Origin: Dyella sp. 2HG41-7
Lineage (GTDB): Bacteria > Pseudomonadota > Gammaproteobacteria > Xanthomonadales > Rhodanobacteraceae
DNA: 64,000 bases
Assembly (NCBI RefSeq): GCF_021390675.1
Contig: NZ_JAJEJV010000004.1
Location: forward strand, 310,001-374,000
Direction: 5' to 3'
This document shows, piece by piece, positions 1 through 64,000 of this stretch. The position numbers were made by a program, and so were the translations under genes. The notes beneath the pieces were generated by a model, which saw only the letters and a program-made list of their open reading frames with translations, ran no database searches and was not told the origin of the DNA. Numbering within the stretch: the first letter of the stretch is position 1; each line of letters starts with the position of its first letter.

Positions 1-599
1 AACGCCGCCTGATAACTCGCCGCAAACGCATCGCCCCAATCGATGCGCACGTGATCTTCCGGCCGTAATGGACGTTTGCGACTCACCGGCGTGGTGCTGA
101 CCATCACCAGTTTTTCTTCGAACAACAATTCGGCGATCACGCCCGGGCGTTGCGGGGCGGCGTAGACGATGGCGACGTCGAGCAATCCTTCCTGAACGCG
201 GTCCACCAAGCGCTCGGCCTCGTCGATTTCCGCGCTGACCGCGAACTCCGGGCACGCATGCCGCATCCACACCAGCCAATCGCGCAAAAACGGATCCCAC
301 AAACTCAACTCGGCCCCGATCGACACCACCATTTCGCGACCGGGCGGCAGCGCCACCGATTTACGCGCGTGCTCCCACACTTGCACCATCGTGGAGGCGA
401 AACGCAGAAACTGCTCGCCAGAAGCAGTCAGTCGCGCGCCCGCTTTGTTGCGCACGAACAGCGGACAATCGAGTTGTTCTTCCAGCACGCGAATGCGCGC
501 GCTCACCGCCGTCTGCGTCAGGTTGAGGTTGGCGGCGGCGCTGACAAAGCTGCCGGTCTTGACGATTTCCAGAAACGTGCGCGCGGCGCTGATGTCCAT
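1..599 (-). CDS. LysR-family transcriptional regulator (C-terminus cut by window edge)
   Basis: About 200 codons read leftwards off the window edge from an ATG at 597-599. The N-terminus (MDISAARTFLEIVKTGSF, then AAANLNLTQTAVSARIRVLE) is a typical LysR winged helix-turn-helix, followed by the start of a periplasmic-binding-like effector domain. The usual length is about 300 residues, so roughly a third is missing. It is transcribed away from the FUSC efflux operon at 847, an arrangement like AaeR beside aaeXAB in enterobacteria. Control of that operon by an aromatic acid is an inference. Confidence 0.9.
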   Translation of the reverse strand, partial: MDISAARTFLEIVKTGSFVSAAANLNLTQTAVSARIRVLEEQLDCPLFVRNKAGARLTASGEQFLRFASTMVQVWEHARKSVALPPGREMVVSIGAELSLWDPFLRDWLVWMRHACPEFAVSAEIDEAERLVDRVQEGLLDVAIVYAAPQRPGVIAELLFEEKLVMVSTTPVSRKRPLRPEDHVRIDWGDAFAASYQAA

Positions 600-846
600 C
601 TATCAAACTTTTATTCTTGAATGCACGTTCAATTCTATTATTTTTCTTGTATTTGCTGAACGTCTAGTTGCTGAACGCGCGAGCATAAGCATGCGGCGCG
701 CGTGCATATGCCCGCTTTAGCCGCAGTTTTATTGCTGATAACAAGCAATATTTTGATCTGAGCGAAATCGCTTTCTTCGGGCACACTATCGCCCGCCGTT
801 CTGCGGCCCTGTCGTCGACCCCACCCGCTTCCAACTTTCACTCGTT

Positions 847-2916
847 ATGTCCGCCACCGCCCGGGCGGCGTTCTCGCCGCGCTCGCTGTTTCTGTTCGAT
901 CCGCAAAAACTGCTGTTTACCGTGAGCAGCTTTATCGCTGCGGCCATCACGCTCGGCATCGCGTTCGAGGCCAGCCTGCCGCGCCCATGGTGGGCGTTGC
1001 TCACCGTCTACGTGACCGCGCAGCCAATGGCGGGCGCGTTTCGACCGAAAATTCTCTATCGCCTGGGCGGCATTCTGACGGGCGCGACGGTATCCATCGT
1101 GCTGGTGCCCAATCTTCAGCACGCGCCCGAGTTGCTGGTGCTCTGCATGGCCGCGTGGACGGGCTTTTGCATTTACCTCGCGGTGCTGGATCGCACGCCG
1201 CGCGCTTTTCTGTTCCAGATGGCCGCGTTCAGTACGTCCGTTATCAGCTTTCCGTATCTGGACGATCCGGCCGACGTCTTTACCACCACGATCTCGCGCG
1301 TGGAGGAAATGACCGTGGCGATCGTCAGCGTCAGCATGGTGCATGGCTTGTTGCAGCCATGGAGCGTGACGCCGGTCATTCGCAACCGCGCGCGCGCATT
1401 CTTGGCTGACGCCGCACGCTGGACGCGCGATGCCTTGGGCCAACGTCACACGCAGCTGGAATACGAACATCGCCGTAAGCTGGCGACGGATATCGCCGAA
1501 CTCGGCATGATCGCCATCCATCTGCCGTTCGATCAGCGGCCGGCCAGCGCGGGTCGGCGCATCGTGCTGGGCTTGCAGAAACAACTGTCGACGATCCTGC
1601 CGCTCGCGTCGGCCGGCGCCAATCGACTCGATATGCTCAGCGCGATGGCGCCATTGGATTCCGCGCTGAATACGTTGATCGACGACATTCGCACATGGCT
1701 GGCCGAGCCGGCGCACGACGATCACGCCGCCGGCCGCGCATTGGCGATCCGCTGCCGCGATATGGCAAACCAGCGCAATACGCCGCCAACATGGCGCGAC
1801 CTGCTGACCGCGAGCTTGTGTACGCGCGTGGCCGAATTCGTCGACGCCTATGCCGAGGCGTGCCGGCTTGCGCACCATATGGACAAGCCTGTCGCCGAGC
1901 CGGAAAAAAAGAAAAGCAAAACGCGCGAGAAGCGCTTTCCGCTCGCGCGTGATCACGGCCTGGCCATGCTGGCGGGGTTGGCGACCGCCACCGCCATTGT
2001 GTTGTATTGCGCCGTGTGGATTTTGCTTGCGTGGCCCGCGGGCTCCGCCACCGCCGCCTTCGCGGCGCTGATTACCTGTTCGTTCGCCGCGCAAGACGAT
2101 CCTGCGCCCGTGCTGGGTCGTTATCTCGGCGCCACCTTGCTGACATTTCCGCTCGCAGCGTTCTATCTGTTCGCGGTGCTGCCCCGCGTCGATGGCTACC
2201 TAATGTTGATCGTTACGCTGGCGCCGGCGTTGTTGGCGATCGGTTACGTTCAAGCAAGCCCGTCATTGTCGGCGCGCGCGTTGCCGATGTTTTCCTGCTT
2301 GATCGTAGCATTGGGTTTTCTGGATCGCTTCGTGGCGGACTTCGCGACCTTTATCAATGTCGGTCTCGCGCAAATGGGTGGCATTGTCGCCACCATCGTG
2401 GTGGCGAAGATGTTCCGTTCGGTCAATGTGCGCTGGACGGCGAAGCGCATGGTGCGCCTCAACTGGATCGAGATCGGTCAGATGGCCACGCTAGCGCGCC
2501 CGTTTCGCGCTGCGCATTGGACCGGCATGGCGGTCGACCGTCTGGGCCAAATCGCGGCGCGCATGGCGGTCGCGGAAGGCGACGATATGTTGCATGCGGC
2601 CGACGGTTTGGCGGATTTGCGCATCGGCCGCAACGTCATCGCGATTCGCAGTTCGCTGTCGACCGTGCCGGCATCGCTCCTAGCATCGCTCGACGATGTG
2701 TTGGACGGCATCGCGTTGTTGTTTCAGCGACGCGCACGAAAAGGCGCGCTGCTGCCGCCGCCATTCGAATTGCTCGATCGCATCGATCTGGCCATTGCAG
2801 CCATGAGTGCGTCGGATTCCACGCCGCCGACCCACCCGGCATTGCTCGCCCTGGTGGGCATGCGCTGCAACCTGTTCCCCGCGGCGCCGCCGCCGAGGAT
2901 GCATAGCCATGCTTGA
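847..2916 (+). CDS. FUSC-family inner-membrane efflux protein (AaeB-like)
   Basis: 689-residue membrane protein with two blocks of hydrophobic helices (about residues 20-170 and 360-520) separated by and followed by soluble segments. This is the duplicated fusaric-acid-resistance/AaeB layout. The N-terminal FDPQKLLFTVSSFIAAA and PWWALLTVYVTAQP stretches are characteristic. Known relatives export fusaric acid or hydroxylated aromatic carboxylates. The ATG at 847 has no clear ribosome binding site but begins just before the first helix. It overlaps the next gene by 8 nt and is the first gene of a four-gene operon. Confidence 0.9.
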   Translation: MSATARAAFSPRSLFLFDPQKLLFTVSSFIAAAITLGIAFEASLPRPWWALLTVYVTAQPMAGAFRPKILYRLGGILTGATVSIVLVPNLQHAPELLVLCMAAWTGFCIYLAVLDRTPRAFLFQMAAFSTSVISFPYLDDPADVFTTTISRVEEMTVAIVSVSMVHGLLQPWSVTPVIRNRARAFLADAARWTRDALGQRHTQLEYEHRRKLATDIAELGMIAIHLPFDQRPASAGRRIVLGLQKQLSTILPLASAGANRLDMLSAMAPLDSALNTLIDDIRTWLAEPAHDDHAAGRALAIRCRDMANQRNTPPTWRDLLTASLCTRVAEFVDAYAEACRLAHHMDKPVAEPEKKKSKTREKRFPLARDHGLAMLAGLATATAIVLYCAVWILLAWPAGSATAAFAALITCSFAAQDDPAPVLGRYLGATLLTFPLAAFYLFAVLPRVDGYLMLIVTLAPALLAIGYVQASPSLSARALPMFSCLIVALGFLDRFVADFATFINVGLAQMGGIVATIVVAKMFRSVNVRWTAKRMVRLNWIEIGQMATLARPFRAAHWTGMAVDRLGQIAARMAVAEGDDMLHAADGLADLRIGRNVIAIRSSLSTVPASLLASLDDVLDGIALLFQRRARKGALLPPPFELLDRIDLAIAAMSASDSTPPTHPALLALVGMRCNLFPAAPPPRMHSHA

Positions 2917-3124
2917 AGAACTGCATGTGTTGGGCGTGTACGTGCCCGCCGCTTTGGTATGGGCCGTTATCGCGGGCGTCTGCGCGCATCTGCTGCGCGG
3001 CCTGTTTCAGCGCTGGACGTGGACCCGCGTGTTCGGCCACGCGGGCGTGCTGGAAATCGCGCTATTCGCGCTGTTGTGGTGGGGCCTGACCGTGGGCGCC
3101 GATACGTTTTTCAACTATGGATAA
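2909..3124 (+). CDS. DUF1656 small membrane protein (AaeX-like)
   Basis: 71 residues with two hydrophobic helices (GVYVPAALVWAVIAGV and LEIALFALLWWGLTVG). Short DUF1656 proteins almost always sit between a FUSC pump and its HlyD partner, as here. The start overlaps the end of the FUSC gene by 8 nt and its own stop overlaps the next start, so the three genes are probably translationally coupled. The exact role of the family is not established. Confidence 0.88.
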   Translation: MLEELHVLGVYVPAALVWAVIAGVCAHLLRGLFQRWTWTRVFGHAGVLEIALFALLWWGLTVGADTFFNYG

Positions 3125-4025
3125 AGTCGTGACCAATCGCTGGATCATGAAGATCGTACGCGTGCTCTTTACGCTGCTGGCGATCGCTGCGTTGCTGCTC
3201 GCCGTACGCGCGTTGTGGCTGCGCTATCAAGTCGAACCCGTGACACGCGACGGCAAAGTGCTAGCCGATATCGTGCCCGTCGCCACCGATGTCGCCGGTT
3301 TGATTACGCACGTTTGCGTGCACGACAACCAAACTGTGCAAAAAGGCCAGGTGCTCCTGGTGGTCGATCCCTTGCGCTACACGCTGGCGCTGCAACAGGC
3401 GCAAGCGAGTCTCGGCAACCTGCGCGCATCGCTTGCGCAAGCCATTCGCGAAGATCGGCGCAATCGCGCGATGTCGAACGTGGTGGCGAGCGAGGTCATC
3501 GAACAAGGCCAAACCAAGGTCGAGCAACTGCGCATGGCCGTGGATCAGGCCGTCGCCGCGCGCGACTTGGCGCAACTCAATCTCGACCGCACCGTGATCC
3601 GCGCGCCGGTCAGCGGGCAGGTCGCCAATATGACGCTGCAACCTGGCATCTATCTCACGGTGGGCAAGCCGGCGCTTGCGCTGGTCGATACGTCGTCCTT
3701 GCGCGTGGAAGGCTATTTCGAAGAAACCAAGCTGCAGCGCATCCATCTCAATGACGCTGTGAGCATTCACCTGATGGGCGTGTCCGGCGAAATTCGTGGC
3801 CATGTCGAAAGCATCGCCTCGGCCATCGAAGACCGCGAACGCAGCGGCGACATCGCCAAGCTCGCCGACGTCAATCCCGCGTTTACATGGGTGCGTCTGG
3901 CGCAACGCATCCCGGTGCGTATCGCCATCGACAACGTGCCGTCGGGCATTCGGCTGGTACCCGGACAGACGGCCACCGTCGTCGTGCATTCGCCCAGTGC
4001 GCCGAAAGGTTGGCGGTCATGGTGA
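3117..4025 (+). CDS. HlyD-family periplasmic adaptor subunit (AaeA/EmrA-like)
   Basis: 302 residues. There is one N-terminal membrane anchor (about residues 11-30), then a lipoyl-like half motif near PVATDVAGLI, a coiled-coil hairpin rich in Q/A/R (about residues 90-150) and the second lipoyl half (VIRAPVSGQV), ending in a beta-barrel domain. This is the standard adaptor bridging an inner-membrane pump and an outer-membrane channel. It overlaps the DUF1656 gene through ATGGATAA, and its last bases overlap the start of the outer-membrane factor. Confidence 0.93.
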   Translation: MDKVVTNRWIMKIVRVLFTLLAIAALLLAVRALWLRYQVEPVTRDGKVLADIVPVATDVAGLITHVCVHDNQTVQKGQVLLVVDPLRYTLALQQAQASLGNLRASLAQAIREDRRNRAMSNVVASEVIEQGQTKVEQLRMAVDQAVAARDLAQLNLDRTVIRAPVSGQVANMTLQPGIYLTVGKPALALVDTSSLRVEGYFEETKLQRIHLNDAVSIHLMGVSGEIRGHVESIASAIEDRERSGDIAKLADVNPAFTWVRLAQRIPVRIAIDNVPSGIRLVPGQTATVVVHSPSAPKGWRSW

Positions 4026-5428
4026 GCGCGAAACGTTTATTCGTGTTGTGTGGATGCGTGGTTGTCGCCGGTTGTGCGGCGGTCGGTCCGAACTACCGTC
4101 TTCCGGCGAATGCATCGTTCAACGCACCGGCTGCGCAAGGCGACTTTGTCTCCAGCTCGACGGCGACTACCGCGTCGGTGTTGCCGGGCCAATGGTGGAA
4201 ACTCTACGACGATCCCGTGCTTGACCGCTTGATCGCGCAAACGCTGGCCGCCAATACGCAGCTTCGCGTGGCGGAGGCGAATCTCCAACGCAGCCACGCC
4301 ATGCAAGACGAGGCGAACGCGCAGCAATTCGCGGGCAGCGTGGACGCGGCCACGGCCTGGACGCATCCTTCCGAGGAATCGGTGTTGAAACGCGTCGGCG
4401 TCGAGCCGTATCAAAATTACAACGGGGGCCTATCGATCAGCTACGACCTCGATCTCTTCGGCGCCATCCGTCGCGGCGAAGAAGCCGCCAGCGCGGATGA
4501 CGAAGCCGCTGCGGCGGCGCGCGACTTGGTGCGCGTCAACGTGGTGGCCGATACGGCGCTAGCGTATGCCGACATGTGCAACGCGGGACACGAACTGACG
4601 CTCGCCAAACAGCGGATCGCGGTCGAACAGCGCTACGCGCAATTGACTGCAGTGTCGGTGGCGCGCGGACGCGTATCGCCCATCGAAAATCAACGGCAGC
4701 ACGATGTAGTGGCGACGGCGCAGGCGCAGCTGCCGAAACTCGAAGCCGTGCAGCGCAACGCCGCATTCCGCCTGGCGACGCTCGCAGGACGGCCGCCCGA
4801 GGAATACGATCGCGCGCTTCTTACATGCAGCTCGCCACTTCGCTTGAACCAACCGCTTCCCATCGGCAACGGACAAGCCTTGCTCAAGCGACGCCCCGAT
4901 GTACGCGCGGCCGAGCGTCGCCTCGCTGCCGCGACGGCACGCATTGGCATCGCCACGGCGGCGCTGTATCCCGACATCAAACTCGGCGCGTCGGTGGGTT
5001 CCACCGGCAAGGCGGACGATGCGCTAACCGGATACACCAACCGCTTCGCCCTTGGTCCCAGCATCAGCTGGAACGTGAATCGAAATGCGGTGCGCGCACG
5101 CATCGACGAGGCTAACGCGCAAAGCCATACAAGCCTTGCGGCATTCGATGGCACGGTCTTGAATGCGTTGCGCGAAGTCGAAGTATCGCTCGACAACTAT
5201 GCCGCCGATTTGCAACGACAAGACTCGCTGCGCGAAGCGCGCGACAGCGCACTATTGCGCGCCACACAGACCGAAGAACTGAAAAAGGGCGGACGCATCG
5301 ATAGCCTTACTTTCCTGGCGGCGGAGCGCGACCGATGGTTAGCCGAACAAGCGGTCGCCGACGGGCAAACCACACTCAATCGTGACCAAATCGAGGTCCT
5401 TCTGGCGCTAGGCGGAGGCTGGCAATAA
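4019..5428 (+). CDS. NodT-family outer-membrane efflux lipoprotein
   Basis: 469 residues. It has a lipoprotein signal with lipobox VVAGC at about residues 14-18, then AVGPNYRLP as in OprM/NodT proteins, and two repeated outer-membrane-efflux domains. GQWWKLYDDPVLDRLIAQ is the typical first-repeat opening. The ATG at 4019 overlaps the adaptor stop by 7 nt and places the lipobox correctly; a longer in-frame extension would bury it. It completes a four-component efflux system. Confidence 0.93.
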   Translation: MVSAKRLFVLCGCVVVAGCAAVGPNYRLPANASFNAPAAQGDFVSSSTATTASVLPGQWWKLYDDPVLDRLIAQTLAANTQLRVAEANLQRSHAMQDEANAQQFAGSVDAATAWTHPSEESVLKRVGVEPYQNYNGGLSISYDLDLFGAIRRGEEAASADDEAAAAARDLVRVNVVADTALAYADMCNAGHELTLAKQRIAVEQRYAQLTAVSVARGRVSPIENQRQHDVVATAQAQLPKLEAVQRNAAFRLATLAGRPPEEYDRALLTCSSPLRLNQPLPIGNGQALLKRRPDVRAAERRLAAATARIGIATAALYPDIKLGASVGSTGKADDALTGYTNRFALGPSISWNVNRNAVRARIDEANAQSHTSLAAFDGTVLNALREVEVSLDNYAADLQRQDSLREARDSALLRATQTEELKKGGRIDSLTFLAAERDRWLAEQAVADGQTTLNRDQIEVLLALGGGWQ

Positions 5429-5549
5429 GTCGACCGCTCCGCGCGGAGCCCGATCCGAAAATCCACTTTCAAATTCGAACCAACGCGAATACCGTATTTG
5501 TGGGCCATGACCCCTCATGGCTTTAGAAATCCACAAACACGGAAGAATC

Positions 5550-5732
5550 ATGTCCAACGCTCAAACCACAAGGCGCAGCGGCTATCTCTATATCGCCAGC
5601 GGCAGCATCTTTTTTCTGCTCGCCATCTTTGGCCAACACCCGTCGTCGTATGGATTTATGGGTGTGGCAGTCGTGTTTGTAACACTGGGCGCTACGCTGT
5701 TGCGCAAAGCAAAGCGCGAAGACAGCCGATAA
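5550..5732 (+). CDS. Small two-helix membrane protein, unknown function
   Basis: 60 residues: a short polar N-terminus, two hydrophobic helices (SGYLYIASGSIFFLLAIFG and GFMGVAVVFVTLGATLL) and a basic tail. The start is chosen at 5550 because GGAAG lies 5 nt upstream; the in-frame ATG at 5517 has no such site. The family is not recognised. It may share a transcript with the cupin gene 28 nt downstream. Confidence 0.65.
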   Translation: MSNAQTTRRSGYLYIASGSIFFLLAIFGQHPSSYGFMGVAVVFVTLGATLLRKAKREDSR

Positions 5733-5760
5733 CCGTGTTGAAGAGCGGCGTGCGTTACCC

Positions 5761-6144
5761 ATGAAAAAGTCACTCACCGAAGTGTTGTCCAGCGTCAGGC
5801 ATTTGCCTGGCCGAACGCCGGCGATGGCGTTTGGCGATCAACCCGCCGACTGGTTCGCCGAAGTCGCGCCGTATCGCGACGGCGGCATGTTCGTGAGCTA
5901 CTACTCCGGCTCCAGCGAATGGGAGCGCCATCCGAACGGCGACGAACTGGTGATGGTGCTCGAAGGAAGCACGACCGCGATCCTGCTGATCCACGACAAG
6001 GAAGAACGCGTCTTTCTCACCGAAAACGAACTTGTCGTCGTGCCTCAAGGCGTCTGGCACCGCTTTGAAAATTCCGAACGGTTGAAGGTCATGACGATCA
6101 CGCCGCAACCCACCGATCACAGTCTCGAAAAACCGGAATCCTAA
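5761..6144 (+). CDS. Cupin-domain protein
   Basis: 127 residues with a single cupin barrel: SSEWERHPNGDELVMVLEG is cupin motif 1 and VVVPQGVWHRFEN is motif 2. Motif 1 keeps one His and the Glu, motif 2 keeps its His, and the usual second His of motif 1 is absent, so metal binding may be altered. The substrate is unknown and the neighbours do not suggest a pathway. Confidence 0.8.
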   Translation: MKKSLTEVLSSVRHLPGRTPAMAFGDQPADWFAEVAPYRDGGMFVSYYSGSSEWERHPNGDELVMVLEGSTTAILLIHDKEERVFLTENELVVVPQGVWHRFENSERLKVMTITPQPTDHSLEKPES

Positions 6145-6176
6145 TCATCCGGTCGACGATTGCTTGCGGAGGAGCC

Positions 6177-6293
6177 ATGCACATATCGAATGTCACCGCT
6201 GCTAGCAGCCGCACCAACCCGTTTATGTCCGCTTGTCCGCCCGTATGTCCGCGGACACTCCTTTTTTCACGAACGAGGCATGCATCGTATTGA
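6177..6293 (+). CDS. Possible 38-residue leader ORF
   Basis: An ATG at 6177 follows a strong ribosome binding site (GGAGGAG, 2 nt spacer) and opens a 38-codon frame ending in TGA at 6291. It is cysteine-, proline- and arginine-poor in obvious motifs and matches no family known to me. It lies upstream of the permease pair, so it could be a leader peptide or a chance frame. A perfect 12-bp palindrome (TGTCCGCGGACA, 6246-6257) lies within it. Confidence 0.25.
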   Translation: MHISNVTAASSRTNPFMSACPPVCPRTLLFSRTRHASY

Positions 6294-6431
6294 TGTATAA
6301 GCGCCTTTTTAAGCGGCGTCGCCTTGGCACATGGATTGCTGTTCTGCCTTGTGAGCCGTGCGGACGGTCGCAAGGTCGTTCCGCGGGCTCCCGAGCGAAC
6401 ACGCACGACGGATGGGGCGTAAGGAGAGGGA

Positions 6432-7760
6432 ATGTTCGGCTATTACATGCTCATGGCGTTTCACAGCTTGAAACGCAACAAGGTGCTTACCGCATTGATG
6501 ATACTGGCGATTGCCGTCGGCATCGGCGCGAGCATGACTACGCTTACCGTGATGCATATTCTCACCGGCGATCCGCTGCCGGGGCGCAGCGCGCATATTT
6601 TCTATCCGCAGGTCGATCCCATTGGCGACGACAAGGACAGTAACGAGCCGCCCGACGAGATGGATTACCACTCGGCATTCGACCTTTGGTCCGCGCATCG
6701 CGCCGATCGCCAGACGCTTATCGCCAATGCCGATATTCACGTGGTGGCATCGGACACGCATAGCCCAGCGCTAAAACTGCATCTGCTGGCCACGACCGCC
6801 GATTTCTTCTCGATGTTCGATGTTCCGTTTCAATACGGCCAAGCCTGGAGCGCGGCGGACGACGAATCGCGCGCCAGAGACGTGGTGATCTCCGACGATC
6901 TCAACAAAAAGCTGTTCGGCGGCGCAGACAGCGTCGGCCATATGCTGCGCGTTCGAGATAGCGCTCTGCGCATCATTGGCGTACTCAAGCCTTGGCGTCC
7001 CTCGCCGCTGTTTTATTCAGTGAGCGGTGGACGGTTCGCCGACGGCGATACGGCGGATTTCTATATGAGGCCCGAGGACATCATGATCCCGTTCTCGACT
7101 GGGCAAGACGTCGTCGGTAATCAATTCATGCCCTTTACGTGCTGGCACGCCTTTGACATCAAAGCGCAGAGCAATCAGCAAGAGTGGCCATGTGTATGGG
7201 TCGCGCTCTGGGTGCAATTGAATGACGACGCCAAAGTCGCCGCCTATCGTCGTTTCGTCACCGATTACGCCGCTCAGCAAATGTCGCTCGGCCGCTTCAA
7301 CCATGCGGGAAATACCCGCATGAGAAATCTGATGGGATGGTTGGATTTCAATCATGTGGTGCCGAGCGACGTAAAGCTGGAAACGGGGCTGGCGATCGCC
7401 TTCCTCGTCATCTGCTTGTTCAACACCGTCGGACTGTTGCTCGCCAAGTTTCTGCATCGCGGCGGCGAAATCGGCGTGCGGCGAGCGCTCGGCGCCTCGC
7501 GTACCGCCGTGTTCGCGCAATGTCTGATGGAGGCGGCGGTTATCGGATTGCTGGGCGGTTTCGGCGGTTGGCTGCTCACCCTGTTGGGTTTGTGGATCGT
7601 GCGTCGACAACCGACGGCCTACGCGGATCTGGTGCATCTGGACCTTTCGATGTTTCTGCTCACCTTCGCGGCGGCTATCGCGGCAACGCTTTTTGCAGGA
7701 TTGCTGCCTGCGTTCCGAGCCAGTCGTGTCGCGCCTGCGCTGCAGTTGAAAACGCTATGA
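6432..7760 (+). CDS. MacB/FtsX-like ABC permease protein, first of pair
   Basis: 442 residues. There is an N-terminal helix (about 18-40), a large periplasmic domain of the MacB_PCD type (about 45-290), and three C-terminal helices with the FtsX domain (GEIGVRRALGASRTAVFAQ). The start has a strong AAGGAG site. No MacB-type ATPase or adaptor gene is adjacent, so its function depends on partners elsewhere or differs from MacB. The TGA overlaps the ATG of the second permease. Confidence 0.9.
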   Translation: MFGYYMLMAFHSLKRNKVLTALMILAIAVGIGASMTTLTVMHILTGDPLPGRSAHIFYPQVDPIGDDKDSNEPPDEMDYHSAFDLWSAHRADRQTLIANADIHVVASDTHSPALKLHLLATTADFFSMFDVPFQYGQAWSAADDESRARDVVISDDLNKKLFGGADSVGHMLRVRDSALRIIGVLKPWRPSPLFYSVSGGRFADGDTADFYMRPEDIMIPFSTGQDVVGNQFMPFTCWHAFDIKAQSNQQEWPCVWVALWVQLNDDAKVAAYRRFVTDYAAQQMSLGRFNHAGNTRMRNLMGWLDFNHVVPSDVKLETGLAIAFLVICLFNTVGLLLAKFLHRGGEIGVRRALGASRTAVFAQCLMEAAVIGLLGGFGGWLLTLLGLWIVRRQPTAYADLVHLDLSMFLLTFAAAIAATLFAGLLPAFRASRVAPALQLKTL

Positions 7761-8983
7761 GAGTGCCGACGATGGATATCGCGCCGATCCTTTCCGCACT
7801 TCGCCGCCATCGACTGGCGACTTTGCTTATCGCCATGGAAATCGCTTTGGCGTGCGCGGTGTTGTGCAACGCCTGCTTCCTTATCGCGACTCGCGTGCAG
7901 CAGATGCATCTGCAAAGCGGCGTAGACGAAGCCTCGCTCGGGCAGATCAAGCTCGATTGCATCGACTGCAACGAGGTCGATCTCAATGCGCGCATGTTGT
8001 CCGCGCTCGGCGGAATTCCCGGCGTGCAATCGGTAAGCGTCATCAACGAAGTGCCTTTTGGACAGCACGCCGCGACCGCTGGCATTGCGCTCGATCCCGC
8101 CGGGCGCAAGCGAGCTGGCGTCGTTGAGTTTTACGTCGGCGGACCGGGCAGCATCGAAGCTTTGGGTTTGAAACTGACGGAAGGTTCGATGCCGAAAGCG
8201 GAGGACTACCGCGCCGTGAACGGTTGGGTTCCGTCGGATGCGCAAGTGTGGGTGACGCGCGCGTTGGCGGACCATCTATGGCCTGGCGAAAATCCGCTTG
8301 GCCACGAATTCTGGACGGACACTTTTCACTTCCGCGTTGCTGGTGTCATCGCGCATCTCGCGCGGCCCAATGGCGGCCAGGGTGGTGTCGCGACGCGGGA
8401 TTGGTCGGTCTTTGTGCCGGGCCTTCCAGGCAAAAGCTTTTCCGGCAATTACCTTATTCGCACCCAACCCGATCAGTTGCAACGCGTACTGCGCGATGCG
8501 CGCGTCGCCGCCGTCAAAGCGGCGCCGGAAGCCGTGCTCGATCAGCAGCAAAGTCGCTCGATCGGCGATCTGCGCAACGATTTTTTTCAGCAGGATGTCG
8601 CGATGACGCGCATTCTGCTGGGCGTGATTGCGGCCTTGTTGCTGGTCACCGCGCTCGGCATTGTCGGACTCGCCAGCTTCTGGGTCGCGCAACGACGCAA
8701 GCAGATCGGCGTGCGCCGTGCGCTGGGCGCAACACGGCACGACATTCTGCGTTACTTTCAGACGGAGAATTTCCTGATCGTCAGCATGGGCGTGGTGATC
8801 GGCATGGTGCTTGCGTATGGCCTGAATATCTGGCTGATGCTGTCCTATGAACTGCCCAGTCTGCCCGTGTATTACCTGCCTCTCGGCATGGTGGCGCTGT
8901 GGCTGCTTGGTCAGATGTCGGTGCTGGCGCCTGCAATGCGCGCGGCGGCGGTGCCTCCAGTTGTGGCTACGCGCACGGAATAA
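7757..8983 (+). CDS. MacB/FtsX-like ABC permease protein, second of pair
   Basis: 408 residues with the same layout as the upstream permease: one N-terminal helix, a periplasmic domain, and a C-terminal FtsX domain with KQIGVRRALGATRHDILRY followed by two helices. The start is set by the ATGA overlap with the preceding stop. The two proteins probably form a heterodimeric permease core. It is convergent with the DUF1624 gene, with only 3 nt between the stops. Confidence 0.9.
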   Translation: MRVPTMDIAPILSALRRHRLATLLIAMEIALACAVLCNACFLIATRVQQMHLQSGVDEASLGQIKLDCIDCNEVDLNARMLSALGGIPGVQSVSVINEVPFGQHAATAGIALDPAGRKRAGVVEFYVGGPGSIEALGLKLTEGSMPKAEDYRAVNGWVPSDAQVWVTRALADHLWPGENPLGHEFWTDTFHFRVAGVIAHLARPNGGQGGVATRDWSVFVPGLPGKSFSGNYLIRTQPDQLQRVLRDARVAAVKAAPEAVLDQQQSRSIGDLRNDFFQQDVAMTRILLGVIAALLLVTALGIVGLASFWVAQRRKQIGVRRALGATRHDILRYFQTENFLIVSMGVVIGMVLAYGLNIWLMLSYELPSLPVYYLPLGMVALWLLGQMSVLAPAMRAAAVPPVVATRTE

Positions 8984-8986
8984 ATC

Positions 8987-10168
8987 TTAGAGATAACTCA
9001 ACCACCACCCGTCGTGGCGTCGCCGCACATCCGCAAACCATTTGCACAGCGGATAAAGCGACACCACGACAAATGCCCAAACCAGATAGACGACCGGCAA
9101 ACCAAAATCCCAACCGGGCGGCGCGGTAAACGGAAAATGCGCGAGATCCGGGGACTGAAACATATTCGCCACCGTGCCATAGCGTATCCAGCACGCGAGA
9201 GTCGCGAGCGCATGAATCAAATAGAAGTGCACGATATAGAAAAACAATGGCACGCGCCCGATAGTATGCGCCGGGCGCAGCAAGGCGGGAACGCCGTGCT
9301 CGAACAAACGTAAAAGCAGCAGCGCCGGGCCAAGCGTCATCATCAGAAACAAAAGCGATGGCGGATATTTGTTGGTATTCACAAATGACATAAGCGTAAA
9401 CACCGGCGACTTTTGTGCGCTCCATGGAAGCGGGTCGCCGTAGGCATTACTAAAACGCAACGCCACAAATCCAATCACCAGCGCCATGCCGACCCAAAAC
9501 AGCAGCGAGCGCCTGGCGCGAACTTCCCATTCGTAGACCGAGCCCAATACGTAACCCATGGCCGTTACGCCAACCCACGGCACCAGTACATACGTCACAA
9601 AGACGAGGTGATCGCCAACGGTGAGCACCGGGCCAAGCTGATGCAGCAAACGCCACACAGGCGCCCATGCACCGAACTGCGTCGCATCGATATTATCCAG
9701 CGCGTTGTGTCCTGCGATCAGCACGATACCGAACGTCGCAATAAGCCATCGCGGCAACCAGATCAGCGCAGCCAGTACGATCATCGCCCAACCCAGCGCC
9801 CATAGCACGATCAGCAGCGTCATCTGATAATCGAAGTTGAATTGCAGTGCGAAGCGCATCACCACCGTATCGAGAAATAGCAGCCAAACACCGCGCGTCA
9901 CCAGAAATCGGGCGAGCGCCGCTTTCGACATGCGCTTTAACGTCAACGATGCACTGGTTCCTGCGAGCAGAAAAAACACCGGCGCGCAGATATGCGTGAT
10001 CCAACGCGTAAAGAACAACGCGGGAGTGGTCGTCGACAAGTCGGTCGGCTGCGACGTCAGGCTGCCGAAGAAATCGTGCGAATGATCCAGCGCCATGATG
10101 ACGATAATGACGCCACGCAGCAGATCGATGGATTCGATGCGCGCCCGATGGGTCGAACCTTCCGCCAT
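8987..10168 (-). CDS. DUF1624 / heparan-alpha-glucosaminide N-acetyltransferase-like membrane protein
   Basis: 393 residues with about ten hydrophobic helices. The N-terminal RIESIDLLRGVIIVIMALDH, with the conserved Asp-Leu-x-Arg-Gly and Asp-His, is the signature of this family of membrane acyltransferase-like proteins. HICAPVFFLLAGTSA follows. GGGAG lies 8 nt before the ATG. The bacterial substrate is unknown. Confidence 0.85.
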   Translation of the reverse strand: MAEGSTHRARIESIDLLRGVIIVIMALDHSHDFFGSLTSQPTDLSTTTPALFFTRWITHICAPVFFLLAGTSASLTLKRMSKAALARFLVTRGVWLLFLDTVVMRFALQFNFDYQMTLLIVLWALGWAMIVLAALIWLPRWLIATFGIVLIAGHNALDNIDATQFGAWAPVWRLLHQLGPVLTVGDHLVFVTYVLVPWVGVTAMGYVLGSVYEWEVRARRSLLFWVGMALVIGFVALRFSNAYGDPLPWSAQKSPVFTLMSFVNTNKYPPSLLFLMMTLGPALLLLRLFEHGVPALLRPAHTIGRVPLFFYIVHFYLIHALATLACWIRYGTVANMFQSPDLAHFPFTAPPGWDFGLPVVYLVWAFVVVSLYPLCKWFADVRRRHDGWWLSYL

Positions 10169-10324
10169 ATCGTTTCTCCCGCTGCAGCGATGCGCAACAG
10201 AGATATCCCCTGTAAGTACCTAAAAATAATCGGGGAAAACCCGTGGCGCAAATACCACCCGGTCATTTCATCGTATGACCAATCGGAAGCATTGGCTCGG
10301 CGAAATTCGCGCCTTGAAGGGCGC

Positions 10325-11209
10325 TCAATTCGCCAAAGGTTCGGTCAACGTCGGCCGTTGCACGCTCAACGCTGTGCCGGCCGCTGCAACGATAATTGCC
10401 ATAATCGCCAGCCATTGCAGCGAACTTAGCTGCTCGCCCAACAACATCACGCCGGCCAAGGCGGCCACGGCCGGTTCCAGGCTCAACAAGGTGCTGAACG
10501 TGCGAGCGGGCAGGCGAGTCATCGAAATCATTTCCAGCGAATACGGCAGCGCCGAGCTAAGCACCGCCACACCCAGCGCATACGGCAGCAACGTTGGCGA
10601 CAGCAACGCGCTGCCGGCATGCGCGACACCGAATGGAATCGCCACCAACGCGCCAATCGACGTACCCAAGGTCACCGCATCCGCACCGTGGCTCGCCCCC
10701 GCTCTTTTCCCCGTCACGATATAAAGCGCCCAGCCCACGCCGGCCGCCAATGCATACGCGACACCCATCGGATCGAGCGCATGGATTTGTCCGCGTAACG
10801 GCAACAACAGCGCCAGGCCGACGATCACCAACGCAATCCACACGAAATCGAGGACGCGGCGCGAACTGAACATCGCCAGGGTGAGCGGCCCGGTAAATTC
10901 CAGCGCCACGGCGATACCCAGCGGAATCGTGCGCAACGACATGTAGAACACCAAGTTCATCGCGCCCATCGAAAGCCCGTAACCCCACAACGCGCGCCAA
11001 TCGCGAGGGCTGCCGGATCGACGCCACGGGCGTCGCCATAGCAGCAAAATCAGCGCGCTCAGTCCCAAGCGATACGCCGTCGCCCCCTGCGCACCCACCA
11101 GCGGAAACAGATGCTTGGCCAGCGATGCGCCGCATTGGTACGACACCATGCTGATCAACAGCGCGCCGATGGCGAGTGCAAGCTGAGCAATGGACGAACG
11201 TGACGACAT
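10325..11209 (-). CDS. rhtA: RhtA-type threonine/homoserine exporter (EamA/DMT family)
   Basis: 294 residues and ten hydrophobic helices in two EamA repeats. YQCGASLAKHLFPLVGAQG, IPLGIAVALEFTGPL and SALPYSLEMISMTRLP match the Escherichia coli RhtA sequence closely, as recalled. RhtA exports homoserine and threonine from the inner membrane. The start at 11209 matches the family's N-terminus; an in-frame ATG at 11269 would add a non-family extension. Confidence 0.85.
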   Translation of the reverse strand: MSSRSSIAQLALAIGALLISMVSYQCGASLAKHLFPLVGAQGATAYRLGLSALILLLWRRPWRRSGSPRDWRALWGYGLSMGAMNLVFYMSLRTIPLGIAVALEFTGPLTLAMFSSRRVLDFVWIALVIVGLALLLPLRGQIHALDPMGVAYALAAGVGWALYIVTGKRAGASHGADAVTLGTSIGALVAIPFGVAHAGSALLSPTLLPYALGVAVLSSALPYSLEMISMTRLPARTFSTLLSLEPAVAALAGVMLLGEQLSSLQWLAIMAIIVAAAGTALSVQRPTLTEPLAN

Positions 11210-11363
11210 GGGTGCGTGCGTAACGGGATAAGTGTGTTCATCATGCCAGCAAGCAGCGATGAAACCCATGACGTAGGCCGTCTATTTGGCGGTATTACTG
11301 ACAACGTATGGCAGTAATGATGGTAATCGATTTAAAAATAACCTCGGATAATCCGCTTTATAT

Positions 11364-12209
11364 TCACGGTCGACCGGCCGCTGCTGCTGGCGCCTCCGTG
11401 GTCAATATCAATCCGGTGCGTTCCGCGGCCACCGCGACATAGTTCTCCATGCCACGCCACTCGGTCGCAACCAGAAACAGCGTTTTACCCGTCTCGCCAC
11501 CCAGCATGCACGCAAAGCAGCCGCGATCCAGCGCGACGGTTTGCAGCACTTCACCGCCTTCACGCACGCGTACGCAGCGTTTGTTCGGCACATCGCCGTA
11601 CCAAACGGCGTTTTCAGCATCGATGCAAATGCCGTCGGGATAACCGTTTTCCAACGCTGCCCAAATACGACGACGAGTGAGGCTTCCGTCTACGTCGATA
11701 TCGAATGCCGTCAGTCGTTTTCCATGCGATTCGGCAATGATCAACGTCGCACCGTCCGCTGTAATCGCCATGCCGTTTGGAAACGCGATGTTGTCGGCCA
11801 CCTGCCGTACGGCGCCTTCTGGCGTCACTACCGCAATCACGCCCGGGCCGCCGTTGACGTACGCGTAGCCACGTCGATCCACCACGATTTCGTTCCAGCC
11901 AAGATCGGAAACGACGCGCAAATCCGCATGCGTCGCGATCGTACCGTCCGTTTCTCGGCGCAGCAGCAAGCTGGCCGCGCCCGCTACGATCAGGAGACGT
12001 CCATCGGGCAGCCAATCGATGGAGCAGGGCAGCTCAAGCTGCGTGTCGATCACCACCTCGCTATTCCCCAACGGGTCCACGGTGACGATTTGTTGCGCGC
12101 CCCAATCGGCAAACCAGAGGCGTCCGTCATGCCATCGCGGTGACTCGCCCATCGCGATGCCGTTCATAAGTACTTGAACTTCAGGCTGAAGAAAGGGTTT
12201 CGCAGACAT
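11364..12209 (-). CDS. SMP-30/gluconolactonase/LRE-family protein
   Basis: 281 residues forming a six-bladed beta-propeller. MGESPRWHDGRLWFADW carries the metal-binding Glu of blade 1, and FPNGMAITADGATLIIAES and YPDGICIDAENAVWYGD carry the Asn and Asp ligands. Members hydrolyse sugar lactones or related esters with a divalent metal. GGAGG ends 8 nt before the ATG at 12209; the upstream in-frame start at 12224 would overlap that site. It appears to be monocistronic. Confidence 0.88.
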   Translation of the reverse strand: MSAKPFLQPEVQVLMNGIAMGESPRWHDGRLWFADWGAQQIVTVDPLGNSEVVIDTQLELPCSIDWLPDGRLLIVAGAASLLLRRETDGTIATHADLRVVSDLGWNEIVVDRRGYAYVNGGPGVIAVVTPEGAVRQVADNIAFPNGMAITADGATLIIAESHGKRLTAFDIDVDGSLTRRRIWAALENGYPDGICIDAENAVWYGDVPNKRCVRVREGGEVLQTVALDRGCFACMLGGETGKTLFLVATEWRGMENYVAVAAERTGLILTTEAPAAAAGRP

Positions 12210-12358
12210 ACGGTCAACCTCCACATCACGGTCAAATTTCGTGTGTATGCCCTATAGACGATTCACATGGGCGCAAACAGACATATCGTCTCGGCCATAG
12301 GCGGCTCGCGACGATCGTGTAAAACTCGCGGGTCTGTCGATAAACCGGAGCATGAACC

Positions 12359-12808
12359 GTGAAGCAGCCGACGGCCTTATTGAAAGCAGCTGATATCGAA
12401 GCCATGAGCCCCACGCGCTCCGTTCACACGCTGAATCCCAACGGCGTTCGACTTAAAAAGCCCGTCGGCGATATAACGGGCTTAACGCAGCTCGGCGCGC
12501 TGATCGTGACGTTGATGCCCGGTCACGAATCCTCCGAATATCATCGCCATCATTACGAAGAGGAATGCGTCTACATTCTCTCCGGGCATGGCGAAGCCGT
12601 GATCGACGATCAACGCTACAGCATCGAAGCGGGCGATTTTCTAGGCTTTGCGCGCAATGGGCCAGCGCATGTCGTTATCAATACAGGGAACGAGCCGCTC
12701 GTCACGCTCGTGGTCGGACAGCGGTTGGAACACGATGTCTGCGATTACCCGCATAAAGGCGTAAGACTTTTTATCGCGGGCGACAAAGAGGTTTATACAG
12801 ACCTCTGA
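12359..12808 (+). CDS. Cupin-domain protein
   Basis: 149 residues with one cupin domain. EYHRHHYEEECVYILSG fits cupin motif 1 with a His pair and Glu, and GDFLGFARNGPAHVVIN fits motif 2. The start is GTG at 12359, with GGAG 8 nt upstream; the ATG at 12352 is out of frame. It is divergent from the SMP-30 gene, across a 149-nt intergenic region that should hold both promoters. Its substrate is unknown. Confidence 0.8.
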   Translation: MKQPTALLKAADIEAMSPTRSVHTLNPNGVRLKKPVGDITGLTQLGALIVTLMPGHESSEYHRHHYEEECVYILSGHGEAVIDDQRYSIEAGDFLGFARNGPAHVVINTGNEPLVTLVVGQRLEHDVCDYPHKGVRLFIAGDKEVYTDL

Positions 12809-12854
12809 TTTAAAGTGGTCCGTCGTTGATCCAGCCCGATCCTCTCTTGATGAT

Positions 12855-13838
12855 CTATTTACTCACCGTCGAACACGGCGAGCCGCTCTTCCGCATCGCA
12901 TGAAATTCGATGGAAAGACCGAGATCATCCTGCGTGGGCGCAAGGAGCGATTCACCAAACAGTCCGTGATAGGTCACCAGCCTGCGCTCATAACCACGCT
13001 CGACCCAGCGTTGCGCTCGCCCAAGATCGACCACGCCGAGACTCACGCCAAGAATGCGTGGACCGCCGCTGGTCATGACTTGCTTCGCCATGCCGTCACC
13101 GTCGGGTTGAAGCGCCAACAACGCCGTCGGGCCGACCGGTACGCAAAATCCTTTCGCGCCGACTTCAGGTAAGGTCACCGGCACCGCGTGACCGAAGCCC
13201 ATCTTCTCCAGCTGCGCGCGATCCGCCTCGGCGTCGCCGGATACCAACCATATCGACGAGAGTTCGCGCGCACCGTTGGGATGCTCGCGCGTTACGCGAT
13301 AGTCGTCGGCCTTTGTTGGATCGAACTGGTCGGGTGCGTAGTTGGCTGCGTAGTCGATAAAGAACGTATTACTCGATAAGGGTGCACGGTCGAACGCGAA
13401 CAAACGCCAGCCCGGTTTCGCGCTATCGGGACCGGAGAAAAATGGCGTCACCGCATAGTGCAGCGCTTGCAACGAACGATGAATGGCATCCAGCGACGAG
13501 GAACGAAAACCGAAACTGCGCGAACCCGGTCCGCCTTTCAACACTTGCTGGTCTTCCTGCATGCCCGGATCGAACGTGGGGTTGGGCTGCGCGACGCCAA
13601 GCAGTTCCATAAAGCTGCTATCCGAAAACCGGATATAACGATTCGCCACGCCTGCAGGATCGTGCCCGGGTCGCACCTGAAAGCCCAGCTTGACCGACAT
13701 GATCGACGTCACCTGATCGATGCTGCGTCCCCACAGCAAAATATGGTCGAGTCGCGTGATGGGCTCTGGCGTCGATGTCGAAGCCTGCGCCGCACCCGCA
13801 CACAAAAACCATGCCGAAACCAACAAGATCAAGCGCAT
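12855..13838 (-). CDS. Secreted VOC-superfamily (glyoxalase-like) protein
   Basis: 327 residues. A signal peptide (MRLILLVSAWFLCAGAAQA) precedes a glyoxalase-like domain opening with ITRLDHILLWGRSIDQ and containing FSDSSFMELLGV. Two VOC modules fill the length, as in the 'glyoxalase-like' family Pfam groups near PF13468. The start at 13838 gives the signal peptide and has GAGG 6 nt upstream; longer starts hide it. The export of a VOC protein is unusual but known. The reaction is unknown. Confidence 0.75.
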   Translation of the reverse strand: MRLILLVSAWFLCAGAAQASTSTPEPITRLDHILLWGRSIDQVTSIMSVKLGFQVRPGHDPAGVANRYIRFSDSSFMELLGVAQPNPTFDPGMQEDQQVLKGGPGSRSFGFRSSSLDAIHRSLQALHYAVTPFFSGPDSAKPGWRLFAFDRAPLSSNTFFIDYAANYAPDQFDPTKADDYRVTREHPNGARELSSIWLVSGDAEADRAQLEKMGFGHAVPVTLPEVGAKGFCVPVGPTALLALQPDGDGMAKQVMTSGGPRILGVSLGVVDLGRAQRWVERGYERRLVTYHGLFGESLLAPTQDDLGLSIEFHAMRKSGSPCSTVSK

Positions 13839-13970
13839 GCGATGCCTCACAGGAAATCCTTTCGTTGATGACGCGAGCGCGCCGCGGATGTCATGAAGCG
13901 CTCTTTTATGCGAGATCGAGCCAACACTCACAAGGACAATTTCCGGACAAAAACAGCCAACGCATTGCGA

Positions 13971-14906
13971 TCAAACGCCTGCGCTTCGACGCAGCGATTG
14001 CGGCGACATGCCAAAGGCGCGCACAAACGCGCGACGCATACGGGTCGCATCGCCGAAACCTGTCGAAGCCGCAATATGATCGAAGTGGTTATGGCTTGTC
14101 TCGACCGCAACGCGCGCAGCCTCCAATCGCAAGCCTTCCACGACCTTCGCGGGTGTCGCACCGATTTCCGCCACAAACGCGCGCGAAAAATGACGCGGGC
14201 TCATCGCGGCGCGTTCGGCCAATCGCTCCACCGTCATCGGTTCGGCGATGCGTTCGCGCATCCAGCCGATCAAGTCGACGAAGCGACCGGTCTTGCCGCC
14301 CTGATCGACGAGTGCGGAGTATTGCGTCTGTCCACCGTGTCGTCGCTGATGCACGACCAGCTGCTGCGCCGTGCGTCGTGCGATGCCGGGACCCAGATCG
14401 TCTTCGACCAGCGCCAGCGCAAGATCGATGCCGGCGGAAATGCCCGCCGACGTCCAGACGTTGCCATCGCGGACGAACATCCGGTCGGCATCGAGCCGCA
14501 CGTTCGGATAAAGCGTTTGGAAACGCTCGGCCGCAGCCCAGTGAGTGGTCGCGCGACGTCCATCGAGCAACCCGGCCTGCGCTAAGAAAAACGCGCCGGA
14601 ACAAACGCCCGCCGCGCGCCGCCACGCGTCGTCGCCGAGCCAGGACACGATATCGACCTGGCCCTCTTCAACCTGCGCCAGATTACCGCCCGACACGATC
14701 ACCGTATCGACATGTCGCGGTTCAATCGGCGCGGCAGCCAGGCACACGCCCGATGAGCTGCGCACCACGCCGCCGCCCGGCGCCAGCACGTGAATCGCGT
14801 AACTACCCGGCCGGAAACGCTCCGCCATCTCGAAGACGGCCACCGGGCCGGCGGCATCCAGCAGCTGAAATCCCGGAAAAACGACGATGGCGATTTCGCG
14901 TCGCAT
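13971..14906 (-). CDS. GlxA-family transcriptional regulator (DJ-1/PfpI domain plus AraC HTH)
   Basis: 311 residues. An N-terminal DJ-1/PfpI-like domain (REIAIVVFPGFQLLDAAGP, with the nucleophile-elbow cysteine in GVCSGAFFLAQAG) is followed by a C-terminal AraC helix-turn-helix pair (ERLAERAAMSPRHFSRAF and ASTGFGDATRMRRAFVRAFG). The start at 14906 matches the family N-terminus; the in-frame codon at 14969 adds an atypical leader. The effector and targets are unknown. Confidence 0.9.
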   Translation of the reverse strand: MRREIAIVVFPGFQLLDAAGPVAVFEMAERFRPGSYAIHVLAPGGGVVRSSSGVCLAAAPIEPRHVDTVIVSGGNLAQVEEGQVDIVSWLGDDAWRRAAGVCSGAFFLAQAGLLDGRRATTHWAAAERFQTLYPNVRLDADRMFVRDGNVWTSAGISAGIDLALALVEDDLGPGIARRTAQQLVVHQRRHGGQTQYSALVDQGGKTGRFVDLIGWMRERIAEPMTVERLAERAAMSPRHFSRAFVAEIGATPAKVVEGLRLEAARVAVETSHNHFDHIAASTGFGDATRMRRAFVRAFGMSPQSLRRSAGV

Positions 14907-15146
14907 GATGGCAATCGCATGACCGGATGCAGTAACGGGAAAGTGGCGTAACTGTCGGGTGGGCGTCAAGTTACGGGCGGATGAGCTAATGCCATATCGA
15001 CTTGTCTGTCGTTGTCGGCTAAATGTCCGCGTTCCTCATCATTGAAATAGAAACACAGTGTCTGCATTTCGACGTTTCCAGCCATAACGCCTTACGGCCG
15101 CGCTAAAGCGTAAACTGAAATAATTCGAACCCACATTCGAGACGCA

Positions 15147-16094
15147 ATGAACGAGCAGACCACTCCGACACCGCACGCCATTTCCGTTCGTGGCGTCAAC
15201 AAGACCTACAAGGGCGGCTTCCAGGCATTGAAGTCGATCGATCTCGATATAAAGCACGACGAGATCTTCGCGCTGCTGGGCCCGAACGGTGCGGGCAAGA
15301 CCACGTTGATCAGCATCATCTGCGGTATCGTCACGCCAACCGGCGGCACGGTCACCGCCGACGGCTACGACGTGTTGCGGGATTATCGAATCACGCGCTC
15401 GAAAATCGGTTTGGTGCCGCAGGAGCTGTCGACCGATGCGTTCGAAACGGTATGGGCGTCGGTCAGGTTCAGCCGCGGCTTGTACGGTCGTCCGCGCAAC
15501 GACAAGCACATCGAAAAGGTGTTGCGCGATTTGTCGCTGTGGGAGAAGAAAGACTCGAAGATCATGACCTTGTCCGGCGGCATGAAACGTCGCGTGCTGA
15601 TCGCCAAGGCGCTCGCTCACGAACCCAGCATCCTGTTTCTGGATGAGCCTACCGCCGGCGTAGATGTGGAGCTTCGCCACGACATGTGGAACATGGTGCG
15701 CGGCCTTCGCGAAACCGGCGTCACGGTGATTCTCACCACGCACTACATCGAAGAAGCGGAAGAAATGGCCGACCGCGTCGGCGTCATCACGCGCGGCGAA
15801 TTGATCCTGGTGGAAGAGAAGCGCGCGTTGATGCGCAAGCTCGGCAAGAAGCAACTGATGATCATGCTTCAATCACCCATGCAAGCCATACCCGACGCGT
15901 TGAATGCGTACGCGCTGGAACTTTCCGGCGACGGTTCCACGTTGACGTACACCTTCGACGCCCAAAGCGAGGACACCGGTATTACGGTGCTATTGCGCAA
16001 GCTGGACGAGTTAGGCGTCGGCTTCAAGGACCTGCATACCTTGGAAAGTTCGCTCGAAGATATTTTCGTCAGTCTGGTACGGGGTGCACCATGA
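15147..16094 (+). CDS. ABC-2-type transporter ATP-binding protein
   Basis: 315 residues. Walker [10 protein letters not shown] (residues 45-53), signature LSGGMKRRV and Walker [13 protein letters not shown] are all intact. The C-terminal region of about 90 residues is typical of drug or polysaccharide ABC-2 exporters (DrrA/YadG-like). It couples to the permease by an ATGA overlap. E. coli YadG/YadH is the nearest pair I recognise by layout; the cargo is unknown. Confidence 0.93.
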
Positions 16095-16852
16095 ATATTC
16101 CCGCGATTCGCGCCATTTATCGTTTCGAGATGGCCCGCACCTTCCGCACGCTGACGCAGAGCATCGTCTCGCCCGTATTGTCGACATCGTTGTATTTCAT
16201 CGTATTCGGCACGGCGATCGGTTCGCGCATGGGGCATATCGGCGGCACGAGTTACGGCGCCTTTATCATTCCCGGCTTGATCATGCTGTCGATTCTCAAC
16301 GAGAGCATCTCCAACGCGTCGTTCGGCATTTACCTGCCGAAGTGGTCCGGCACCATTTACGAGCTGCTTTCCGCGCCGGTGTCACCACTCGAAGCGGTGC
16401 TGGGTTATGTCGGCGCCGCGTCGACCAAATCGGTGATGCTTGGTCTTCTGATCTTGCTTACCGCGCGTTTCTTCGTGCCATACAGCGTCTTGCATCCCGT
16501 ATGGATGATCGTCTTTTTGTTGCTGACTGCCGTCACCTTCTGTTCGTTCGGTTTCATCATCGGTTTGTGGGCCGACGACTTCCAGAAACTGCAGGTGATC
16601 CCGCTGATGATCGTGACGCCGCTGACGTTTCTCGGTGGTGCGTTCTATTCCATCGGCATGCTACCGCCGTTTTGGCAGAAGGTCGCGTTGTTCAACCCAG
16701 TGGTATATCTGATCAGCGGTTTTCGATGGAGTTTCTACGGTCAGTCCGATGTCAACGTCGTATTGAGCGTGAGCATGACGGCGGCGTTTCTGTTGCTTTG
16801 CGCCTTGGCCATTGGGTGGATATTCCGGACCGGCTACAAGCTGCGCTCGTAG
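16091..16852 (+). CDS. ABC-2-type transporter permease (YadH-like)
   Basis: 253 residues with six hydrophobic helices. The N-terminal [20 protein letters not shown] and the [18 protein letters not shown] segment are typical of ABC-2 permeases of the YadH/NodJ group. The ATG overlaps the ATPase stop codon (ATGA). The two genes form a complete transporter of two ATPases and two permeases. Confidence 0.92.
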
Positions 16853-16879
16853 GCCTCACGCAGGTGAATAAGTTGCACG

Positions 16880-17935
16880 CTACACCAGCAAGCCGGGGTG
16901 TGGATTGATACCGAATGGCGCGGCTTCTCCCAATCGCAATGCGGAAGCGACGAATGCCCAGAGCGCTTCGGGCGGAGGCGCATCTGCGGGCGGCGATCCA
17001 TCGGCTTGCTGGCGTCCCACAGCGCCAGTTCTAACGTACTTGCCGATAACCGTCGCGGTACCGCCTTTGGCGTGATCGGCGCCAGGTAGCGTACGGCTGA
17101 ATTCGCCCGTCAGCAGCGTGACGACATTGCGGCCTGGGATCGCCATGACGCGACTGAGAAACGTTGCAAGCATGGGGGTAATGGGCGCCATGATCTCGCG
17201 CGCTATTTTTCCAATATCGTCGCGGTGCGTATCGAACTGCCGATCCTGGCGGCCGGTGTAGGCCGGCTGTGCGTAAATCACGCTCGCGCCTTCATGCACG
17301 AGCGCTTCCACTGCAGCGAATGTCGAGCGTTGATCGTCGATCGCGCGGTTGGCGCCAAAAGCGCCGTAGGCTTCGCGGATATCGTTGAATTGCGCGATCG
17401 ATAGCGTGCGACGCGCGTCGTCGAGTTTTCCGATTCGTTCGACGCCGATACCTTGTTCGACAGGTGGATTTGCGGAGACACCCACCGGAAAGCCCAAGTT
17501 GTTGACGACGGCACAGGGAATCGCGCTGTGCGGCATCGCCGCAGCGCAGCGCAGCAGCTGGCTGCGCGAACCCGATTGCAATACCGCCACGCGCGAATCG
17601 TTGTGCGAATAAAGGCCATGCCGAAAATGCACCGACGCCATATGGCTCCGAGCCACGGCGGGCAACGCCCCCAGTGAACCGGCGTCCACATAAAGCCCGT
17701 TGCCTAAGCCGCGCACGTTGTCTCGTGTTACGCCGAATGCGCCATTGGCTAGAAAAGCATCCGCGCTATTGAACAAGCCGGCGGGGCCGCCGTTTAACCA
17801 CCACACGACCAGAGTAGGGCGTTCAGAACGAGGACCTGCCTTCGCCAGTAGATTCCAGTCGCCGAGGGCCAGTGCGCCGGTCAAGGCAGCACTCGCTTTG
17901 AGAAAGCTGCGTCGTGTCATCGTGGTTGAGTCCAT
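16880..17935 (-). CDS. DUF1501-family protein with Tat signal
   Basis: 351 residues. The N-terminus has a twin-arginine motif (MTRRSFLKASAALTGALAL) and then TLVVWWLNGGPAG, the hallmark of DUF1501, a sulfatase/alkaline-phosphatase-fold family exported folded to the periplasm. LLTGEFSRTLPGADHAKGG matches the conserved metal-site region (GEFGRTP...H in relatives). The ATG at 17935 has GAGG 9 nt upstream. No DUF1800 partner gene, often found next to it, is present. Confidence 0.85.
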   Translation of the reverse strand: MDSTTMTRRSFLKASAALTGALALGDWNLLAKAGPRSERPTLVVWWLNGGPAGLFNSADAFLANGAFGVTRDNVRGLGNGLYVDAGSLGALPAVARSHMASVHFRHGLYSHNDSRVAVLQSGSRSQLLRCAAAMPHSAIPCAVVNNLGFPVGVSANPPVEQGIGVERIGKLDDARRTLSIAQFNDIREAYGAFGANRAIDDQRSTFAAVEALVHEGASVIYAQPAYTGRQDRQFDTHRDDIGKIAREIMAPITPMLATFLSRVMAIPGRNVVTLLTGEFSRTLPGADHAKGGTATVIGKYVRTGAVGRQQADGSPPADAPPPEALWAFVASALRLGEAAPFGINPHPGLLV

Positions 17936-18055
17936 GTTGGCGTGCCTCATTCATGTGGCGACCGTCGATCGCATCTCGCGAGTCGCCGCGTTGTTGCTTC
18001 TGCGCCAGATTCAGACGTAGCCTAGGTCGTCCGTCTTTCGATAGGTCGCCATCTT

Positions 18056-18856
18056 GTGTCGCATTTCAGACATCAGCCTGTGCGGGTGGCAGCATGGCCG
18101 ATCACGGCGCTTGCCAAGGATTACCCGCGCGGATGGCATGTGCCCAAACATCGGCATCGTCGTGGTCAGCTGATCTACGCCAAAGCAGGCGTGATGCAGG
18201 TGACGACGCGCGAAGGTATCTGGATCGTTCCTCCGCAGCGCGCGTTGTGGATCCCGCTGGGCATGGAGCACGAAATTCAAATGGAAGGGCAAGTGGCTGT
18301 GCGCATGCTGTATCTGGATCGGTCCAACAGCGCGTTGTTCGGTTCGCACTGCAAGGTGCTGTCGGTTTCTGCGCTATTGCGCGAACTGATCCTGGCGGCC
18401 GTGCAGGCGCATGCAGATAAACGTCGGAAGCGCATGGTTGTCCTCGCGCATTTGTTGTTGCATGAACTGCAAGAAGCCAAAGAAGAGGCTTTGCACATAC
18501 CGGTGCCGTCAGATCCGCGACTCAAAACCGTTTGCCAACGCTTGCTGGCTGGAACCTCACGCGTCGAGTCTCTGGAACAGTTGGCGACGCACGTTGGCGC
18601 AAGCAGCCGAACCTTAGCGCGGCTGTTCGAGAGCGAATTGCAGATGTCGTTTGTGCGCTGGCGTCAGCATGTCCGATTGGCCCGCGCGTTGAGCCAGATA
18701 AGCCAAGGCCGCGCCATCAAAGCTGTGGCGCGCGACGCTGGCTATGCAAGTTGCAGCGCTTTCAGCAGCATGTTTCGTCGCGTGCTGGGCATTACCCCTA
18801 CCCACTATATGACTCAGGCGACGGAGCCCTCGGCAGCGTCTTCGAGTCCGATGTAA
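18056..18856 (+). CDS. AraC-family regulator with N-terminal cupin domain
   Basis: 266 residues. An AraC-type cupin sensor (HVPKHRHRRGQLIYAKAGVM, then WIVPPQRALWIPLGMEH) is followed by two helix-turn-helix motifs (LEQLATHVGASSRTLARLF; VARDAGYASCSAFSSMFRR). The start is GTG at 18056 with a weak upstream site. It lies 68 nt before the multicopper oxidase gene in the same direction and may regulate it, though this is inferred from position only. Confidence 0.88.
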   Translation: MSHFRHQPVRVAAWPITALAKDYPRGWHVPKHRHRRGQLIYAKAGVMQVTTREGIWIVPPQRALWIPLGMEHEIQMEGQVAVRMLYLDRSNSALFGSHCKVLSVSALLRELILAAVQAHADKRRKRMVVLAHLLLHELQEAKEEALHIPVPSDPRLKTVCQRLLAGTSRVESLEQLATHVGASSRTLARLFESELQMSFVRWRQHVRLARALSQISQGRAIKAVARDAGYASCSAFSSMFRRVLGITPTHYMTQATEPSAASSSPM

Positions 18857-18924
18857 CGTAAGGTTCGCAGGAAAATCCCCAACAAGACGCGCTTTGCGGC
18901 CGCGTTCAACGTTCGAGATCTCCC

Positions 18925-20400
18925 ATGTCGATAGATCGTCGTGATTTTCTAAAGCTTGGCGGATGCGCAGCGCTTGCCGGCGGCGCCCCGTCCTGGTTAC
19001 GCACAGCAATCGGAGCGCCTGCGACACCGCTAGCGAGCAAGCCTGACTACAGCATACGTATCGCGCGAAGCCTGATCGAACTTGCACCCGATCACATCGT
19101 CTCCACCACGACATACAACGGCGAGTTTCCCGGCCCACTGATTCGCCTCAAAGAGGGCCAGCCGGTGGTGATCGACGTGCACAACGACACCGACGCGCCA
19201 GAGCAATTGCATTGGCACGGCCAGTCGGTTCCAGTGGATGTGGACGGCGCAGCTGAAGAAGGCACGCCTTTCATTCCCGCGCGCGGTATGCGTCGGCTTT
19301 CCTTTGTGCCGGGGCCTGCGGGATTTCGTTTTTATCATTCGCATCGTGTGGCGGGCAGCGATCTTTCTGTCGGTCAATACAGCGGTCAAGTCGGGCCGGT
19401 CTATATCGAACCTCGCCACGAACCAGGCAATTACGACCGCGAAGTGTTTCTCACGTTGAAGGAATTCGATCCGTTCTTCAGCAAGGGCGGCGATATGGCG
19501 ATGGACTTTCTGCGCCCAAGCGAACGCGAACCTTCGTTGCAACAACGCGGCGAATCGGCGATGAAGGCGTCGCTGGCGAGCGGCCAGGCCAAGGGCTATG
19601 AAGTGGGTTATCAAGCCTTCGCGATCAACGGACGCATGCTCGGGTCGGGCGAACCCATTCGCGTCAAATCAGGCGAACGTGTGTTGCTGCACGTACTCAA
19701 CGGCAGCGCGACCGAGATCCGCAGTCTTGCGTTACCGGGACACTCATTCAAAGTGATCGCGCTGGACGGCAATCCCGTGCCACATCCGACCGAGGTTCCG
19801 GTGTTGTGGATCGGCACCGCCGAGCGCATCAGCGCTATCGTCAAGATGACGCATCCCGGCACGTGGATACTCGGCGATCTGGACGACGACGATCGCGGTC
19901 GCGGCATGGGCATCGTGGTGGAATACGCCGGCCATCGTGGTAAGCCGCAGTGGATCAAGCCCGCGCCGTTCGGCTGGGATTACCGGCGTTTTGCGCTGCC
20001 GAACGCGAAAGCGGCGAAACCGGACCAGATCATCGAAATGACGTTCGCCAAACAGAATGCCGCGGACAACGGATTCAATCGTTGGACCATCAACGACGCG
20101 GCCTTCGATATGAAAACCATGCAGCCGAAATTGCAGCTGCAGTATGGCAAGCGCTATCGGCTGCGCATGCACAACGCCAGCGACGATATTCATCCGATGC
20201 ACCTGCATCGACATGCCTTTGAGATCGCAAGCATCGCCGGACAGCAGACTGGTGGCGTCATCAAGGATGTTGCGATGCTGGGCGGCTACCAATCAATGGA
20301 GCTCGATTTCACCGCCGATCAACGCGGGCTTTCGTTGTTCCACTGCCATATGCAATTGCACATGGATTTTGGCTTTATGGCATTGTTTGAATGCGCATGA
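18925..20400 (+). CDS. Tat-exported multicopper oxidase
   Basis: 491 residues. The twin-arginine signal is DRRDFLKLGG. Copper motifs are HWHGQ, YHSH, HPMHLHRHAFE and HCHMQLHMDFGFM, so all ten His ligands and the type-1 Cys are present. The residue at the usual type-1 axial position (four after the last His) is Phe rather than Met, as in high-potential laccases. Three cupredoxin domains fit the length. It probably oxidises phenols or metal ions in the periplasm; the substrate cannot be told. Confidence 0.9.
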   Translation: MSIDRRDFLKLGGCAALAGGAPSWLRTAIGAPATPLASKPDYSIRIARSLIELAPDHIVSTTTYNGEFPGPLIRLKEGQPVVIDVHNDTDAPEQLHWHGQSVPVDVDGAAEEGTPFIPARGMRRLSFVPGPAGFRFYHSHRVAGSDLSVGQYSGQVGPVYIEPRHEPGNYDREVFLTLKEFDPFFSKGGDMAMDFLRPSEREPSLQQRGESAMKASLASGQAKGYEVGYQAFAINGRMLGSGEPIRVKSGERVLLHVLNGSATEIRSLALPGHSFKVIALDGNPVPHPTEVPVLWIGTAERISAIVKMTHPGTWILGDLDDDDRGRGMGIVVEYAGHRGKPQWIKPAPFGWDYRRFALPNAKAAKPDQIIEMTFAKQNAADNGFNRWTINDAAFDMKTMQPKLQLQYGKRYRLRMHNASDDIHPMHLHRHAFEIASIAGQQTGGVIKDVAMLGGYQSMELDFTADQRGLSLFHCHMQLHMDFGFMALFECA

Positions 20401-20414
20401 ACGAATCATTCGGC

Positions 20415-20432
20415 CTAAGCCAAACGGCTTAG
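20415..20432 (+). terminator. Hairpin after multicopper oxidase gene (weak terminator candidate)
   Basis: A perfect 7-bp stem (CTAAGCC/GGCTTAG) with an AAAC loop lies 14 nt past the stop. There is no T-run, so it may be a Rho-dependent or mRNA-stabilising hairpin. Confidence 0.3.
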
Positions 20433-20487
20433 ATGCGCTTACGATCCTATGCTGACACCTCTACTCGACCTCACCGCCTGAATCGAC

Positions 20488-20991
20488 ATGGACATTCGAA
20501 CGCTGCACGTTAACGATCTTGAGCTCATTTGCCGACATCGCGAAGAAATGTTTCGCGACGCGGACGGAAAGGACGATGTGCTGCTGCCAATGACGGCGCA
20601 TTTCCGCAAATGGCTGCACCCGCGTTTGCTGGATGAATCGTATTTTGGCTTCGTGATGGTGGACGATGGCGCACCGATTGCGGGCATCGGATTGATGCTG
20701 ATCGATTGGCCGCCGCACCCCATGCATCCGATACACGAAAAGCGCGGCTACGTGTTGAATGTATTCGTCGAGCCCGACTATCGGGGTCGCGGCTTGGCGC
20801 GCGAGCTGATGAAGCTGGCGGATGCGGAATTCGTGCGGCGCGGGGTCAGTTATGCCGTGCTCCACGCGACAGCGAAGGGGAAGCCGCTCTATCAAGGCTT
20901 GGGCTGGAGCGGCACCACCGAGATGGCGAAATCGCTGGAACTGTCGGCAGTACAAGTTTGTAGTGATGCCAGCCAGCCCAGGCCGAAATAG
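20488..20991 (+). CDS. GNAT-family N-acetyltransferase
   Basis: 167 residues. GYVLNVFVEPDYRGRGLARELMKLAD holds the acetyl-CoA-binding R/Q-x-x-G-x-G/A loop (YRGRGLA), followed by VLHATAKGKPLYQGLGW, the usual C-terminal helix and strand. Its substrate is unknown. It stands alone between the oxidase and YceI genes. Confidence 0.88.
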   Translation: MDIRTLHVNDLELICRHREEMFRDADGKDDVLLPMTAHFRKWLHPRLLDESYFGFVMVDDGAPIAGIGLMLIDWPPHPMHPIHEKRGYVLNVFVEPDYRGRGLARELMKLADAEFVRRGVSYAVLHATAKGKPLYQGLGWSGTTEMAKSLELSAVQVCSDASQPRPK

Positions 20992-21152
20992 TTCGCAGGG
21001 CAAATGCGGGATCGTGTCGATTTACCCGTAGGTCGTTCGTTGCATAGACGAGGCGTGCGCGGTTGAGGCGTGCGACAACATGAGTCCGACGGGGCGGGTA
21101 GCCGTGGTGGCAGCCTTATCGGGGAACTTCACTTTGATATGGAAGACTTGGC

Positions 21153-21833
21153 ATGAACAACCTTATTCGAACCGTTCTCAAGCCGGTTGCCGTGGGCACA
21201 TTCGCCCTTGCGCTCGGCATGCATGGCGCGCTATCGCATGCCGCCGACGCCTCCGCGCCGCCGGCTGGCGAGTATCACATCGATAAATCACACGCGAGTC
21301 TGCTGCTGCGCGTTAGCCATATGGGATTCTCGACGTACACCACGCGCTTCAGCCAATTCGACGCCACGCTGACCTTCAATCCCAGCAACATCACCGCGTC
21401 CAAGCTCGAAGCGACCATCGAATCGGACTCGCTGCAAATGGATGCGGCGCCGAAGATGTGCACGGATATCGTGAAAGGGCCGCAGCTGCTGGATACCGCC
21501 AAGTATCCGAAGATCGTTTTCCGCTCGGAAAAAATTCGCATGACCGGCGCAAAGACATTTGAAATCGTCGGTACGCTCGATCTGCACGGTGTTTCGCACC
21601 CCGTCACGCTCACCGGTTCGTATAACGGTGGGTATCCGGGCATCGCCAATATGGACCCGAACGCGCGCATCGGATTTTCCGCGCATGGCGCGTTCAAGCG
21701 CTCGGACTTCGGCATGGCGTTCGGCGTGCCCAAGCCCGGCACCACGATGGGCGTGGGCGACAAGATCGATGTGACGATCGAGGCCGAATTTATCGGGCCG
21801 GCGCTGGCCAACGCGGCGGGCTCGTCGCACTAA
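21153..21833 (+). CDS. YceI-family periplasmic protein
   Basis: 226 residues. A signal peptide ending near SHAADAS is followed by a YceI lipocalin-like barrel: YHIDKSHASLLLRVSHMGFS, the F..FDATLTF pattern, and VGTLDLHGVSHPVTL. YceI proteins bind long isoprenoids or amphiphiles in the periplasm. GGAAGA lies upstream of the ATG. Confidence 0.93.
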   Translation: MNNLIRTVLKPVAVGTFALALGMHGALSHAADASAPPAGEYHIDKSHASLLLRVSHMGFSTYTTRFSQFDATLTFNPSNITASKLEATIESDSLQMDAAPKMCTDIVKGPQLLDTAKYPKIVFRSEKIRMTGAKTFEIVGTLDLHGVSHPVTLTGSYNGGYPGIANMDPNARIGFSAHGAFKRSDFGMAFGVPKPGTTMGVGDKIDVTIEAEFIGPALANAAGSSH

Positions 21834-22251
21834 CGTTCGATCCAACGCAAACATGATGGTTCGTCAAGGCCTTATCGCGCGCAACGCGCGGTGGGGCCTC
21901 AAAACCTATTGAGCACCTGCGAGCGCCGCTTTCCGTGAAGTAGCCGGAACGATCCGCGCAGTCATCGCCGCCGCGCGTGAAACCCCTTATTTGCCGCTTT
22001 TATGCATGCCGGCAAGGCGTCACTTTGTCTCAACGCCGCTACGAGCTGACAAAACGTGGCGTTTTCACAAGACAGTTCCCAAACCGCCGCGTGTCGCTTT
22101 CGAACCGTGCATTTTTTGTGATGAGAATCATCAATTCACATTTGCGGTTTCACGGGGCGCTAACCGATCTTACACACGCCGTTGATCCCAAAAAAAGAAG
22201 GCGGCATTCCTTTCATTTTTTTAGACGCAATAGCGTTACAGGGGTTTCAAC
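21834..22251. other. Intergenic region upstream of the beta-helix gene
   Basis: 418 nt without a convincing gene. It holds a GC-rich imperfect hairpin just after YceI (about 21867-21899), which may end transcription. It also holds a 15-bp interrupted palindrome TGATGAGAATCATCA at 22119-22133 that loosely resembles a Fur-type operator, and an AGGGG site 8 nt before the next ATG. Confidence 0.4.
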
Positions 22252-23397
22252 ATGCAGTGCCTAAACCGTACTCAGGCGTCCGGCCTGAAGAATCGTCGCA
22301 ACTTTTTTATAGCCGCCGCCGCCCTGGCTCTCGCCTCCGTGGCCGCGCCGGCTTCCGCAACCAACTGGTGGACCGCCACGCCGACCGTGTCGATCGGCAC
22401 CACCGTGCTCAATGTGAAGAACTTCGGCGCCATGGGGAATGGCGTGACGGACGACACCGCCGCCTTCCAGGCCGCCGTCAACGCGCTGCCGTCCACCGGT
22501 GGCACGATCGTGGTGCCCACTGGCAATTACATGATCAATGCGCTCACGGGCATCAACCTGCGCTCGCACACGCGCCTGTCGCTGTGGGGCACCGCTTATC
22601 TCAAGGCCATTCCGAACAACGCCACGCGCTATTGGATCGTCAAAGCGTGGAACGTCAACAACGTGGAAATCGTCGGCGGCAATTACGTTGGCGAGCGCAC
22701 GCAGCATCAAGGCACCACCGGTGAGTGGGGCTACCTCATCAATATCGAAGGTTCGAGCAACGTTTACGTGCACGACACCTCGCTGTCGAACTCCTGGGGC
22801 GACGGCATTCTGGTCGGTGGCACCGGTTGGGGTCGCACGGTTGTCGTGTCGACGAACGTCACGCTCAACCGCGTCAAGTCCACCAACAATCGTCGCCAGG
22901 GTCTGACGATTGCGCCGTCCAACCAGGTATATGTGGTCAATAGCAGCTTCACCAATTCCAACGGCACCTTGCCGCAGTCCGGTATCGATATCGAGCCGCA
23001 GACGCAGGGCGTGACGCAGAACGTGCGTTTGGAAAACACCACGGTGTCCGGCAACGTTGGCAACGGTCTGGAAGTGCACGACTACGTGTCGGGCCTGACG
23101 CTTAGCGGCTTTACCGCCCTGAACAACCAAGGCTTTGGCGCTTACGTCAACGGTGCGAACGGTGTGGTCATCACCAAGAGCAACCTCAGCCAAAACTACC
23201 TGTTCGGTGTGGATATCGCCGGCTACACCAACAACGTCCAGCTGACCAGCAACACCATCGAGTGGAATGGCGACACCTGGTTCTACGCACACAGCCAGTC
23301 GATCTTCTCGGCCGGTTGGGCGCTGCGCGACATCACCATCGCCAGCACGGCGACCAACGTGACGCAGACCAGCAACCTCATCTCGCCGATGAAGTAA
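22252..23397 (+). CDS. Secreted right-handed beta-helix protein (pectate-lyase-3-like)
   Basis: 381 residues. A signal peptide (hydrophobic AAAALALASVAAPASA, residues about 22-37) precedes VLNVKNFGAMGNGVTDDTAA, the signature opening of the pectate lyase superfamily protein/GH28-like beta-helices. Repeated N/V/G-rich coils (SNNVYVHDTSL-like, QNVRLENTTVSGNVGNG) follow. It could be a polysaccharide lyase, hydrolase or epimerase; no specific catalytic triad could be assigned by eye. A strong terminator follows. Confidence 0.82.
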   Translation: MQCLNRTQASGLKNRRNFFIAAAALALASVAAPASATNWWTATPTVSIGTTVLNVKNFGAMGNGVTDDTAAFQAAVNALPSTGGTIVVPTGNYMINALTGINLRSHTRLSLWGTAYLKAIPNNATRYWIVKAWNVNNVEIVGGNYVGERTQHQGTTGEWGYLINIEGSSNVYVHDTSLSNSWGDGILVGGTGWGRTVVVSTNVTLNRVKSTNNRRQGLTIAPSNQVYVVNSSFTNSNGTLPQSGIDIEPQTQGVTQNVRLENTTVSGNVGNGLEVHDYVSGLTLSGFTALNNQGFGAYVNGANGVVITKSNLSQNYLFGVDIAGYTNNVQLTSNTIEWNGDTWFYAHSQSIFSAGWALRDITIASTATNVTQTSNLISPMK

Positions 23398-23418
23398 TCG
23401 AAACAAAGCAATCGATCG

Positions 23419-23454
23419 CGCGAAGGCTCCCCAAACGGGGAGCTTTCGCGTTTC
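23419..23454 (+). terminator. Rho-independent terminator of the beta-helix gene
   Basis: A 14-bp stem (CGCGAAGGCTCCCC with GGGGAGCTTTCGCG, one G-T pair) and AAAC loop are followed by TTTC, 22 nt past the stop. Confidence 0.8.
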
Positions 23455-23483
23455 AAGGGGTGGCGGCGGAAGGGCGCTTCGAT

Positions 23484-24605
23484 TTAATGGCGAATAATCG
23501 CAATCGCGATTTCCACCACGATCAATACGATAATCGCCAACTCCAGCAGCTCCGCGCGCTTACCGGACGCTTCCTCGTACAGCGCGGCGTACGTGTCCCG
23601 AATAATCGCCAATTTGCGGTCCACCGCGGCGCTGACGTGGCGTACGCGAAACAGGTCCAATGCCGACGCATACACGCGGGCGAGATAAACGTCCTCGGTG
23701 ACTTGCAACGCGTTATCCACCTTTTCGGTAATTTCCGTTACTTCCGCCACCAGCATATAAAGCTTGCGCGCCAGATCCGCAAAGTGGCGGCCGGCCATCG
23801 GATTGCCCGCGTGGTGAACGGCTTCCACCATGTCGTACATGCGCGGCAATTCCGCGTCGAGCAATTCGTCATAGAAGCGCATTTCCAGCAGCTGCGCGTT
23901 GGCCACTTCCAGAATATCCACCACGTCCGAATCGCCGCGCGGTTCGTAGATAAACGCGCGATCCCACGTCAGTACCACCAAATCGTCGACGTAATAGGAA
24001 AAGCGCTGCTGCAATAAATCCTTGCGTGCTTGTTCCGACAACGCGCGTTGTTCGCCGGAAAGCAGAGGCACCAGGTCGATGCGTTCGTGCATAGTGTTGA
24101 CGGGTATCGCTTCACCGAAGGCTTGCACGATGCCCAACAGATAATCCTCGTGCAGCGACGCAGGACTGGGCTTGATCAAAGCCGGCGACAGCGCGTTGCG
24201 CACCTGATCCAGAAACTGCGTCCACACCGGGCTGTCCGCGCCTGGACCCAGTTGCGCATCCACAGCGTTGACCAATTGCGAAAACGTCGCCCATTCGCAC
24301 GACGTCACCGGAACCTGTACCGAAAACGCCGCGGCCCCGAAGTCGTACAGCCGGACCGTGACATTCGCGCGGTAAGACTGGCCTAAGAGCGACAACTCCA
24401 ACGGATCGAGCGTCAGCAACACCGGTGGAACGCCGAACGCCACCGCCTTCGGCGGCGTGCTGGTCAGCTTGCTGCGCACGCTGGCCGAACGCTTCTGCCT
24501 GTCCCACAGCGCTTCCACGCTGGGCAGATCGATCGCGTCGGCGATATCGATCATATGCATCGCAATCACAACAGCCGACTGAACAGTAGGTTGCCCGTAA
24601 GGCAT
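23484..24605 (-). CDS. RMD1/YagE (DUF155)-family protein
   Basis: About 373 residues. The central YDFGAAAFSV segment, the DLVVLTWDRAFIYEP segment and a C-terminal single membrane helix (ELAIIVLIVVEIAIAII) are the layout of the RMD1/DUF155 family, whose eukaryotic members act in mitochondria. The bacterial role is unknown. The start is uncertain: ATG 24605, ATG 24560 and a TTG at 24695 are all in frame, and none has a good ribosome binding site. It is convergent with the beta-helix gene. Confidence 0.75.
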   Translation of the reverse strand: MPYGQPTVQSAVVIAMHMIDIADAIDLPSVEALWDRQKRSASVRSKLTSTPPKAVAFGVPPVLLTLDPLELSLLGQSYRANVTVRLYDFGAAAFSVQVPVTSCEWATFSQLVNAVDAQLGPGADSPVWTQFLDQVRNALSPALIKPSPASLHEDYLLGIVQAFGEAIPVNTMHERIDLVPLLSGEQRALSEQARKDLLQQRFSYYVDDLVVLTWDRAFIYEPRGDSDVVDILEVANAQLLEMRFYDELLDAELPRMYDMVEAVHHAGNPMAGRHFADLARKLYMLVAEVTEITEKVDNALQVTEDVYLARVYASALDLFRVRHVSAAVDRKLAIIRDTYAALYEEASGKRAELLELAIIVLIVVEIAIAIIRH

Positions 24606-24764
24606 AAAGGGAGCGCCGATGCGGATAAGGTCATCAATACACCCAAAGCGGCCTTGGTGTCGCGGGGTGGCCGACAAATCGAATGGGTGCGCCAAAATCG
24701 CTTTCGCGACCCATAATGAAGGATTTATGTTGCACGCGACATCAACGAAGACGGCGTAACGCGC

Positions 24765-26351
24765 TTATCCACGCATCGCCGCGGGCTTTCCTTCAATGAA
24801 AATCCATGCGCTGATCGCGCTCAGCAGCGCCATGCCCGAAGAAATCAGCATCACCCATCGAAAGCCCAATACAAACGAGTTGCTCACTGCATGCTTGATG
24901 GCGGACACCGTGGCATCCGGGTAGCCGCTGGGAATCACAATGCCGGCGAGCTTCGCGCGTTGCGCGACAACGGCGGAAACCAAGGCAGCTGGCGCATGCA
25001 GTTGGCGAAGCCCGCTATCCAACGTGGCGTTGAAAACGAGCGCCAGCACAAACCCGAACAGCGCAATCGCCAGCAGGGCCGCCGCGCGCGACACCGCGTT
25101 ATTGATGCCCGATGCTGTGCCTGTCAATTCGCCGCGCACGGCATTCATCACCGTTGTGGTCAGTGGAGCGACGGTAACGCTCATGCCTAACCCAAGCACG
25201 CAAATGGCGGGAAAGAACGCAGTCCAATACGTGCTTTCGCTGGAGGGCAGGGCGAACATGGCAAATCCGGCGGCAGCAATCGTCGGCCCGACCACCAGCG
25301 GTAGCTTCGATCCAAATCGATCCACCAAACTTCCCGTCCAGCGCGACAGCAAAAACATAATCGCAATAAACGGCAGCAACGCAGCGCCCGCCGCGGTCGC
25401 GCCATAACCCTGCACCTGGATCAGGTTAAGCGGCAAAAAGAACAGACTGCCGCCTAGCGCTGCGTAAAGCAGCAACGTCAATATATTTGCGCCAGCAAAG
25501 TTGCGTTCGTGAAAAAGGTTCAAAGGCATCATCGGCGATGCTGCGCGCATCTCGACACGAACAAATAGCAACAACGCTAACACGCCGATCATCGCCGACA
25601 TCCAAATCGGCGCCGCCGACCAGCCGCGCGCTGGCGCTTCGATAAAAGCAAACACCAAACCAGCCAAACCGATCGTCACCAAACTCGCGCCCAGCACATC
25701 GACAGGGCCGGCATTCGCGTTTCCTTTGCTCTCCGGCACTTTTGCCGCGCAGATCGCCAGCAGCACGACGCCCACGGGCGCGTTGATCAGAAACGCCCAC
25801 GTCCAGGAATAATGCTCCACCAGAAATCCGCCGAGCACCGGTCCAAACGCCGCGGTGATGCCGCTGAATGCGGACCACGTTCCAATCGCGGCGCCGCGTT
25901 CCAATTGCGGAAACGTCGCACTGATCAAGGCCAAACTACCGGGCACCAGCAACGCCGCGCCGATGCCTTGAATCGCGCGTGCGGAAATAAGCATCTCCAC
26001 CGTGGACGACAACGAGCAACCGATCGATGCCAAGGTAAATAATCCCGCACCGATCATAAAAATGCGCTTGCGCCCGAAGCGATCCCCCAGGGCGCCGCCT
26101 ACCAACAGCAGCGATGCAAGAAACAGCGCATAAGACTCCATCACCCATTGCACGTCCGACGACGTAGCGCCTAGCTCGCGCTGGATGGTCGGTAGCGTCA
26201 CATTGACCACGGTGCCATCGATAAACGAAAGACTGGACCCCAGAATCGCGGCCACCAGCGTCCAGCGTCGCGAAGCCGCAGCGCAAGGCCGTGCGGCGGC
26301 CCCGTGAAAGATGACGCTTTCATCGCAAGGCGGTTTTCCAATCTGGCTCAT
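24765..26351 (-). CDS. DHA2-family MFS drug:H+ antiporter (EmrB/QacA-like)
   Basis: About 528 residues with 14 predicted helices. SFIDGTVVNVTLPTIQREL is motif D1 of DHA2 pumps, GALGDRFGRKRIF is motif A and VPGSLALISATFP-like motif C follows. An extra C-terminal periplasmic segment (about 440-500) precedes the last helix. No adaptor gene accompanies it. The start is placed at 26351; an in-frame ATG at 26402 is also possible. Confidence 0.88.
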   Translation of the reverse strand: MSQIGKPPCDESVIFHGAAARPCAAASRRWTLVAAILGSSLSFIDGTVVNVTLPTIQRELGATSSDVQWVMESYALFLASLLLVGGALGDRFGRKRIFMIGAGLFTLASIGCSLSSTVEMLISARAIQGIGAALLVPGSLALISATFPQLERGAAIGTWSAFSGITAAFGPVLGGFLVEHYSWTWAFLINAPVGVVLLAICAAKVPESKGNANAGPVDVLGASLVTIGLAGLVFAFIEAPARGWSAAPIWMSAMIGVLALLLFVRVEMRAASPMMPLNLFHERNFAGANILTLLLYAALGGSLFFLPLNLIQVQGYGATAAGAALLPFIAIMFLLSRWTGSLVDRFGSKLPLVVGPTIAAAGFAMFALPSSESTYWTAFFPAICVLGLGMSVTVAPLTTTVMNAVRGELTGTASGINNAVSRAAALLAIALFGFVLALVFNATLDSGLRQLHAPAALVSAVVAQRAKLAGIVIPSGYPDATVSAIKHAVSNSFVLGFRWVMLISSGMALLSAISAWIFIEGKPAAMRG

Positions 26352-26553
26352 AAGAATCACCGGCGTTGGAATCCGACGGAGCTTACTCCTCGGTGACGGC
26401 ATGCGAGTAACGAGATTGAGAACTTAATGGTCCAGACTCATGTGCCGCGAAATCTGTATTTTCACGTTCGATCAAAGATCGCCTAGCAAGTAGGCGTATT
26501 CTTGCCAGGCCAATGCATGGCAGGTTTGACCGACCAAGGTGCGGGAGATACGT

Positions 26554-26922
26554 ATGCTGATTCCGATTTTAAATGTTCGGGATATCGCAGAAGCTATCCG
26601 GTTCTACACCGGCATATTGGATTTCCAAGTCGCGTTCGCATGGCCGGTTGAAAGCGCCATTTACGCCGGATTGAATCGTGGCACGGACGAATTGCACCTC
26701 GCGCTTGCACCGCCGGACCGTCGCTACGGTCATGGTTCGGCGATGGTGCTCTGCGATGACGTGGATGCACTTTTCAAGTCCTTTAGAGCGAGAGGTCTTG
26801 CGGTACCGTCGCGCCCCGAATCGCCTGTACACGAAGCGCCACTGGATCAAACCTGGGGCACCCGTGAGGTCTATATCGACGATCCGAGCGGCAATACGAT
26901 TGTCTTTCAACAACGTGGATAG
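26554..26922 (+). CDS. VOC-family (bleomycin-resistance/glyoxalase-like) protein
   Basis: 122 residues forming one glyoxalase/bleomycin-resistance module: LIPILNVRDIAEAIRFYTGI at the N-terminus and VYIDDPSGNTIVFQQ at the C-terminus. GGGAG lies 6 nt before the ATG at 26554, which excludes the longer GTG frame. It is followed by a second VOC gene. Confidence 0.88.
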   Translation: MLIPILNVRDIAEAIRFYTGILDFQVAFAWPVESAIYAGLNRGTDELHLALAPPDRRYGHGSAMVLCDDVDALFKSFRARGLAVPSRPESPVHEAPLDQTWGTREVYIDDPSGNTIVFQQRG

Positions 26923-26941
26923 TTCCGAGGCAATTCGTAGG

Positions 26942-26959
26942 CTGGGATGACGATCCCAG
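26942..26959 (+). terminator. Hairpin between the two VOC genes
   Basis: A perfect 7-bp stem CTGGGAT/ATCCCAG with a GACG loop lies 19 nt after the first VOC stop. It has no T-run and may be an attenuating or mRNA-end hairpin. Confidence 0.3.
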
Positions 26960-26982
26960 CTGCCTTGTTCCAAGGAGGCGCC

Positions 26983-27357
26983 ATGTCGATCGAATCGTGC
27001 ATCCCCGTCATTCCCAGCGCCGATCTCGAAAAAAGCCTGCGCTTCTGGGTCGACGGACTTGGGCTATCGATGGATACGGCCATGCGGCGGGATGGACGCC
27101 TAGTCGGTTGCATGGTCCATAACGAGCACTTGTATTTTTGGCTCAACCAACGAGCCGGTTCCGCAACCAAGCCCGAGAATTACGAAGGCGTTCGACTGTA
27201 TTGGACGCCGAGCGACCTCGTTGCGCTTAGAGATCGCCTCTCCGGATTGGGATTTTCAGTATCGGACATCAGCGCGCGCGATTACGGTCAAAAAGAATTC
27301 TTTGTGACAGACGATGACGGTCACTCTCATTGCTTCGGCGCGCCGATCAAGACCTGA
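26983..27357 (+). CDS. VOC-family protein
   Basis: 124 residues. It has the one-module glyoxalase fold, with IPVIPSADLEKSLRFWVDGLG at the N-terminus and a C-terminal EFFVTDDDGHSHCFG segment. AAGGAGG lies 5 nt before the ATG at 26983, which fixes the start. It is not a close copy of the upstream VOC protein, so an ancient rather than recent duplication is likely. Confidence 0.88.
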   Translation: MSIESCIPVIPSADLEKSLRFWVDGLGLSMDTAMRRDGRLVGCMVHNEHLYFWLNQRAGSATKPENYEGVRLYWTPSDLVALRDRLSGLGFSVSDISARDYGQKEFFVTDDDGHSHCFGAPIKT

Positions 27358-27676
27358 AGCGCGTATATCATCAGAACCAGTCTCATCGTCTTGACCTGCA
27401 TCGCTTCCCCCATCACGATCTGCGTAGGGCATTGACCGAATCAGGGGCGGTCATGAAAGGGATATTCGCGGGGCGTCGCGTCAGCGCGCCAATGGTTCGT
27501 CCACGCCGGCGCAAGCCGAATAGTCAGCGTTGCGCAAGCTTCCAGGTCGCACGCACGTACTTCCATGTCACGTCTGCCATGCCGCTTCCGTGTGAGGCGA
27601 ACGGGCGTGTGTGCCGCAAGAACATCAATGCTTGTCTTCAATCATGCACGGTGTAGTCATCAAACAGGGGAATCTG
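27358..27676. other. Intergenic region, no gene seen
   Basis: 319 nt between the second VOC gene and the lipoprotein gene. Frames here are short and lack family signatures. Nothing was recognised beyond the AGGGGA ribosome binding site next to 27677. Confidence 0.4.
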
Positions 27677-28717
27677 ATGTTTAGCAAAGGATGTTTAAGA
27701 TTGGTTGCGTTATGTGGCTGCGTAATGCTGGCCGGTTGCGCCACCTCGCGCAGTGAGATCAAGTTGCACAGCCCAGAAGTCGTCGCACCGACAACGACGG
27801 CAACGTCCGCACAACGTGTGGTGGTGATCGGCAAGATCACCGACGAGCGCGTTTTTGAGGACTCGCCGACCGAACCCAGTACACCCTCGTTAGGTTTCGG
27901 CGGTGCAGACAAGGCGACCGGTGACGTCAAAGCGCGTGCAGTCGGCCGCAAACGCAACACCTACGGCAAGGCGTTGGGCGATGTGTTGTTGCAGCAGGGC
28001 GATACCGTCGAAAGCGTTATTCGCAAAAATCTTGCTGCTGCGTTCCAGCAGGCGGGCTACCAGGTCAAAGACGCAGCCGATGCGGGTTCCTCCGCGCTGG
28101 TAGTGGATGTCCATATCAAAAAGTTTTGGGCATGGTTCGATCCAGGTTTCTGGGCCATCACACTCAACGACAACATCGTGACGGATCTCGTCGTCAATGG
28201 CGCCCCCGCGCCCGTCGTGATCAGCACGCATGTCGAAGACAAGCGGCAAGTCGCTACGGAAGATGCGTGGATCCAGATTGTCGACAAAGGATTGGATGCC
28301 TACCGCGCGGAAGTCGCAAGTCGGATGCAAGGCAGCGACGGCGCCAAGCTCGCCGCAGCAACGCCAAGCGCGCCGTCTGCGCCCGCGCCCGTTAAAGCCG
28401 CACCGACGCCTGTAGCCGATCCCACTCCTGCAACGGTGCCGAGCGAACAGCCCGTCGCCCCCGCTACAGTCACTCCCGACGCCACGAGCGCGGCAGCTGA
28501 TGCGCCGGCGGCTCAGGCAACGGCTCCAACCACGCTTGCGAGTTCCGCCGATACGTCGACAGCACAAGAAGTTGCAACGCAGATCGGCTGTGGCTCGGTT
28601 CAAGCGAACGGCGATTCCACGTTCGTCGCGCCGTGCGGTACCTACAGTGTCATGATCGGTTGCAACGGCGGCGAATGCCGACCGATGCACACGGTTAACG
28701 TCAAGAAGGACGAGTAA
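27677..28717 (+). CDS. YajG-like lipoprotein with Pro/Ala linker and Cys-rich C-terminus
   Basis: 346 residues. A lipoprotein signal (lipobox VMLAGC at about 17-22) leads a YajG-like domain (VVVIGKITDERVFED, then NLAAAFQQAGYQV). It continues into a long Ala/Pro/Thr linker (about 225-300) and a short Cys-rich end (IGCGSVQANG, VAPCGTYSV, IGCNGGECRPMH) with four or more cysteines likely to be disulfide-bonded. AGGGGA precedes the ATG at 27677. A strong terminator follows. Function unknown. Confidence 0.75.
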   Translation: MFSKGCLRLVALCGCVMLAGCATSRSEIKLHSPEVVAPTTTATSAQRVVVIGKITDERVFEDSPTEPSTPSLGFGGADKATGDVKARAVGRKRNTYGKALGDVLLQQGDTVESVIRKNLAAAFQQAGYQVKDAADAGSSALVVDVHIKKFWAWFDPGFWAITLNDNIVTDLVVNGAPAPVVISTHVEDKRQVATEDAWIQIVDKGLDAYRAEVASRMQGSDGAKLAAATPSAPSAPAPVKAAPTPVADPTPATVPSEQPVAPATVTPDATSAAADAPAAQATAPTTLASSADTSTAQEVATQIGCGSVQANGDSTFVAPCGTYSVMIGCNGGECRPMHTVNVKKDE

Positions 28718-28759
28718 CAACGTTGCCGCCTGAATAGCTCAACGTTTCATGAAAATCGA

Positions 28760-28809
28760 GTCGGGTTCACGTGCCGGCAAAGCGCCGACGAGTGAACCCG
28801 ACTTTTTTT
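28760..28809 (+). terminator. Rho-independent terminator of the lipoprotein gene
   Basis: An 11-bp stem (GTCGGGTTCAC/GTGAACCCGAC) enclosing a smaller CGGC/GCCG hairpin is followed by seven T. Confidence 0.88.
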
Positions 28810-28889
28810 GTATCTATCCTGTAACCAACATTGAGCTTCATGCGAATGGACTTACTGAGCGAAGCCTTCACCACAGCGAAGTAAGAGAC

Positions 28890-29384
28890 ATGGCTGCAAC
28901 AGATTTACTCCGTAAGTACAGTATCTCCCCGCTTCCCGTCCCTCATGCCTGGTATGCGCTGCCGATACGCGCGATGGTGGGTTACGGATTCATGGAGCAC
29001 GGTTTTGCCAAGCTCAGTCGCGGGCCGGAAGCATTCATCGGCATTCTTCACGCGATGGGAATGCCCCTTGCCGAGCTTTTGGGATGGGCGACAATCGCGA
29101 TCGAAGTGCTCGGCGGCCTCATGATTCTGCTCGGCGCGTTAGTGCCTATCGCCACGATACCTATGATCGTCGTGCTGTTGGTCGCGACGTTTACGGTGCA
29201 TCTGCCTTATGGATTCAGTTCCATCAAGTTGATGTCTTACGACGCGTCGGGCGCGCACTTTGGTCAGCCTGGTTACGAAACGGACTTGTTGTATATGGCG
29301 GGACTGCTTGCGCTGTGCATGGGCGGCGCCGGTCCGTTCTCATTGGATGGATGGCTTAACGCGAAGCGAAACAACTCTCGGTGA
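28890..29384 (+). CDS. DoxX-family membrane protein
   Basis: 164 residues with four helices. ALPIRAMVGYGFMEHGFAKL is the typical DoxX N-terminus and PLAELLGWATIAIEVLGG the second helix with the conserved Glu. DoxX-type proteins are small quinone-linked or redox-associated membrane subunits; the role here is unknown. The start at 28890 lies past the terminator; a longer frame from 28749 would run through it. Confidence 0.85.
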   Translation: MAATDLLRKYSISPLPVPHAWYALPIRAMVGYGFMEHGFAKLSRGPEAFIGILHAMGMPLAELLGWATIAIEVLGGLMILLGALVPIATIPMIVVLLVATFTVHLPYGFSSIKLMSYDASGAHFGQPGYETDLLYMAGLLALCMGGAGPFSLDGWLNAKRNNSR

Positions 29385-29608
29385 TCCAATAACGCCGAAA
29401 CGATAGCGCGCGCATCAATCGCGACGGACACGATTTCGCCATTGTCAAAGTCTCCAGCCTCTCGGCGTAGTCGTATGAATGGAACATCGTGGCCTACGAT
29501 CGTCATCGTGGGGTCGGCTATGCCAGCAATCTGCCGATCAATGGCGTCACAGAACGGCGTGATGATCACTTTCGCAAAACGGATCGACCGTCTCCCCTTA
29601 AAGCTCAT
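29273..29608 (-). CDS. Hypothetical protein overlapping the DoxX 3' end on the opposite strand
   Basis: 111 residues starting from ATG at 29608 with a near-perfect ribosome binding site AAGGAGG 4 nt upstream. The N-terminal two thirds (VIITPFCDAIDRQIAGIADP, TIVGHDVPFIRLRREAGDF) read like a real folded protein. The last 37 codons run antisense through the DoxX coding end. The family is not recognised. The strong Shine-Dalgarno sequence is the main support. Confidence 0.5.
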   Translation of the reverse strand: MSFKGRRSIRFAKVIITPFCDAIDRQIAGIADPTMTIVGHDVPFIRLRREAGDFDNGEIVSVAIDARAIVSALLDHRELFRFALSHPSNENGPAPPMHSASSPAIYNKSVS

Positions 29609-29781
29609 CAATCCTCCTTTTTCATCACGGGGGCTTCAATTTGGGTGCGCCAAAATCAAGCTGACGCTGCCACTCTTTCTGTAGCTAGCCAGGATCCGCG
29701 CGATGCCCATGGTGCACGTGCGGGCCTTATCAACCAGGACAGTACGCGTACGGTGTACTTCCGATTCGTGGGGATTGAACG

Positions 29782-30054
29782 ATGCGCGTGGCATATCTGA
29801 CCCCCGTCGAAAAGCACGTCCTCTCGCAGTTCGCTCTGCAATCAAAAGAAAGCGCGCCCGATCATCGACTGCGCTTTTCGCAGCTCAGCGTCGTATCGGA
29901 AGGAGAAGTGCAATCCGTTGCGAATGTGCTGATCGGCCTTATCGAGAAGGGACTCCTGCAAAGCGATGAATCGAATGTCTTCGGGCTCACCTCAAAAGGG
30001 ATGGAAGTCATGAGTTACTCGTTGATGGAACATGCAGCGAGTCATTCGTTGTAA
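29782..30054 (+). CDS. Small winged-helix-like protein
   Basis: 90 residues: TPVEKHVLSQFALQ, then VANVLIGLIEKGLLQSDESNVFGLTSKGMEVM. The helix-helix-wing pattern ending in LT.KG is typical of small MarR/PadR-like winged helices, but the N-terminal part is too short for certainty. GGGGA lies upstream of the ATG. It may be a DNA-binding protein or part of a complex; function unknown. Confidence 0.6.
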   Translation: MRVAYLTPVEKHVLSQFALQSKESAPDHRLRFSQLSVVSEGEVQSVANVLIGLIEKGLLQSDESNVFGLTSKGMEVMSYSLMEHAASHSL

Positions 30055-30194
30055 ATGCCTGGATACGGAATGGCGATTCCATCGCGACGCCGGTTTGATC
30101 GGTTCACGTTGATGCACGGAGAACATTTCTTTCCGTCATTCGGCCCGCGTCGCGCAAGTCGCGCCTATATCGGTCTGTTCGCGCAACAAAGCGT

Positions 30195-31400
30195 ATGAAG
30201 AAACCTCTGCCAACGCCAAGGCAGCGCGCCCCTCTACTTACGGAACGACGCCGACTCAAAATGGCTCGCTCCGCGCATGCTTACGTACGAGGCAATACAT
30301 GCCGTTTCTACGAATGGTTGAAACGCTGCGATGCGATGCTTCCACAAGGTCCCATGATCTGGATTTGCGGCGATTGCCATGTCAGCAACATCGGGCCGGT
30401 GGCCGATGCGGATGGCAATGTGGAAGTTCAAATTCGAGATCTGGATCAGGCGGTGATGGGCAACCCGGCCAATGATCTGGTCCGTCTTGGTCTTTCGCTC
30501 GCGATGGCCGCGCGTGGTTCGGATTTGCCGGGCGTGATCACCGCCAAGATGATGGAAGAATTGATTGAAGGCTACGCGCAGGCGCTGACAGGCAAGCAGG
30601 GCGATCAAAAATCTGCGCGCAAGCGACCGGACTCGATCCGAGTAGTCGTGCGTCGCGCCGCGCGCCGCAGGTGGAAACATCTGGCGGCGGAGCGCATCGA
30701 GGGCATTGAGCCCAATATTCCTTTGTCAAAAAAATACTGGCCGATTTCCAGCGCTGAGCGACGCGAACTCGCTGCGCTGATGGCGACAGAAGAAGTCCGG
30801 GCGCTCGCCACCTCGTTGAGCCATCGTGACGACAAAGACGAAGTGACGATGCTGGATGCCGCCTATTGGGTCAAAGGTTGCAGCTCGCTAGGGTTGCTTC
30901 GCTACGCCGTTCTGCTGCGCGTCGGCAAATCCAAGGATATCGACAGCAGCCTTTGCTTGATCGACATCAAGGAAGCCGCGAAGTCCGTCGCGCCGAAAAC
31001 CCAACGCACCGCCGGACCGAGAAACAATGCGCATCGCATTGTCGAAGGCGCGCGTCACCTGGCGCCGCATCTCGGCGAGCGCATGCTGGCGGCTCGCATA
31101 CAGGGCAAGTCGGTGTTCTTGCGCGAACTTCTTCCGCAAGACTTGAAAGTCGATATCGACCACCTCAACCAAAGCGAAGCCATGGAAGTGGCCGGCTATT
31201 TGGGGAATATCGTCGGTCGCGCGCATGGCGCGCAAATGAATGCCGACGAACGCAAGCGGTGGCTGGGTGAGCTTCGACGCAACCGGCCCAAGAACATCGA
31301 TACGCCGTCATGGTTGTGGCGCAGCGTTGTGCAATTGGTGCAAGAGCATGAAGGCGGCTATTTGGAGCATTGCCGCCTGTTCGCAAACGAGTCGGCGTAG
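30195..31400 (+). CDS. DUF2252-family protein
   Basis: 401 residues. KMARSAHAYVRGNTCRFYEWL, WICGDCHVSNIGPVADADG and QIRDLDQAVMGNPANDLVRLGLSLA are the conserved blocks of DUF2252, which has a kinase-like fold (GDxHxxN and D-hD like aminoglycoside phosphotransferases). The catalytic-loop-like GDCHVSN and the later Asp are present. The substrate is unknown. The ATG at 30195 has no clear ribosome binding site. Confidence 0.88.
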   Translation: MKKPLPTPRQRAPLLTERRRLKMARSAHAYVRGNTCRFYEWLKRCDAMLPQGPMIWICGDCHVSNIGPVADADGNVEVQIRDLDQAVMGNPANDLVRLGLSLAMAARGSDLPGVITAKMMEELIEGYAQALTGKQGDQKSARKRPDSIRVVVRRAARRRWKHLAAERIEGIEPNIPLSKKYWPISSAERRELAALMATEEVRALATSLSHRDDKDEVTMLDAAYWVKGCSSLGLLRYAVLLRVGKSKDIDSSLCLIDIKEAAKSVAPKTQRTAGPRNNAHRIVEGARHLAPHLGERMLAARIQGKSVFLRELLPQDLKVDIDHLNQSEAMEVAGYLGNIVGRAHGAQMNADERKRWLGELRRNRPKNIDTPSWLWRSVVQLVQEHEGGYLEHCRLFANESA

Positions 31401-31426
31401 AGATTGCGCTCGGCTTGGCGAGGTTC

Positions 31427-31579
31427 TCAAATATAACCAAGAAGCAGCAAGATAATCAGAATAAGAAGAATCAGTCCCAGACCGCCCGAAGGATAATATC
31501 CCCAGCCACGGCTATAGGGCCAAGCCGGCAAAGCGCCCAGTACGATAACCAATAAAACAATGAGGAGTATGAGTGACAT
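31427..31579 (-). CDS. DUF3309-family mini membrane protein
   Basis: 50 residues: MSLILLIVLLVIVLGALPAW, then PYSRGWGYYPSGGLG, then a second helix of Leu/Ile. This is the exact DUF3309 pattern: a helix, an aromatic/Gly turn with WGYYPSGG, and a helix. AAGGAG lies 8 nt before the ATG at 31579. These proteins are common in proteobacteria and of unknown function. It lies convergent with DUF2252. Confidence 0.9.
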   Translation of the reverse strand: MSLILLIVLLVIVLGALPAWPYSRGWGYYPSGGLGLILLILIILLLLGYI

Positions 31580-31922
31580 CGCTTAGGCTCCTTGACTGGG
31601 TTGGATGTACCAACAGGTACGCGCAATTGGGCTGCAAAAACTCAAATCCCGATGTAAAGGCCAATGCATTCGAAATGCGATAGCCATGAGATGGCGCGCA
31701 TCCACTGCTGACAGGGTCGTTGCGTCGCGCCGATTTAGCGGCGCCAAAACAGCTTGCTACGGAAGCCGTGATGATGACGAGCGGGATCAGTGATGCTCAC
31801 GTGGTTATCTGTCGATGCGCAACCTAAATGCATGCGCTTTCGACTCTGCGATCACATACGCCATACACGATAATTGCGATTTGCATTGCAGTATCCAACT
31901 ACACTTACTTGCAAATGCGCCA
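31580..31922. other. Intergenic region, no gene seen
   Basis: 343 nt between the divergently placed DUF3309 and the metallothionein 3' end. Only short, unsupported frames occur. The AAGGAG site of DUF3309 is at its left end. No repeat or hairpin stood out. Confidence 0.4.
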
Positions 31923-32114
31923 TCAACCGTCGGATTGCAATTCCGGCGCCGCATGCACTTTCGGCTGACACGCAGCATGGCCGCATGCGCACGGTTCTTC
32001 GGTAGCGGGAAGCTGAGCGGCCTTCCTGCAATGCTCACTGCAAAACTCGCCGTCTCCCTTGCTTAGCATGCATTGGCAACCAGGATGACCGCAGTGGTAG
32101 CTGACTTCGGACAT
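31923..32114 (-). CDS. Metallothionein
   Basis: 63 residues with nine Cys and several His: YHCGHPGCQCML, EFCSEHCRKA and PCACGHAACQP. This CxxxxCxC...CxxxC...CxCxxxxC spacing matches bacterial (SmtA-type) metallothioneins, which bind Zn or Cd in the cytosol. GGGAG lies 8 nt before the ATG. It is 3' of the histidine kinase gene on the same strand, 111 nt away. Confidence 0.85.
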   Translation of the reverse strand: MSEVSYHCGHPGCQCMLSKGDGEFCSEHCRKAAQLPATEEPCACGHAACQPKVHAAPELQSDG

Positions 32115-32225
32115 GGAACGTTCTCCCGGTACGACGGTGCTACAACCGTCGCACGACCGAGAGGCAGAAAACGTGCAGGGCGGCTAAAGGTCGTGTGTAC
32201 GGCGATTGGCGGTCGGGACGTCGTA

Positions 32226-33914
32226 TCAGATGACACCAACGTGCGCGTGTCGTGTCTGGAACGGTGTCGAATCCACCGGCAGCGACACGATAAACGTGGT
32301 GCCGCGTCCCGGAGCACTGTCGACGCGCACGCTTCCACCGTGCGCCTGCGCTAAACCGCGCACCAGTGTCAGTCCCAAACCCCATCCTTTCTCGATGCCC
32401 GCCTCGGCGGAAAGCGTGCGGTGAAACGGTTCGAACAGCGCAGCCTGTTCCTTGAGCGGGATGGCAGGACCTTCGTTATGCACGAGCAGATCGACGTTGG
32501 CTCCTCGCGAGCTTAGCGTCACGTCGACCGGCGCTTCGGCACTTCCATACTTCACCGCGTTGACACACAGATTCTCCACGATGCGTCGCAGCCCCGTGCT
32601 GCTCCACACACCTTCGACGGCTCGCTCGCTATGCAAGCGGAAGCGCGTACCGTGCACCGTGGACAACTCGTCGAGCGCATCCGACACCGTCATGCGCAAA
32701 TCGCACGGCCCCAGATCCGAAAGCGGCAACTGCGCGCCAGCCTCGACGCGATTGGCGTCCAGTAAGTTTTGGATCATTTGCGCGATACGACCGAGGCTGT
32801 CGGAAAGACGCGGCAAGACGCAACTCACAAAGGCGCGATCGTCGGCCTTACGCATAATCATATCGGCGGCCATCATTGCCGCCGATAGCGGCGTACGCAG
32901 ATCGTGCGTGAGCGTCAGCACAAACTGTTCGCGCAATTCTCGCTGAAGGCCAAGCTCCTCCAGGGTCGCACGCAGCACTTCTTCGGCGCGAATCTGCTCG
33001 GTGATGTCTTCCGTCGCGGTAATGACGCCTTCCACTAGCCCATCCGGCGCGCGCAGCGGCTGCCCGTAAAAGTTGTAATAGCGCTCTTCTGGCATGCCGG
33101 TGTGATCGAGACCCCAGGCGACGCGCTGACGCACGATGCGATGCGGTTCGCCGGTGCGGTACACGCGGTCGAGGATCGGCAGCATATGTTCGCTCGCATT
33201 GGACGCCGTCTCGATAAACGCGCGCCCAACCACCTCGTTGCCGCCCATTAGCTGCTTATGCGCCTCGTTGCGCATAAAGTAACGGTGCGCCGGCCCCAGC
33301 AGCACCGAAACCGGCACAGGCACGGCCATTAGCAACGAGCGCAAATGTTCGCGCTCCGCTTCAAGGCGCTGAGTGCGCGACGCAACGCGCGCTTCGAGTT
33401 CCGAGTCCGCAAGCTTTAAGCGCCGATTGGATTCCGCCACTGCGCGAACCTGCTCCGCAAGTTCCGCCTCGACGATCCCGACATATTCCCTGGACCGGAC
33501 CAGATCCGTGACGTCATGTACGCAATGCACGATAAAGGCGACCTTGCCGTCGTCATCCAATACCGGAACATTCAACGGCGCCCAGTAGCGCTCTTCGAAG
33601 CCGCCATCGGGGTGCGGAATGTCGTATTTCTGAATGGGCATCGCATCCTGCTGCGCACGCGCCAACACGCGCATGAGCGAAGCACGGAGATTGCTCACTC
33701 CGGTCGCTCCGATATCGTCCGGATTATCGGGAAACGCCTCGAACAGATTTCTACCGATGATCGCCTCGCGCGTCGTCATCGTCACACGTAAACGTGCGTC
33801 ATTCGCGGCGACGATCGTGAAGTCGGGCGTCAGAACGATGTACGGTTCTGGCGTCGCCTCAAACAGTCGACGGTAGTCCAGCACATGGTGTTCGATCGAT
33901 TTCGGTGCGGTCAT
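32226..33914 (-). CDS. PAS-domain sensor histidine kinase (cytoplasmic)
   Basis: 562 residues without membrane helices. A first PAS domain (about 15-140: FEATPEPYIVLTPDFTIVAAN), a coiled coil (about 145-200) and a second PAS domain (about 205-310) precede the HisKA helix with phospho-acceptor LTHDLRTPLS. The ATPase has an N-box (ENLCVNAVKYGS) and G-boxes (GWGLGLTLV, GRGTTF). GAGGAG precedes the ATG at 33914. No response regulator is adjacent, so it is an orphan kinase. Confidence 0.92.
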   Translation of the reverse strand: MTAPKSIEHHVLDYRRLFEATPEPYIVLTPDFTIVAANDARLRVTMTTREAIIGRNLFEAFPDNPDDIGATGVSNLRASLMRVLARAQQDAMPIQKYDIPHPDGGFEERYWAPLNVPVLDDDGKVAFIVHCVHDVTDLVRSREYVGIVEAELAEQVRAVAESNRRLKLADSELEARVASRTQRLEAEREHLRSLLMAVPVPVSVLLGPAHRYFMRNEAHKQLMGGNEVVGRAFIETASNASEHMLPILDRVYRTGEPHRIVRQRVAWGLDHTGMPEERYYNFYGQPLRAPDGLVEGVITATEDITEQIRAEEVLRATLEELGLQRELREQFVLTLTHDLRTPLSAAMMAADMIMRKADDRAFVSCVLPRLSDSLGRIAQMIQNLLDANRVEAGAQLPLSDLGPCDLRMTVSDALDELSTVHGTRFRLHSERAVEGVWSSTGLRRIVENLCVNAVKYGSAEAPVDVTLSSRGANVDLLVHNEGPAIPLKEQAALFEPFHRTLSAEAGIEKGWGLGLTLVRGLAQAHGGSVRVDSAPGRGTTFIVSLPVDSTPFQTRHAHVGVI

Positions 33915-34090
33915 CCGCTCCTCGACGAGGCAGGTCAGAAAGGCCGTTGGCGCTCCAAACGGCGCAGACAACCCGCAGTCCAGCGACCGCAACAGTTTGC
34001 GTTTGCCAACGTCTTCAACCCGTGATGCGGGTTTCTTCGGACACTTGTGATGAGAGATCATCTGCGCTGATATTCAGCGTACAGGCGGGT

Positions 34091-34110
34091 GTCCGCTTTG
34101 GATCGAGTAT
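34091..34110 (-). repeat. Array repeat, half copy in reverse orientation
   Basis: GTCCGCTTTGGATCGAG keeps only the left arm, and is the only copy in the first array pointing the other way. It may mark the left border. Confidence 0.5.
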
Positions 34111-34117
34111 TAATGTT

Positions 34118-34150
34118 TTTAGGTGGGTCGGTCGCACAAGCCAACCTAAA
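34118..34150. repeat. Hairpin in the left border of array 1
   Basis: Inverted repeat TTTAGGTGGG / CCAACCTAAA with one mismatch and a 13-nt loop. It is not a terminator on either strand (no T-run). Confidence 0.35.
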
Positions 34151-34198
34151 TCCTTTTCAGGGAAAAGTTTGAGCAATGGATGGCCGTGCGCGAGTAAT

Positions 34199-34222
34199 GT
34201 CTTCTTTCGACCCAGAGCGGAC
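34199..34222 (+). repeat. Array repeat copy 1
   Basis: GTCTTCTTTCGACCCAGAGC then GGAC: the conserved CGACCC core and right arm, with a degenerate left arm. Confidence 0.7.
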
Positions 34223-34271
34223 CTAATCATTTCAAGGAATACTGCCGGACATGATCAACGAGGTGGAACGA

Positions 34272-34637
34272 ATGGATCAGTTCCAGATTATTCAAGAGAT
34301 CGCGATTAGGGCTATCTCTGGTGCCCAGCCGGATTGGAGCGAGCTGATAATCTTGTACCACGTGGAGGGAGGACGTAGCAGTTTCGTCAACTCCTACCTT
34401 GTATCTCAAGACGGCGTGGTCCGTGAGAAGCCGGCCCGGGTCTCCGATGATCTGGACACTTGGCTTAGGAGGCTGCGGGCTGAACTGGCACGAGGTGGTA
34501 AGCAGCCTTTCACGTCGTGTAAGTTGCATCTGTGTGCGGATGGAAAATTCGACGCCTCATATGGATATGAACCTGTGAACTGGGGCGAGTTGCTTATCCC
34601 AAGTTGGAACTTTCCTTTGGTTACATCTCTCCATTAG
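34272..34637 (+). CDS. YezG/DUF600-like immunity protein
   Basis: 121 residues. IIQEIAIRAISGAQPDWSELIILYHVEGG at the N-terminus, read as overlapping pieces, and the C-terminal KLHLCADGKFDASYGYEP match the DUF600/YezG pattern (an N-terminal helix, W-SE--LY, and a final DG-F---Y-Y). Bacillus YezG neutralises an LXG toxin. GAGGTGG lies 5 nt before the ATG at 34272, which is preferred to the ATG at 34251. It is the first gene of array 1 with no toxin beside it. Confidence 0.65.
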   Translation: MDQFQIIQEIAIRAISGAQPDWSELIILYHVEGGRSSFVNSYLVSQDGVVREKPARVSDDLDTWLRRLRAELARGGKQPFTSCKLHLCADGKFDASYGYEPVNWGELLIPSWNFPLVTSLH

Positions 34638-34720
34638 CGACAGAACGAGACGGGCAACAAATGGTGCAGCCTGTTACATGTCGTTGCTCGTTCGGCGCAC
34701 CGAGCATACTTGTTCGCAAT

Positions 34721-34742
34721 TCTGCTTTCGGACCAAAGCAGA
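34721..34742 (+). repeat. Array repeat copy 2
   Basis: TCTGCTTTCGGACCAAAGCA plus GA: a perfect 8-bp stem with a 6-nt loop, 13 nt before the next start codon. Confidence 0.8.
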
Positions 34743-34755
34743 ACTAAGGGCCTAA

Positions 34756-35178
34756 ATGAAAAATTCAGCAGAGTATCGTGGCCTCGATGTCGTCTGGCTT
34801 GCCGTAGATAGGCTTGGTCAAGTGGCGGCGTTCACTACTGCGGGAGAGGGCGACATCCCAGACTCGGCCATGATTCACATCGGCAAATCTGAAGAACTGA
34901 TCCTGTCTCTGCCGGAAATATCGAGAGTTGAAGTTGACGCTGCGTACAAGAGGTCGGATGACTTTTTCTCCTTTGCGCAGCGAGGATTCTTCGCATATGA
35001 CTGGTCCGATGCACATCGAATCGCATCTCGGCGACTAGGTGGCTACGAGTTGGTGACGCGCCCTGTCTCCCCAATATTGCTTATGGCTCTCCCAATCGAA
35101 GTTGCCGAAGCAGTTGGCTTGACCGTTTTTCAAGACGTTACTTTCGGCGAAAAGGTCTTGCTCGAAGGATGGAAGTAG
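34756..35178 (+). CDS. Hypothetical cytosolic protein of array 1
   Basis: 140 residues, no signal peptide: DVVWLAVDRLGQVAAFTTAG, then FFSFAQRGFFAYDWSDAHR. The 'hxWLAhDxxGxhAxFxTaG' opening recurs in small bacterial proteins often found beside polymorphic toxins, from memory; this suggests an immunity role but no named family was assigned. AAGGG lies 5 nt before the ATG. The next repeat starts 12 nt after its stop. Confidence 0.7.
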   Translation: MKNSAEYRGLDVVWLAVDRLGQVAAFTTAGEGDIPDSAMIHIGKSEELILSLPEISRVEVDAAYKRSDDFFSFAQRGFFAYDWSDAHRIASRRLGGYELVTRPVSPILLMALPIEVAEAVGLTVFQDVTFGEKVLLEGWK

Positions 35179-35190
35179 AGGATTCGTCAA

Positions 35191-35215
35191 TGTCTGCGCC
35201 CGACCCAAAGCGGAA
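35191..35215 (+). repeat. Array repeat copy 3
   Basis: TGTCTGCGCCCGACCCAAAG then CGGAA: core and right arm conserved, left arm partly altered. It lies 12 nt after the preceding stop codon. Confidence 0.8.
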
Positions 35216-35248
35216 GTTACAGAGAATTCGTGTTTCGAGAGGAAGATT

Positions 35249-35494
35249 ATGGACGACCTGCCATTGCCCGAGAACGATCTACACGCGATTGTCTGCAGCA
35301 TCTCAAAGAATGGCGATTTCTTTCTGGCTCAAGGCGAGCTAGCCGAGGCCGCACGATCGCTTAGTCCAGAGCAATCGGTCCGCCTTTACGAGCACATCAG
35401 AGACAGTGCTGACCGTCTCGAATTCGAGTGGCGTGACGAGTTCCTTGAGGCGTTTCCCGGAAGTGAGCACTTGCTGCCTAAGCCACTATTGTGA
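35249..35494 (+). CDS. Small hypothetical protein of array 1
   Basis: 81 residues, acidic, predicted helical (LAEAARSLSPEQSVRLYEHI, DRLEFEWRDEFLEAFPG). GAGAGGAAG lies immediately upstream of the ATG. No family recognised. Confidence 0.65.
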   Translation: MDDLPLPENDLHAIVCSISKNGDFFLAQGELAEAARSLSPEQSVRLYEHIRDSADRLEFEWRDEFLEAFPGSEHLLPKPLL

Positions 35495-35530
35495 ATCGCA
35501 TGATTGGAATACTGGTCGGTTCAACCAGCG

Positions 35531-35555
35531 CATTCGCTTTCGACCAACAGAGATG
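35531..35555 (+). repeat. Array repeat copy 4 (degenerate)
   Basis: CATTCGCTTTCGACCAACAG then AGATG: left arm and core kept, right arm decayed. Confidence 0.6.
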
Positions 35556-35605
35556 TTTAGCGTGACTTTCAAAGTAACTTAATGAAACTTTAGGGGAGGA
35601 AAAAC

Positions 35606-36070
35606 ATGCGTTCCCGCTTTTTGCTGACGAGCCTGATTTGCTTGGGGCTACTTTCCGTTGGCAGTCGGCTTTTTGCCCAAGTCAAAGTCCCTGACTCCAG
35701 CAATCTTGGCGAGGCTGCGCTGTTAGTCGCTGAAGATGAGGCGATGAAAGATGCCGCAATGACACGTTGCGGACAATTGCATCCTGCCCAGTCCAATCGA
35801 TTCCGAACCGCCTATGCAATTTGGCGAAAAAACAACGCTATAGCGCTGCAGGCGAGTGCGAAAGAAGTTGCGGTCCTTCGCACCAATCCCGCGCTTTCAA
35901 CTCGTATCACGCTTCGGCTAAATGATCGTCGTCAGGCGATTTCTTCGGGTTTAGAAGCGAAACCCGACATGTGCGAGGGATTGTCCAACTTGCTGGCCAC
36001 GGGCGGTGAAAGCTTCGACGCGCTTATGCCAAAGGCGTATGCGGTGCTCTCAGCATCCATTTCAAAGTAA
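35606..36070 (+). CDS. Secreted hypothetical protein of array 1
   Basis: 154 residues. A signal peptide (LLTSLICLGLLSVGSRLFAQ) leads a mature helical protein with two Cys (TRCGQLHPAQ, DMCEGLSNLL) that could pair. GGGGAGG precedes the ATG. A helical periplasmic shape with one disulfide is common among immunity proteins against cell-wall-degrading effectors, but this is only an analogy. The next repeat starts 5 nt after the stop. Confidence 0.75.
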   Translation: MRSRFLLTSLICLGLLSVGSRLFAQVKVPDSSNLGEAALLVAEDEAMKDAAMTRCGQLHPAQSNRFRTAYAIWRKNNAIALQASAKEVAVLRTNPALSTRITLRLNDRRQAISSGLEAKPDMCEGLSNLLATGGESFDALMPKAYAVLSASISK

Positions 36071-36075
36071 CCGGC

Positions 36076-36099
36076 GTGTGCTTCCGACCCAAAGCAAAC
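36076..36099 (+). repeat. Array repeat copy 5
   Basis: GTGTGCTTCCGACCCAAAGC then AAAC, 5 nt after the preceding stop. Confidence 0.75.
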
Positions 36100-36139
36100 G
36101 CCGCTCTTGGCGGTCGAGAATCGAAAATTCGGGGGCTAA

Positions 36140-36454
36140 ATGATTCAGTTCGCGGTACGCAAAGGCCGGGATGGAAATAGCGATTTTTTGGAGTTTCTAT
36201 ATTCTCATCGTGAAGAAGATGCACCGCGGCTCGAATCGGTTTTTCAGCTTTATCTGCCGGGATTCAGAGGAACACGTACGTGGATGCCGCCCGATGATTT
36301 GCACTGGGAATGCACTTGCGACCGCGGAACCTTCATTATCTGGGACGAATGGGGAGAGCTGTATCTTGTACCAAAGTCTCAGCATGAGAAGGTGCTAAAA
36401 GCCGCAATTGACGCACTCGTGACCTCCGGGCTTTTTGAGCTGATTCCAGGCTAG
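36140..36454 (+). CDS. Small hypothetical protein of array 1
   Basis: 104 residues, cytosolic, with mixed alpha/beta pattern: DAPRLESVFQLYLPG, LHWECTCDRGTFIIWDEWGE and KVLKAAIDALVTSG. The GTFIIWDEWGELYLV beta hairpin resembles those of several small immunity folds; the family was not assigned. GGGGG lies 5 nt before the ATG. The repeat follows 16 nt after its stop. Confidence 0.68.
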   Translation: MIQFAVRKGRDGNSDFLEFLYSHREEDAPRLESVFQLYLPGFRGTRTWMPPDDLHWECTCDRGTFIIWDEWGELYLVPKSQHEKVLKAAIDALVTSGLFELIPG

Positions 36455-36470
36455 TGGAATACGTATCAAA

Positions 36471-36496
36471 CGTCCGCTTCCGACCCAAAGCGCACA
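36471..36496 (+). repeat. Array repeat copy 6
   Basis: CGTCCGCTTCCGACCCAAAG then CGCACA: nearly full copy, 16 nt after the preceding stop. Confidence 0.85.
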
Positions 36497-36545
36497 CTGG
36501 AAGATTCCATAGAGCAAACTTCCCTTACGATGCTCAGTAGATAAT

Positions 36546-37073
36546 ATGGAACTATCAGAACTCGGCACACGCATCTGCGTTCTAGGCCCATCCAACAGCG
36601 GCAAATCGACGCTTGCGTCTGCCGTTGGTCGAAAGCTCGGCATTGATGTGGTCCATCTCGACCAACTTCATCACGTTCCGCATTCGGATTGGAAGCCGCG
36701 ACCTGCTGCGGAGTTTCTGGCTTTGCATGACGCGGCGATTGAGGGGCAGCAATGGGTGATGGAGGGAAACTACTCCTCATCCATGCCACAAAGATTTCGA
36801 CGCGCGACGGGCGTCATTTTGTTGGATGTGCCCATGGCGACGAGTCTGTTTCGGTACTTGCGGCGTACGCTCGTTGAGAACAATAGGGTGGGTGCGTTGG
36901 AAGGCGGTAGTGACAGTTTGAAATGGAACATGGTCCATTACATAACCATGGTTACGCCGGGAAATCGTCGACGGTATAGCGATATCTACCGTCAGACAAA
37001 CTTGCCTAAGGTATACCTTTCCTCTTCACGCGCGATCCGTGATTGTTACCAAGCATGGGGATTGGAGAGATGA
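36546..37073 (+). CDS. P-loop NTPase, FlaR/DNA-topology-modulation kinase-like
   Basis: 175 residues. Walker A GPSNSGKST lies at residues 14-22. VVHLDQLHHVPHSDWKPRP and WVMEGNYSSSMPQRF are typical of the adenylate-kinase-like 'DNA topology modulation protein' family, which more likely phosphorylates a nucleotide or small molecule. It is the last gene of array 1. Unlike the others it has a widely distributed family. Confidence 0.82.
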   Translation: MELSELGTRICVLGPSNSGKSTLASAVGRKLGIDVVHLDQLHHVPHSDWKPRPAAEFLALHDAAIEGQQWVMEGNYSSSMPQRFRRATGVILLDVPMATSLFRYLRRTLVENNRVGALEGGSDSLKWNMVHYITMVTPGNRRRYSDIYRQTNLPKVYLSSSRAIRDCYQAWGLER

Positions 37074-37100
37074 ATGATCGACTCCTAATCCTAGTAAATA

Positions 37101-37124
37101 ACGCCCGCGTTCAACCCAAGACGG
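37101..37124 (+). repeat. Array repeat copy 7 (degenerate, right end of array 1)
   Basis: ACGCCCGCGTTCAACCCAAG then ACGG: decayed copy 27 nt after the last array gene. Beyond it GC-rich chromosome resumes. Confidence 0.45.
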
Positions 37125-37222
37125 CCAGGCCGACCGAGGCCTGCTAAAAACTCTCCCAGAGCATTGTCGATTTCCGACCATCAGCTTCGTCGTCTAGGTA
37201 TCACAACCCCAAAGGTGCTCCC

Positions 37223-37594
37223 ATGAAATACCTAGGCCTTGCCTACTTCACCCCCGAAAAGTTCGCCGCGCTGGCGCCGGAAGAGCGCAAGAAGGTGGTG
37301 AGCCAATGCCCGGAATTGGACGAGAAGATGCGCGCCACCGGCAAGGTGCTGGTCTCCGCGTCACTGGGCGATCTGGACCACTGGAGGACGCTGCGTACGC
37401 GCGGCGGCAAGAAGCAGGTCAGCGATGGGCCTTACATCGAGTCGAAGGAAGTGGTGGGCGGCCTGTTCATCATCGAGGCGGATAGCCATGAGGAGGCGTT
37501 GCGCATCGCATCCATGCACCCGGCCGCCATGATCGGCGAAGAATGCGACTGGGCGGTCGAGCTTATCCCCATGGATTTTTACTTGGCGCAATGA
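37223..37594 (+). CDS. YciI-family (DGPF) protein
   Basis: 123 residues. KYLGLAYFTPEKFAALAPEE at the N-terminus, VSDGPYIESKEVVGGLFIIEAD in the middle and a C-terminal ELIPMDFYL match the YCII/DGPF group often encoded beside ECF sigma factors; no sigma factor is adjacent here. AAAGGTG lies upstream. Codon use returns to the GC-rich style after array 1. Function unknown. Confidence 0.88.
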   Translation: MKYLGLAYFTPEKFAALAPEERKKVVSQCPELDEKMRATGKVLVSASLGDLDHWRTLRTRGGKKQVSDGPYIESKEVVGGLFIIEADSHEEALRIASMHPAAMIGEECDWAVELIPMDFYLAQ

Positions 37595-37621
37595 AGGCCA
37601 GCTGCGCGCATGCGCGTTGGA

Positions 37622-37966
37622 TCAGTCGCGTCGCCATTTTCCGTAATTGCGCCATCCAAGTCGCCTAAACGAGACGCCTATGATCCAAGCCAGCGCAAAA
37701 CCGGCGATGGAGCCGATGACGACCATGAACATGGTGAAATCGTCGCTACGAAAAACAGGCTGCGATCCCGGCGGTAGATCGACGTTGGAAGCGGATAGTG
37801 GCGGAACTATGATAAAGATCGCCGCCGTTGCAAGTGCGCAAACAAAATTCCATATAAACGATTCCGAAGACGACATGATGGCGTCAGTGAAATAGTTGCA
37901 CACCGAAACGGTGACGGTTGCCGTCACCATGACCACGAAAAATACAAATAACCCAATAGAAACCAT
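37622..37966 (-). CDS. Small membrane protein, unknown function
   Basis: 114 residues with three hydrophobic helices (SIGLFVFFVVMVTATVTVSV; FVCALATAAIFIIVPP; FMVVIGSIAGFALAWIIG) and a basic Trp-rich tail. AGGAGG lies 8 nt before the ATG at 37966, fixing the start. No family recognised. It is convergent with the YciI gene. Confidence 0.7.
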   Translation of the reverse strand: MVSIGLFVFFVVMVTATVTVSVCNYFTDAIMSSSESFIWNFVCALATAAIFIIVPPLSASNVDLPPGSQPVFRSDDFTMFMVVIGSIAGFALAWIIGVSFRRLGWRNYGKWRRD

Positions 37967-38262
37967 ATGGCCTGCCTCCTGGCCTAAATGGCGGACCGGC
38001 ACACTTGAGCATGCTGCGCTCTTGCGACGGCAGATAGCAATGAGCAGTCGCGCTCACGCTTGTGGCGGCGATTGTCGAAAGCGCTACGCTCGTGTTTTGC
38101 AGTGTCGATCAAGGACACTTCAATTCGCGTGAAGGCGTTGGAAATTCGCGGCTCTGAGGCTTTGGGGAAAGCGGCGAACGCACGGCGCCTACGCAATTTC
38201 CAGCAAGCTATACGCCTCGCCCGACAGTTCGTCTCAGCGCTTTAGATAATGTCTGCGCCAAC

Positions 38263-39663
38263 TCAATGACTAATACGCTCCAACGCTTTTCCCTTTGTCG
38301 ACGGTCCAAACAATCCAATCGCTGCCATGCCCACCACCATCGCCACGGCGATAAAACTCGCCACGCCGAGTACGCCGCCGGCATTTAGAAAGTAAGCAAC
38401 GGCGAGGCCGGCGAAGGCGGCGGCGAGGCGGCTCCACGAGTAAACAAAGCCGATGGCGGTGGCGCGGATGCGGGTGGGATATAGCTCGGATTGGTAGCTG
38501 TGATACGCGTACGACATAACATTCGCCGAGAGCGTAAATACAACGCCGAATGCGATAAGCAGCGGCGGCCATGTGGTATTCGCAAAGGCGAGCATCGACA
38601 CGCCCATAACGAACAAACCGAGCACGATTTGCGTTTTTCGTTCCACGCGATCGGCGAAGAGCGTGCCGAGCAACGGGCCGAAAGGGTTGGCGATAGCGAT
38701 AATGAAGGAATATTCCAAGCTATGCGTCACGGTTATACCGCGCGCAATCAGCAAGCTCGGCACCCATGCGGCGAATCCGTAGAAGCCGATAACCTGCGCC
38801 GCATTGAAGACCGAAAGCATGATGGTCCGGCGTCGATACGGTGCCGAGAAAATTTCCTGAAACCGACCGGTGCCTGTTTCCGCCAACGCTTCCACGCGCG
38901 GCAGCGGCAGCGGTGCGCCTATTTCGGCTTCCACTTTCTTTTCGATGGCGGATGTAATGGCGTCTGCCTCTGCAATACGCCCATGCAGCGCCAACCAGCG
39001 CGGGCTTTCAGGGATGCGTCGTATCACAAACCACACGGCCACGGCGCTGACCGACCCAATCATGATCACCCAGCGCCAGCCATCCCATCCGAGTGGCTTC
39101 AACGGCACCAACAGCCATGCGAGCAACGCCACCACGGGAACCGCGCAAAACGTGACGAATTGATTGACCGAAAACGCGCGACCGCGTTCGGAGCTTGGCG
39201 TAAGTTCGGAGATATACGCATCGATGGTTACGAGCTGAACCGCGAATCCGACGCCGGCGGCGAAACGCCAAAAATTAAGCATTTCGCCCGTGCGTTGAAA
39301 CGCCATGATGCCGGTGCAGATCACGTACCACACCAGCGACCAGGTAAATACCGGACGCCGCCCGAAGCGATCCGCAATCTGCCCAAACACCACCACGCCT
39401 ACCCAAAGCCCGGCGAAGGTGCTGAATACAAACGTGCCGAACCCGGCGACGTCGATACCCGCGAGATGCGCGAACACACCCAGTGATGCGGGTGCGAACA
39501 AACCCGACTTGACCATGCCCGGCGCGACATAACCGGCGAAGAACAAATCGTAGAACTCGAATACGCCGCCGAGCGAGATCAGAACGATGATCGTCCAAAT
39601 CGTGCGCGATGGTGGCAGTCTGTCAAGGCGAGCGGCGATTTTGTTGGATTCGAATTCGGACAT
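38263..39663 (-). CDS. MFS transporter, metabolite:H+ symporter type
   Basis: 466 residues with 12 helices. LISLGGVFEFYDLFFAGYVAP is the first helix with the conserved Asp of the sugar/AAHS-type symporters, GQIADRFGRRPVF is motif A, ITSAIEKKVEAE is the central loop and RVERKTQ the repeated motif. Relatives carry sugars, organic acids or aromatic acids. The start at 39663 follows from family length; upstream in-frame codons run through the REP-like repeat. Confidence 0.87.
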   Translation of the reverse strand: MSEFESNKIAARLDRLPPSRTIWTIIVLISLGGVFEFYDLFFAGYVAPGMVKSGLFAPASLGVFAHLAGIDVAGFGTFVFSTFAGLWVGVVVFGQIADRFGRRPVFTWSLVWYVICTGIMAFQRTGEMLNFWRFAAGVGFAVQLVTIDAYISELTPSSERGRAFSVNQFVTFCAVPVVALLAWLLVPLKPLGWDGWRWVIMIGSVSAVAVWFVIRRIPESPRWLALHGRIAEADAITSAIEKKVEAEIGAPLPLPRVEALAETGTGRFQEIFSAPYRRRTIMLSVFNAAQVIGFYGFAAWVPSLLIARGITVTHSLEYSFIIAIANPFGPLLGTLFADRVERKTQIVLGLFVMGVSMLAFANTTWPPLLIAFGVVFTLSANVMSYAYHSYQSELYPTRIRATAIGFVYSWSRLAAAFAGLAVAYFLNAGGVLGVASFIAVAMVVGMAAIGLFGPSTKGKALERISH

Positions 39664-39724
39664 GGTGGTTTTGAATAAATCGGCCAAAGGTATTAATTCG
39701 ATGAGTCGCAGGCAGCTCTTTGCT

Positions 39725-39810
39725 CGTCGTCCCGGCGAAAGCCGGGACCCAGTGTCTTTCGCCATTCAGAAATGCAACGTCACTGGGTCCCGGCTTTCGC
39801 CGGGACGACG
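39725..39810. repeat. REP-like inverted pair (BIME-type)
   Basis: A 30-bp arm opening CGTCGTCCCGGCGAAAGCCG at 39725-39754 is repeated in perfect inverse at 39781-39810, with a 26-nt spacer. Each arm itself folds (CCCGGC/GCCGGG). A third partial copy (GGCCGGGACGACGATAAGG) follows at about 39835-39853. These are typical of the REP elements dispersed in gammaproteobacterial intergenic DNA. Confidence 0.85.
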
Positions 39811-40360
39811 ACAAGGTAACTTGGAAGCATGTCGGCCGGGACGACGATAAGGTAGTTTGAAAGATCGTGATCGGCTAAGAAAGCTCCCGCATGCTTGTCC
39901 GAAGCCTTCAGCGAATACGTGGTGTAGCGTTGCAACACCACATCAGCCAATTCGCTGACATCAAATCCGCGTCCGCTTACAGATAACCGATTCGCCTTTG
40001 TGCGAAGGTTCGTAAGTCGGGTGTGCCGCTGCGCTACAGATCCCGGCACACCCGACATGGGTGGAGTAGCGCGGATCGCCTGGGCAGCCACCCAAAGCGA
40101 TCCGCTGGCCACAACCAACTTAAACAAGAGAGAGTTGATCATGGTTATCCCCGATCATACGGCACGCTCGCACCCGCGAGCCCCCGCCACGCCGCGTTTT
40201 GTACTACTCCACCGCCGCTCATACTGGACGGCGTCGGGACTAAGTGAGCGCTTGCAGAGGTCTCAGTAAGAAAAACCCCTCTACATAGGCAGGATTTTTC
40301 CTGTAGCTCTTCGCGCCATGTGCAATGCATGGCGCGACCTACGCGTATGGACTAAAGCCG
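39811..40360. other. Non-coding region with structured leader of the XAC0095-type gene
   Basis: About 550 nt with no convincing gene. Within it are a perfect 13-bp inverted repeat (GTCGGGTGTGCCG, 40016-40028, with 40044-40056), a 9-bp hairpin (GCGGATCGC 40071-40079 with GCGATCCGC 40097-40105) and a 9-bp hairpin (CGCGCCATG 40312-40320 with CATGGCGCG 40328-40336) just before the start at 40361. A short frame from ATG 40141 (42 codons) has a purine-rich upstream stretch and could be a leader ORF. Confidence 0.45.
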
Positions 40361-40630
40361 ATGAAAAACTTTTTGCTCGATCTTCCTTCCGAGGGGGGCT
40401 ATGTGCTGTCCCAAGGCGACTACAACCAATTGTGCGAAGTGCGCGATCGATTGTTTTTAATGGCGCAGTTTGCGGGCGTGACGTCGGCGGACCCGAATGA
40501 TGGTTCCTTTGTGATGATTCGCCGCATGCCTTTGGGACATTTGTTTGCGGATTTGAGTTGTCAGATTCGTGAGGTGTTGAATGTTGTGGAGCACATCGCG
40601 CCGATTGCGAATCACTTGCAGCCGCACTGA
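40361..40630 (+). CDS. XAC0095-family small protein
   Basis: 89 residues: LDLPSEGGYVLSQGDYNQLCEVRDRLFLMAQ, read as two overlapping pieces, then FADLSCQIREVLNVVEHIA. The 'GyxLs--d---L-~-rd~L-~lsqL' pattern is that of the XAC0095 family restricted to Xanthomonadales, function unknown. The start at 40361 is chosen because family members begin a few residues before the L-P-x-x-G-Y-x-L motif. The conserved hairpin at 40312-40336 could regulate translation. Confidence 0.7.
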   Translation: MKNFLLDLPSEGGYVLSQGDYNQLCEVRDRLFLMAQFAGVTSADPNDGSFVMIRRMPLGHLFADLSCQIREVLNVVEHIAPIANHLQPH

Positions 40631-40642
40631 ACATGCTCTTGA

Positions 40643-40787
40643 CCGTCATTTCAGCGAAAGCTGGAATCCAGTGACTTCAAGCCAAAAAGACGCTGGATGA
40701 TTCGCTTCGCTCACCCCTTCGGGGCCGTCCCTTGGACGTTCTCCGCGCTGCGCGCTACGTCCAGCTTTCGCTGGAATAACGGTGAGG
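40643..40787. repeat. Second REP-like inverted element
   Basis: ACCGTCATTTCAGCGAAAGC at 40643-40662 is the inverse of a divergent copy ending GCTTTCGCTGGAATAACGGT at 40768-40787. The span between them contains GCTTCGCTCACCCCTTCGGG and other small hairpins. It differs from the 39.7-kb REP by sequence (TTTCAGCGAAAGCTGGAAT core). Confidence 0.7.
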
Positions 40788-41245
40788 TAATGCGAAAGAT
40801 TTCGATCAGCGCATCGCATGTGCGTGAATTCGCTGTTGCATATCGCACATTCAAAGTAGAGCTCGCACGACACCACCGTAAGCGTGCCGCAATATTCCAC
40901 TCAGTTATGTGATCGTGATTTATCAATCGATGCACGCAAAACCTGCGAAATGCGCGTTGTGGTCAAGCGAATTTCCAATGCGTGTTATGAAAAATAATGT
41001 TGAATTATTCGCGCACATCGCTTCGCAAGCGTCTCTAACGCGAGTTAACGCGCAACGTAAGCAAATCGAAAGCGTTTGATGTAGACGCTCTTCATTTTCG
41101 TATCACTGGCGTCAATGTAGAAAAACAACACGGCCCACTAAGCGCAGCAGGGGAGCGCGTAACACTTTGCAAGGGCCACCACGCGACCGAACCATGGAGA
41201 TTACACGCAAGGATGCCGACGGCGCGGCCCAAGGACCCCCAAGGC
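40788..41245. other. Intergenic region, no gene seen
   Basis: About 460 nt, AT-richer than its flanks around 40980-41050, which fits a promoter region for the glycosyltransferase gene. No specific site was identified. Confidence 0.4.
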
Positions 41246-42148
41246 ATGTATGACAAAACCAAAACCGACACAACATCGATAACCAACACCGCCCACAACA
41301 AAAAACCCGTAAAACAAGCCCCCGTAAGCGTGCTGGTACCTTGCTACCGATGCAAGGCGACCATCGATGAGGCCATCGCCTCCGCCGCCGCGCAAACCTT
41401 GCCGCCCGCCGAAGTGTTGATGGTGGAAGACGGCAGCAACGACGGAACGCTTGAAGCATTGCACCGCGTAGCCGCTTCCTATCCCGAAGGTTGGATCAAG
41501 GTGATTGCGCTGCCGAACAACGGCGGCCCATCGCGCGCACGCAATATCGCGTGGCAACACGCCAGGCAACCTTACGTTGCATTTCTCGATTCGGACGACA
41601 CCTGGGCGCCACGCAAGCTCGAATTGCAAATGGCGGCGTTGGAAGTGGACCCGTCCATCGCGCTGATCTCGCATCGCATGGTCATTAGCCCGCGGGGCAA
41701 AACGATTCCCGCGCCGCAAGGGTCCACGCATACGCGAACAATCGGACGAAGTCGCATGCTGTTCCACAATCCATTCCCTACGGCGTCGGTGGTGTTGCGC
41801 CGCGATCTGCCGTTTCGCTTTGACGAGAACGTTTGGTATTCGGAAGATTACCTGTTGTGGTCGCAGATTCTTTTTTCCGGCCATCGCTGCGCCAAACTCA
41901 ATCAGCTACTAGCGATTTGGAATGCGCGCGCGCCGGGTCAACACGGACTCAGCGACAATTTCACGGCGATTCACAGCGCGCGATGCCTGATGCGTCGTCG
42001 CCTGATGCGCGAAGGTTTTATCAATCCCGTCGAATATCTATTCGCACGCACCGTCGGCGCCTTCGCTCGCATAAAACGCATTTGGCGATTCAAACGGAAG
42101 AACGGGCGTGCGTTTCGAGCTTCAGCACCGCAGCCAAGCGTGAAATAG
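41246..42148 (+). CDS. Family 2 glycosyltransferase
   Basis: 300 residues. VSVLVPCYRCKATIDEAIAS opens the GT-A fold, VEDGSNDGT is the nucleotide-binding Asp motif and AFLDSDDTWAP is the DxD motif. Family 2 enzymes use nucleotide sugars to build cell-surface glycans. ATG 41213 is an alternative start. It stands outside any visible polysaccharide cluster. Confidence 0.88.
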   Translation: MYDKTKTDTTSITNTAHNKKPVKQAPVSVLVPCYRCKATIDEAIASAAAQTLPPAEVLMVEDGSNDGTLEALHRVAASYPEGWIKVIALPNNGGPSRARNIAWQHARQPYVAFLDSDDTWAPRKLELQMAALEVDPSIALISHRMVISPRGKTIPAPQGSTHTRTIGRSRMLFHNPFPTASVVLRRDLPFRFDENVWYSEDYLLWSQILFSGHRCAKLNQLLAIWNARAPGQHGLSDNFTAIHSARCLMRRRLMREGFINPVEYLFARTVGAFARIKRIWRFKRKNGRAFRASAPQPSVK

Positions 42149-42169
42149 ATTCGCGCCAGCCAACGTCGC

Positions 42170-42646
42170 TCAGGTCGCGGTATCCAGCGGCACCAACATG
42201 CCGCGCTTGAGCGTACTCAACGCCACCCTTGTCTGAAAACGACGCACGTTTGCGTTGTCCGCCACCATGCGCTGCATCAGCGCTTCGAAGTCGTCGACAT
42301 CGCGCGCGACCACAATCAACACATAATCACCGGCGCCGGTGACGTACCACGCTTCCTGTATGCAAGGCTCGGCGGCGATCCATTGCTTGAGGCTCGCCAG
42401 CAATTCCGGACGCTCTCGTTCCACTTCCACATCGACGATCATCGTCAACGGTCGTCCAACCAGCTTGGGATCGACGATCGCAACTTCGGCAAGGATGATG
42501 CCGTCCTCGCGTAATCGCACGATGCGTCGCTGCACCGCCGAGGCGGATAAGCCCACATCCGCGCCAATCAACTCGGCAGGACGGCGCGCATCCTTCTGCA
42601 GGATGGCCAGAATACGCCGATCTGTTTTGTCCAATTCTTCGGCCAT
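42170..42646 (-). CDS. Lrp/AsnC-family transcriptional regulator
   Basis: 158 residues. An N-terminal helix-turn-helix (LDKTDRRILAILQKDARRP, then VGLSASAVQRRIVRLREDG) is followed by the RAM ligand-binding domain (CIQEAWYVTGAGDYVLIVVA). These regulators respond to amino acids. It is convergent with the glycosyltransferase and divergent from the GST gene, which it may control. Confidence 0.93.
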   Translation of the reverse strand: MAEELDKTDRRILAILQKDARRPAELIGADVGLSASAVQRRIVRLREDGIILAEVAIVDPKLVGRPLTMIVDVEVERERPELLASLKQWIAAEPCIQEAWYVTGAGDYVLIVVARDVDDFEALMQRMVADNANVRRFQTRVALSTLKRGMLVPLDTAT

Positions 42647-42767
42647 AAGCGCGCGAAATCACCGCAAGACAGGAAAAAGCAGCGTTACATCACACAAAGA
42701 CGCGGGCTGGCCGCGTGGGCGGACTCTAGCATAGCCGTCACCCCAAACAATCCAGCGCAACCCATTT

Positions 42768-43433
42768 ATGAAGCTGCTTTATCAGTCGCACTCGCCGTAC
42801 GCGCGCAAAGTGCTCGTGTTCGCCTACGAAACCGCACTCGTCGATCGCATCGAGGTCATCCATCAAGAGACCAGCCCCGTACAACGCAACGAGGTGGTGT
42901 TTGCGCTCAATCCGCTCGGCAAAGTTCCCGTGCTGGTGACCGACGACCAGACGGTGTTGTTCGATTCCAGCGTGATCTGCGAATTCCTCGACGGCTTGCA
43001 CGATGGCCCCAAACTTATTCCCTCGTCGCCCACACTTCGCTACCGCGCCTTACTGCATCAAGCCGTCGCCATGGGAATGGCCGACGCCGGCATTGCGGCG
43101 CGTTGGGAATCCGAACGTCGGCCTGCCGCGACGCGATGGCAGCCTTTGCTTGACGGCCATCTGCAGAAAGTCGTCGCCGCCTGCGATTACTTGGAAACGC
43201 AGATTGTCGACGACGACACGGTAGACATCGGCACTATCGCGATCGCTACCGCGCTCAGCTGGATCGAATTTCGCAACACCCACAATTTCCACGAGGGGCA
43301 TCCGCGACTTTCCGCGTGGTATCGCCGATTTTGCGCACGACCTTCGATGATGGCGACGCCGCTCTTCGGCAATACCGTCGATCAACCCACCTCCATTGAC
43401 GCGGGAGCTGCGCATGCGGTCGCCGTGGGTTGA
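42768..43433 (+). CDS. Glutathione S-transferase family protein
   Basis: 221 residues. A thioredoxin-like N-domain (KLLYQSHSPYARKVLVFAYE with the catalytic Ser region SHSPYARK; NPLGKVPVLVTDDQTVLFDSSVICEFLD with the cis-Pro and glutathione-binding DSSVI) is followed by an all-helical C-domain. It is 121 nt from the divergent Lrp-type regulator. Confidence 0.92.
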   Translation: MKLLYQSHSPYARKVLVFAYETALVDRIEVIHQETSPVQRNEVVFALNPLGKVPVLVTDDQTVLFDSSVICEFLDGLHDGPKLIPSSPTLRYRALLHQAVAMGMADAGIAARWESERRPAATRWQPLLDGHLQKVVAACDYLETQIVDDDTVDIGTIAIATALSWIEFRNTHNFHEGHPRLSAWYRRFCARPSMMATPLFGNTVDQPTSIDAGAAHAVAVG

Positions 43434-43629
43434 TCTGCTGCGCTTGCACGGCTACATCATCGACCCAAGGCCACGGCGCAAAGCGATAACGCTTCCAACC
43501 AAACGCCACGCAGACGATGCGTCTCATACTCTCGCGAAGCGCGTGGCTACGTCCCTACGACTGTGCCTTGGCATCGGCGATGGGTTGGTGCGTTCGCAAT
43601 AAGCGCTTCGGTTGCAAAGTTCGAATCCG

Positions 43630-45123
43630 TTACCGGGCAACTGCCGCAGGGCCGTGCGTGCGACTAAGCAACCAGGGCAGGGTAACCGCAAGCAAATAGA
43701 ACTTGGACGCGAAAAACTTGTTGTCCAAATATCTGTGATGCGCATCCAGCCAAGACGTCGCGCCGGGCATCACATCGCGCGCCTGTTCGGCAAAGGCATA
43801 AACCTGGTCATAGCGCCGGCTGGCCAGGCCGCGCAGATCGAACCGGAAACATCCTTTCGTCTGCACATAGGGCAAGCCCTCAAAATGCTGCGCGATATAT
43901 TTGCGCATCAGCACTTTGTTTACGCTACCTGGCCCAATCAAATCGGCATCGGGAACATGATGAAAAATCCAATCCCGCAACCGTTCGTCGCAATAAGGAA
44001 ACGTAAGCCGTAGCGACATCGCCTTGGCGATATACATGCATTTGGCGAGCTGGCCCGATTCCACGATGGTGAGCGCAATGCGACGCTCCCCTTCCTGCGA
44101 GCGCGCGGCATCGATATCGGATCGAAATGGTTTGAGACGATCGCGCGAACGATCTGCAATCTTGCAACCGAACAAAGCATCCACTTCGGTGTCGCTGAAA
44201 CGCGAGCCGGGGAAAAACCGCTCGAAAGCATTCATCTGCAGCGTCGAGAGCACAAAGCAGAACTTGAAGTTGTTGCGCGCTAGCGGCGACGTAAAAAGCG
44301 CCTTCGGCAAACGGATGCCACGCGCCAACAGCGCAAGCATGCGCTCCCGGGCGTGCAAGGGCGCGCCGAAATATTCGTCTGCGCCGAGACCGTCGATAAT
44401 GCCGTCGCCACGTCGCGCCCTAACTTCCGTCGCCAGATCGACATAAGAAAGCGTCGCAAAATCGGCGGTTAACAAAGGTATGCGCGGAACAAGCGCGAGA
44501 TAGCGGTCATAGGCGCGCTCCGGATCGCAGACCAGCGCCTCGTGACGCAAGCCAAATTTCTTCGCAACTATCTGCGCCGATGGCACTTCGTTTTCTTCAG
44601 GACCGCCAAGATAGGTAAAGCACGCCGTATCGGGACGCGTCTCCGCCAACGCGATCGCCAACACGGTGGAATCCTTGCCGCCGCTCTGAAACAGCCACGG
44701 CGCGCGCATGTTTGCCGTCGCGCGGGAAATTGCGTCGCACAGCAGGCGGTGATACGTATCGAGCAATTGTTTGTCGCTAATCGATCCTGGCAACGGACGG
44801 GCAGGCGCTTTCGCGGACTGAAATTCATAGTGATACAGCGGTTCGCTATGCATATCCTGCGTCGGATCGAAGCCCGTGCCCGCCAGCTTCACGTTCTGAA
44901 AAATGGAGTGCGGTGGATACACGAACGACAGACGCATCAAGTCGGCGAGCGACACCGGATCGATCGGGAGATCACCGCCGCGCAATCGGTCGAGCGGCGA
45001 GAAATCGATATCGCGCAGATAAGGCGAGGTGTTGATCTGAAAATTCGACGGAGCGGACGCTCCCGAGTGCAGCGGAAATCCCGCTGCCGGCGTGGCGCTT
45101 TCGTCGATGTTGGACTCTCTCAT
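43630..45123 (-). CDS. Asparagine-synthase-like PP-loop protein without glutaminase domain
   Basis: 497 residues. The adenylation PP-loop SGGKDST (in FQSGGKDSTVLAIAL) and the downstream GLGADEYFG motif match the synthetase domain of asparagine synthase B. The N-terminal Cys-nucleophile amidotransferase domain is absent, replaced by about 120 residues of unrelated sequence. It therefore probably uses ammonia or another nucleophile, or forms a beta-lactam- or lasso-cyclase-like amide bond. GAGGG lies 9 nt before the ATG. No precursor peptide was seen next to it. Confidence 0.85.
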   Translation of the reverse strand: MRESNIDESATPAAGFPLHSGASAPSNFQINTSPYLRDIDFSPLDRLRGGDLPIDPVSLADLMRLSFVYPPHSIFQNVKLAGTGFDPTQDMHSEPLYHYEFQSAKAPARPLPGSISDKQLLDTYHRLLCDAISRATANMRAPWLFQSGGKDSTVLAIALAETRPDTACFTYLGGPEENEVPSAQIVAKKFGLRHEALVCDPERAYDRYLALVPRIPLLTADFATLSYVDLATEVRARRGDGIIDGLGADEYFGAPLHARERMLALLARGIRLPKALFTSPLARNNFKFCFVLSTLQMNAFERFFPGSRFSDTEVDALFGCKIADRSRDRLKPFRSDIDAARSQEGERRIALTIVESGQLAKCMYIAKAMSLRLTFPYCDERLRDWIFHHVPDADLIGPGSVNKVLMRKYIAQHFEGLPYVQTKGCFRFDLRGLASRRYDQVYAFAEQARDVMPGATSWLDAHHRYLDNKFFASKFYLLAVTLPWLLSRTHGPAAVAR

Positions 45124-45561
45124 GACTCGAAACCCTCGACCGCGTTCTCGTTTGTCTTCGTGGCTGCGCGGCAGGTTGCAATCACGCAGCGTTCGATTCA
45201 GTCGTGCATGAGAGGGTCACGCCGCTGCGCGCTTATGTTGCTTTGCGCAATTCATGAGAGTTGGCGTTGGTGAAGCACGAGCACGCCCGGTCACGCGAAG
45301 GAGCGTAGCCGACACAATGTTTACGTGAGAGCAAAGTCCGGTGACGCAGCGATGGCGCGCTTGCTGTAGCTTGCTGATTTACGAAGGATTGCTTGTGCGT
45401 CCTGACGCAACGTATGCCGACCGACACATTGCGGGTGACCGCGATGTGTCAGTACAAATGATGCAGATCGAAGCGCTGCGGTCATGTAAACCCCAAAGCC
45501 AAGCTCTACCATTCATCGCGTCGTCATCGAAGCCATTTGCTTTGTAAGGGAGTGCAAGGCT
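45124..45561. other. Intergenic region, no gene seen
   Basis: 438 nt between two divergently transcribed genes, so it should hold both promoters. No gene-like frame, repeat or hairpin was recognised. Confidence 0.4.
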
Positions 45562-46773
45562 GTGAAGAAATCGCCCGTTGACGCCGTCACTTCGATCACA
45601 TCGCGCGCTAAAGCGAGCATGATGGTCGCGCTGCTCGCTTCGCTTGCATGCCAAATGACCTCTGCATCGGATGCCGCCACGCATCCCGCGCCACCCCATG
45701 CATCGCCGTTTCCACCACAAATCCAGTTAAACGTTCCCTTCGCGCCAACGGCTTTCCCTGGCGAAGACGGCGAACATCTGCTGTACGAACTGCAAGTCAC
45801 CAATTTCGAAAACACGCCGATCACGCTTGATCACGTGGATATTCTCAATGCGATTCATACCGACACGGCGCCCTTGGCGAGCTTTGCCGGACACCTGTTG
45901 AACAACATCGTGCGATTGGCCGGCGCGGACGATGTGACGGATACGGGCAACGTAGCGAAACCCATCAACATCAACGCTGGCGCCACCGCCGTGCTGTTTC
46001 TTTCCGTGACCGCGCCGTCGAAAGCCGCCATGCCAGAGCGCGTGGTTCAGCGCGTGGCCTTTACCAATGGCGAAGTAGTGGAAGGCGCAGCCGTAGGCAC
46101 GCATAGCTCAACGTTGAAAGTGCTTGGCGCGCCTGTCGTAGGGACCGACTGGATCGGCGACGACGGTCCGAGCAACGCGGCCGACAATCATCATCGACGC
46201 GGTATTTTCGTCGTCGACGGAAACATGACCATCTCCCGTCGTTTCGCCATCGATTGGAAACAAATGGAACAAGGCCTGCCGTATCACGGCGACATTCACG
46301 CCGACCGCTCCTACTACGCCTACGACAAACCGGTGCTCGCCGTAGCAACCGCTACCGTTGTCTACGTGCGCGACGGCTTGCCCGACAACCCACCCGGCCA
46401 CTTCCCCAATTTTCATCCCGCGCGCCCAGTAACCTTCGACAATGCCGGCGGCAACACCATCGTCCTGGATCTTGGCGACGGACAATTCGCTCACTACTAC
46501 CATCTAAAAGCCGGCACCATACAGGTAAAGAAAGGACAACGCGTCAACATCGGTGACGTTATCGCGCACGTTGGCGCATCCGGCGACGCACGCGAGCCGC
46601 ATTTGCACTTCGAGGTGACAACGGCGATTCCACTACTCGTCGGCGAAGGCATTCCCTACGTGATCGATCACTTCAAGGTGATCGGAGGGGAAGGGCATTC
46701 CCCGGGCGTTCGCCGTAACGAAACCCCACTCGATGGGATGTTGGTGGATTTTGAGAATGGTGGGCGTGACTAA
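45562..46773 (+). CDS. Secreted M23-peptidase-like protein, one zinc ligand replaced
   Basis: 403 residues with a signal-like N-terminus (MMVALLASLACQMTSASDA, about residues 20-38). The C-terminal lysostaphin/LytM-type domain keeps GDVIAHVGASG and the HLHFEV motif. At the first zinc site the expected H-x-x-x-D reads RFAID, so the His is Arg; related proteins with this change exist, but the enzyme may be inactive. A central beta-sandwich (about 50-190) precedes it. The GTG at 45562 is used; ATG 45619 is an alternative. Confidence 0.82.
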   Translation: MKKSPVDAVTSITSRAKASMMVALLASLACQMTSASDAATHPAPPHASPFPPQIQLNVPFAPTAFPGEDGEHLLYELQVTNFENTPITLDHVDILNAIHTDTAPLASFAGHLLNNIVRLAGADDVTDTGNVAKPININAGATAVLFLSVTAPSKAAMPERVVQRVAFTNGEVVEGAAVGTHSSTLKVLGAPVVGTDWIGDDGPSNAADNHHRRGIFVVDGNMTISRRFAIDWKQMEQGLPYHGDIHADRSYYAYDKPVLAVATATVVYVRDGLPDNPPGHFPNFHPARPVTFDNAGGNTIVLDLGDGQFAHYYHLKAGTIQVKKGQRVNIGDVIAHVGASGDAREPHLHFEVTTAIPLLVGEGIPYVIDHFKVIGGEGHSPGVRRNETPLDGMLVDFENGGRD

Positions 46774-46843
46774 CTCGGGTTATATGCCACGTTTCGCTTC
46801 TGCATAAAAAACGCAGCGATACTGGGCATTCGGTTTGCAGAAC

Positions 46844-47398
46844 CTAATCCTGCTTTGGCCTCACTGCATACGTGTGCTTGACGCTACCGCTCTTGAATCG
46901 GTGGATATCGGTCAGCTCCAAGTGCAAGCGCGAGGTGTCGACGTCTTCGAACAGACGACGCCCGTGTCCGACGACGACCGGGAAGCACCAGAGATGAAGT
47001 TCGTCCACCAGCCCAAGATCGAAGAGTGTGCGATCGAGGCGGGTGGTGCCGTACTTCATGATGTTCTTCCCCGGCTCGTTTTTTAGGCGCGCGATTTCTG
47101 CACCAACATTGCCTTTAATTGCCGTTGCGTTCCAGGCGCCAGCGGGGTCCAAGGTCGAGGAAACAACGAACTTCTTCAGACTGTTGATACGGTCGAAATA
47201 TCGGTCGCCCTGGATGTTCGGCCATGTCGGGGAGAACTTCTCGAACGTGCCGCGCCCGAGCAGGAAGACATCGACGTTGGCCAGCGTCTCGTACGCGTGA
47301 GCTTTGGCCTCCTCATCAAAGTATCCGGCGGTCCATTTCTCCTGGCCGTCAACGATGCCGTCGAGGGAGACGAGTGTGGATTCAATCAGCTTCTTCAT
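46844..47398 (-). CDS. RibD C-terminal/dihydrofolate-reductase-like protein
   Basis: 184 residues. KLIESTLVSLDGIVDGQEKW at the N-terminus, the LLGRGTFEKFSPTWP motif and the C-terminal LVDELHLWCFPVVVGHGRRLF are typical of the RibD-C (YyaP/YwjB-like) group. GGAG lies 8 nt before the ATG. It likely uses NADPH; its substrate is unknown. Confidence 0.9.
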   Translation of the reverse strand: MKKLIESTLVSLDGIVDGQEKWTAGYFDEEAKAHAYETLANVDVFLLGRGTFEKFSPTWPNIQGDRYFDRINSLKKFVVSSTLDPAGAWNATAIKGNVGAEIARLKNEPGKNIMKYGTTRLDRTLFDLGLVDELHLWCFPVVVGHGRRLFEDVDTSRLHLELTDIHRFKSGSVKHTYAVRPKQD

Positions 47399-47524
47399 AC
47401 TTTGAGCTCCATGGCGAAATAATCCTCGTGCATCTAAACCGTTTCATGCCGTTATCTCCGGCCGCTGCGAGCAGGTAGCAATCGATCAAAGTGCGTGGAA
47501 TGAGCGCGATCCGATCGTCCAGTT

Positions 47525-47995
47525 TCAACCTCGGTATGGCCCGCCGGTTTCGCCCCAGCCCCAACGAGGCATGGGCGCGTGCTCGTCAGGCAATTGTTCG
47601 AGCTGTGAGTTCAACACAGCCAACCGCGTGCCCCACTCCACGTAGCCGACGAAGGCGGAGCGGAATTCCGGGTCGTCAGGTAGACCTGCGGCGTCGGCGC
47701 ACTCCAGCAGCAGGGCCATCCAGCGTGCACGTTGCGCTTCGCTCAAATGTCGCCCCACATGCTTCGCCAGCATCGCGCGATGACCGCCACGTTGTTCGCT
47801 GTAGTGAGCCGGACCGCCGAATACTTCGGCGAGAAACAGCGCAACGAAATGGGGATGATGCGTATCCATGCGCGCAAACAGAGGCGCCAGCAGTGGATCA
47901 TCCGACACACGCCGGTAGAAGATTTCAGTAAGGCGCTCGAACGCAGACGAACCGCCGGCCCACTCACAAAGACTTGGAATTGCGTTCTCGCTCAT
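47525..47995 (-). CDS. Group II truncated hemoglobin
   Basis: 156 residues. LCEWAGGSSAFERLTEIFY resembles the N-terminal helices, HYSEQRGGHRAMLAKHVGRHLS contains the proximal His region, and ARWMALLLECADAAG the G helix with the Trp conserved in group II. These globins bind O2 or NO. Its ATG overlaps the stop of the monooxygenase-like gene (ATGA), so both are in one operon. Confidence 0.85.
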   Translation of the reverse strand: MSENAIPSLCEWAGGSSAFERLTEIFYRRVSDDPLLAPLFARMDTHHPHFVALFLAEVFGGPAHYSEQRGGHRAMLAKHVGRHLSEAQRARWMALLLECADAAGLPDDPEFRSAFVGYVEWGTRLAVLNSQLEQLPDEHAPMPRWGWGETGGPYRG

Positions 47996-48303
47996 GATGT
48001 TTTCTTGCGCTGCACGGTCGTCAACTGGTAGTGACGCATTTCCTCAATCATGTCCACGTAGGGCTTTATCGCGGCGAAGAACGCGCCAAATTCGACACTA
48101 CGGCGGAATCCCTGCATGTGACCTTCTTCGGAGGTCCATTCGATACGCAAGATGTAGCTACTCGACTCATTCAGGCACCGCGTCAGCTCGTAGCCGAGGC
48201 AGTGCGTGGAGGCATCCAGACTGCGCGCGGCTTCGGCGTAATCCAGTTCAAATCGATCGGCCTGTGCCGACGGAATCGTGTAGCGGATGTACTCGACGAT
48301 CAT
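47992..48303 (-). CDS. Antibiotic-biosynthesis-monooxygenase-like (ABM/YgiN) protein
   Basis: 103 residues. MIVEYIRYTIPSAQADRFEL at the N-terminus and GYELTRCLNESSSYILRIEW in the middle fit a dimeric alpha/beta-barrel ABM monooxygenase. Family members oxidise quinones or handle heme-type ligands. The ATG at 48303 is chosen because the family starts there. Translationally coupled to the hemoglobin gene; divergent from HxlR. Confidence 0.82.
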   Translation of the reverse strand: MIVEYIRYTIPSAQADRFELDYAEAARSLDASTHCLGYELTRCLNESSSYILRIEWTSEEGHMQGFRRSVEFGAFFAAIKPYVDMIEEMRHYQLTTVQRKKTS

Positions 48304-48394
48304 GTGCGGCCCTTTCGGAGACGTTGTGATAGCGTCCAATTCTGCACACGCCCCCGTCCGGATTGATACGCACCAAAAGGTTACCGACCGACCC

Positions 48395-48754
48395 ATGAGC
48401 CATTCCCAGCGCAAGACTTTTGTTTGTCCCGTCGACGTGACGCTGAGCCTGATCCACGGCAAGTGGAAGCCGATGATTCTGTGGCTGCTGTCGACCCGCC
48501 GCCAACGCTTCAGCGATTTTCAGGCCGCCATACCGAAAGTGACGCACAAGATGCTCAGCCAACAATTGCGGCAACTGGAGATAGACGGATTGATTCGCCG
48601 CGTAACACTCGATGCGCGCGGGCAGCGCATGGATTACCAACTTACCGAGTTCGGCCGCAGCCTGAGGCCGGCGCTCAATGCATTGGCGAACTGGGGCAAG
48701 GCGCATCATCGTGCGCTGGGGGTGGAGTATGGCGGTTCTGGCGAAGGTGATTGA
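48395..48754 (+). CDS. HxlR-family transcriptional regulator
   Basis: 119 residues. CPVDVTLSLIHGKWKPMILW is the HxlR signature with the Cys often sensing redox or aldehydes, followed by a winged helix (RFSDFQAAIPKVTHKMLSQQ, LRQLEIDGLIRR). It is divergent from the ABM/hemoglobin operon, 91 nt away, and is its likely regulator. Confidence 0.92.
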   Translation: MSHSQRKTFVCPVDVTLSLIHGKWKPMILWLLSTRRQRFSDFQAAIPKVTHKMLSQQLRQLEIDGLIRRVTLDARGQRMDYQLTEFGRSLRPALNALANWGKAHHRALGVEYGGSGEGD

Positions 48755-48762
48755 TCGCTAGG

Positions 48763-48785
48763 TTTGCTATGGGCCGAAAGCGAAC
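48763..48785 (-). repeat. Degenerate isolated array-type repeat
   Basis: TTTGCTATGGGCCGAAAGCG then AAC resembles the array repeat in the array-2 orientation with several changes. It stands alone outside both arrays, 8 nt after the HxlR stop. Confidence 0.45.
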
Positions 48786-48920
48786 ACCCGCCCTGCGCAC
48801 GATGTCGCTTCCTCGTGACTTACCCCGACCGAACTCGAGGGCCGTGCTTGCAATCAGAGCGCACTGTCCTGAAAACGCGCTCTAACCTTTACCGGCCGCG
48901 CAAGATTATGCCGAGCGGAC

Positions 48921-49544
48921 TCAATGCGCGGCTGTAAAGACCAGACATGCGTCGGGTTTGCCAGGAGCTTCCACCCATACATGTGTGGTGCTCCGAACCA
49001 ATTCCTTTGAAACGCCGATATCTTCGTTGCGCAAGTACGGCGCGTAGACCATGACATGCGGCGGAAATAAGGCCTTTGCTTTTCCCGTTTTCGGATCGAG
49101 TCGCACAAAGTCATGGGAGAGCATGTAAGCAATGCCGGGCTTTGTGGGCGCTCGCAAACGTCCCGCCTGGTACTCTGCGTCGATCATGCGGTCAATGCTT
49201 GCACCATCAACGCCACGCATCATGATTCGTGCTCGTTCCAGACTCGCTAAGAGACTTGTGCGCGAGCCCTCGGTGTCGTAACAGACGGGAGCAGTCACTT
49301 GAATGTCGCGCTCGACGAGGCAATTAAATCCGTTATGACTTGCACGAGCCAAAACGAAACCGGAGCGCTCGAGCACGTAAATACCAGCATCAGCTCGTAG
49401 TTCCTGAGGAGCCGCGCTAAGCGCCATGGTGATTTCTTCATTTCTATCAAGCTGAGGAATGCCTGGTGGAAATGTGCTCGCCATGACACTTGTCGCAGAC
49501 AGCAGCGTCACGGCCGCAACGAGGCCAAGTGTGTAGCGAATCAT
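48921..49544 (-). CDS. Secreted hypothetical protein
   Basis: 207 residues. A signal peptide (MIRYTLGLVAAVTLLSATS, cleavage near VMAST) precedes a soluble domain with two Cys (FNCLVERDIQ, PVCYDTEGSR). AAGGA lies about 7 nt before the ATG at 49544. No family recognised. LLASLERARIMMRGVDGASI and HDFVRLDPKTG are present, and the gene stands alone. Confidence 0.75.
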   Translation of the reverse strand: MIRYTLGLVAAVTLLSATSVMASTFPPGIPQLDRNEEITMALSAAPQELRADAGIYVLERSGFVLARASHNGFNCLVERDIQVTAPVCYDTEGSRTSLLASLERARIMMRGVDGASIDRMIDAEYQAGRLRAPTKPGIAYMLSHDFVRLDPKTGKAKALFPPHVMVYAPYLRNEDIGVSKELVRSTTHVWVEAPGKPDACLVFTAAH

Positions 49545-49603
49545 TCGGTAGTCCTTGCGTGATGTTGATAATTTGGCGTGTAAGCAGCGCAACGCCGATT
49601 CGG

Positions 49604-50506
49604 TTACGTCGTTCGCCATACAAAATTCGGTCGCCACTTCAGATTCACGCCCAGCGTGCCAAGCACGATGAGCGCAATTCCTGCCATCTGAACCGGGACC
49701 AGGCGATGTCCGTACAGCAGGTAATCCAATAGCAGCGCCACCATGGGATAGATAAACGACACCACCGCGATGGTCACCACGGGCAGCCGCGAGTAAGTGG
49801 AATAAAACAACACATACACAATGCCGCTGTGGATCACGCCAAGACCCAGTAGCCACACCCAATGGAACCCCGGATGAAACACGCTACTGCTGCTGAACCC
49901 GACGAGCATGGCGACACCAACCCAGCACTGAATCATGACCAGGGCGAATGGGCGTTCCTTACCAATTTGGCGTGACATCAACATCGACACGCCGCAAAGC
50001 AGTGCGGCGAGGAACGCCAATCCAACACCGATGAGATAGCTCTGTTCAGCGTGCAAAAACAAGCGAACAGGATCGCTGGTGCAGATCACTCCAACAAAAC
50101 CAAGAACCGTCCATGCCAGGTCCGCTGGATGTGTGCGTTCGCCTTGCACGAACGTGGCCAAAATCAGCATCACGAACGGGAAGCATTGATAAACCAACGT
50201 GGCAACGCCGATGGACGATCGCGCCATGCCTGCAAAAAGGGCCACCCAATTGAGCACCAGCAACACCCCGCTCAGCACCGCCCCGCGGAGTAACGCGCGC
50301 TCGCGCCACAGTCCTCGCAAGTAACCTTTGGCTAACCCCCAACCAAGCAAAAACAGGCCGCCGAACAGGCAGCGATAGAACACTGCCGTAATCACGTCTT
50401 GGTGGCTTTCATGCACGAATACGCCCACCGAGCCGATCAAGCATTCGGCAAGCACCAGTTGCAAGACGGCATCGCGCGTGCCGTTGGGCCGGGATGAGGG
50501 GAGCAT
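49604..50506 (-). CDS. EamA/DMT-family transporter
   Basis: 300 residues and ten helices in two EamA repeats (CLFGGLFLLGWGLAKGYL; RSSIGVATLVYQCFPFVML; VVTIAVVSFIYPMVALLLDY). It lies divergent from the MocR regulator 106 nt away, a common arrangement in which the regulator controls the exporter. Substrate unknown, probably an amino acid or amine. Confidence 0.85.
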   Translation of the reverse strand: MLPSSRPNGTRDAVLQLVLAECLIGSVGVFVHESHQDVITAVFYRCLFGGLFLLGWGLAKGYLRGLWRERALLRGAVLSGVLLVLNWVALFAGMARSSIGVATLVYQCFPFVMLILATFVQGERTHPADLAWTVLGFVGVICTSDPVRLFLHAEQSYLIGVGLAFLAALLCGVSMLMSRQIGKERPFALVMIQCWVGVAMLVGFSSSSVFHPGFHWVWLLGLGVIHSGIVYVLFYSTYSRLPVVTIAVVSFIYPMVALLLDYLLYGHRLVPVQMAGIALIVLGTLGVNLKWRPNFVWRTT

Positions 50507-50612
50507 GGTGAATTGGGCTTCCAGGGCGAAGAAGGGCAGCGTAAGCCCCGGATTTCGACAGATACAGATTCAGATAGAATCAAAGTAGACAAGTACAGAT
50601 GGATCGCCTTCC

Positions 50613-52037
50613 ATGCTTCTCTACGAACGTGTTGCCGAGGCACTGCGTGTGCAAATCGCTCGCGGTACGCTGCGCGCCGGCGAGCGCCTGCCATCGATCC
50701 GGCGCTTGGCGGAGGGGCACGGCGTTAGCGTGGCCACTGCCGTTCAGACGTACCTGCAACTGGAGCGCGAAGGCGTTGTGGTAGCTCGGCCGCGTTCGGG
50801 CTATTTCGTGCGTGCATCGACACCGCAACAGCCGGTCTCCCCACCTGCAAGACGGCGTGTGCCGAGCGAAGTCAACAACCCCGCACTGCTTGATGCCACG
50901 GAAATACGTGCGCGCGGCGACTTGCTTGCATTGCATAGCGCGACGCCGGCCCTTGAGTTGCTGCCTCAAGCAGCACTCATGGCATCGGTGTCGCGTTGCC
51001 TTCGCCGCACACCCTCAGCGGTGCTCGAATACGCTCCGGCACAAGGTCACTTGGCGTTGCGACGTCTCATAGCGCAACGTTTTGTCCAAGTAGGTGCGCC
51101 GGTGTCGCCGGAAGAAATCGTCATCACCGCAGGCGCGATGGAAGCCATCAACCTGGCGTTGCGTGCCATTTGTTCGCCCGGTGACACCGTGCTGGTGGAA
51201 ACGCCGACCTACCACGGAATTCTTCAGGCAGTCGCCGCTTTGCATCTAAAGGTGCTGGAAGTTCCGAACGTGCCTGGCAAAGGTATCGACGTGGTTCGCC
51301 TCGACCAACTGCTGCAACAGAACACGGTGCGCGCGGCCGTTTTGGTACCCAATTTCAACAATCCGCTGGGTAGCCTAACGAGCGATGCCGACAAGCAAGC
51401 CTTGGTGGACAGCTGCACACGGCACGGCGTCATCGTCATCGAAGACGATATCTATGGTGAACTGGCGTGGTCTGGGCAGCGCCCATCGCTACTTCGACGG
51501 TGGGACAAACGGGGCATGGTGATTAGCTGTGGTTCGTTCTCCAAAATCCTAGCGCCCGGTTTGCGCCTTGGTTGGCTCGCGGCCAACCAATGGACAGATG
51601 CATTGGTGCGCGCCAAATTTTTCTCCACGGTGGGAGGCACAAGCCTCACGCAACTGGCTATGTCGGATTATTTGGAACGCCACGATCTAGAGCGGCATCT
51701 TCGCCGGCTGCGCCGAACGTTGGCGGACAATGGGCAACGCCTCTTTGAATCCATCGCACGCTACTGGCCCGCCGATACACGCGCATGCGAGCCACAAGGA
51801 GGTTTGTCGCTATGGGTGCAACTGCCCGCGCGCGGCGATAGCCGTGCATTGTCCACGCTGGCGTTATCGAAGGGTATTAGAACGTCGCCGGGTGTGCTGT
51901 TTTCCAGCCGAGGCGATTATGTCGATTATGTGAGGCTTAGCTGCGGATTAGTGTGGAATGAGCGACTGGACCGGGCCATGAAGGAACTGGGGAATTTGGC
52001 GGGAAAGATCAACCAGTCGACAGGTACCGGTCCGTAG
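50613..52037 (+). CDS. MocR-family (GntR plus aminotransferase) transcriptional regulator
   Basis: 474 residues. An N-terminal GntR winged helix (RLPSIRRLAEGHGVSVATAV) is followed by a fold-type I aminotransferase domain (about 95-470) with the PLP-lysine motif GSFSKILAPGLRLGW and NFNNPLGSLTSD. MocR proteins sense PLP-linked compounds. It lies next to and divergent from the EamA gene. Confidence 0.93.
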   Translation: MLLYERVAEALRVQIARGTLRAGERLPSIRRLAEGHGVSVATAVQTYLQLEREGVVVARPRSGYFVRASTPQQPVSPPARRRVPSEVNNPALLDATEIRARGDLLALHSATPALELLPQAALMASVSRCLRRTPSAVLEYAPAQGHLALRRLIAQRFVQVGAPVSPEEIVITAGAMEAINLALRAICSPGDTVLVETPTYHGILQAVAALHLKVLEVPNVPGKGIDVVRLDQLLQQNTVRAAVLVPNFNNPLGSLTSDADKQALVDSCTRHGVIVIEDDIYGELAWSGQRPSLLRRWDKRGMVISCGSFSKILAPGLRLGWLAANQWTDALVRAKFFSTVGGTSLTQLAMSDYLERHDLERHLRRLRRTLADNGQRLFESIARYWPADTRACEPQGGLSLWVQLPARGDSRALSTLALSKGIRTSPGVLFSSRGDYVDYVRLSCGLVWNERLDRAMKELGNLAGKINQSTGTGP

Positions 52038-52276
52038 AAGTTTGAGGTTCGCGGCATTAAATCACTTAATAACTCACGCCGAGAGGCAATCTTCAGAGTT
52101 CCCTGACGCTGGAGTTGAGCGACGACAAGCGACCGTCGAACGAAGTGATAGCTTTAGAAATTACAAAGGCGCAGTGGGCTTTTGTTCCCCTTGAAAGCGT
52201 TGCCTTTCTTTGTAGGAATCACCTTTAGTCTAAGGTCCGCTTTGGGTCGGAAGCATACACAGACCCGCTGACTTCC
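52038..52276. other. Right border region of array 2
   Basis: 239 nt between the MocR gene and the first array-2 gene. It holds the terminal array repeat at 52234 and no gene. Confidence 0.4.
52234..52258 (-). repeat. Array-2 repeat copy 1 (outer end)
   Basis: On the minus strand GTATGCTTCCGACCCAAAGC then GGACC. It lies 18 nt after the stop of the last array-2 gene. Confidence 0.8.
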
Positions 52277-52774
52277 CTATTTCACTCTCACTGCACGATA
52301 AAAGACACCTTCGAAGTCGATAAGCAACTCGTCTCTGCTTTTGACGTAGACGTCCTGGCCGGGGATCGGAAATGCTCCGAAGCAATTGCCCGAACTCGCG
52401 TGGTTTATGACGATTTCAGTCACGATCGGAGTATCAATCCCAACCCAGTTGAACCGTACGCGTGTATTGGCCAGAAAGTCGTCCGAAGAGATGTGATTGA
52501 CCTCTATGGAATTGATCGGCGTTGATACTCCGCAAGCCTTTATTTCATCGTCACTCAAGATAACACTGGTATTTAGCAGTTTATTTTGCTGCGAAAGAGT
52601 TGGACCTTGAATGTTTGGTGTCCAGTAGATAGACCTAAGTATCCACGTTCCTTTCGGCAGATGCCGTTGCTCTGACGAATTGGCTTGAGCGAAGCAATCG
52701 GACGCCAAGTGGATACAAAGTAGACCAACAAAGAAGATCGCTGCTGGTTGAAATGCCCGGGTGATGCGTCGCAC
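52277..52774 (-). CDS. Secreted hypothetical protein of array 2
   Basis: 165 residues. Signal peptide FFVGLLCIHLASDCFAQAN. The mature part has LSDDEIKACGVSTPINSIE and CFGAFPIPGQDVYVKSRDE with two Cys. The start is GTG at 52774, supported by AAGGAG 7 nt upstream. No family recognised. Confidence 0.78.
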   Translation of the reverse strand: MRRITRAFQPAAIFFVGLLCIHLASDCFAQANSSEQRHLPKGTWILRSIYWTPNIQGPTLSQQNKLLNTSVILSDDEIKACGVSTPINSIEVNHISSDDFLANTRVRFNWVGIDTPIVTEIVINHASSGNCFGAFPIPGQDVYVKSRDELLIDFEGVFYRAVRVK

Positions 52775-52820
52775 CGTAAAGCTCCTTGCGGCAAATGTTC
52801 CATCCGGCGACTGACTTAAT

Positions 52821-52844
52821 GTCTGCTTTGGGTCGGGAGCGGAC
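52821..52844 (-). repeat. Array-2 repeat copy 2
   Basis: Minus strand GTCCGCTCCCGACCCAAAGC then AGAC. It begins 1 nt after the TAA of the gene at 52846. Confidence 0.85.
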
Positions 52845-52845
52845 C

Positions 52846-53238
52846 TTAGTCGTCGGTCGTCGGATAGCTGTTGATCGACAGACTTATCCCCAATCTCCCC
52901 AGTGTTGCAAGCGTTTCCACTGGCAGGTCCACGGAGGCTGCAAACTGCTCCTGCGTTCCCACCGTGAAAGCTATCGATAGTTCCGCGAAGCCATCACTAG
53001 CGGCGAAATTTGCGCTTCGTTCCACGCAGTGAGTCAGGAATCCGGTGACCATCTCCATCATTTCCACCGGGCTTTCGACGTCAGCTAGGTCAAAAGTATG
53101 TCCGAATGTCGTGTATGCGCCGCCGCGTGAAGATGTTTCACCCGTACGCCACGATCCGGTCGGATCGATGCCTAACACCTGGTGGATTCCATCGACATAG
53201 CCGGACGATCCCTCAATCCTAAGCACGACCAAATTCAT
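52846..53238 (-). CDS. DUF4279-like protein (candidate immunity protein)
   Basis: 130 residues: LVVLRIEGSSGYVDGIHQVLGIDPTGSWRTGE, read as two overlapping pieces, is the 'h-~h~g--dp--~t--LGi-Pt--w~~G-' pattern of DUF4279, with SIAFTVGTQEQFAASVDLP and a final strand. Members are often found next to polymorphic toxins. AAGGA lies 8 nt before the ATG. The array repeat overlaps its stop region. Confidence 0.72.
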   Translation of the reverse strand: MNLVVLRIEGSSGYVDGIHQVLGIDPTGSWRTGETSSRGGAYTTFGHTFDLADVESPVEMMEMVTGFLTHCVERSANFAASDGFAELSIAFTVGTQEQFAASVDLPVETLATLGRLGISLSINSYPTTDD

Positions 53239-53268
53239 TAGCTCAATCCTTGTTGCTTACATTCCAAA

Positions 53269-53306
53269 TGTCCGCTTCGGGTGGCGGCCGCCGTCGAAAG
53301 CGGACA
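53269..53306 (-). repeat. Array-2 repeat copy 3 with 12-bp insertion
   Basis: TGTCCGCTTCGGGTGGCGGC and CGCCGTCGAAAGCGGACA: a complete copy whose loop is split by GTGGCGGCCGCC. Arms are intact. It lies 12 nt after the stop of the gene at 53319. Confidence 0.85.
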
Positions 53307-53318
53307 CTCCAGTGTCAT

Positions 53319-53543
53319 CTATGTAGCCTTAACTACGACCAGATGCGGACCATCGCTTAGGCACTTAAGCCGATCTTCAAGATGCACATGATCGAAGTTG
53401 TCGCTCTCCATCTCGGCCGCCAGCTGCTCAAGAACCCTCGCAACAGCTCTTAATTCGGCCGAGTCAGTCAAGATACTGACCTCCGAAAGCTCCATAAGCC
53501 GCGCTTGCTGATCTTTCCCTTCTTCGTAACCAAACAACTTCAT
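53319..53543 (-). CDS. Imm32-family immunity protein
   Basis: 74 residues: MKLFGYEEGKDQQARLMELS followed by EVSILTDSAELRAVARVLEQ, an Ala-rich helix, then FDHVHLEDRLKC and a final VVVKAT. This is the Imm32 pattern (start MKLFGY, E-V-h, F-H-HL-D). Imm32 members protect against secreted polymorphic toxins. No toxin gene adjoins it. GTGGGG precedes the ATG. Confidence 0.82.
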   Translation of the reverse strand: MKLFGYEEGKDQQARLMELSEVSILTDSAELRAVARVLEQLAAEMESDNFDHVHLEDRLKCLSDGPHLVVVKAT

Positions 53544-53570
53544 GTTGGCCCCACTGTGTGATCTTCCAAC

Positions 53571-53594
53571 TGTCCACTTCGAATCAAAAGGGGC
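53571..53594 (-). repeat. Array-2 repeat copy 4 (degenerate)
   Basis: TGTCCACTTCGAATCAAAAG then GGGC: left arm recognisable, right arm decayed. 3 nt after the preceding gene's stop. Confidence 0.5.
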
Positions 53595-53597
53595 TTC

Positions 53598-54008
53598 CTA
53601 ACCTTGTGAAAGTAGAAACTTGCTTATCTCTCGCCGGAGTTCCAAGTCACTGAGCCCGTGGGCTTCATCATCTGCGGCAATGGCGTATTGGCGGGCCAAG
53701 TCTTCCTGACCTTTGCTCCTATAACGCTCAGCCAATGCTAATCGCGCCGATACGCGGTAGTCCCGAGCATCCTCAGACGTCGCGGCGTCGAGAGCCCGGA
53801 GATACAGCGGTATCGCCGCGTTATCATCAATTGTAAAGTCCCCGAGACTCTCCCACAGAAACGGGTGGTCGTACCCATCTAAGCTCTGTGCTTCACAGTA
53901 GTCTCTTAGCGCGTTGTAGTGCACCCAATACCGGTCGCCCCGGTGTTCGTCCGCAAGGAGGGATGCGAACCCCATTACTCGCTCCCAGACATCCGTCCTT
54001 AATTCCAT
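53598..54008 (-). CDS. TPR-like hypothetical protein of array 2
   Basis: 136 residues, all helical. AAIPLYLRALDAATSEDARD and ALAERYRSKGQEDLARQYAI are TPR-like repeats, and the protein ends with a helix. GGAAGGA lies 7 nt before the ATG at 54008; the longer frame to 54068 reads through the repeat. It may be an immunity or scaffold protein; no family assigned. Confidence 0.72.
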   Translation of the reverse strand: MELRTDVWERVMGFASLLADEHRGDRYWVHYNALRDYCEAQSLDGYDHPFLWESLGDFTIDDNAAIPLYLRALDAATSEDARDYRVSARLALAERYRSKGQEDLARQYAIAADDEAHGLSDLELRREISKFLLSQG

Positions 54009-54042
54009 TAAATCATCCTTCCGCTCTTTCCTCGCGCGGAAC

Positions 54043-54066
54043 GGTCGCTTTGAGTTGGAAGCGGAC
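54043..54066 (-). repeat. Array-2 repeat copy 5
   Basis: Minus strand GTCCGCTTCCAACTCAAAGC then GACC. It lies 7 nt after the stop of the gene at 54074. Confidence 0.75.
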
Positions 54067-54073
54067 ATCCCAT

Positions 54074-54562
54074 TTATCCCACACCGTTGAGAGCCACCTC
54101 GGAGAATTGCCGGGTTTTGGGATCATAAAGTGCTCCCCAAAACGAATCGCCGCCGTCACACACGACAACTGGCTTGTGCATTAACGCATCCCAATTTTCG
54201 TTACTTCGAGGCGATCTCTGATCTCGAAAGGCGTTTATATAAACGTATTTTCTACCTCGTATCGTCACTCCGACATATTGTCTGAGGTACGAGCCAGGAT
54301 TTTGTACCGATACCCCTGATACGCAGCATTGTTGTGATTTCAGTTCGGATAGCTTGCTGAGATCAAGTTCCAATTGCGCCACTAAAGTCGGCGAAACCGT
54401 CCACGCGCCATCAACATCCCTAGGCGTTGAACGGGAGCATTGTTTAAGAACCAGTTCCGCTTGGTCCGGCGACATAATGAACCCGTGGTCCATAGAAGAT
54501 GAATCTAGCGCCGTTCCGAGAGCTAAGAATAGAAAACACAAACATTGCGTATCTTTGCGCAT
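54074..54562 (-). CDS. Secreted hypothetical protein of array 2
   Basis: 162 residues. Signal peptide CLCFLFLALGTALDSSS, then a soluble domain with PRDVDGAWTVSPTLVAQLEL, a Cys pair QQCCVSGV, and a C-terminal VVVCDGGDSFWGALYDP. The AAGGAGG 8 nt upstream favours ATG 54562. Similar small proteins with 'GxxYVYxNAF' are common and uncharacterised. No family assigned. Confidence 0.75.
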   Translation of the reverse strand: MRKDTQCLCFLFLALGTALDSSSMDHGFIMSPDQAELVLKQCSRSTPRDVDGAWTVSPTLVAQLELDLSKLSELKSQQCCVSGVSVQNPGSYLRQYVGVTIRGRKYVYINAFRDQRSPRSNENWDALMHKPVVVCDGGDSFWGALYDPKTRQFSEVALNGVG

Positions 54563-54604
54563 ATCCACAGCCTCCTTATTCTCGTAGTTTTTCCTACTCG
54601 GCGG

Positions 54605-54629
54605 TGTCAGCTTAGGGTCGAAAGTTGAC
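54605..54629 (-). repeat. Array-2 repeat copy 6
   Basis: TGTCAGCTTAGGGTCGAAAG then TTGAC: core and both arms recognisable, 7 nt after the stop of the gene at 54637. Confidence 0.75.
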
Positions 54630-54636
54630 TATAGCT

Positions 54637-55047
54637 CTACAGCCCCTGGCTAGCAGGAAACGGCAACCCATCCCAACCACGGCGATCGCGTACCCTCTCC
54701 ACCCGAGACCAAACGTCTTCGGTCATCACGTTTCGCCAAACTCCACCTAACAAGAAGGCAAAACTTGGATCGGCGGCAGCATGGGCCTCCACTCGGTCGA
54801 TGACGTACTCTCCATGCGTCGCCAACAGATCCTCCAGCGGACCAGCAGATAGGTTCTCAGCAACAGCCTGCGACTTGTCCATGTTCCATGCGGCAACAAT
54901 AAAAGCCCAAGCCTCATCTGGAGAGCTACGGCAAAGCTCATCAACTTCTTCGAACGCCCAGAACAGCTGCTCGTGTTCGGTAGAGTCAAGCATTGTGTAT
55001 TGGAGGGCCAACCACGATGAGACCAGTTCGGACTGGGAGCACCTCAT
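54637..55047 (-). CDS. DUF6869-like protein
   Basis: 136 residues: SQSELVSSWLALQYTMLDST, AFEEVDELCRSSPDEAWAFI and GPLEDLLATHGEYVIDRVEA form the DUF6869 pattern (W at the N-terminus, 'P-~-W--I' and 'GPLEdlL--hG'). The start at 55047 has GAGGG upstream and overlaps the neighbour by 62 nt; ATG 54993 would remove family residues. Function unknown; often found in immunity-like clusters. Confidence 0.68.
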   Translation of the reverse strand: MRCSQSELVSSWLALQYTMLDSTEHEQLFWAFEEVDELCRSSPDEAWAFIVAAWNMDKSQAVAENLSAGPLEDLLATHGEYVIDRVEAHAAADPSFAFLLGGVWRNVMTEDVWSRVERVRDRRGWDGLPFPASQGL

Positions 55048-55297
55048 TCGACAAAGCCCTCTCTTGGAAGATATAGGAAGGCGGATCAGCGCTTGGAGTA
55101 TCGACGTAAACAATCTTCCAGCCGCTTAGCTCGAAGGCTTGGAGAATCGTTACACACTGTACGTTGAGCTGCCTTGCGATTGCACTGGCCCATTCGATCC
55201 TCTGCGATTCCGAGAAGTCACGCCTAACCAAGTCGCATGGTGAAGCTGCGGTAACGCCGCTGGCGAAGAGCATTCCGGTCAAAAGCAATGAACGCAT
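54986..55297 (-). CDS. Secreted hypothetical protein of array 2
   Basis: 103 residues with signal peptide (LLLTGMLFASGVTAAS). The mature part has two Cys (ASPCDLVRRD, LNVQCVTILQ). AGGGGA precedes the ATG at 55297. It overlaps the DUF6869 gene by 62 nt, so this unit carries two genes without a repeat between them. Confidence 0.68.
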   Translation of the reverse strand: MRSLLLTGMLFASGVTAASPCDLVRRDFSESQRIEWASAIARQLNVQCVTILQAFELSGWKIVYVDTPSADPPSYIFQERALSNEVLPVRTGLIVVGPPIHNA

Positions 55298-55324
55298 ACG
55301 TCCCCTGAATTGGTGTCTCGGCAA

Positions 55325-55350
55325 TGCCCGCTTCGGGTCGAAAGCGGGCA
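55325..55350 (-). repeat. Array-2 repeat copy 7
   Basis: TGCCCGCTTCGGGTCGAAAG then CGGGCA: a perfect compensated palindrome (both arms changed from TGTCCGC to TGCCCGC). Confidence 0.88.
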
Positions 55351-55393
55351 CGCATGGGAACTAGCGGCCCTATAAAGCTGCACTAAAGTTTTC

Positions 55394-55681
55394 TTAATTT
55401 CTTTGCTTACTTTTAGCTCTAGCCCCCAGAACAAGGCGCAGCATTGACCAGATAGCTAAAAGTTGAACGATCAGTCCGACGGTAAAACTACCTCGACCAG
55501 CGCTGTGAACCCCACCAAATGCATACCCCAAGATAACCGCTGGAGCCGTGAGCAACCCCGTGACCAGCCTTACGCTTTCGGTCATATTGGCCTGAAGCCA
55601 ATCGCTATATAAAAGCGCAGTTGTCGCAAACGCAATTCCTGTGACTAAGAAACCTTCCATGACGAGCCGCAACTTTTTCAC
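55394..55681 (-). CDS. Small membrane protein of array 2
   Basis: 95 residues with three hydrophobic segments (FLVTGIAFATTALLYSDWL, LVTGLLTAPAVILGYAFGG, FTVGLIVQLLAIWSMLRLV). Starts at GTG 55681 with GAGG upstream. The family is not recognised; similar array genes elsewhere in this window are also small membrane proteins. Confidence 0.68.
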   Translation of the reverse strand: MKKLRLVMEGFLVTGIAFATTALLYSDWLQANMTESVRLVTGLLTAPAVILGYAFGGVHSAGRGSFTVGLIVQLLAIWSMLRLVLGARAKSKQRN

Positions 55682-55735
55682 TGTCTATATGCCTCATGAA
55701 GCAGATGACTGCACCAAGATCACTTCTGCTAAGAC

Positions 55736-55760
55736 TGTCCGCCCTGGGTCGAAAGGGACA
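55736..55760 (-). repeat. Array-2 repeat copy 8
   Basis: TGTCCGCCCTGGGTCGAAAG then GGACA. It is directly adjacent to the stop codon of the gene at 55761. Confidence 0.82.
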
Positions 55761-56270
55761 CTACGGAATACCTTCGCGAATGGGGCGAGAGCCTTTTGCG
55801 CAGCGATATAGCGCAGCCCCGACCCGAGGCAGGAGTTCGACCGCGTCCTCCCTCGAATCTGCCCACAGCTTTATGTAGATCCTGTCGACATAGCTCGTTA
55901 CCGCGTCGTGGACGGTACCCGCAGTGAAGCCATAGAGTCTTTCTTCGCGCGGAGCGTGGTTGACGTATTCGCCAACAAGCGACATCGTTGCTGGCAATTC
56001 CTTTGTTTCAACAGCCTTCCATTGTTTGAAATCACCTTCAAACCTATCAGGTCCCGGGTAGCGACTGATCTCGTAGGTCACCACATGCCTACTTCTACGG
56101 ATGGTTCCCATGATTCCGTCGATACCTACCACGAAGGTGAACTTGTATTGAGATGGATCTCGAATGCAGATCTGAAATGAAGGGCTGATGGCGTGAGGCT
56201 CATCAGCCGATAGGCACGTCATCGGCACCAAAGCGAGTACGCATATAAAAATGATCTTCCGAAGGATCAA
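55761..56270 (-). CDS. Secreted hypothetical protein of array 2
   Basis: 169 residues. Signal peptide IIFICVLALVPMTCLSADE. Mature domain with SFQICIRDPSQYKFTFVVGI, WKAVETKELPATM and a C-terminal VGAALYRCAKG, two Cys. The start is TTG at 56270, backed by GGAGG 4 nt upstream. Its function is unknown. Confidence 0.75.
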   Translation of the reverse strand: MILRKIIFICVLALVPMTCLSADEPHAISPSFQICIRDPSQYKFTFVVGIDGIMGTIRRSRHVVTYEISRYPGPDRFEGDFKQWKAVETKELPATMSLVGEYVNHAPREERLYGFTAGTVHDAVTSYVDRIYIKLWADSREDAVELLPRVGAALYRCAKGSRPIREGIP

Positions 56271-56317
56271 GTCGCCTCCAACTAGATAAAAGCCTTCCTT
56301 GCCAGGGGCCTCTCATA

Positions 56318-56343
56318 TGTCAGCTTTGGGTCGAAAGTAGGCA
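56318..56343 (-). repeat. Array-2 repeat copy 9
   Basis: TGTCAGCTTTGGGTCGAAAG then TAGGCA. Core intact, arms partly changed. Confidence 0.75.
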
Positions 56344-56403
56344 CTCCTATCGTAGTGCTCGACACTGGTCAAAGGTCATGCTCACGCCGTCGTCAGCAGA
56401 AGC

Positions 56404-56784
56404 TCATCTATTAAATGAAAGCGACGAACTAACCATCCAAAGTTTGGCGGGAGCAGATGGATCATCCAGGTCCGTGACCACGACGATGGGGTCATCGGCA
56501 CCTGCTTCGACTTTAAGGACTTTCATTGCTTCGACCTTATCGAAAGCGCCACAGTGCCCGTTGAGGTAGGCGAAAAACGAACCCTTATCGCCATTCTTGG
56601 CAATATCTTGCGCCCGTTGTAGTTCTTCCTTTGAATTGCATGCAATGGTTGCGCGTTTCGCATAGACGGTTTGACCGACATTAAAGATGCCACCTTCGGA
56701 CGAAAGCGCGAGAGGACTGTATTGGTAACTAGTCATGCCCATGGCTAGAGCAACGACGATGCGAGTGGGGTGCGAGATTTTCAT
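56404..56784 (-). CDS. Secreted hypothetical protein of array 2
   Basis: 126 residues. Signal-like N-terminus (RIVVALAMGMTSYQYSPLAL) and mature part with GGIFNVGQTVYAKRATIACN, then VVVTDLDDPSAPAKLWMVSS. The two Cys (ACNSKEEL, GHCGAF) may pair. AAGGA lies about 5 nt upstream of the ATG. No family assigned. Confidence 0.72.
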   Translation of the reverse strand: MKISHPTRIVVALAMGMTSYQYSPLALSSEGGIFNVGQTVYAKRATIACNSKEELQRAQDIAKNGDKGSFFAYLNGHCGAFDKVEAMKVLKVEAGADDPIVVVTDLDDPSAPAKLWMVSSSLSFNR

Positions 56785-56873
56785 GCTGATCCTTATTCCT
56801 TGGAAAACGAGTCACAGGGCATTTTATCGAATTGCAACGTGTCAATGGCTTGAGTTTTTGCATAACCATTTAG

Positions 56874-56899
56874 CGTCCACCTAGGGTCGAAAGCGGACG
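56874..56899 (-). repeat. Array-2 repeat copy 10
   Basis: CGTCCACCTAGGGTCGAAAG then CGGACG. Outer bases of both arms changed together (CGTCC / GGACG), keeping the stem. Confidence 0.8.
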
Positions 56900-57000
56900 T
56901 CTTCCCGCAGTCAATGGATCTTTCTCCAATGTCTTCAGGGCATCGAGCAAAACCAGGAACCGCTCGATGGCGAAATGGCGCCCATTTTTCCCCTAGTTTG

Positions 57001-57723
57001 TTACCGAGCTAACTCAGCCTCTCCATTCTCAATGTTGTCGGTAATCTCTAAGCTCGAATTTGCTCTCGATTCGACAAGCACAGTTCTTAAGAAATAGGTT
57101 TGAAGTTCAATCGGGTGACCGGAGAGTGCTGCGAGTAAACCCCAGGGCGATTTGCTCATGTGCTCGGACGACTCAAGGACCACTAGAGATTTCGAATCTT
57201 CAGACCACTTAAAATCTTGAATAATGCGGCCAGAATCGATGCTCATTATTACCGACATGTCCGACACCTTATACACGGCGGCCTCGGTAACAGCAGTAGT
57301 TGCCTGATCTTGCATTCCAGCTAATACGAATTGGTGATCTGGACTGAAGCACGCCCATCTTAACCATCTCCCTTGGCTAGGCAGCGTCGCTGCCGCGCGC
57401 TGGAGGGCAACGCGCTTCTCCATTAAATGTGCAACCAACTCTCCAATTGGATCGCGTTGCGCGTCAACAGGATTTGCTTCCAACAATTTTGCGGGACCGT
57501 CCGGCACTATCGCCTCATACACCTTCGATTGCTTGTAGTTAACTATCCGCACCCGAACTGCCTTGGATTCAGCGGGCAAGACCTGCGCCGCAGTAGTTTG
57601 TGCGCGTGATGGGTTGCTCCAGCCCAAGCCGGACATGAGAAGCACTACCAATAGTCCTTGTATCAGTCGCGGGCAGAGCACTCTAATCTTCGACGCACCC
57701 AACAAAATTCGCACATATCCCAT
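57001..57723 (-). CDS. Exported hypothetical protein of array 2
   Basis: 240 residues. A hydrophobic segment (LIQGLLVVLLMSGLG) at about residues 20-35 is a late signal peptide or anchor. RWACFSPDHQFVLAGMQDQA and FKWSEDSKSLVVLESSEH look like two beta-propeller (WD/TolB-like) blades, too few for a whole propeller. The array repeat lies inside the longer frame upstream, so the ATG at 57723 is used. Confidence 0.65.
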   Translation of the reverse strand: MGYVRILLGASKIRVLCPRLIQGLLVVLLMSGLGWSNPSRAQTTAAQVLPAESKAVRVRIVNYKQSKVYEAIVPDGPAKLLEANPVDAQRDPIGELVAHLMEKRVALQRAAATLPSQGRWLRWACFSPDHQFVLAGMQDQATTAVTEAAVYKVSDMSVIMSIDSGRIIQDFKWSEDSKSLVVLESSEHMSKSPWGLLAALSGHPIELQTYFLRTVLVESRANSSLEITDNIENGEAELAR

Positions 57724-57750
57724 ATGGTCGACTACTTCTAGGTTGGCCAA

Positions 57751-57775
57751 TGTCAGCTTTGGGTCGGAAGCGGAC
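57751..57775 (-). repeat. Array-2 repeat copy 11
   Basis: TGTCAGCTTTGGGTCGGAAG then CGGAC. Confidence 0.82.
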
Positions 57776-57830
57776 GCGCCTCGGTAGGCACGCACATCTG
57801 CGTCAGGAATGGTTAGCCATCGCAGAAAGG

Positions 57831-58076
57831 TCATTGCAGTACTTCGATCTCCGAGTCGAGCACGTCACCAGCCCAACGAATGCTTCCGTCCACATTGCGG
57901 CAAACAACCAGGCCCATAGGCTCCCCATTTGAGCCGGTAAATCCTTGATCGAGTTCCACGATATCGCCAGCCTTGGCCTGCTTGCCTTCCCCCACGGTTC
58001 CATCTACTCGTTCAGGAGGAATATTTACGAGCAAGCGAGCTTTTCGAGCACTACGATGTTCCACGCACCATCTCAC
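57831..58076 (-). CDS. Small hypothetical protein of array 2
   Basis: About 81 residues: KARLLVNIPPERVDG, then AGDIVELDQGFTGSNGEPMG and GLVVCRNVDGSIRWAGDV, a small beta-rich (SH3-like) protein. The start is uncertain: GTG 58076 is chosen, since the only upstream ATG (58151) lies inside the array repeat and would translate it. Confidence 0.58.
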   Translation of the reverse strand: MRWCVEHRSARKARLLVNIPPERVDGTVGEGKQAKAGDIVELDQGFTGSNGEPMGLVVCRNVDGSIRWAGDVLDSEIEVLQ

Positions 58077-58124
58077 TAGCCGATTTCGCGACCGCAATAC
58101 TCGCCTACACCCAATTATCTCTAA

Positions 58125-58150
58125 GGTCCGCTTCGGGTCGAAAGCAGACA
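58125..58150 (-). repeat. Array-2 repeat copy 12
   Basis: GGTCCGCTTCGGGTCGAAAG then CAGACA: full copy. Reading the opposite strand gives a spurious MSAFDPKRTL frame. Confidence 0.85.
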
Positions 58151-58281
58151 TTAGCTAATATCGTTTCATAATGAAGTATATAGGCGCAGAGTTTCCATTT
58201 AGTCGACCATGAGGTAGTACGCCGTCAAAGGGTTTATATTGCTTGGGTGCCGCCACAAAGCATCCGGACAGGACGATAGAG

Positions 58282-60267
58282 ATGTTTGATTTTTTCAGGA
58301 AGCGCAAGAAGGCGCTCGTTACACCTTCCCCAACGTTCAAACCGACAAATGAGATGGAACCGACGACGACGCCTCGCTTGGTGGATGTCGTCGATGCCTA
58401 TGGCCGCTCGTTTCAAATACCGCTCGAACAATGGCGACGCGACGTCCTGAAACCTAACCTCGAAGCCAAGTGGAACGAGCCCGAAGGGCTCTATTCCTTA
58501 GTCATCTCAGCTCTTAGGGATGATTTGGCTCTCGATGTCGACCAAGCCAGCGCCAGGCTGATGGAAATTGATCCAGTCGTCGAACGAGGTTTCGTTACGC
58601 GGGCTATCGTACAGTTAAGGCTTGGGCGAGCCAGAGATGCGGGAGCAACTCTCCGTCAAGCCATATTGAAGGTCGGTGAAACGGGGGTTCTCGTAACCAA
58701 TCAAGCCAAGGTCATTAGCGCAGAAGGAAATCATGCGTTAGCCATGTCCACATTGGATCATTCCCTCGAGCTTGATCCCAATCAAGACAATGGCCTTAAT
58801 TGGCGAGTGGCCGAAATTACTGAAGCCTCAGGAGCAGATGCGGCACGCGCGTTCCTGAGTGGCTTAGCTCAACGCCCCGATGCTTGGAGGCCACAACTAT
58901 TGTTGGGGCAACTCGCTATCAACGCAGGTCAACAAAAAGACGGATTGGTTTGGTTCGATCAAGCATTGAACCAAGCGCCGCACGGCGCGGACGTAATGCT
59001 GGTCGTGAGCGGTGAACTCGGTCGGCAGGGTCTGCTCAACGATTTGGTCCAGCGCGTCGCTCCAATCTATGACGAACACCGTGATGACATCCGAGTCGGC
59101 TATAACTTGCTGCAAGCGTATGTGGATCTCGGTGACGCTTCGACTGGGGCTGCGCTGTTGGAGCGGTTGTTCGCCCTTGGACAGCCGGCCTTTGCAAACC
59201 ACTTACAGGACTTCGCGAAGACATTCGACGATATGATCAAGCAGGGGCCGAAAGTTCTAAATCGGGCGCCTGAAATTTCCATCCTGCAGATGGAGTTGCC
59301 GCCTTGGTTGCTCGGCATGGAAGGAATGGAATGGGCTGCTCCGTCTCGAGGTCGCGACCATCCACGAGTAGCTGTACTTCCATTGGCAGCAGTCGATGAG
59401 TTATCTGGAGACGTTGCTCGCAGCGGACGGGAAGACGAGCGAGGCAGATTATCGCGCGCGCTTCCTCTGTTTATTCTTGAGCAACTTATCTTTTGCAGCG
59501 ATTTGAATGCCGCATTGAACCTGCCAGTCGCGGATGGCCATGGACTGGTGATGTTCGGGGGTGCAGTAGACGACGAGCAACTCGAACTTATGGCGGGGGA
59601 CTTCGATCTCGTCGTCGAAGGTGAAGTTTCTCAATCTGAAGACGGTTTTAAAATCGTCTGCCGACTGAGAAAACTAAGTGATTTGTCGACCCTGAAACGA
59701 GTGGAGCGACATTTCAAAGACGAGGAGATCGGACATTCCTTGATGATCATGTCAGGCGAGGTATTGGCAGCAATCGGTGTTGCTGCTTCAACGTCTATTG
59801 AGCCCAGGGTCCCCATCTATGCGCTTCCCGCTACGCGCACGAACGAATATCTGAGTGCACTAGGGCAGTACTTAGCTATGACTTTGGCCTGTTCCGCCAA
59901 CGCGCGAGATTCCCTTTATGGCGAGCGCAATATCTACGGTTGGCTGCAGACCCTGGCCGTGTCAATTCCAGACAACGAGCCGGCCCAATTCATGTACTTC
60001 ACGGCCCTTGCCAAGGGGCGTCGCATGAAATCACCCATCGTCGATGAATTTGAGCGCCCAGCTGTCCAGCGGATGCGAGATTTGGTTCGTGCCGGACGTT
60101 ACTCGGCGAGACTGCTGCCCCTCCTAGCAGCGGTCTATCCAAACAATACTGAGCTCGGTGATTTGCTCGCTTCGGCGAAACCACCTGAAGATGAATCGTA
60201 TTCTGCGTGGTGCGGTCGCCTGCCAAGCGTATTTCCATTGACGCCAAATTCGCCTTCTAAGTTCTAG
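58282..60267 (+). CDS. TPR protein with TolB/FlgO-like domain
   Basis: 661 residues, the largest gene of array 2 and the only one on the plus strand. TPR-type helices cover about 80-330 (ARLMEIDPVVERGFVTRAIV, LGRARDAGATLRQAI, ALNQAPHGADVMLVV). RVAVLPLAAVDELSGD then FDLVVEGEVSQSEDGFKIVC form the TolB N-terminal/FlgO-like pattern often fused to TPR or adenylate-cyclase proteins. AGGA lies 8 nt before the ATG. No enzymatic domain seen. Confidence 0.82.
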   Translation: MFDFFRKRKKALVTPSPTFKPTNEMEPTTTPRLVDVVDAYGRSFQIPLEQWRRDVLKPNLEAKWNEPEGLYSLVISALRDDLALDVDQASARLMEIDPVVERGFVTRAIVQLRLGRARDAGATLRQAILKVGETGVLVTNQAKVISAEGNHALAMSTLDHSLELDPNQDNGLNWRVAEITEASGADAARAFLSGLAQRPDAWRPQLLLGQLAINAGQQKDGLVWFDQALNQAPHGADVMLVVSGELGRQGLLNDLVQRVAPIYDEHRDDIRVGYNLLQAYVDLGDASTGAALLERLFALGQPAFANHLQDFAKTFDDMIKQGPKVLNRAPEISILQMELPPWLLGMEGMEWAAPSRGRDHPRVAVLPLAAVDELSGDVARSGREDERGRLSRALPLFILEQLIFCSDLNAALNLPVADGHGLVMFGGAVDDEQLELMAGDFDLVVEGEVSQSEDGFKIVCRLRKLSDLSTLKRVERHFKDEEIGHSLMIMSGEVLAAIGVAASTSIEPRVPIYALPATRTNEYLSALGQYLAMTLACSANARDSLYGERNIYGWLQTLAVSIPDNEPAQFMYFTALAKGRRMKSPIVDEFERPAVQRMRDLVRAGRYSARLLPLLAAVYPNNTELGDLLASAKPPEDESYSAWCGRLPSVFPLTPNSPSKF

Positions 60268-60367
60268 TTCCGCTCATTTCATTAGGTGCAATGAAGCAAC
60301 AAACTATCGCCGACGGGTTAAGCGAATGAATTTGTCTGGTTGGGATGGGGTCGTTGCGATTCTGAGG

Positions 60368-60393
60368 TGTCCGCTTTGGGTCGAAAGCAGACA
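60368..60393 (-). repeat. Array-2 repeat copy 13
   Basis: TGTCCGCTTTGGGTCGAAAG then CAGACA. It lies 11 nt after the stop of the minus-strand gene at 60405. Confidence 0.88.
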
Positions 60394-60404
60394 TTTCATA
60401 TTAA

Positions 60405-60851
60405 TCAAATACGAGTGTTCTTCATCCATTTGTAGTCTGCGGTTGGACTAATTTTCTTAGCAATGCTTCGAGCACTCATTTGCTGTGCCACATATCGAAC
60501 CGCCTCATCACGGCATGATCGCGGCCACCACGCTGGTGGGGCTAGCGCAAACCGCTTGGTATTACCGATTAGCAATAACGGACCCATCGCAGAATATTCT
60601 GCGGATGAAATATCGCCCCAAGAAATTTGCCACTTGCCAAGCTTGGACGAGTAGGAAAGAGACTCGCCGCTAATTGTGTATGCACCACTAGCCGCGGCCA
60701 AATATAAAGAACCCAAGACAAGAGCTGAAAAAAATAGCGCTGCCGCATGGCTGCCAGAAGTGAATGAGCCCACTACGCCTATCGCGGAAAAGGCACATCC
60801 GCCGAAAGCCACTCGCCGATAAGTACGCATGTCAATGTAAATTTCGGTCAT
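60405..60851 (-). CDS. PH-like membrane protein of array 2
   Basis: 148 residues. Two adjacent hydrophobic helices (FGGCAFSAIGVVGSF; ALFFSALVLGSLYLAAAS) precede a small beta domain (ISGESLSYSSKLGKWQISWG, then PLLLIGNTKRFALAPP) like the bacterial PH domains of DUF6585/PH-6 type. AAAGGA lies 6 nt before the ATG at 60851. Function unknown. Confidence 0.7.
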   Translation of the reverse strand: MTEIYIDMRTYRRVAFGGCAFSAIGVVGSFTSGSHAAALFFSALVLGSLYLAAASGAYTISGESLSYSSKLGKWQISWGDISSAEYSAMGPLLLIGNTKRFALAPPAWWPRSCRDEAVRYVAQQMSARSIAKKISPTADYKWMKNTRI

Positions 60852-61073
60852 ATCAATTCCTTTTCCCAAATGTCTGTATATGGACTCCTCCCCTTTGCCA
60901 AGCGTCCCGTAGCGGCGGCTACTTTCCATCACGCAAGCCTTTGTTTGACTTTATTTGCTTTGGATCGCGCCGGGCATCGCCACAAGAAGCGTGCTGGACT
61001 GTCCCGGTATACACGCTACTTGTTTTCAGCCCTGGATTTGCGGGCAGTGGTGCATAGCCTCGATTGGGCAGTA
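60852..61073. other. Intergenic region, no gene or repeat seen
   Basis: 222 nt between the PH-like gene and the hydrolase. It has no array repeat, unlike other boundaries in array 2. Confidence 0.4.
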
Positions 61074-62081
61074 CTACCTCGGTGACTGCTGCGCCATTTC
61101 CAGGGCTTGCATAACCGCCTTGGCCACCGCATTCGGCTGATCGATCTGGATGTCATGCGAGGTATCTGGAACGTGCGCCAGCGTGCCGCGGGAGGAGGTG
61201 GCGACGATCTGCGCCTGCGTGTGGGCCCGGGCTTCTTCCAGCCCTTTGCGGTCACGCGGCAGCGCATCGGCATAGGTGTTGGCGGCGGACAGCACGATCA
61301 GGGGCGTCGAGCCGTGCGTCTCCTGCTTTGACACAGGTGGCTTGAACACCACGGGATTGTTTTGCAGAACCGATATCACGGTGTGCCAGTACGCAGGCTT
61401 CGACATGAGCGCCAGGTTCGCCGCGTTGAGCTTGGCGCTGGCGTGCGGATCAGGCTCACCGAGGCACTGGCTCAGTTCCTTATGGGTGGACGACAGTTCG
61501 TGCTTTTCGGCGGCAGCCTCGCACTGCCGAAGAAACGCGAACCGCTGTACCGAGAGGGTGTCCTCATCCTTCTGCCAGCCGGGGGCAAACTGGCCGATGT
61601 TCTGCGCGGGCGGATCAAGCAGGACCATCGCGCTCACGTCCGCCGGATAGCTGCTCGCGTATTGCCGAACGATGTTGCTGCCCAGCGAATGCCCCACCAT
61701 CACCAGCGGCGTCGTAAGGCCGGCGCGCTGAATCAGTGCGTGCAGATCCGACACGTCGGCGTCGAGATCTCGCGGCATCGCCCCCTCGCTGCTAAAGCCG
61801 AACCCGGCCCGGTCGTACGCGCAGACGCGCGCGTGGGCTGCAATGAGTGGCTGCACCTTGAACCATGTGGAGGAATCGGCGACCGCGCCAGCCTCCAGCA
61901 TGACGGTCTGCGGCCCGCTGCCCGAACAGCGCAGATTGAGGTAGTGGCCATGGCCAAGGTCGATCAGCTTCGCCGCGTGCGCATAGCTGTCCGGCATGCG
62001 CTGCGGCGTGGTGGCGTCGGTGGCTGTGGCCTGCCCATTTATCACGGCCAACAGAAAGGCGCCGCCCGCTTTCAGGTACAT
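61074..62081 (-). CDS. Secreted alpha/beta hydrolase
   Basis: 335 residues. Signal peptide (GGAFLLAVINGQATATDA). Nucleophile elbow GHSLGSN, oxyanion HGHYLNLRCSGSG region, and C-terminal His in DTSHDIQIDQP complete the triad. CAYDRAGFGFS matches the family. Clearly more GC-rich than neighbours. The start at 62081 is preferred; longer frames reach 62159. Confidence 0.8.
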   Translation of the reverse strand: MYLKAGGAFLLAVINGQATATDATTPQRMPDSYAHAAKLIDLGHGHYLNLRCSGSGPQTVMLEAGAVADSSTWFKVQPLIAAHARVCAYDRAGFGFSSEGAMPRDLDADVSDLHALIQRAGLTTPLVMVGHSLGSNIVRQYASSYPADVSAMVLLDPPAQNIGQFAPGWQKDEDTLSVQRFAFLRQCEAAAEKHELSSTHKELSQCLGEPDPHASAKLNAANLALMSKPAYWHTVISVLQNNPVVFKPPVSKQETHGSTPLIVLSAANTYADALPRDRKGLEEARAHTQAQIVATSSRGTLAHVPDTSHDIQIDQPNAVAKAVMQALEMAQQSPR

Positions 62082-62414
62082 CCTGTTCAAGGTGTGTCTC
62101 CCGTCGATGGCCCGAGCAGGGCGCCGGGCAGGCCGCTTCATAGACTTGAAGCGGCGCAAGAAGTTCAGGGCGTTCGGGTCACTTGAGCAAAACGGGGCGG
62201 TTCATTTCATGAAATGGATACGCGAAACCGGAGTCACGCGAATATCGGATCAGCGTAGGGCATGGTAGCTATTGCCATGATTGTCGGTGCAAGGGTGAAG
62301 GCGGATTTTCTAGCCATCCTTCCCTCTCCAAACTCCTAACCGCTCTTTAGGCGACCGATGGACATCCCTGATGTTGTTAGCGGAAAAGTTTCCGCTTTGG
62401 GTCGAAAGCGGGCA
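62082..62414. other. Intergenic region, array repeat at its end
   Basis: 333 nt without a gene. The GC content falls from the hydrolase side to the array side. It ends with array repeat copy 14. Confidence 0.4.
62389..62414 (-). repeat. Array-2 repeat copy 14
   Basis: TTTCCGCTTTGGGTCGAAAG then CGGGCA, directly adjacent to the stop codon of the gene at 62415. An extra GCGGAAAAGTTTCCGC palindrome abuts it. Confidence 0.82.
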
Positions 62415-62801
62415 TTACGCTGCGCGCCAAGGGATGACCTTGGCAACCAACACGAATGCTATGTATGCGGCTGGCGTGGTTAGCACGCCCAGCCCGAAAC
62501 GGGCCCAATAATTCGTGGGGCTTCGAAGAAAAGAGAGTGCCAGCCCTCCCAATGCAACCGCCAGATAGGGCGCGAAAGTCATCACCCACATTGCATAGAA
62601 CGCAAAGATGTCTGACTTTTCCCTTGAAATAAGATAGCTAACCGCTATCGCGCCGTACAAACACAGCGCGGGAAAGAGCGCTCCAAGTATGACGATGGCC
62701 CTTGGTCGAACTCGGGGCCTTAGCGCCATGAATATAAGCAACCCGACTGGAATGCCAAGCTCCAGGGCGATCGCACCAATGGTCAAGGTTGTCTCAGTCA
62801 T
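62415..62801 (-). CDS. Small membrane protein of array 2
   Basis: 128 residues with four hydrophobic helices (LTIGAIALELGIPVGLLIF; AIVILGALFPALCLYGAIAV; FAPYLAVALGGLALSFL; LGVLTTPAAYIAFVLVAKV). GGATGGAG precedes the ATG. Family not recognised. Confidence 0.72.
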   Translation of the reverse strand: MTETTLTIGAIALELGIPVGLLIFMALRPRVRPRAIVILGALFPALCLYGAIAVSYLISREKSDIFAFYAMWVMTFAPYLAVALGGLALSFLRSPTNYWARFGLGVLTTPAAYIAFVLVAKVIPWRAA

Positions 62802-62835
62802 GCTCCATCCGCTTAGAGACCGACTATTTGCATTC

Positions 62836-62860
62836 CGCCCGCTTCGGATCGGCAGTGGAC
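62836..62860 (-). repeat. Array-2 repeat copy 15 (degenerate)
   Basis: CGCCCGCTTCGGATCGGCAG then TGGAC, 1 nt before the stop of the fragment at 62862. Confidence 0.65.
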
Positions 62861-62861
62861 A

Positions 62862-63010
62862 TTACGGCCGCATGATTGCGTAGGTAGAAACCGTACCGTC
62901 ATTATCAAGCATCACTAGCCTGGACGCAGAAGCACTGATAAGTGCCGTTCCCTCATCGGCGCCATAGCCAATCTTCAGTCGATTGCCGTCAATTTTCCAA
63001 ACGCGATTAG
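62862..63010 (-). pseudogene. 3' gene fragment without a start, joined to array repeat
   Basis: About 48 codons (VWKIDGNRLKIGYGADEGTA, ASRLVMLDNDGTVSTYAIMRP) run into copy 16 of the repeat with no start codon between them. The only ATG is beyond the repeat and would translate it. This looks like the C-terminal remnant of a gene whose 5' part was lost at the repeat. Confidence 0.55.
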
Positions 63011-63034
63011 GTCTGCTATGGGTCGAATGCGGAC
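63011..63034 (-). repeat. Array-2 repeat copy 16
   Basis: GTCTGCTATGGGTCGAATGC then GGAC. Both arms carry compensatory-type changes (TGCTA / AATGC). It is 21 nt from the next gene. Confidence 0.8.
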
Positions 63035-63055
63035 ATTCGAGCGGCAATGAAGCGA

Positions 63056-63454
63056 CTACGACTTGACGATGTGACCGCCCACCATGCCAAGAATCATTTC
63101 CCGCGTCAGGCGAATTCCATGAGTCTGACCAGGATTAACAGCGGCTTCGCATTGGCCAGTTTTGATGATATCTAAAAGTCTTGGCCAAAGCAGATGACCT
63201 GGTACTAAGGCAAGAGTTGCTTGAGGGGCATTTAGCGACAGTACGAACTCTCGGTGAGTGAATAAAGGTAGTTCATGCACCTTGTTATCTGCTGGGTAGC
63301 TCAGAAAATGCATTGCTGCCACATTATGCTCGGTTCCTGCTTTAACCAGAACCCAAAACTGAGCTTCAGCTAGCTGCTGATATAAAACGACAACGCGAGA
63401 AGGGTCGCTCCTCAATTTTTGCAAAGTATCGACTAGGTAGTCTTGTGGCTGCAT
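63056..63454 (-). CDS. SseB-like protein
   Basis: 132 residues. VVVLYQQLAEAQFWVLVKAG, ELPLFTHREFVLSLNAPQAT and CEAAVNPGQTHGIRLT fit the SseB N-terminal domain (helix, 'vyvP', 'lp-Ft---~l', and 'g--vviNPg---g~-l'). In other bacteria SseB-type genes occur both as secretion-related and as immunity-cluster genes. No cognate partner here. Confidence 0.68.
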   Translation of the reverse strand: MQPQDYLVDTLQKLRSDPSRVVVLYQQLAEAQFWVLVKAGTEHNVAAMHFLSYPADNKVHELPLFTHREFVLSLNAPQATLALVPGHLLWPRLLDIIKTGQCEAAVNPGQTHGIRLTREMILGMVGGHIVKS

Positions 63455-63482
63455 AAGGTCACTACTCGTTGATATTTTTAAA

Positions 63483-63507
63483 TGACTGCTTCGGGTCGGA
63501 AGCGGAC
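63483..63507 (-). repeat. Array-2 repeat copy 17
   Basis: TGACTGCTTCGGGTCGGAAG then CGGAC. It is 1 nt before the stop codon of the gene at 63509. Confidence 0.82.
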
Positions 63508-63508
63508 C

Positions 63509-63754
63509 TTAATCAGCCCGACAGTCTGCAACCTCTTTCCCGACATCATCGAGAAGTGCCATAAAATCGCGCAACGGGACAGTCAACTGTGTTGGCCTAT
63601 CTTTTCTCACAACGTCGACGAAAAGCTCAACTTCGAGCACTCTATCCGAGCGCTCATTTCGCACACGACAGAGCACTTGTGCGTCGTATGAGATTTCTGC
63701 GGCCAAGTATTCGAAGTCCATCGGGCTTACAAAATCCACTGTAAAACCGGACAT
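63509..63754 (-). CDS. Small hypothetical protein of array 2
   Basis: 81 residues, alpha/beta: VDFVSPMDFEYLAAEISYDA, then VLEVELFVDVVRKDRPTQLT and LRDFMALLDDVGKEVADC. GGAG lies 6 nt before the ATG at 63754. It resembles small immunity proteins in size and context; family not assigned. Confidence 0.65.
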   Translation of the reverse strand: MSGFTVDFVSPMDFEYLAAEISYDAQVLCRVRNERSDRVLEVELFVDVVRKDRPTQLTVPLRDFMALLDDVGKEVADCRAD

Positions 63755-63786
63755 GAAACACTCCATTCCATTCAACTAGCTTGCAA

Positions 63787-63805
63787 TGTCCGCTTTGGGT
63801 TGCGG
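63787..63805 (-). repeat. Array-2 repeat copy 18 (partial)
   Basis: TGTCCGCTTTGGGTTGCGG: left arm and core only. The array may continue beyond the window. Confidence 0.6.
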
Positions 63806-64000
63806 TCTCAATGGGTCAATGCAACACCTAAAGAGTGAGAAAACAGCCGCATTTTGTGATGGCACCTAGATCTGAGTTCATCAAGAGGTAGCCAGACGCT
63901 TGGAAATGGCTAAATTTAAGGTGAGATACGACAAGGTGACAATTCCATGGGCAGCCGGGAAAAGCGCTTGGCGTCTAGCCCCTTACACGCGCTACCGTTG

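Follow-up and report, generated by a model that had tools for sequence, protein, structure and literature searches.

Repeat-bounded gene arrays in Dyella sp. 2HG41-7

A run of small genes separated by a short repeat in Dyella sp. 2HG41-7 raises the question of whether these genes are cassettes and, if so, what mobilizes them. The textbook case of gene cassettes that carry their own recombination sites is the integron. The initial annotation of the window, the whole stretch of 64,000 nucleotides analyzed here, had counted 18 copies of the repeat in one orientation; we found 17 (15 uninterrupted and 2 interrupted) in array A (52234-63805), and the single orientation stood, as all copies are on the minus strand (24-mer, at most 6 mismatches; 15 minus-strand copies within 52235-63507; Table 1). 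A search of the window allowing 3 mismatches of 20 gave 17 matches, against 0 in 100 shuffles. Genomes, DNA stretches and contigs are denoted below by G, L and C, respectively.

The site reads GTCYGCTTY-CGACCC-RAAGCRGAC, in its extended form RRY-GTCYGCTTY-CGACCC-RAAGCRGAC-RYY, in which a 6-bp spacer, asymmetric and almost invariant, separates two arms of roughly 12 bp in inverted orientation. Core sites of tyrosine recombinases (dif/lox-like) are laid out in this way. The 24-30 bp of the site are kept amid random flanks, and the same sequence is also present in distant Pseudomonadota. The spacer is CGACCC in Dyella, and paired sites in Lysobacter and Sphingomonas have TGGCCG and CCACCC. GTTRRRY and RYYYAAC boxes are absent from the composition of 250 sites, in agreement with the lack of a GTTRRRY core remarked on in the initial annotation.

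The genome harbors six such arrays, and 33 of its 37 matches (at most 3 mismatches) fall in six clusters, which argues against repeats being equally common after housekeeping operons. Across 43 stretches from the genus, neighboring sites have the same direction in 196 of 200 cases, and the main ORF is on the strand of the site in 160 of 178 units; by a crude count the strand rule is weak outside Dyella (same versus opposite strand, 4 and 11 in Caulobacter, 9 and 8 in sphingomonads, 14 and 5 in Lysobacter). The proposal that most copies are located 0-20 nt 3′ of a stop codon holds for array A (10 of 15 units, leaving out the opposite-strand unit 58243-60267) but not across the genus, where the median distance is 29.5 nt and 66 of 160 units are within this range.

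Table 1. Sites, arrays and open reading frames in the window.
Feature	Positions	Strand	Basis
Site, 3′-most of array A	52235..52258	-	24-mer match
Site	52821..52844	-	24-mer match
Site with a central 10-bp insert flanked by a doubled AC; insert probably the footprint of an IS30-type element	53270..53305	-	sequence
Site; homology to G001 (75%) begins here	54043..54066	-	24-mer match + alignment
Site	54606..54629	-	24-mer match
Site	55326..55349	-	24-mer match
Site, 6 mismatches	55737..55760	-	24-mer match
Site	56319..56342	-	24-mer match
Site	56875..56898	-	24-mer match
Site; 3′ boundary of unit present also in G015 (78%)	57752..57775	-	24-mer match + alignment
Site; 5′ boundary of G015-shared unit (78%)	58126..58149	-	24-mer match + alignment
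Site	60369..60392	-	24-mer match
Site	62390..62413	-	24-mer match
Site, 6 mismatches	62837..62860	-	24-mer match
Site	63011..63034	-	24-mer match
Site; 3′ boundary of unit duplicated on contig C3 (88%)	63484..63507	-	24-mer match + alignment
Half-site, split by IS30-type miniature element (starts 63801, extends beyond window end)	63788..63800	-	sequence
Array B, six sites at 34199, 34720, 35192, 36076, 36472, 37103	34199..37126	+	24-mer match
Cassette ORF, 165 aa, no Pfam	52277..52774	-	
Cassette ORF, weak DUF4279 (under cut-off)	52846..53238	-	
Cassette ORF, Imm32	53319..53543	-	
Cassette ORF, real start probably internal, no Pfam	53598..54068	-	
Cassette ORF, no Pfam	54074..54568	-	
Cassette ORF, DUF6869	54637..55113	-	
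Second ORF in unit of 54637..55113; listed start within site 55326-55349; no Pfam	54986..55351	-	
Cassette ORF, no Pfam	55394..55681	-	
Cassette ORF, no Pfam	55761..56270	-	
Cassette ORF, no Pfam	56404..56784	-	
Cassette ORF, listed start past site 57752-57775, no Pfam	57001..57834	-	
Cassette ORF, no Pfam	57831..58151	-	
Opposite-strand ORF, weak TPR (under cut-off)	58243..60267	+	
Cassette ORF, no Pfam	60405..60932	-	
Cassette ORF, alpha/beta hydrolase	61074..62159	-	
Cassette ORF, no Pfam	62415..62801	-	
Cassette ORF, 61 aa, no Pfam	62862..63047	-	
Cassette ORF, SseB N-terminal domain family	63056..63454	-	
Cassette ORF, second copy on contig C3, no Pfam	63509..63775	-	
Cassette ORF of array B, YCII-related; G001, G007 and G010 arrays contain relatives	37223..37594	+	
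attC-like match, weak (18.4 bits, E 0.004), 80 nt from the last site on its 3′ side	52100..52154	-	model of 29 attC

Exchange of units between arrays

The cassette-like character proposed for the array was borne out by comparison across species, in which the same units appear in other arrays with homology breaking inside the repeat. Among 66 ends of 33 homologous blocks, a set in which some blocks represent one unit several times, 31 are at most 12 nt from a site in both sequences, and 6 blocks end at sites on both sides; in 1000 circular shifts of the sites the mean was 0.2 ends (maximum 3), and a block with both ends at sites never appeared. For pairs picked for ends near sites, identity beyond the site is about background, with 41-94% inside (17 upstream pairs) and 54-100% (13 downstream pairs). 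Examples of exchanged units at 88-96% are the duplicate on contig C3 of the same genome, L181/L182, L184/L204, L190/L204, L056/L089 and L057/L124; a Lysobacter example, L026/L116, is at 79%. Because homology between units of different arrays ends at the site, these units are cassettes. Each moving unit holds one small gene, in some cases two, and both of its ends lie within sites. Homologues of the alpha/beta hydrolase in G012 and G015 (86-91%) do not stop at sites. The presence of arrays also differs between genomes, since the left flank of a G010 array (2034 bp, 87%) is found in G011 with no site in the following 17 kb; the right flank was not found in G011 in this same-locus comparison.

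A model with a single common breakpoint, fitted to 34 pairs, has its optimum at positions 9-15 of the site, and either arm is 6.6-8.3 log units worse. Evenly spread breakpoints beat a spacer-only model, the advantage being 2.1-11.9 log units, and 8 of the 34 pairs favor a break elsewhere than in the spacer. Breakpoints spread over the repeat are the pattern expected from homologous recombination, and the palindrome might therefore have another function, such as a protein-binding site, while homologous recombination, ordinary or illegitimate, across the 24-30 bp repeats shuffles the units, for example during natural transformation. This explanation would also suit a genome lacking a dedicated recombinase and arrays in which attC-type and site-type boundaries coexist. 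We nevertheless regard it as rather unlikely. Homology of 24-30 bp is little for RecA, and shuffling of this kind would leave unexplained the conservation of 24-30 bp with a near-invariant spacer amid random flanks, the same sequence in distant Pseudomonadota, and the site-like sequence beside a recombinase family described below.

Absence of arm covariation

The initial annotation had offered serial terminators or mRNA hairpins as its main alternative, and the composition of the sites gave this no support. The two arms vary independently (Fisher p 0.41 and 0.63, 230 sites), and the covariation score is 0.145 compared to 0.143 for shuffled sites (43 of 54 sites of the genome, 41 distinct). Associations between positions number 6 of 78 and 8 of 120 within the site halves and 2 of 208 across them. 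A perfect 9-bp stem is present in 24 of 230 sites, no T-run beyond ATT was found at the sites, and a scan for RNA families of window positions 34000-64000 revealed nothing convincing at them. A hairpin under selection, whether in RNA or in single-stranded DNA, is disfavored by the lack of covariation, which is compatible with a double-stranded site; we predict that the site is recognized as a double-stranded near-palindrome. That stop codons precede the sites would be expected of RNA 3′ hairpins or terminators spread through gene conversion, but with independent arms, few perfect stems, no T-run and whole units on the move, we judge this origin extremely improbable.

Association with integron remains

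Like integron cassettes and CALIN, the units are small genes with one 3′ site each in constant orientation, and here they are physically mixed with integron parts. A degenerate attI-like stretch lies in the same array of this genome, beyond the window (L018, about 9540-9680), and aligns with the intI-linked attI of G010 and G011, while attI remnants are also present in the arrays of three relatives. The R′ box (GTTGAAY or GTTGAGT) of five attC sites adjoins a site, the L188 example having just 12.2 bits (E 0.4). One array of G011 comprises, in order, a broken intI, three attC and two sites. Boundaries of the attC type and of the site type are found in the same arrays, with some cassette genes common to both, and two genomes with sites carry intI, G010 (31 sites) and G008 (10). 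All of this would be consistent with a variant attC used by IntI, the arrays being integrase-less (CALIN-like) integron remains. We consider such a variant improbable, however, because the site is a 24-30 bp palindrome with neither R boxes nor covarying arms, the breakpoint is centred mid-site, away from the outer box, and IntI (E ≤ 1e-70) was detected in 102 of 200 genomes sampled from the order, yet in none of the seven site-rich ones, which represent three genera only. The genome of Dyella sp. 2HG41-7 has no TIGR02249 (intI) match over the cut-off, and 4 of 16 genus genomes, this one counted, have one. An attC model built from 29 attC gave one weak match in the window.

Search for a recombinase

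As the initial annotation had stated for the sequence in view, no integrase is found near an array: the nearest PF00589 match is more than 100 kb from any listed site. The five PF00589 matches in the genome, assigned by reading the proteins, are XerC, XerD, two near-identical P4-like integrases and one other phage-type integrase. A RAYT/TnpA-REP transposase, also suggested initially, was searched for as PF01797 (Y1 transposase) and is absent. Neither search revealed a dedicated recombinase in this genome.

A candidate is present in a stretch of Pseudoxanthomonas sp. PXM01, L117, which encodes a short tyrosine recombinase of about 207 aa (ORF 3917-4609, PF00589 E 6e-15) between sites at 3864 (-) and 4625 (+). 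We searched the 300-nt flanks of 22 plasmid relatives of this protein (at most 5 of 24 mismatches) and found site-like sequence in 10 of 44, compared to 0.2 expected in shuffles and 1 of 44 in a control at 600-900 nt; the other 34 flanks have no close match. Among 14 plasmid records first examined after the pattern had been fixed, 7 of 28 flanks contain such sequence. A search of 285 stretches, of which 246 contain a site, found a full member of the family only in L117, with pieces in L140 (49 aa, no Pfam match) and L253 (36 aa), and the genome of Dyella sp. 2HG41-7 has none. The different mobilization system that had been suggested is favored, short of proof; the arrays are mixed with integron parts, and the candidate recombinase family exists elsewhere.

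Other candidates were rejected. Reading of the 40 largest clusters listed for ORFs from 129 stretches revealed no shared recombinase. Searches with XerC, XerD, IntI, P4-like and phage integrases gave one match in each of six site-bearing stretches (L052, L066, L098, L111, L117, L182; E 6e-93 to 2e-5), and these are not members of a single family; the L117 match is the one between two sites. A region recurring by array ends resembled a linked module but contains no recombinase and occurs away from arrays too. Ten stretches of viral contigs matched a pattern for relatives of the L117 recombinase, and none was confirmed; five viral contigs have an exact site, and two of these also match an integrase weakly (E 2e-6 at best), which is too few to support a conclusion. 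Among the 40 matches listed of 224 plasmid records for the extended palindrome, most have E 5, and the best is a Pantoea plasmid (E 2e-4).

A proposed model for cassette exchange

Orientation is constant, units are mostly of one gene, and identical kinds of unit recur in different arrays and species, their homology breaking off within the site. We give about an even chance to the explanation that integron remains were the foundation of these cassette arrays, with a double-stranded site on whose arms a tyrosine recombinase acts or has acted. An integron would have gathered the cassettes first, to be taken over by a short recombinase working on the arms, either in trans or before its loss from the genome. 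Strand exchange would take place within the spacer, whose asymmetry would set the orientation, so that gain, loss and replacement of units would all proceed head to tail.

More tentatively, and with somewhat less confidence, we propose that this is an undescribed double-stranded site-specific cassette system across Pseudomonadota, with a short, catalytic-domain-only tyrosine recombinase (plasmid-borne or itself a cassette), a common arm motif, exchangeable 6-bp spacers as compatibility tags, and integron cassettes taken over where intI was lost. No such site was found in the literature covered by a text search for the repeat string and possible encoded peptides and otherwise at the level of abstracts. 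If a second, shorter double-stranded site bounds cassettes, gene pools would exceed what attC searches report, arrays without an integrase need not be dead, and the common, little-noticed short plasmid recombinases may have a role. Since the arrays also contain attI and attC, this history can be tested.

Comparison with other palindromic elements

The pdif/XerCD dif modules of Acinetobacter plasmids likewise consist of genes flanked by short two-arm sites. The pdif geometry is two arms with a 6-bp spacer, and pdif orientation alternates, whereas the sites here all have one direction. XerC and XerD are present in the genome, and its own dif, which we take to be at C4:2471301 of G000 (this genome) from the dif pattern with one mismatch, is unlike the site. 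REP/BIME palindromes with RAYT also lie between genes, and REP is an insertion-sequence target according to PMC1525189; unlike them, the units here move as cassettes, and the Y1 transposase is missing.

An IS30-type element, encoding an IS30 transposase, inserts into the sites. In a biased sample, many stretches having been chosen for their sites, 46 of 51 element ends adjoin a half-site, and the overlap of 2 bp falls exactly on the site centre. The element thus inserts at the centre of the palindrome with a 2-bp duplication, as at an IS30 target hot spot, and PMC9333248 reports that IS30 uses nearly palindromic hot spots and causes deletions and inversions. The sites could thus be target hot spots, with rearrangements between element copies shuffling the units. 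We find it very unlikely that the element is the driver, given that 15 of the 17 sites of the window array have neither element nor footprint, that element-free sites bound exchanged units, and that G010, G014 and G533, among 12 genomes searched, have sites and no match to the element. Near-palindromic targets struck at the centre with 2 bp are common to both cases; here, the hot spots are the cassette boundaries of arrays.

Organization of the Site Arrays

The site is a 24-bp near-palindrome of two arms and a 6-bp spacer that bounds small-gene units. GTCCGCTTTCGACCCAAAGC gave 17 matches in the window at up to three mismatches and none in 100 shuffles. With up to six mismatches to the 24-mer, 15 copies span positions 52235–63507 on the minus strand, and two interrupted copies belong to the same array. 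The initial annotation had described 18 copies in one orientation; the orientation was confirmed, all copies being on the minus strand, but the number was corrected to 15 intact and two interrupted copies. The G+C content of this main array is 51–57% (2-kb steps), compared to 54–63% in most of the remaining window. The own genome contains 37 site matches at up to three mismatches, of which 33 fall into six clusters. Two clusters touch the window, and the one at 362–385 kb of contig C4 is the main array, extending about 11 kb beyond the window end.

Coordinates of the main features and side observations
Feature	Stretch	Position	Strand	Remark
Second array	window	34199–37126	+	24-mer, up to 6 mismatches
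symR-like RNA match	window	40068–40146		E 0.0013; 36.8 bits, under the gathering score of 61
Degenerate isolated site copy	window	48762–48785		5 mismatches; no array around
DUF4279 (weak)	window	52846–53238		immunity-like small protein, main array cargo
Interrupted site copy	window	53270–53305	-	main array
Imm32	window	53319–53543		immunity-like small protein, main array cargo
DUF6869	window	54637–55113		immunity-like small protein, main array cargo
Alpha/beta hydrolase gene	window	61074–62159
Interrupted site copy (half-site)	window	63788–63800	-	main array
IS30-type element	window to L018	63801 to about L018:35		~235 bp; bounded on both sides by IS30-type terminal repeats; insertion at site centre
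attI-like stretch	L018	~9540–9680		own genome's array; without intI
Recurrent small-gene region	L022	8377–9155		near array end
Recurrent small-gene region	L188	13750–14525		near array end
Recurrent small-gene region	L019	13076–13446		near array end
Recurrent small-gene region	L202	1777–2180		near array end

Sites at up to two mismatches occur in 14 of the 16 genus genomes, own genome included. We collected 43 genus stretches with 250 site copies; these were picked around sites and are hence uninformative on isolated copies. Neighbouring sites less than 4 kb apart share their orientation in 196 of 200 cases. Among units of 150–2500 bp between like-oriented sites, 178 contain an ORF of at least 50 aa; by the crude rule that the longest ORF is the gene, 160 lie on the site strand and 18 on the opposite one. 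Four further units lack such an ORF. The median unit length is 621 bp.

Movement of Units between Arrays

BLAST of the main array region against the genus revealed homologous blocks that start or stop at sites. Among them are a unit with an 88% duplicate on contig C3 of the own genome and one shared with the genome G015 at 78%. An all-against-all comparison of the 43 stretches yielded 33 blocks (120–2500 bp, at least 75% identity, midpoints within arrays on both sides), partly non-independent because some represent one unit seen in several genomes. Of their 66 ends, 31 fall at most 12 nt from a site in each of the two sequences, and six blocks have both ends at sites. When the sites were shifted circularly 1000 times, the mean was 0.2 such ends (maximum 3), and no block had both ends at sites.

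Since the site sequence is alike everywhere, identity was also examined position by position. In 17 upstream-site pairs, identity rises from near background ahead of the site to 41–94% behind it; in 13 downstream-site pairs, it drops from 54–100% ahead of the site to mostly background behind it. An alignment end no more than 30 nt from a site was the selection criterion for these pairs; the step is therefore partly built in, and its sharpness is the informative part. Homology likewise steps at sites in two pairs of 95–96% identity (two Dyella, L056/L089; Dyella and Rhodanobacter, L057/L124) and in a Lysobacter pair of 79%. As a counter-case, the alpha/beta hydrolase gene has 86–91% relatives whose homology does not stop at sites. 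Overall, the block ends bear out the cassette-like array proposed in the initial annotation, and the main array very probably behaves as a set of cassettes.

Sequence Properties of the Site and Position of Exchange

Information is high over the 24 positions and fades within ~3 nt on each side, with the spacer CGACCC (positions 10–15) among the most uniform positions. If the site were a functional hairpin, a change in one arm should be mirrored in the other. No arm covariation was detected in 230 copies (Fisher p 0.41 for positions 4/21 and 0.63 for 9/16). Watson-Crick pairs average 7.07 per site in these copies; shuffling the right arms gave 7.005, with 123 of 2000 shuffles reaching or exceeding the real value, and perfect 9-bp stems occur in 24 copies. 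Covariation was likewise not detected among 43 (41 distinct) of the 54 copies in the own genome (score 0.145 versus 0.143 shuffled). The copies were gathered by consensus likeness, which slightly penalises double changes. The results do not support the alternative of terminators or mRNA 3' hairpins. Position pairs associated at z>3 number 6 of 78 and 8 of 120 within halves and 2 of 208 across halves, figures inflated within halves by the closeness of positions; such an excess is expected from re-pairing of halves.

A single breakpoint shared by 34 site pairs (at least 86% identity) fits best at positions 9–15, and confining it to either arm is 6.6–8.3 log units worse than confining it to the spacer. 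Breakpoints are thus internal to the repeat, with the spacer as their centre. Exchange of units by short-homology recombination, which we consider a rather unlikely explanation, gains from the observation that a per-pair breakpoint free over the whole repeat beats a spacer-only one by 2.1–11.9 log units, depending on the assumed divergence. Because of this better fit, and because 8 of the 34 pairs favour a breakpoint elsewhere than in the spacer, site-specific strand exchange is unproven. We give an even chance to the reading that the repeat is recombined as double-stranded DNA by a recombinase which either works in trans or has been lost.

Integron Remains among the Arrays

attC arrays lie beside intI in three of the four intI-bearing genus genomes (G009, G010, G011); none was found in the surroundings read on the intI contig of G008. 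With a covariance model of 29 attC, we obtained 16 matches across 48 sources totalling 761,651 bases, of which two (window and L017) are the same place, and another 14 across 67 further sources. Five stretches have the R' box of an attC (GTTGAAY or GTTGAGT) immediately next to a site: L185, whose attC, like those of L040, L120 and L139, was among the 29 used to build the model, L184, L067, L074 and L188, where the match scores only 12.2 bits. One G011 array runs from a broken intI through three attC to two sites, and a G011 unit with attC upstream and a site downstream recurs within a site array of G014. In L185, L190 and L205, an attI-like stretch lies 23–27 nt after a site, and one is present in the own genome, where the downstream gene reads as GFA-like. 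Given these attI and attC remains, either the arrays occupy the place of former integrons or cassettes of the two kinds have mixed. The recurrent small-gene region that several arrays have close to their ends is present near intI in L225 as well.

IntI scores above cut-off in 4 of the 16 genus genomes, the own genome not being among them. At up to two mismatches, G010 has 31 sites and two intI, G008 10 sites and one intI, and G011 24 sites and a broken intI. In an order sample of 200 genomes, IntI (E≤1e-70) was found in 102 and the site (up to one mismatch) in 17. The seven genomes with at least 10 copies (23, 27, 12, 20, 37, 10 and 17), from only three genera, are all outside the 102, and five with one copy each do carry IntI. 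That the arrays are a variant integron appears improbable to us. The different cassette mobilisation system suggested initially is retained in part: cassettes with a double-stranded-type site are favoured, but the ties to integrons are strong and no enzyme is proven.

Candidate Recombinases

The own genome has five PF00589 genes, none near an array, in agreement with the initial statement that no integrase is in view. Judged from their proteins, they comprise XerC, XerD, a near-identical pair of P4-like integrases and a further integrase of phage type. The TnpA-REP/RAYT transposases proposed as search targets are not represented, as PF01797 had no match in the own genome, and its dif does not resemble the site.

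Pseudoxanthomonas sp. PXM01 (L117) contains a 231-codon frame (3917–4609, minus strand; PF00589, E 6e-15) flanked by a site at 3864 (one mismatch, 30 nt away) and a perfect site at 4625, in opposite orientations. The frame chiefly covers the catalytic domain, and the NCBIfam models that it matches best are XerC-like, with scores far under cut-off. Relatives (E≤1e-20) occur in 438 of 72,556 plasmid records. We opened 23 and used 22 (L296 repeats L293), including the near-duplicates L300 and L301, taking 300 nt from the gene as flanks and assuming gene ends in unannotated records. A degenerate site was found at up to 5/24 mismatches in 10 of 44 flanks (0.2 in shuffles; 1/44 at 600–900 nt in the same records) and at up to 6/24 in 19 of 44 (3.0; 4/44). 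The pattern was fixed after the flanks of eight records were read; the other 14 gave 7/28 and 12/28, respectively. An arms-only test with any spacer was weaker (mean 4.95 versus 5.46 mismatches). This short recombinase family keeps company with site-like sequence, and we infer a link to the Dyella arrays. In tblastn of five family members against 285 stretches, only L117 was full-length; a 49-aa piece without a Pfam match lies 67 nt from a site in Sphingomicrobium (L140), and another of 36 aa lies 1.3 kb from one in the site-rich genome G457 (L253). The plasmid relatives often carry site-like sequence 15–50 nt after the gene, and Pantoea, Klebsiella and Citrobacter plasmids (L285–L287) have an extended palindrome with intact arms and a different spacer.

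Distribution beyond the Genus

An exact-match scan of species genomes returned at least 120 stretches with the site. Those listed include Lysobacter, Dyella, Frateuria, Rhodanobacter, Sphingomonas, Caulobacter, Massilia, Ramlibacter and others. Almost all carry the label Pseudomonadota; one Nitrospinaceae and one Nitrospirota bin also appear. In a phylum sample, 14 of 398 genomes have the site at up to one mismatch. By our crude count, the gene-strand rule is weaker outside Dyella (same/opposite: Lysobacter 14/5, sphingomonads 9/8, Caulobacter 4/11); neighbouring sites are nonetheless co-oriented (19/25, 17/17 and 15/15, respectively). Lysobacter often has a second, inverted site ~59 nt away with spacer TGGCCG, and sphingomonads a neighbour ~35 nt away with spacer CCACCC. 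Pairs with CGACCC were seen for the former in L116, L129, L037 and the viral contig L238, often with a G+C-rich palindrome between, and for the latter in L032, L127, L062 and L082.

IS30-Type Elements at the Site

The half-site of the main array is adjoined by the terminal repeat of an IS30-type element. Among 51 distinct element ends in the collected sequence, 46 abut a half-site (up to 4/13 mismatches), a fraction biased upward by the many stretches chosen for containing sites; the half-sites take two forms overlapping in the central AC. The Lysobacter arvi copy (L080) has an uninterrupted 389-aa ORF scoring 296 bits to an IS30 transposase model (cut-off 80), and a G457 copy (L260) is not inserted in a site. 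The 10-bp insert between the doubled AC of the other interrupted copy is probably a footprint of such an element. Draft contigs of site-rich relatives (L246, L247, L255, L256, L258) end in the IS30-type element, so their arrays are probably longer than assembled.
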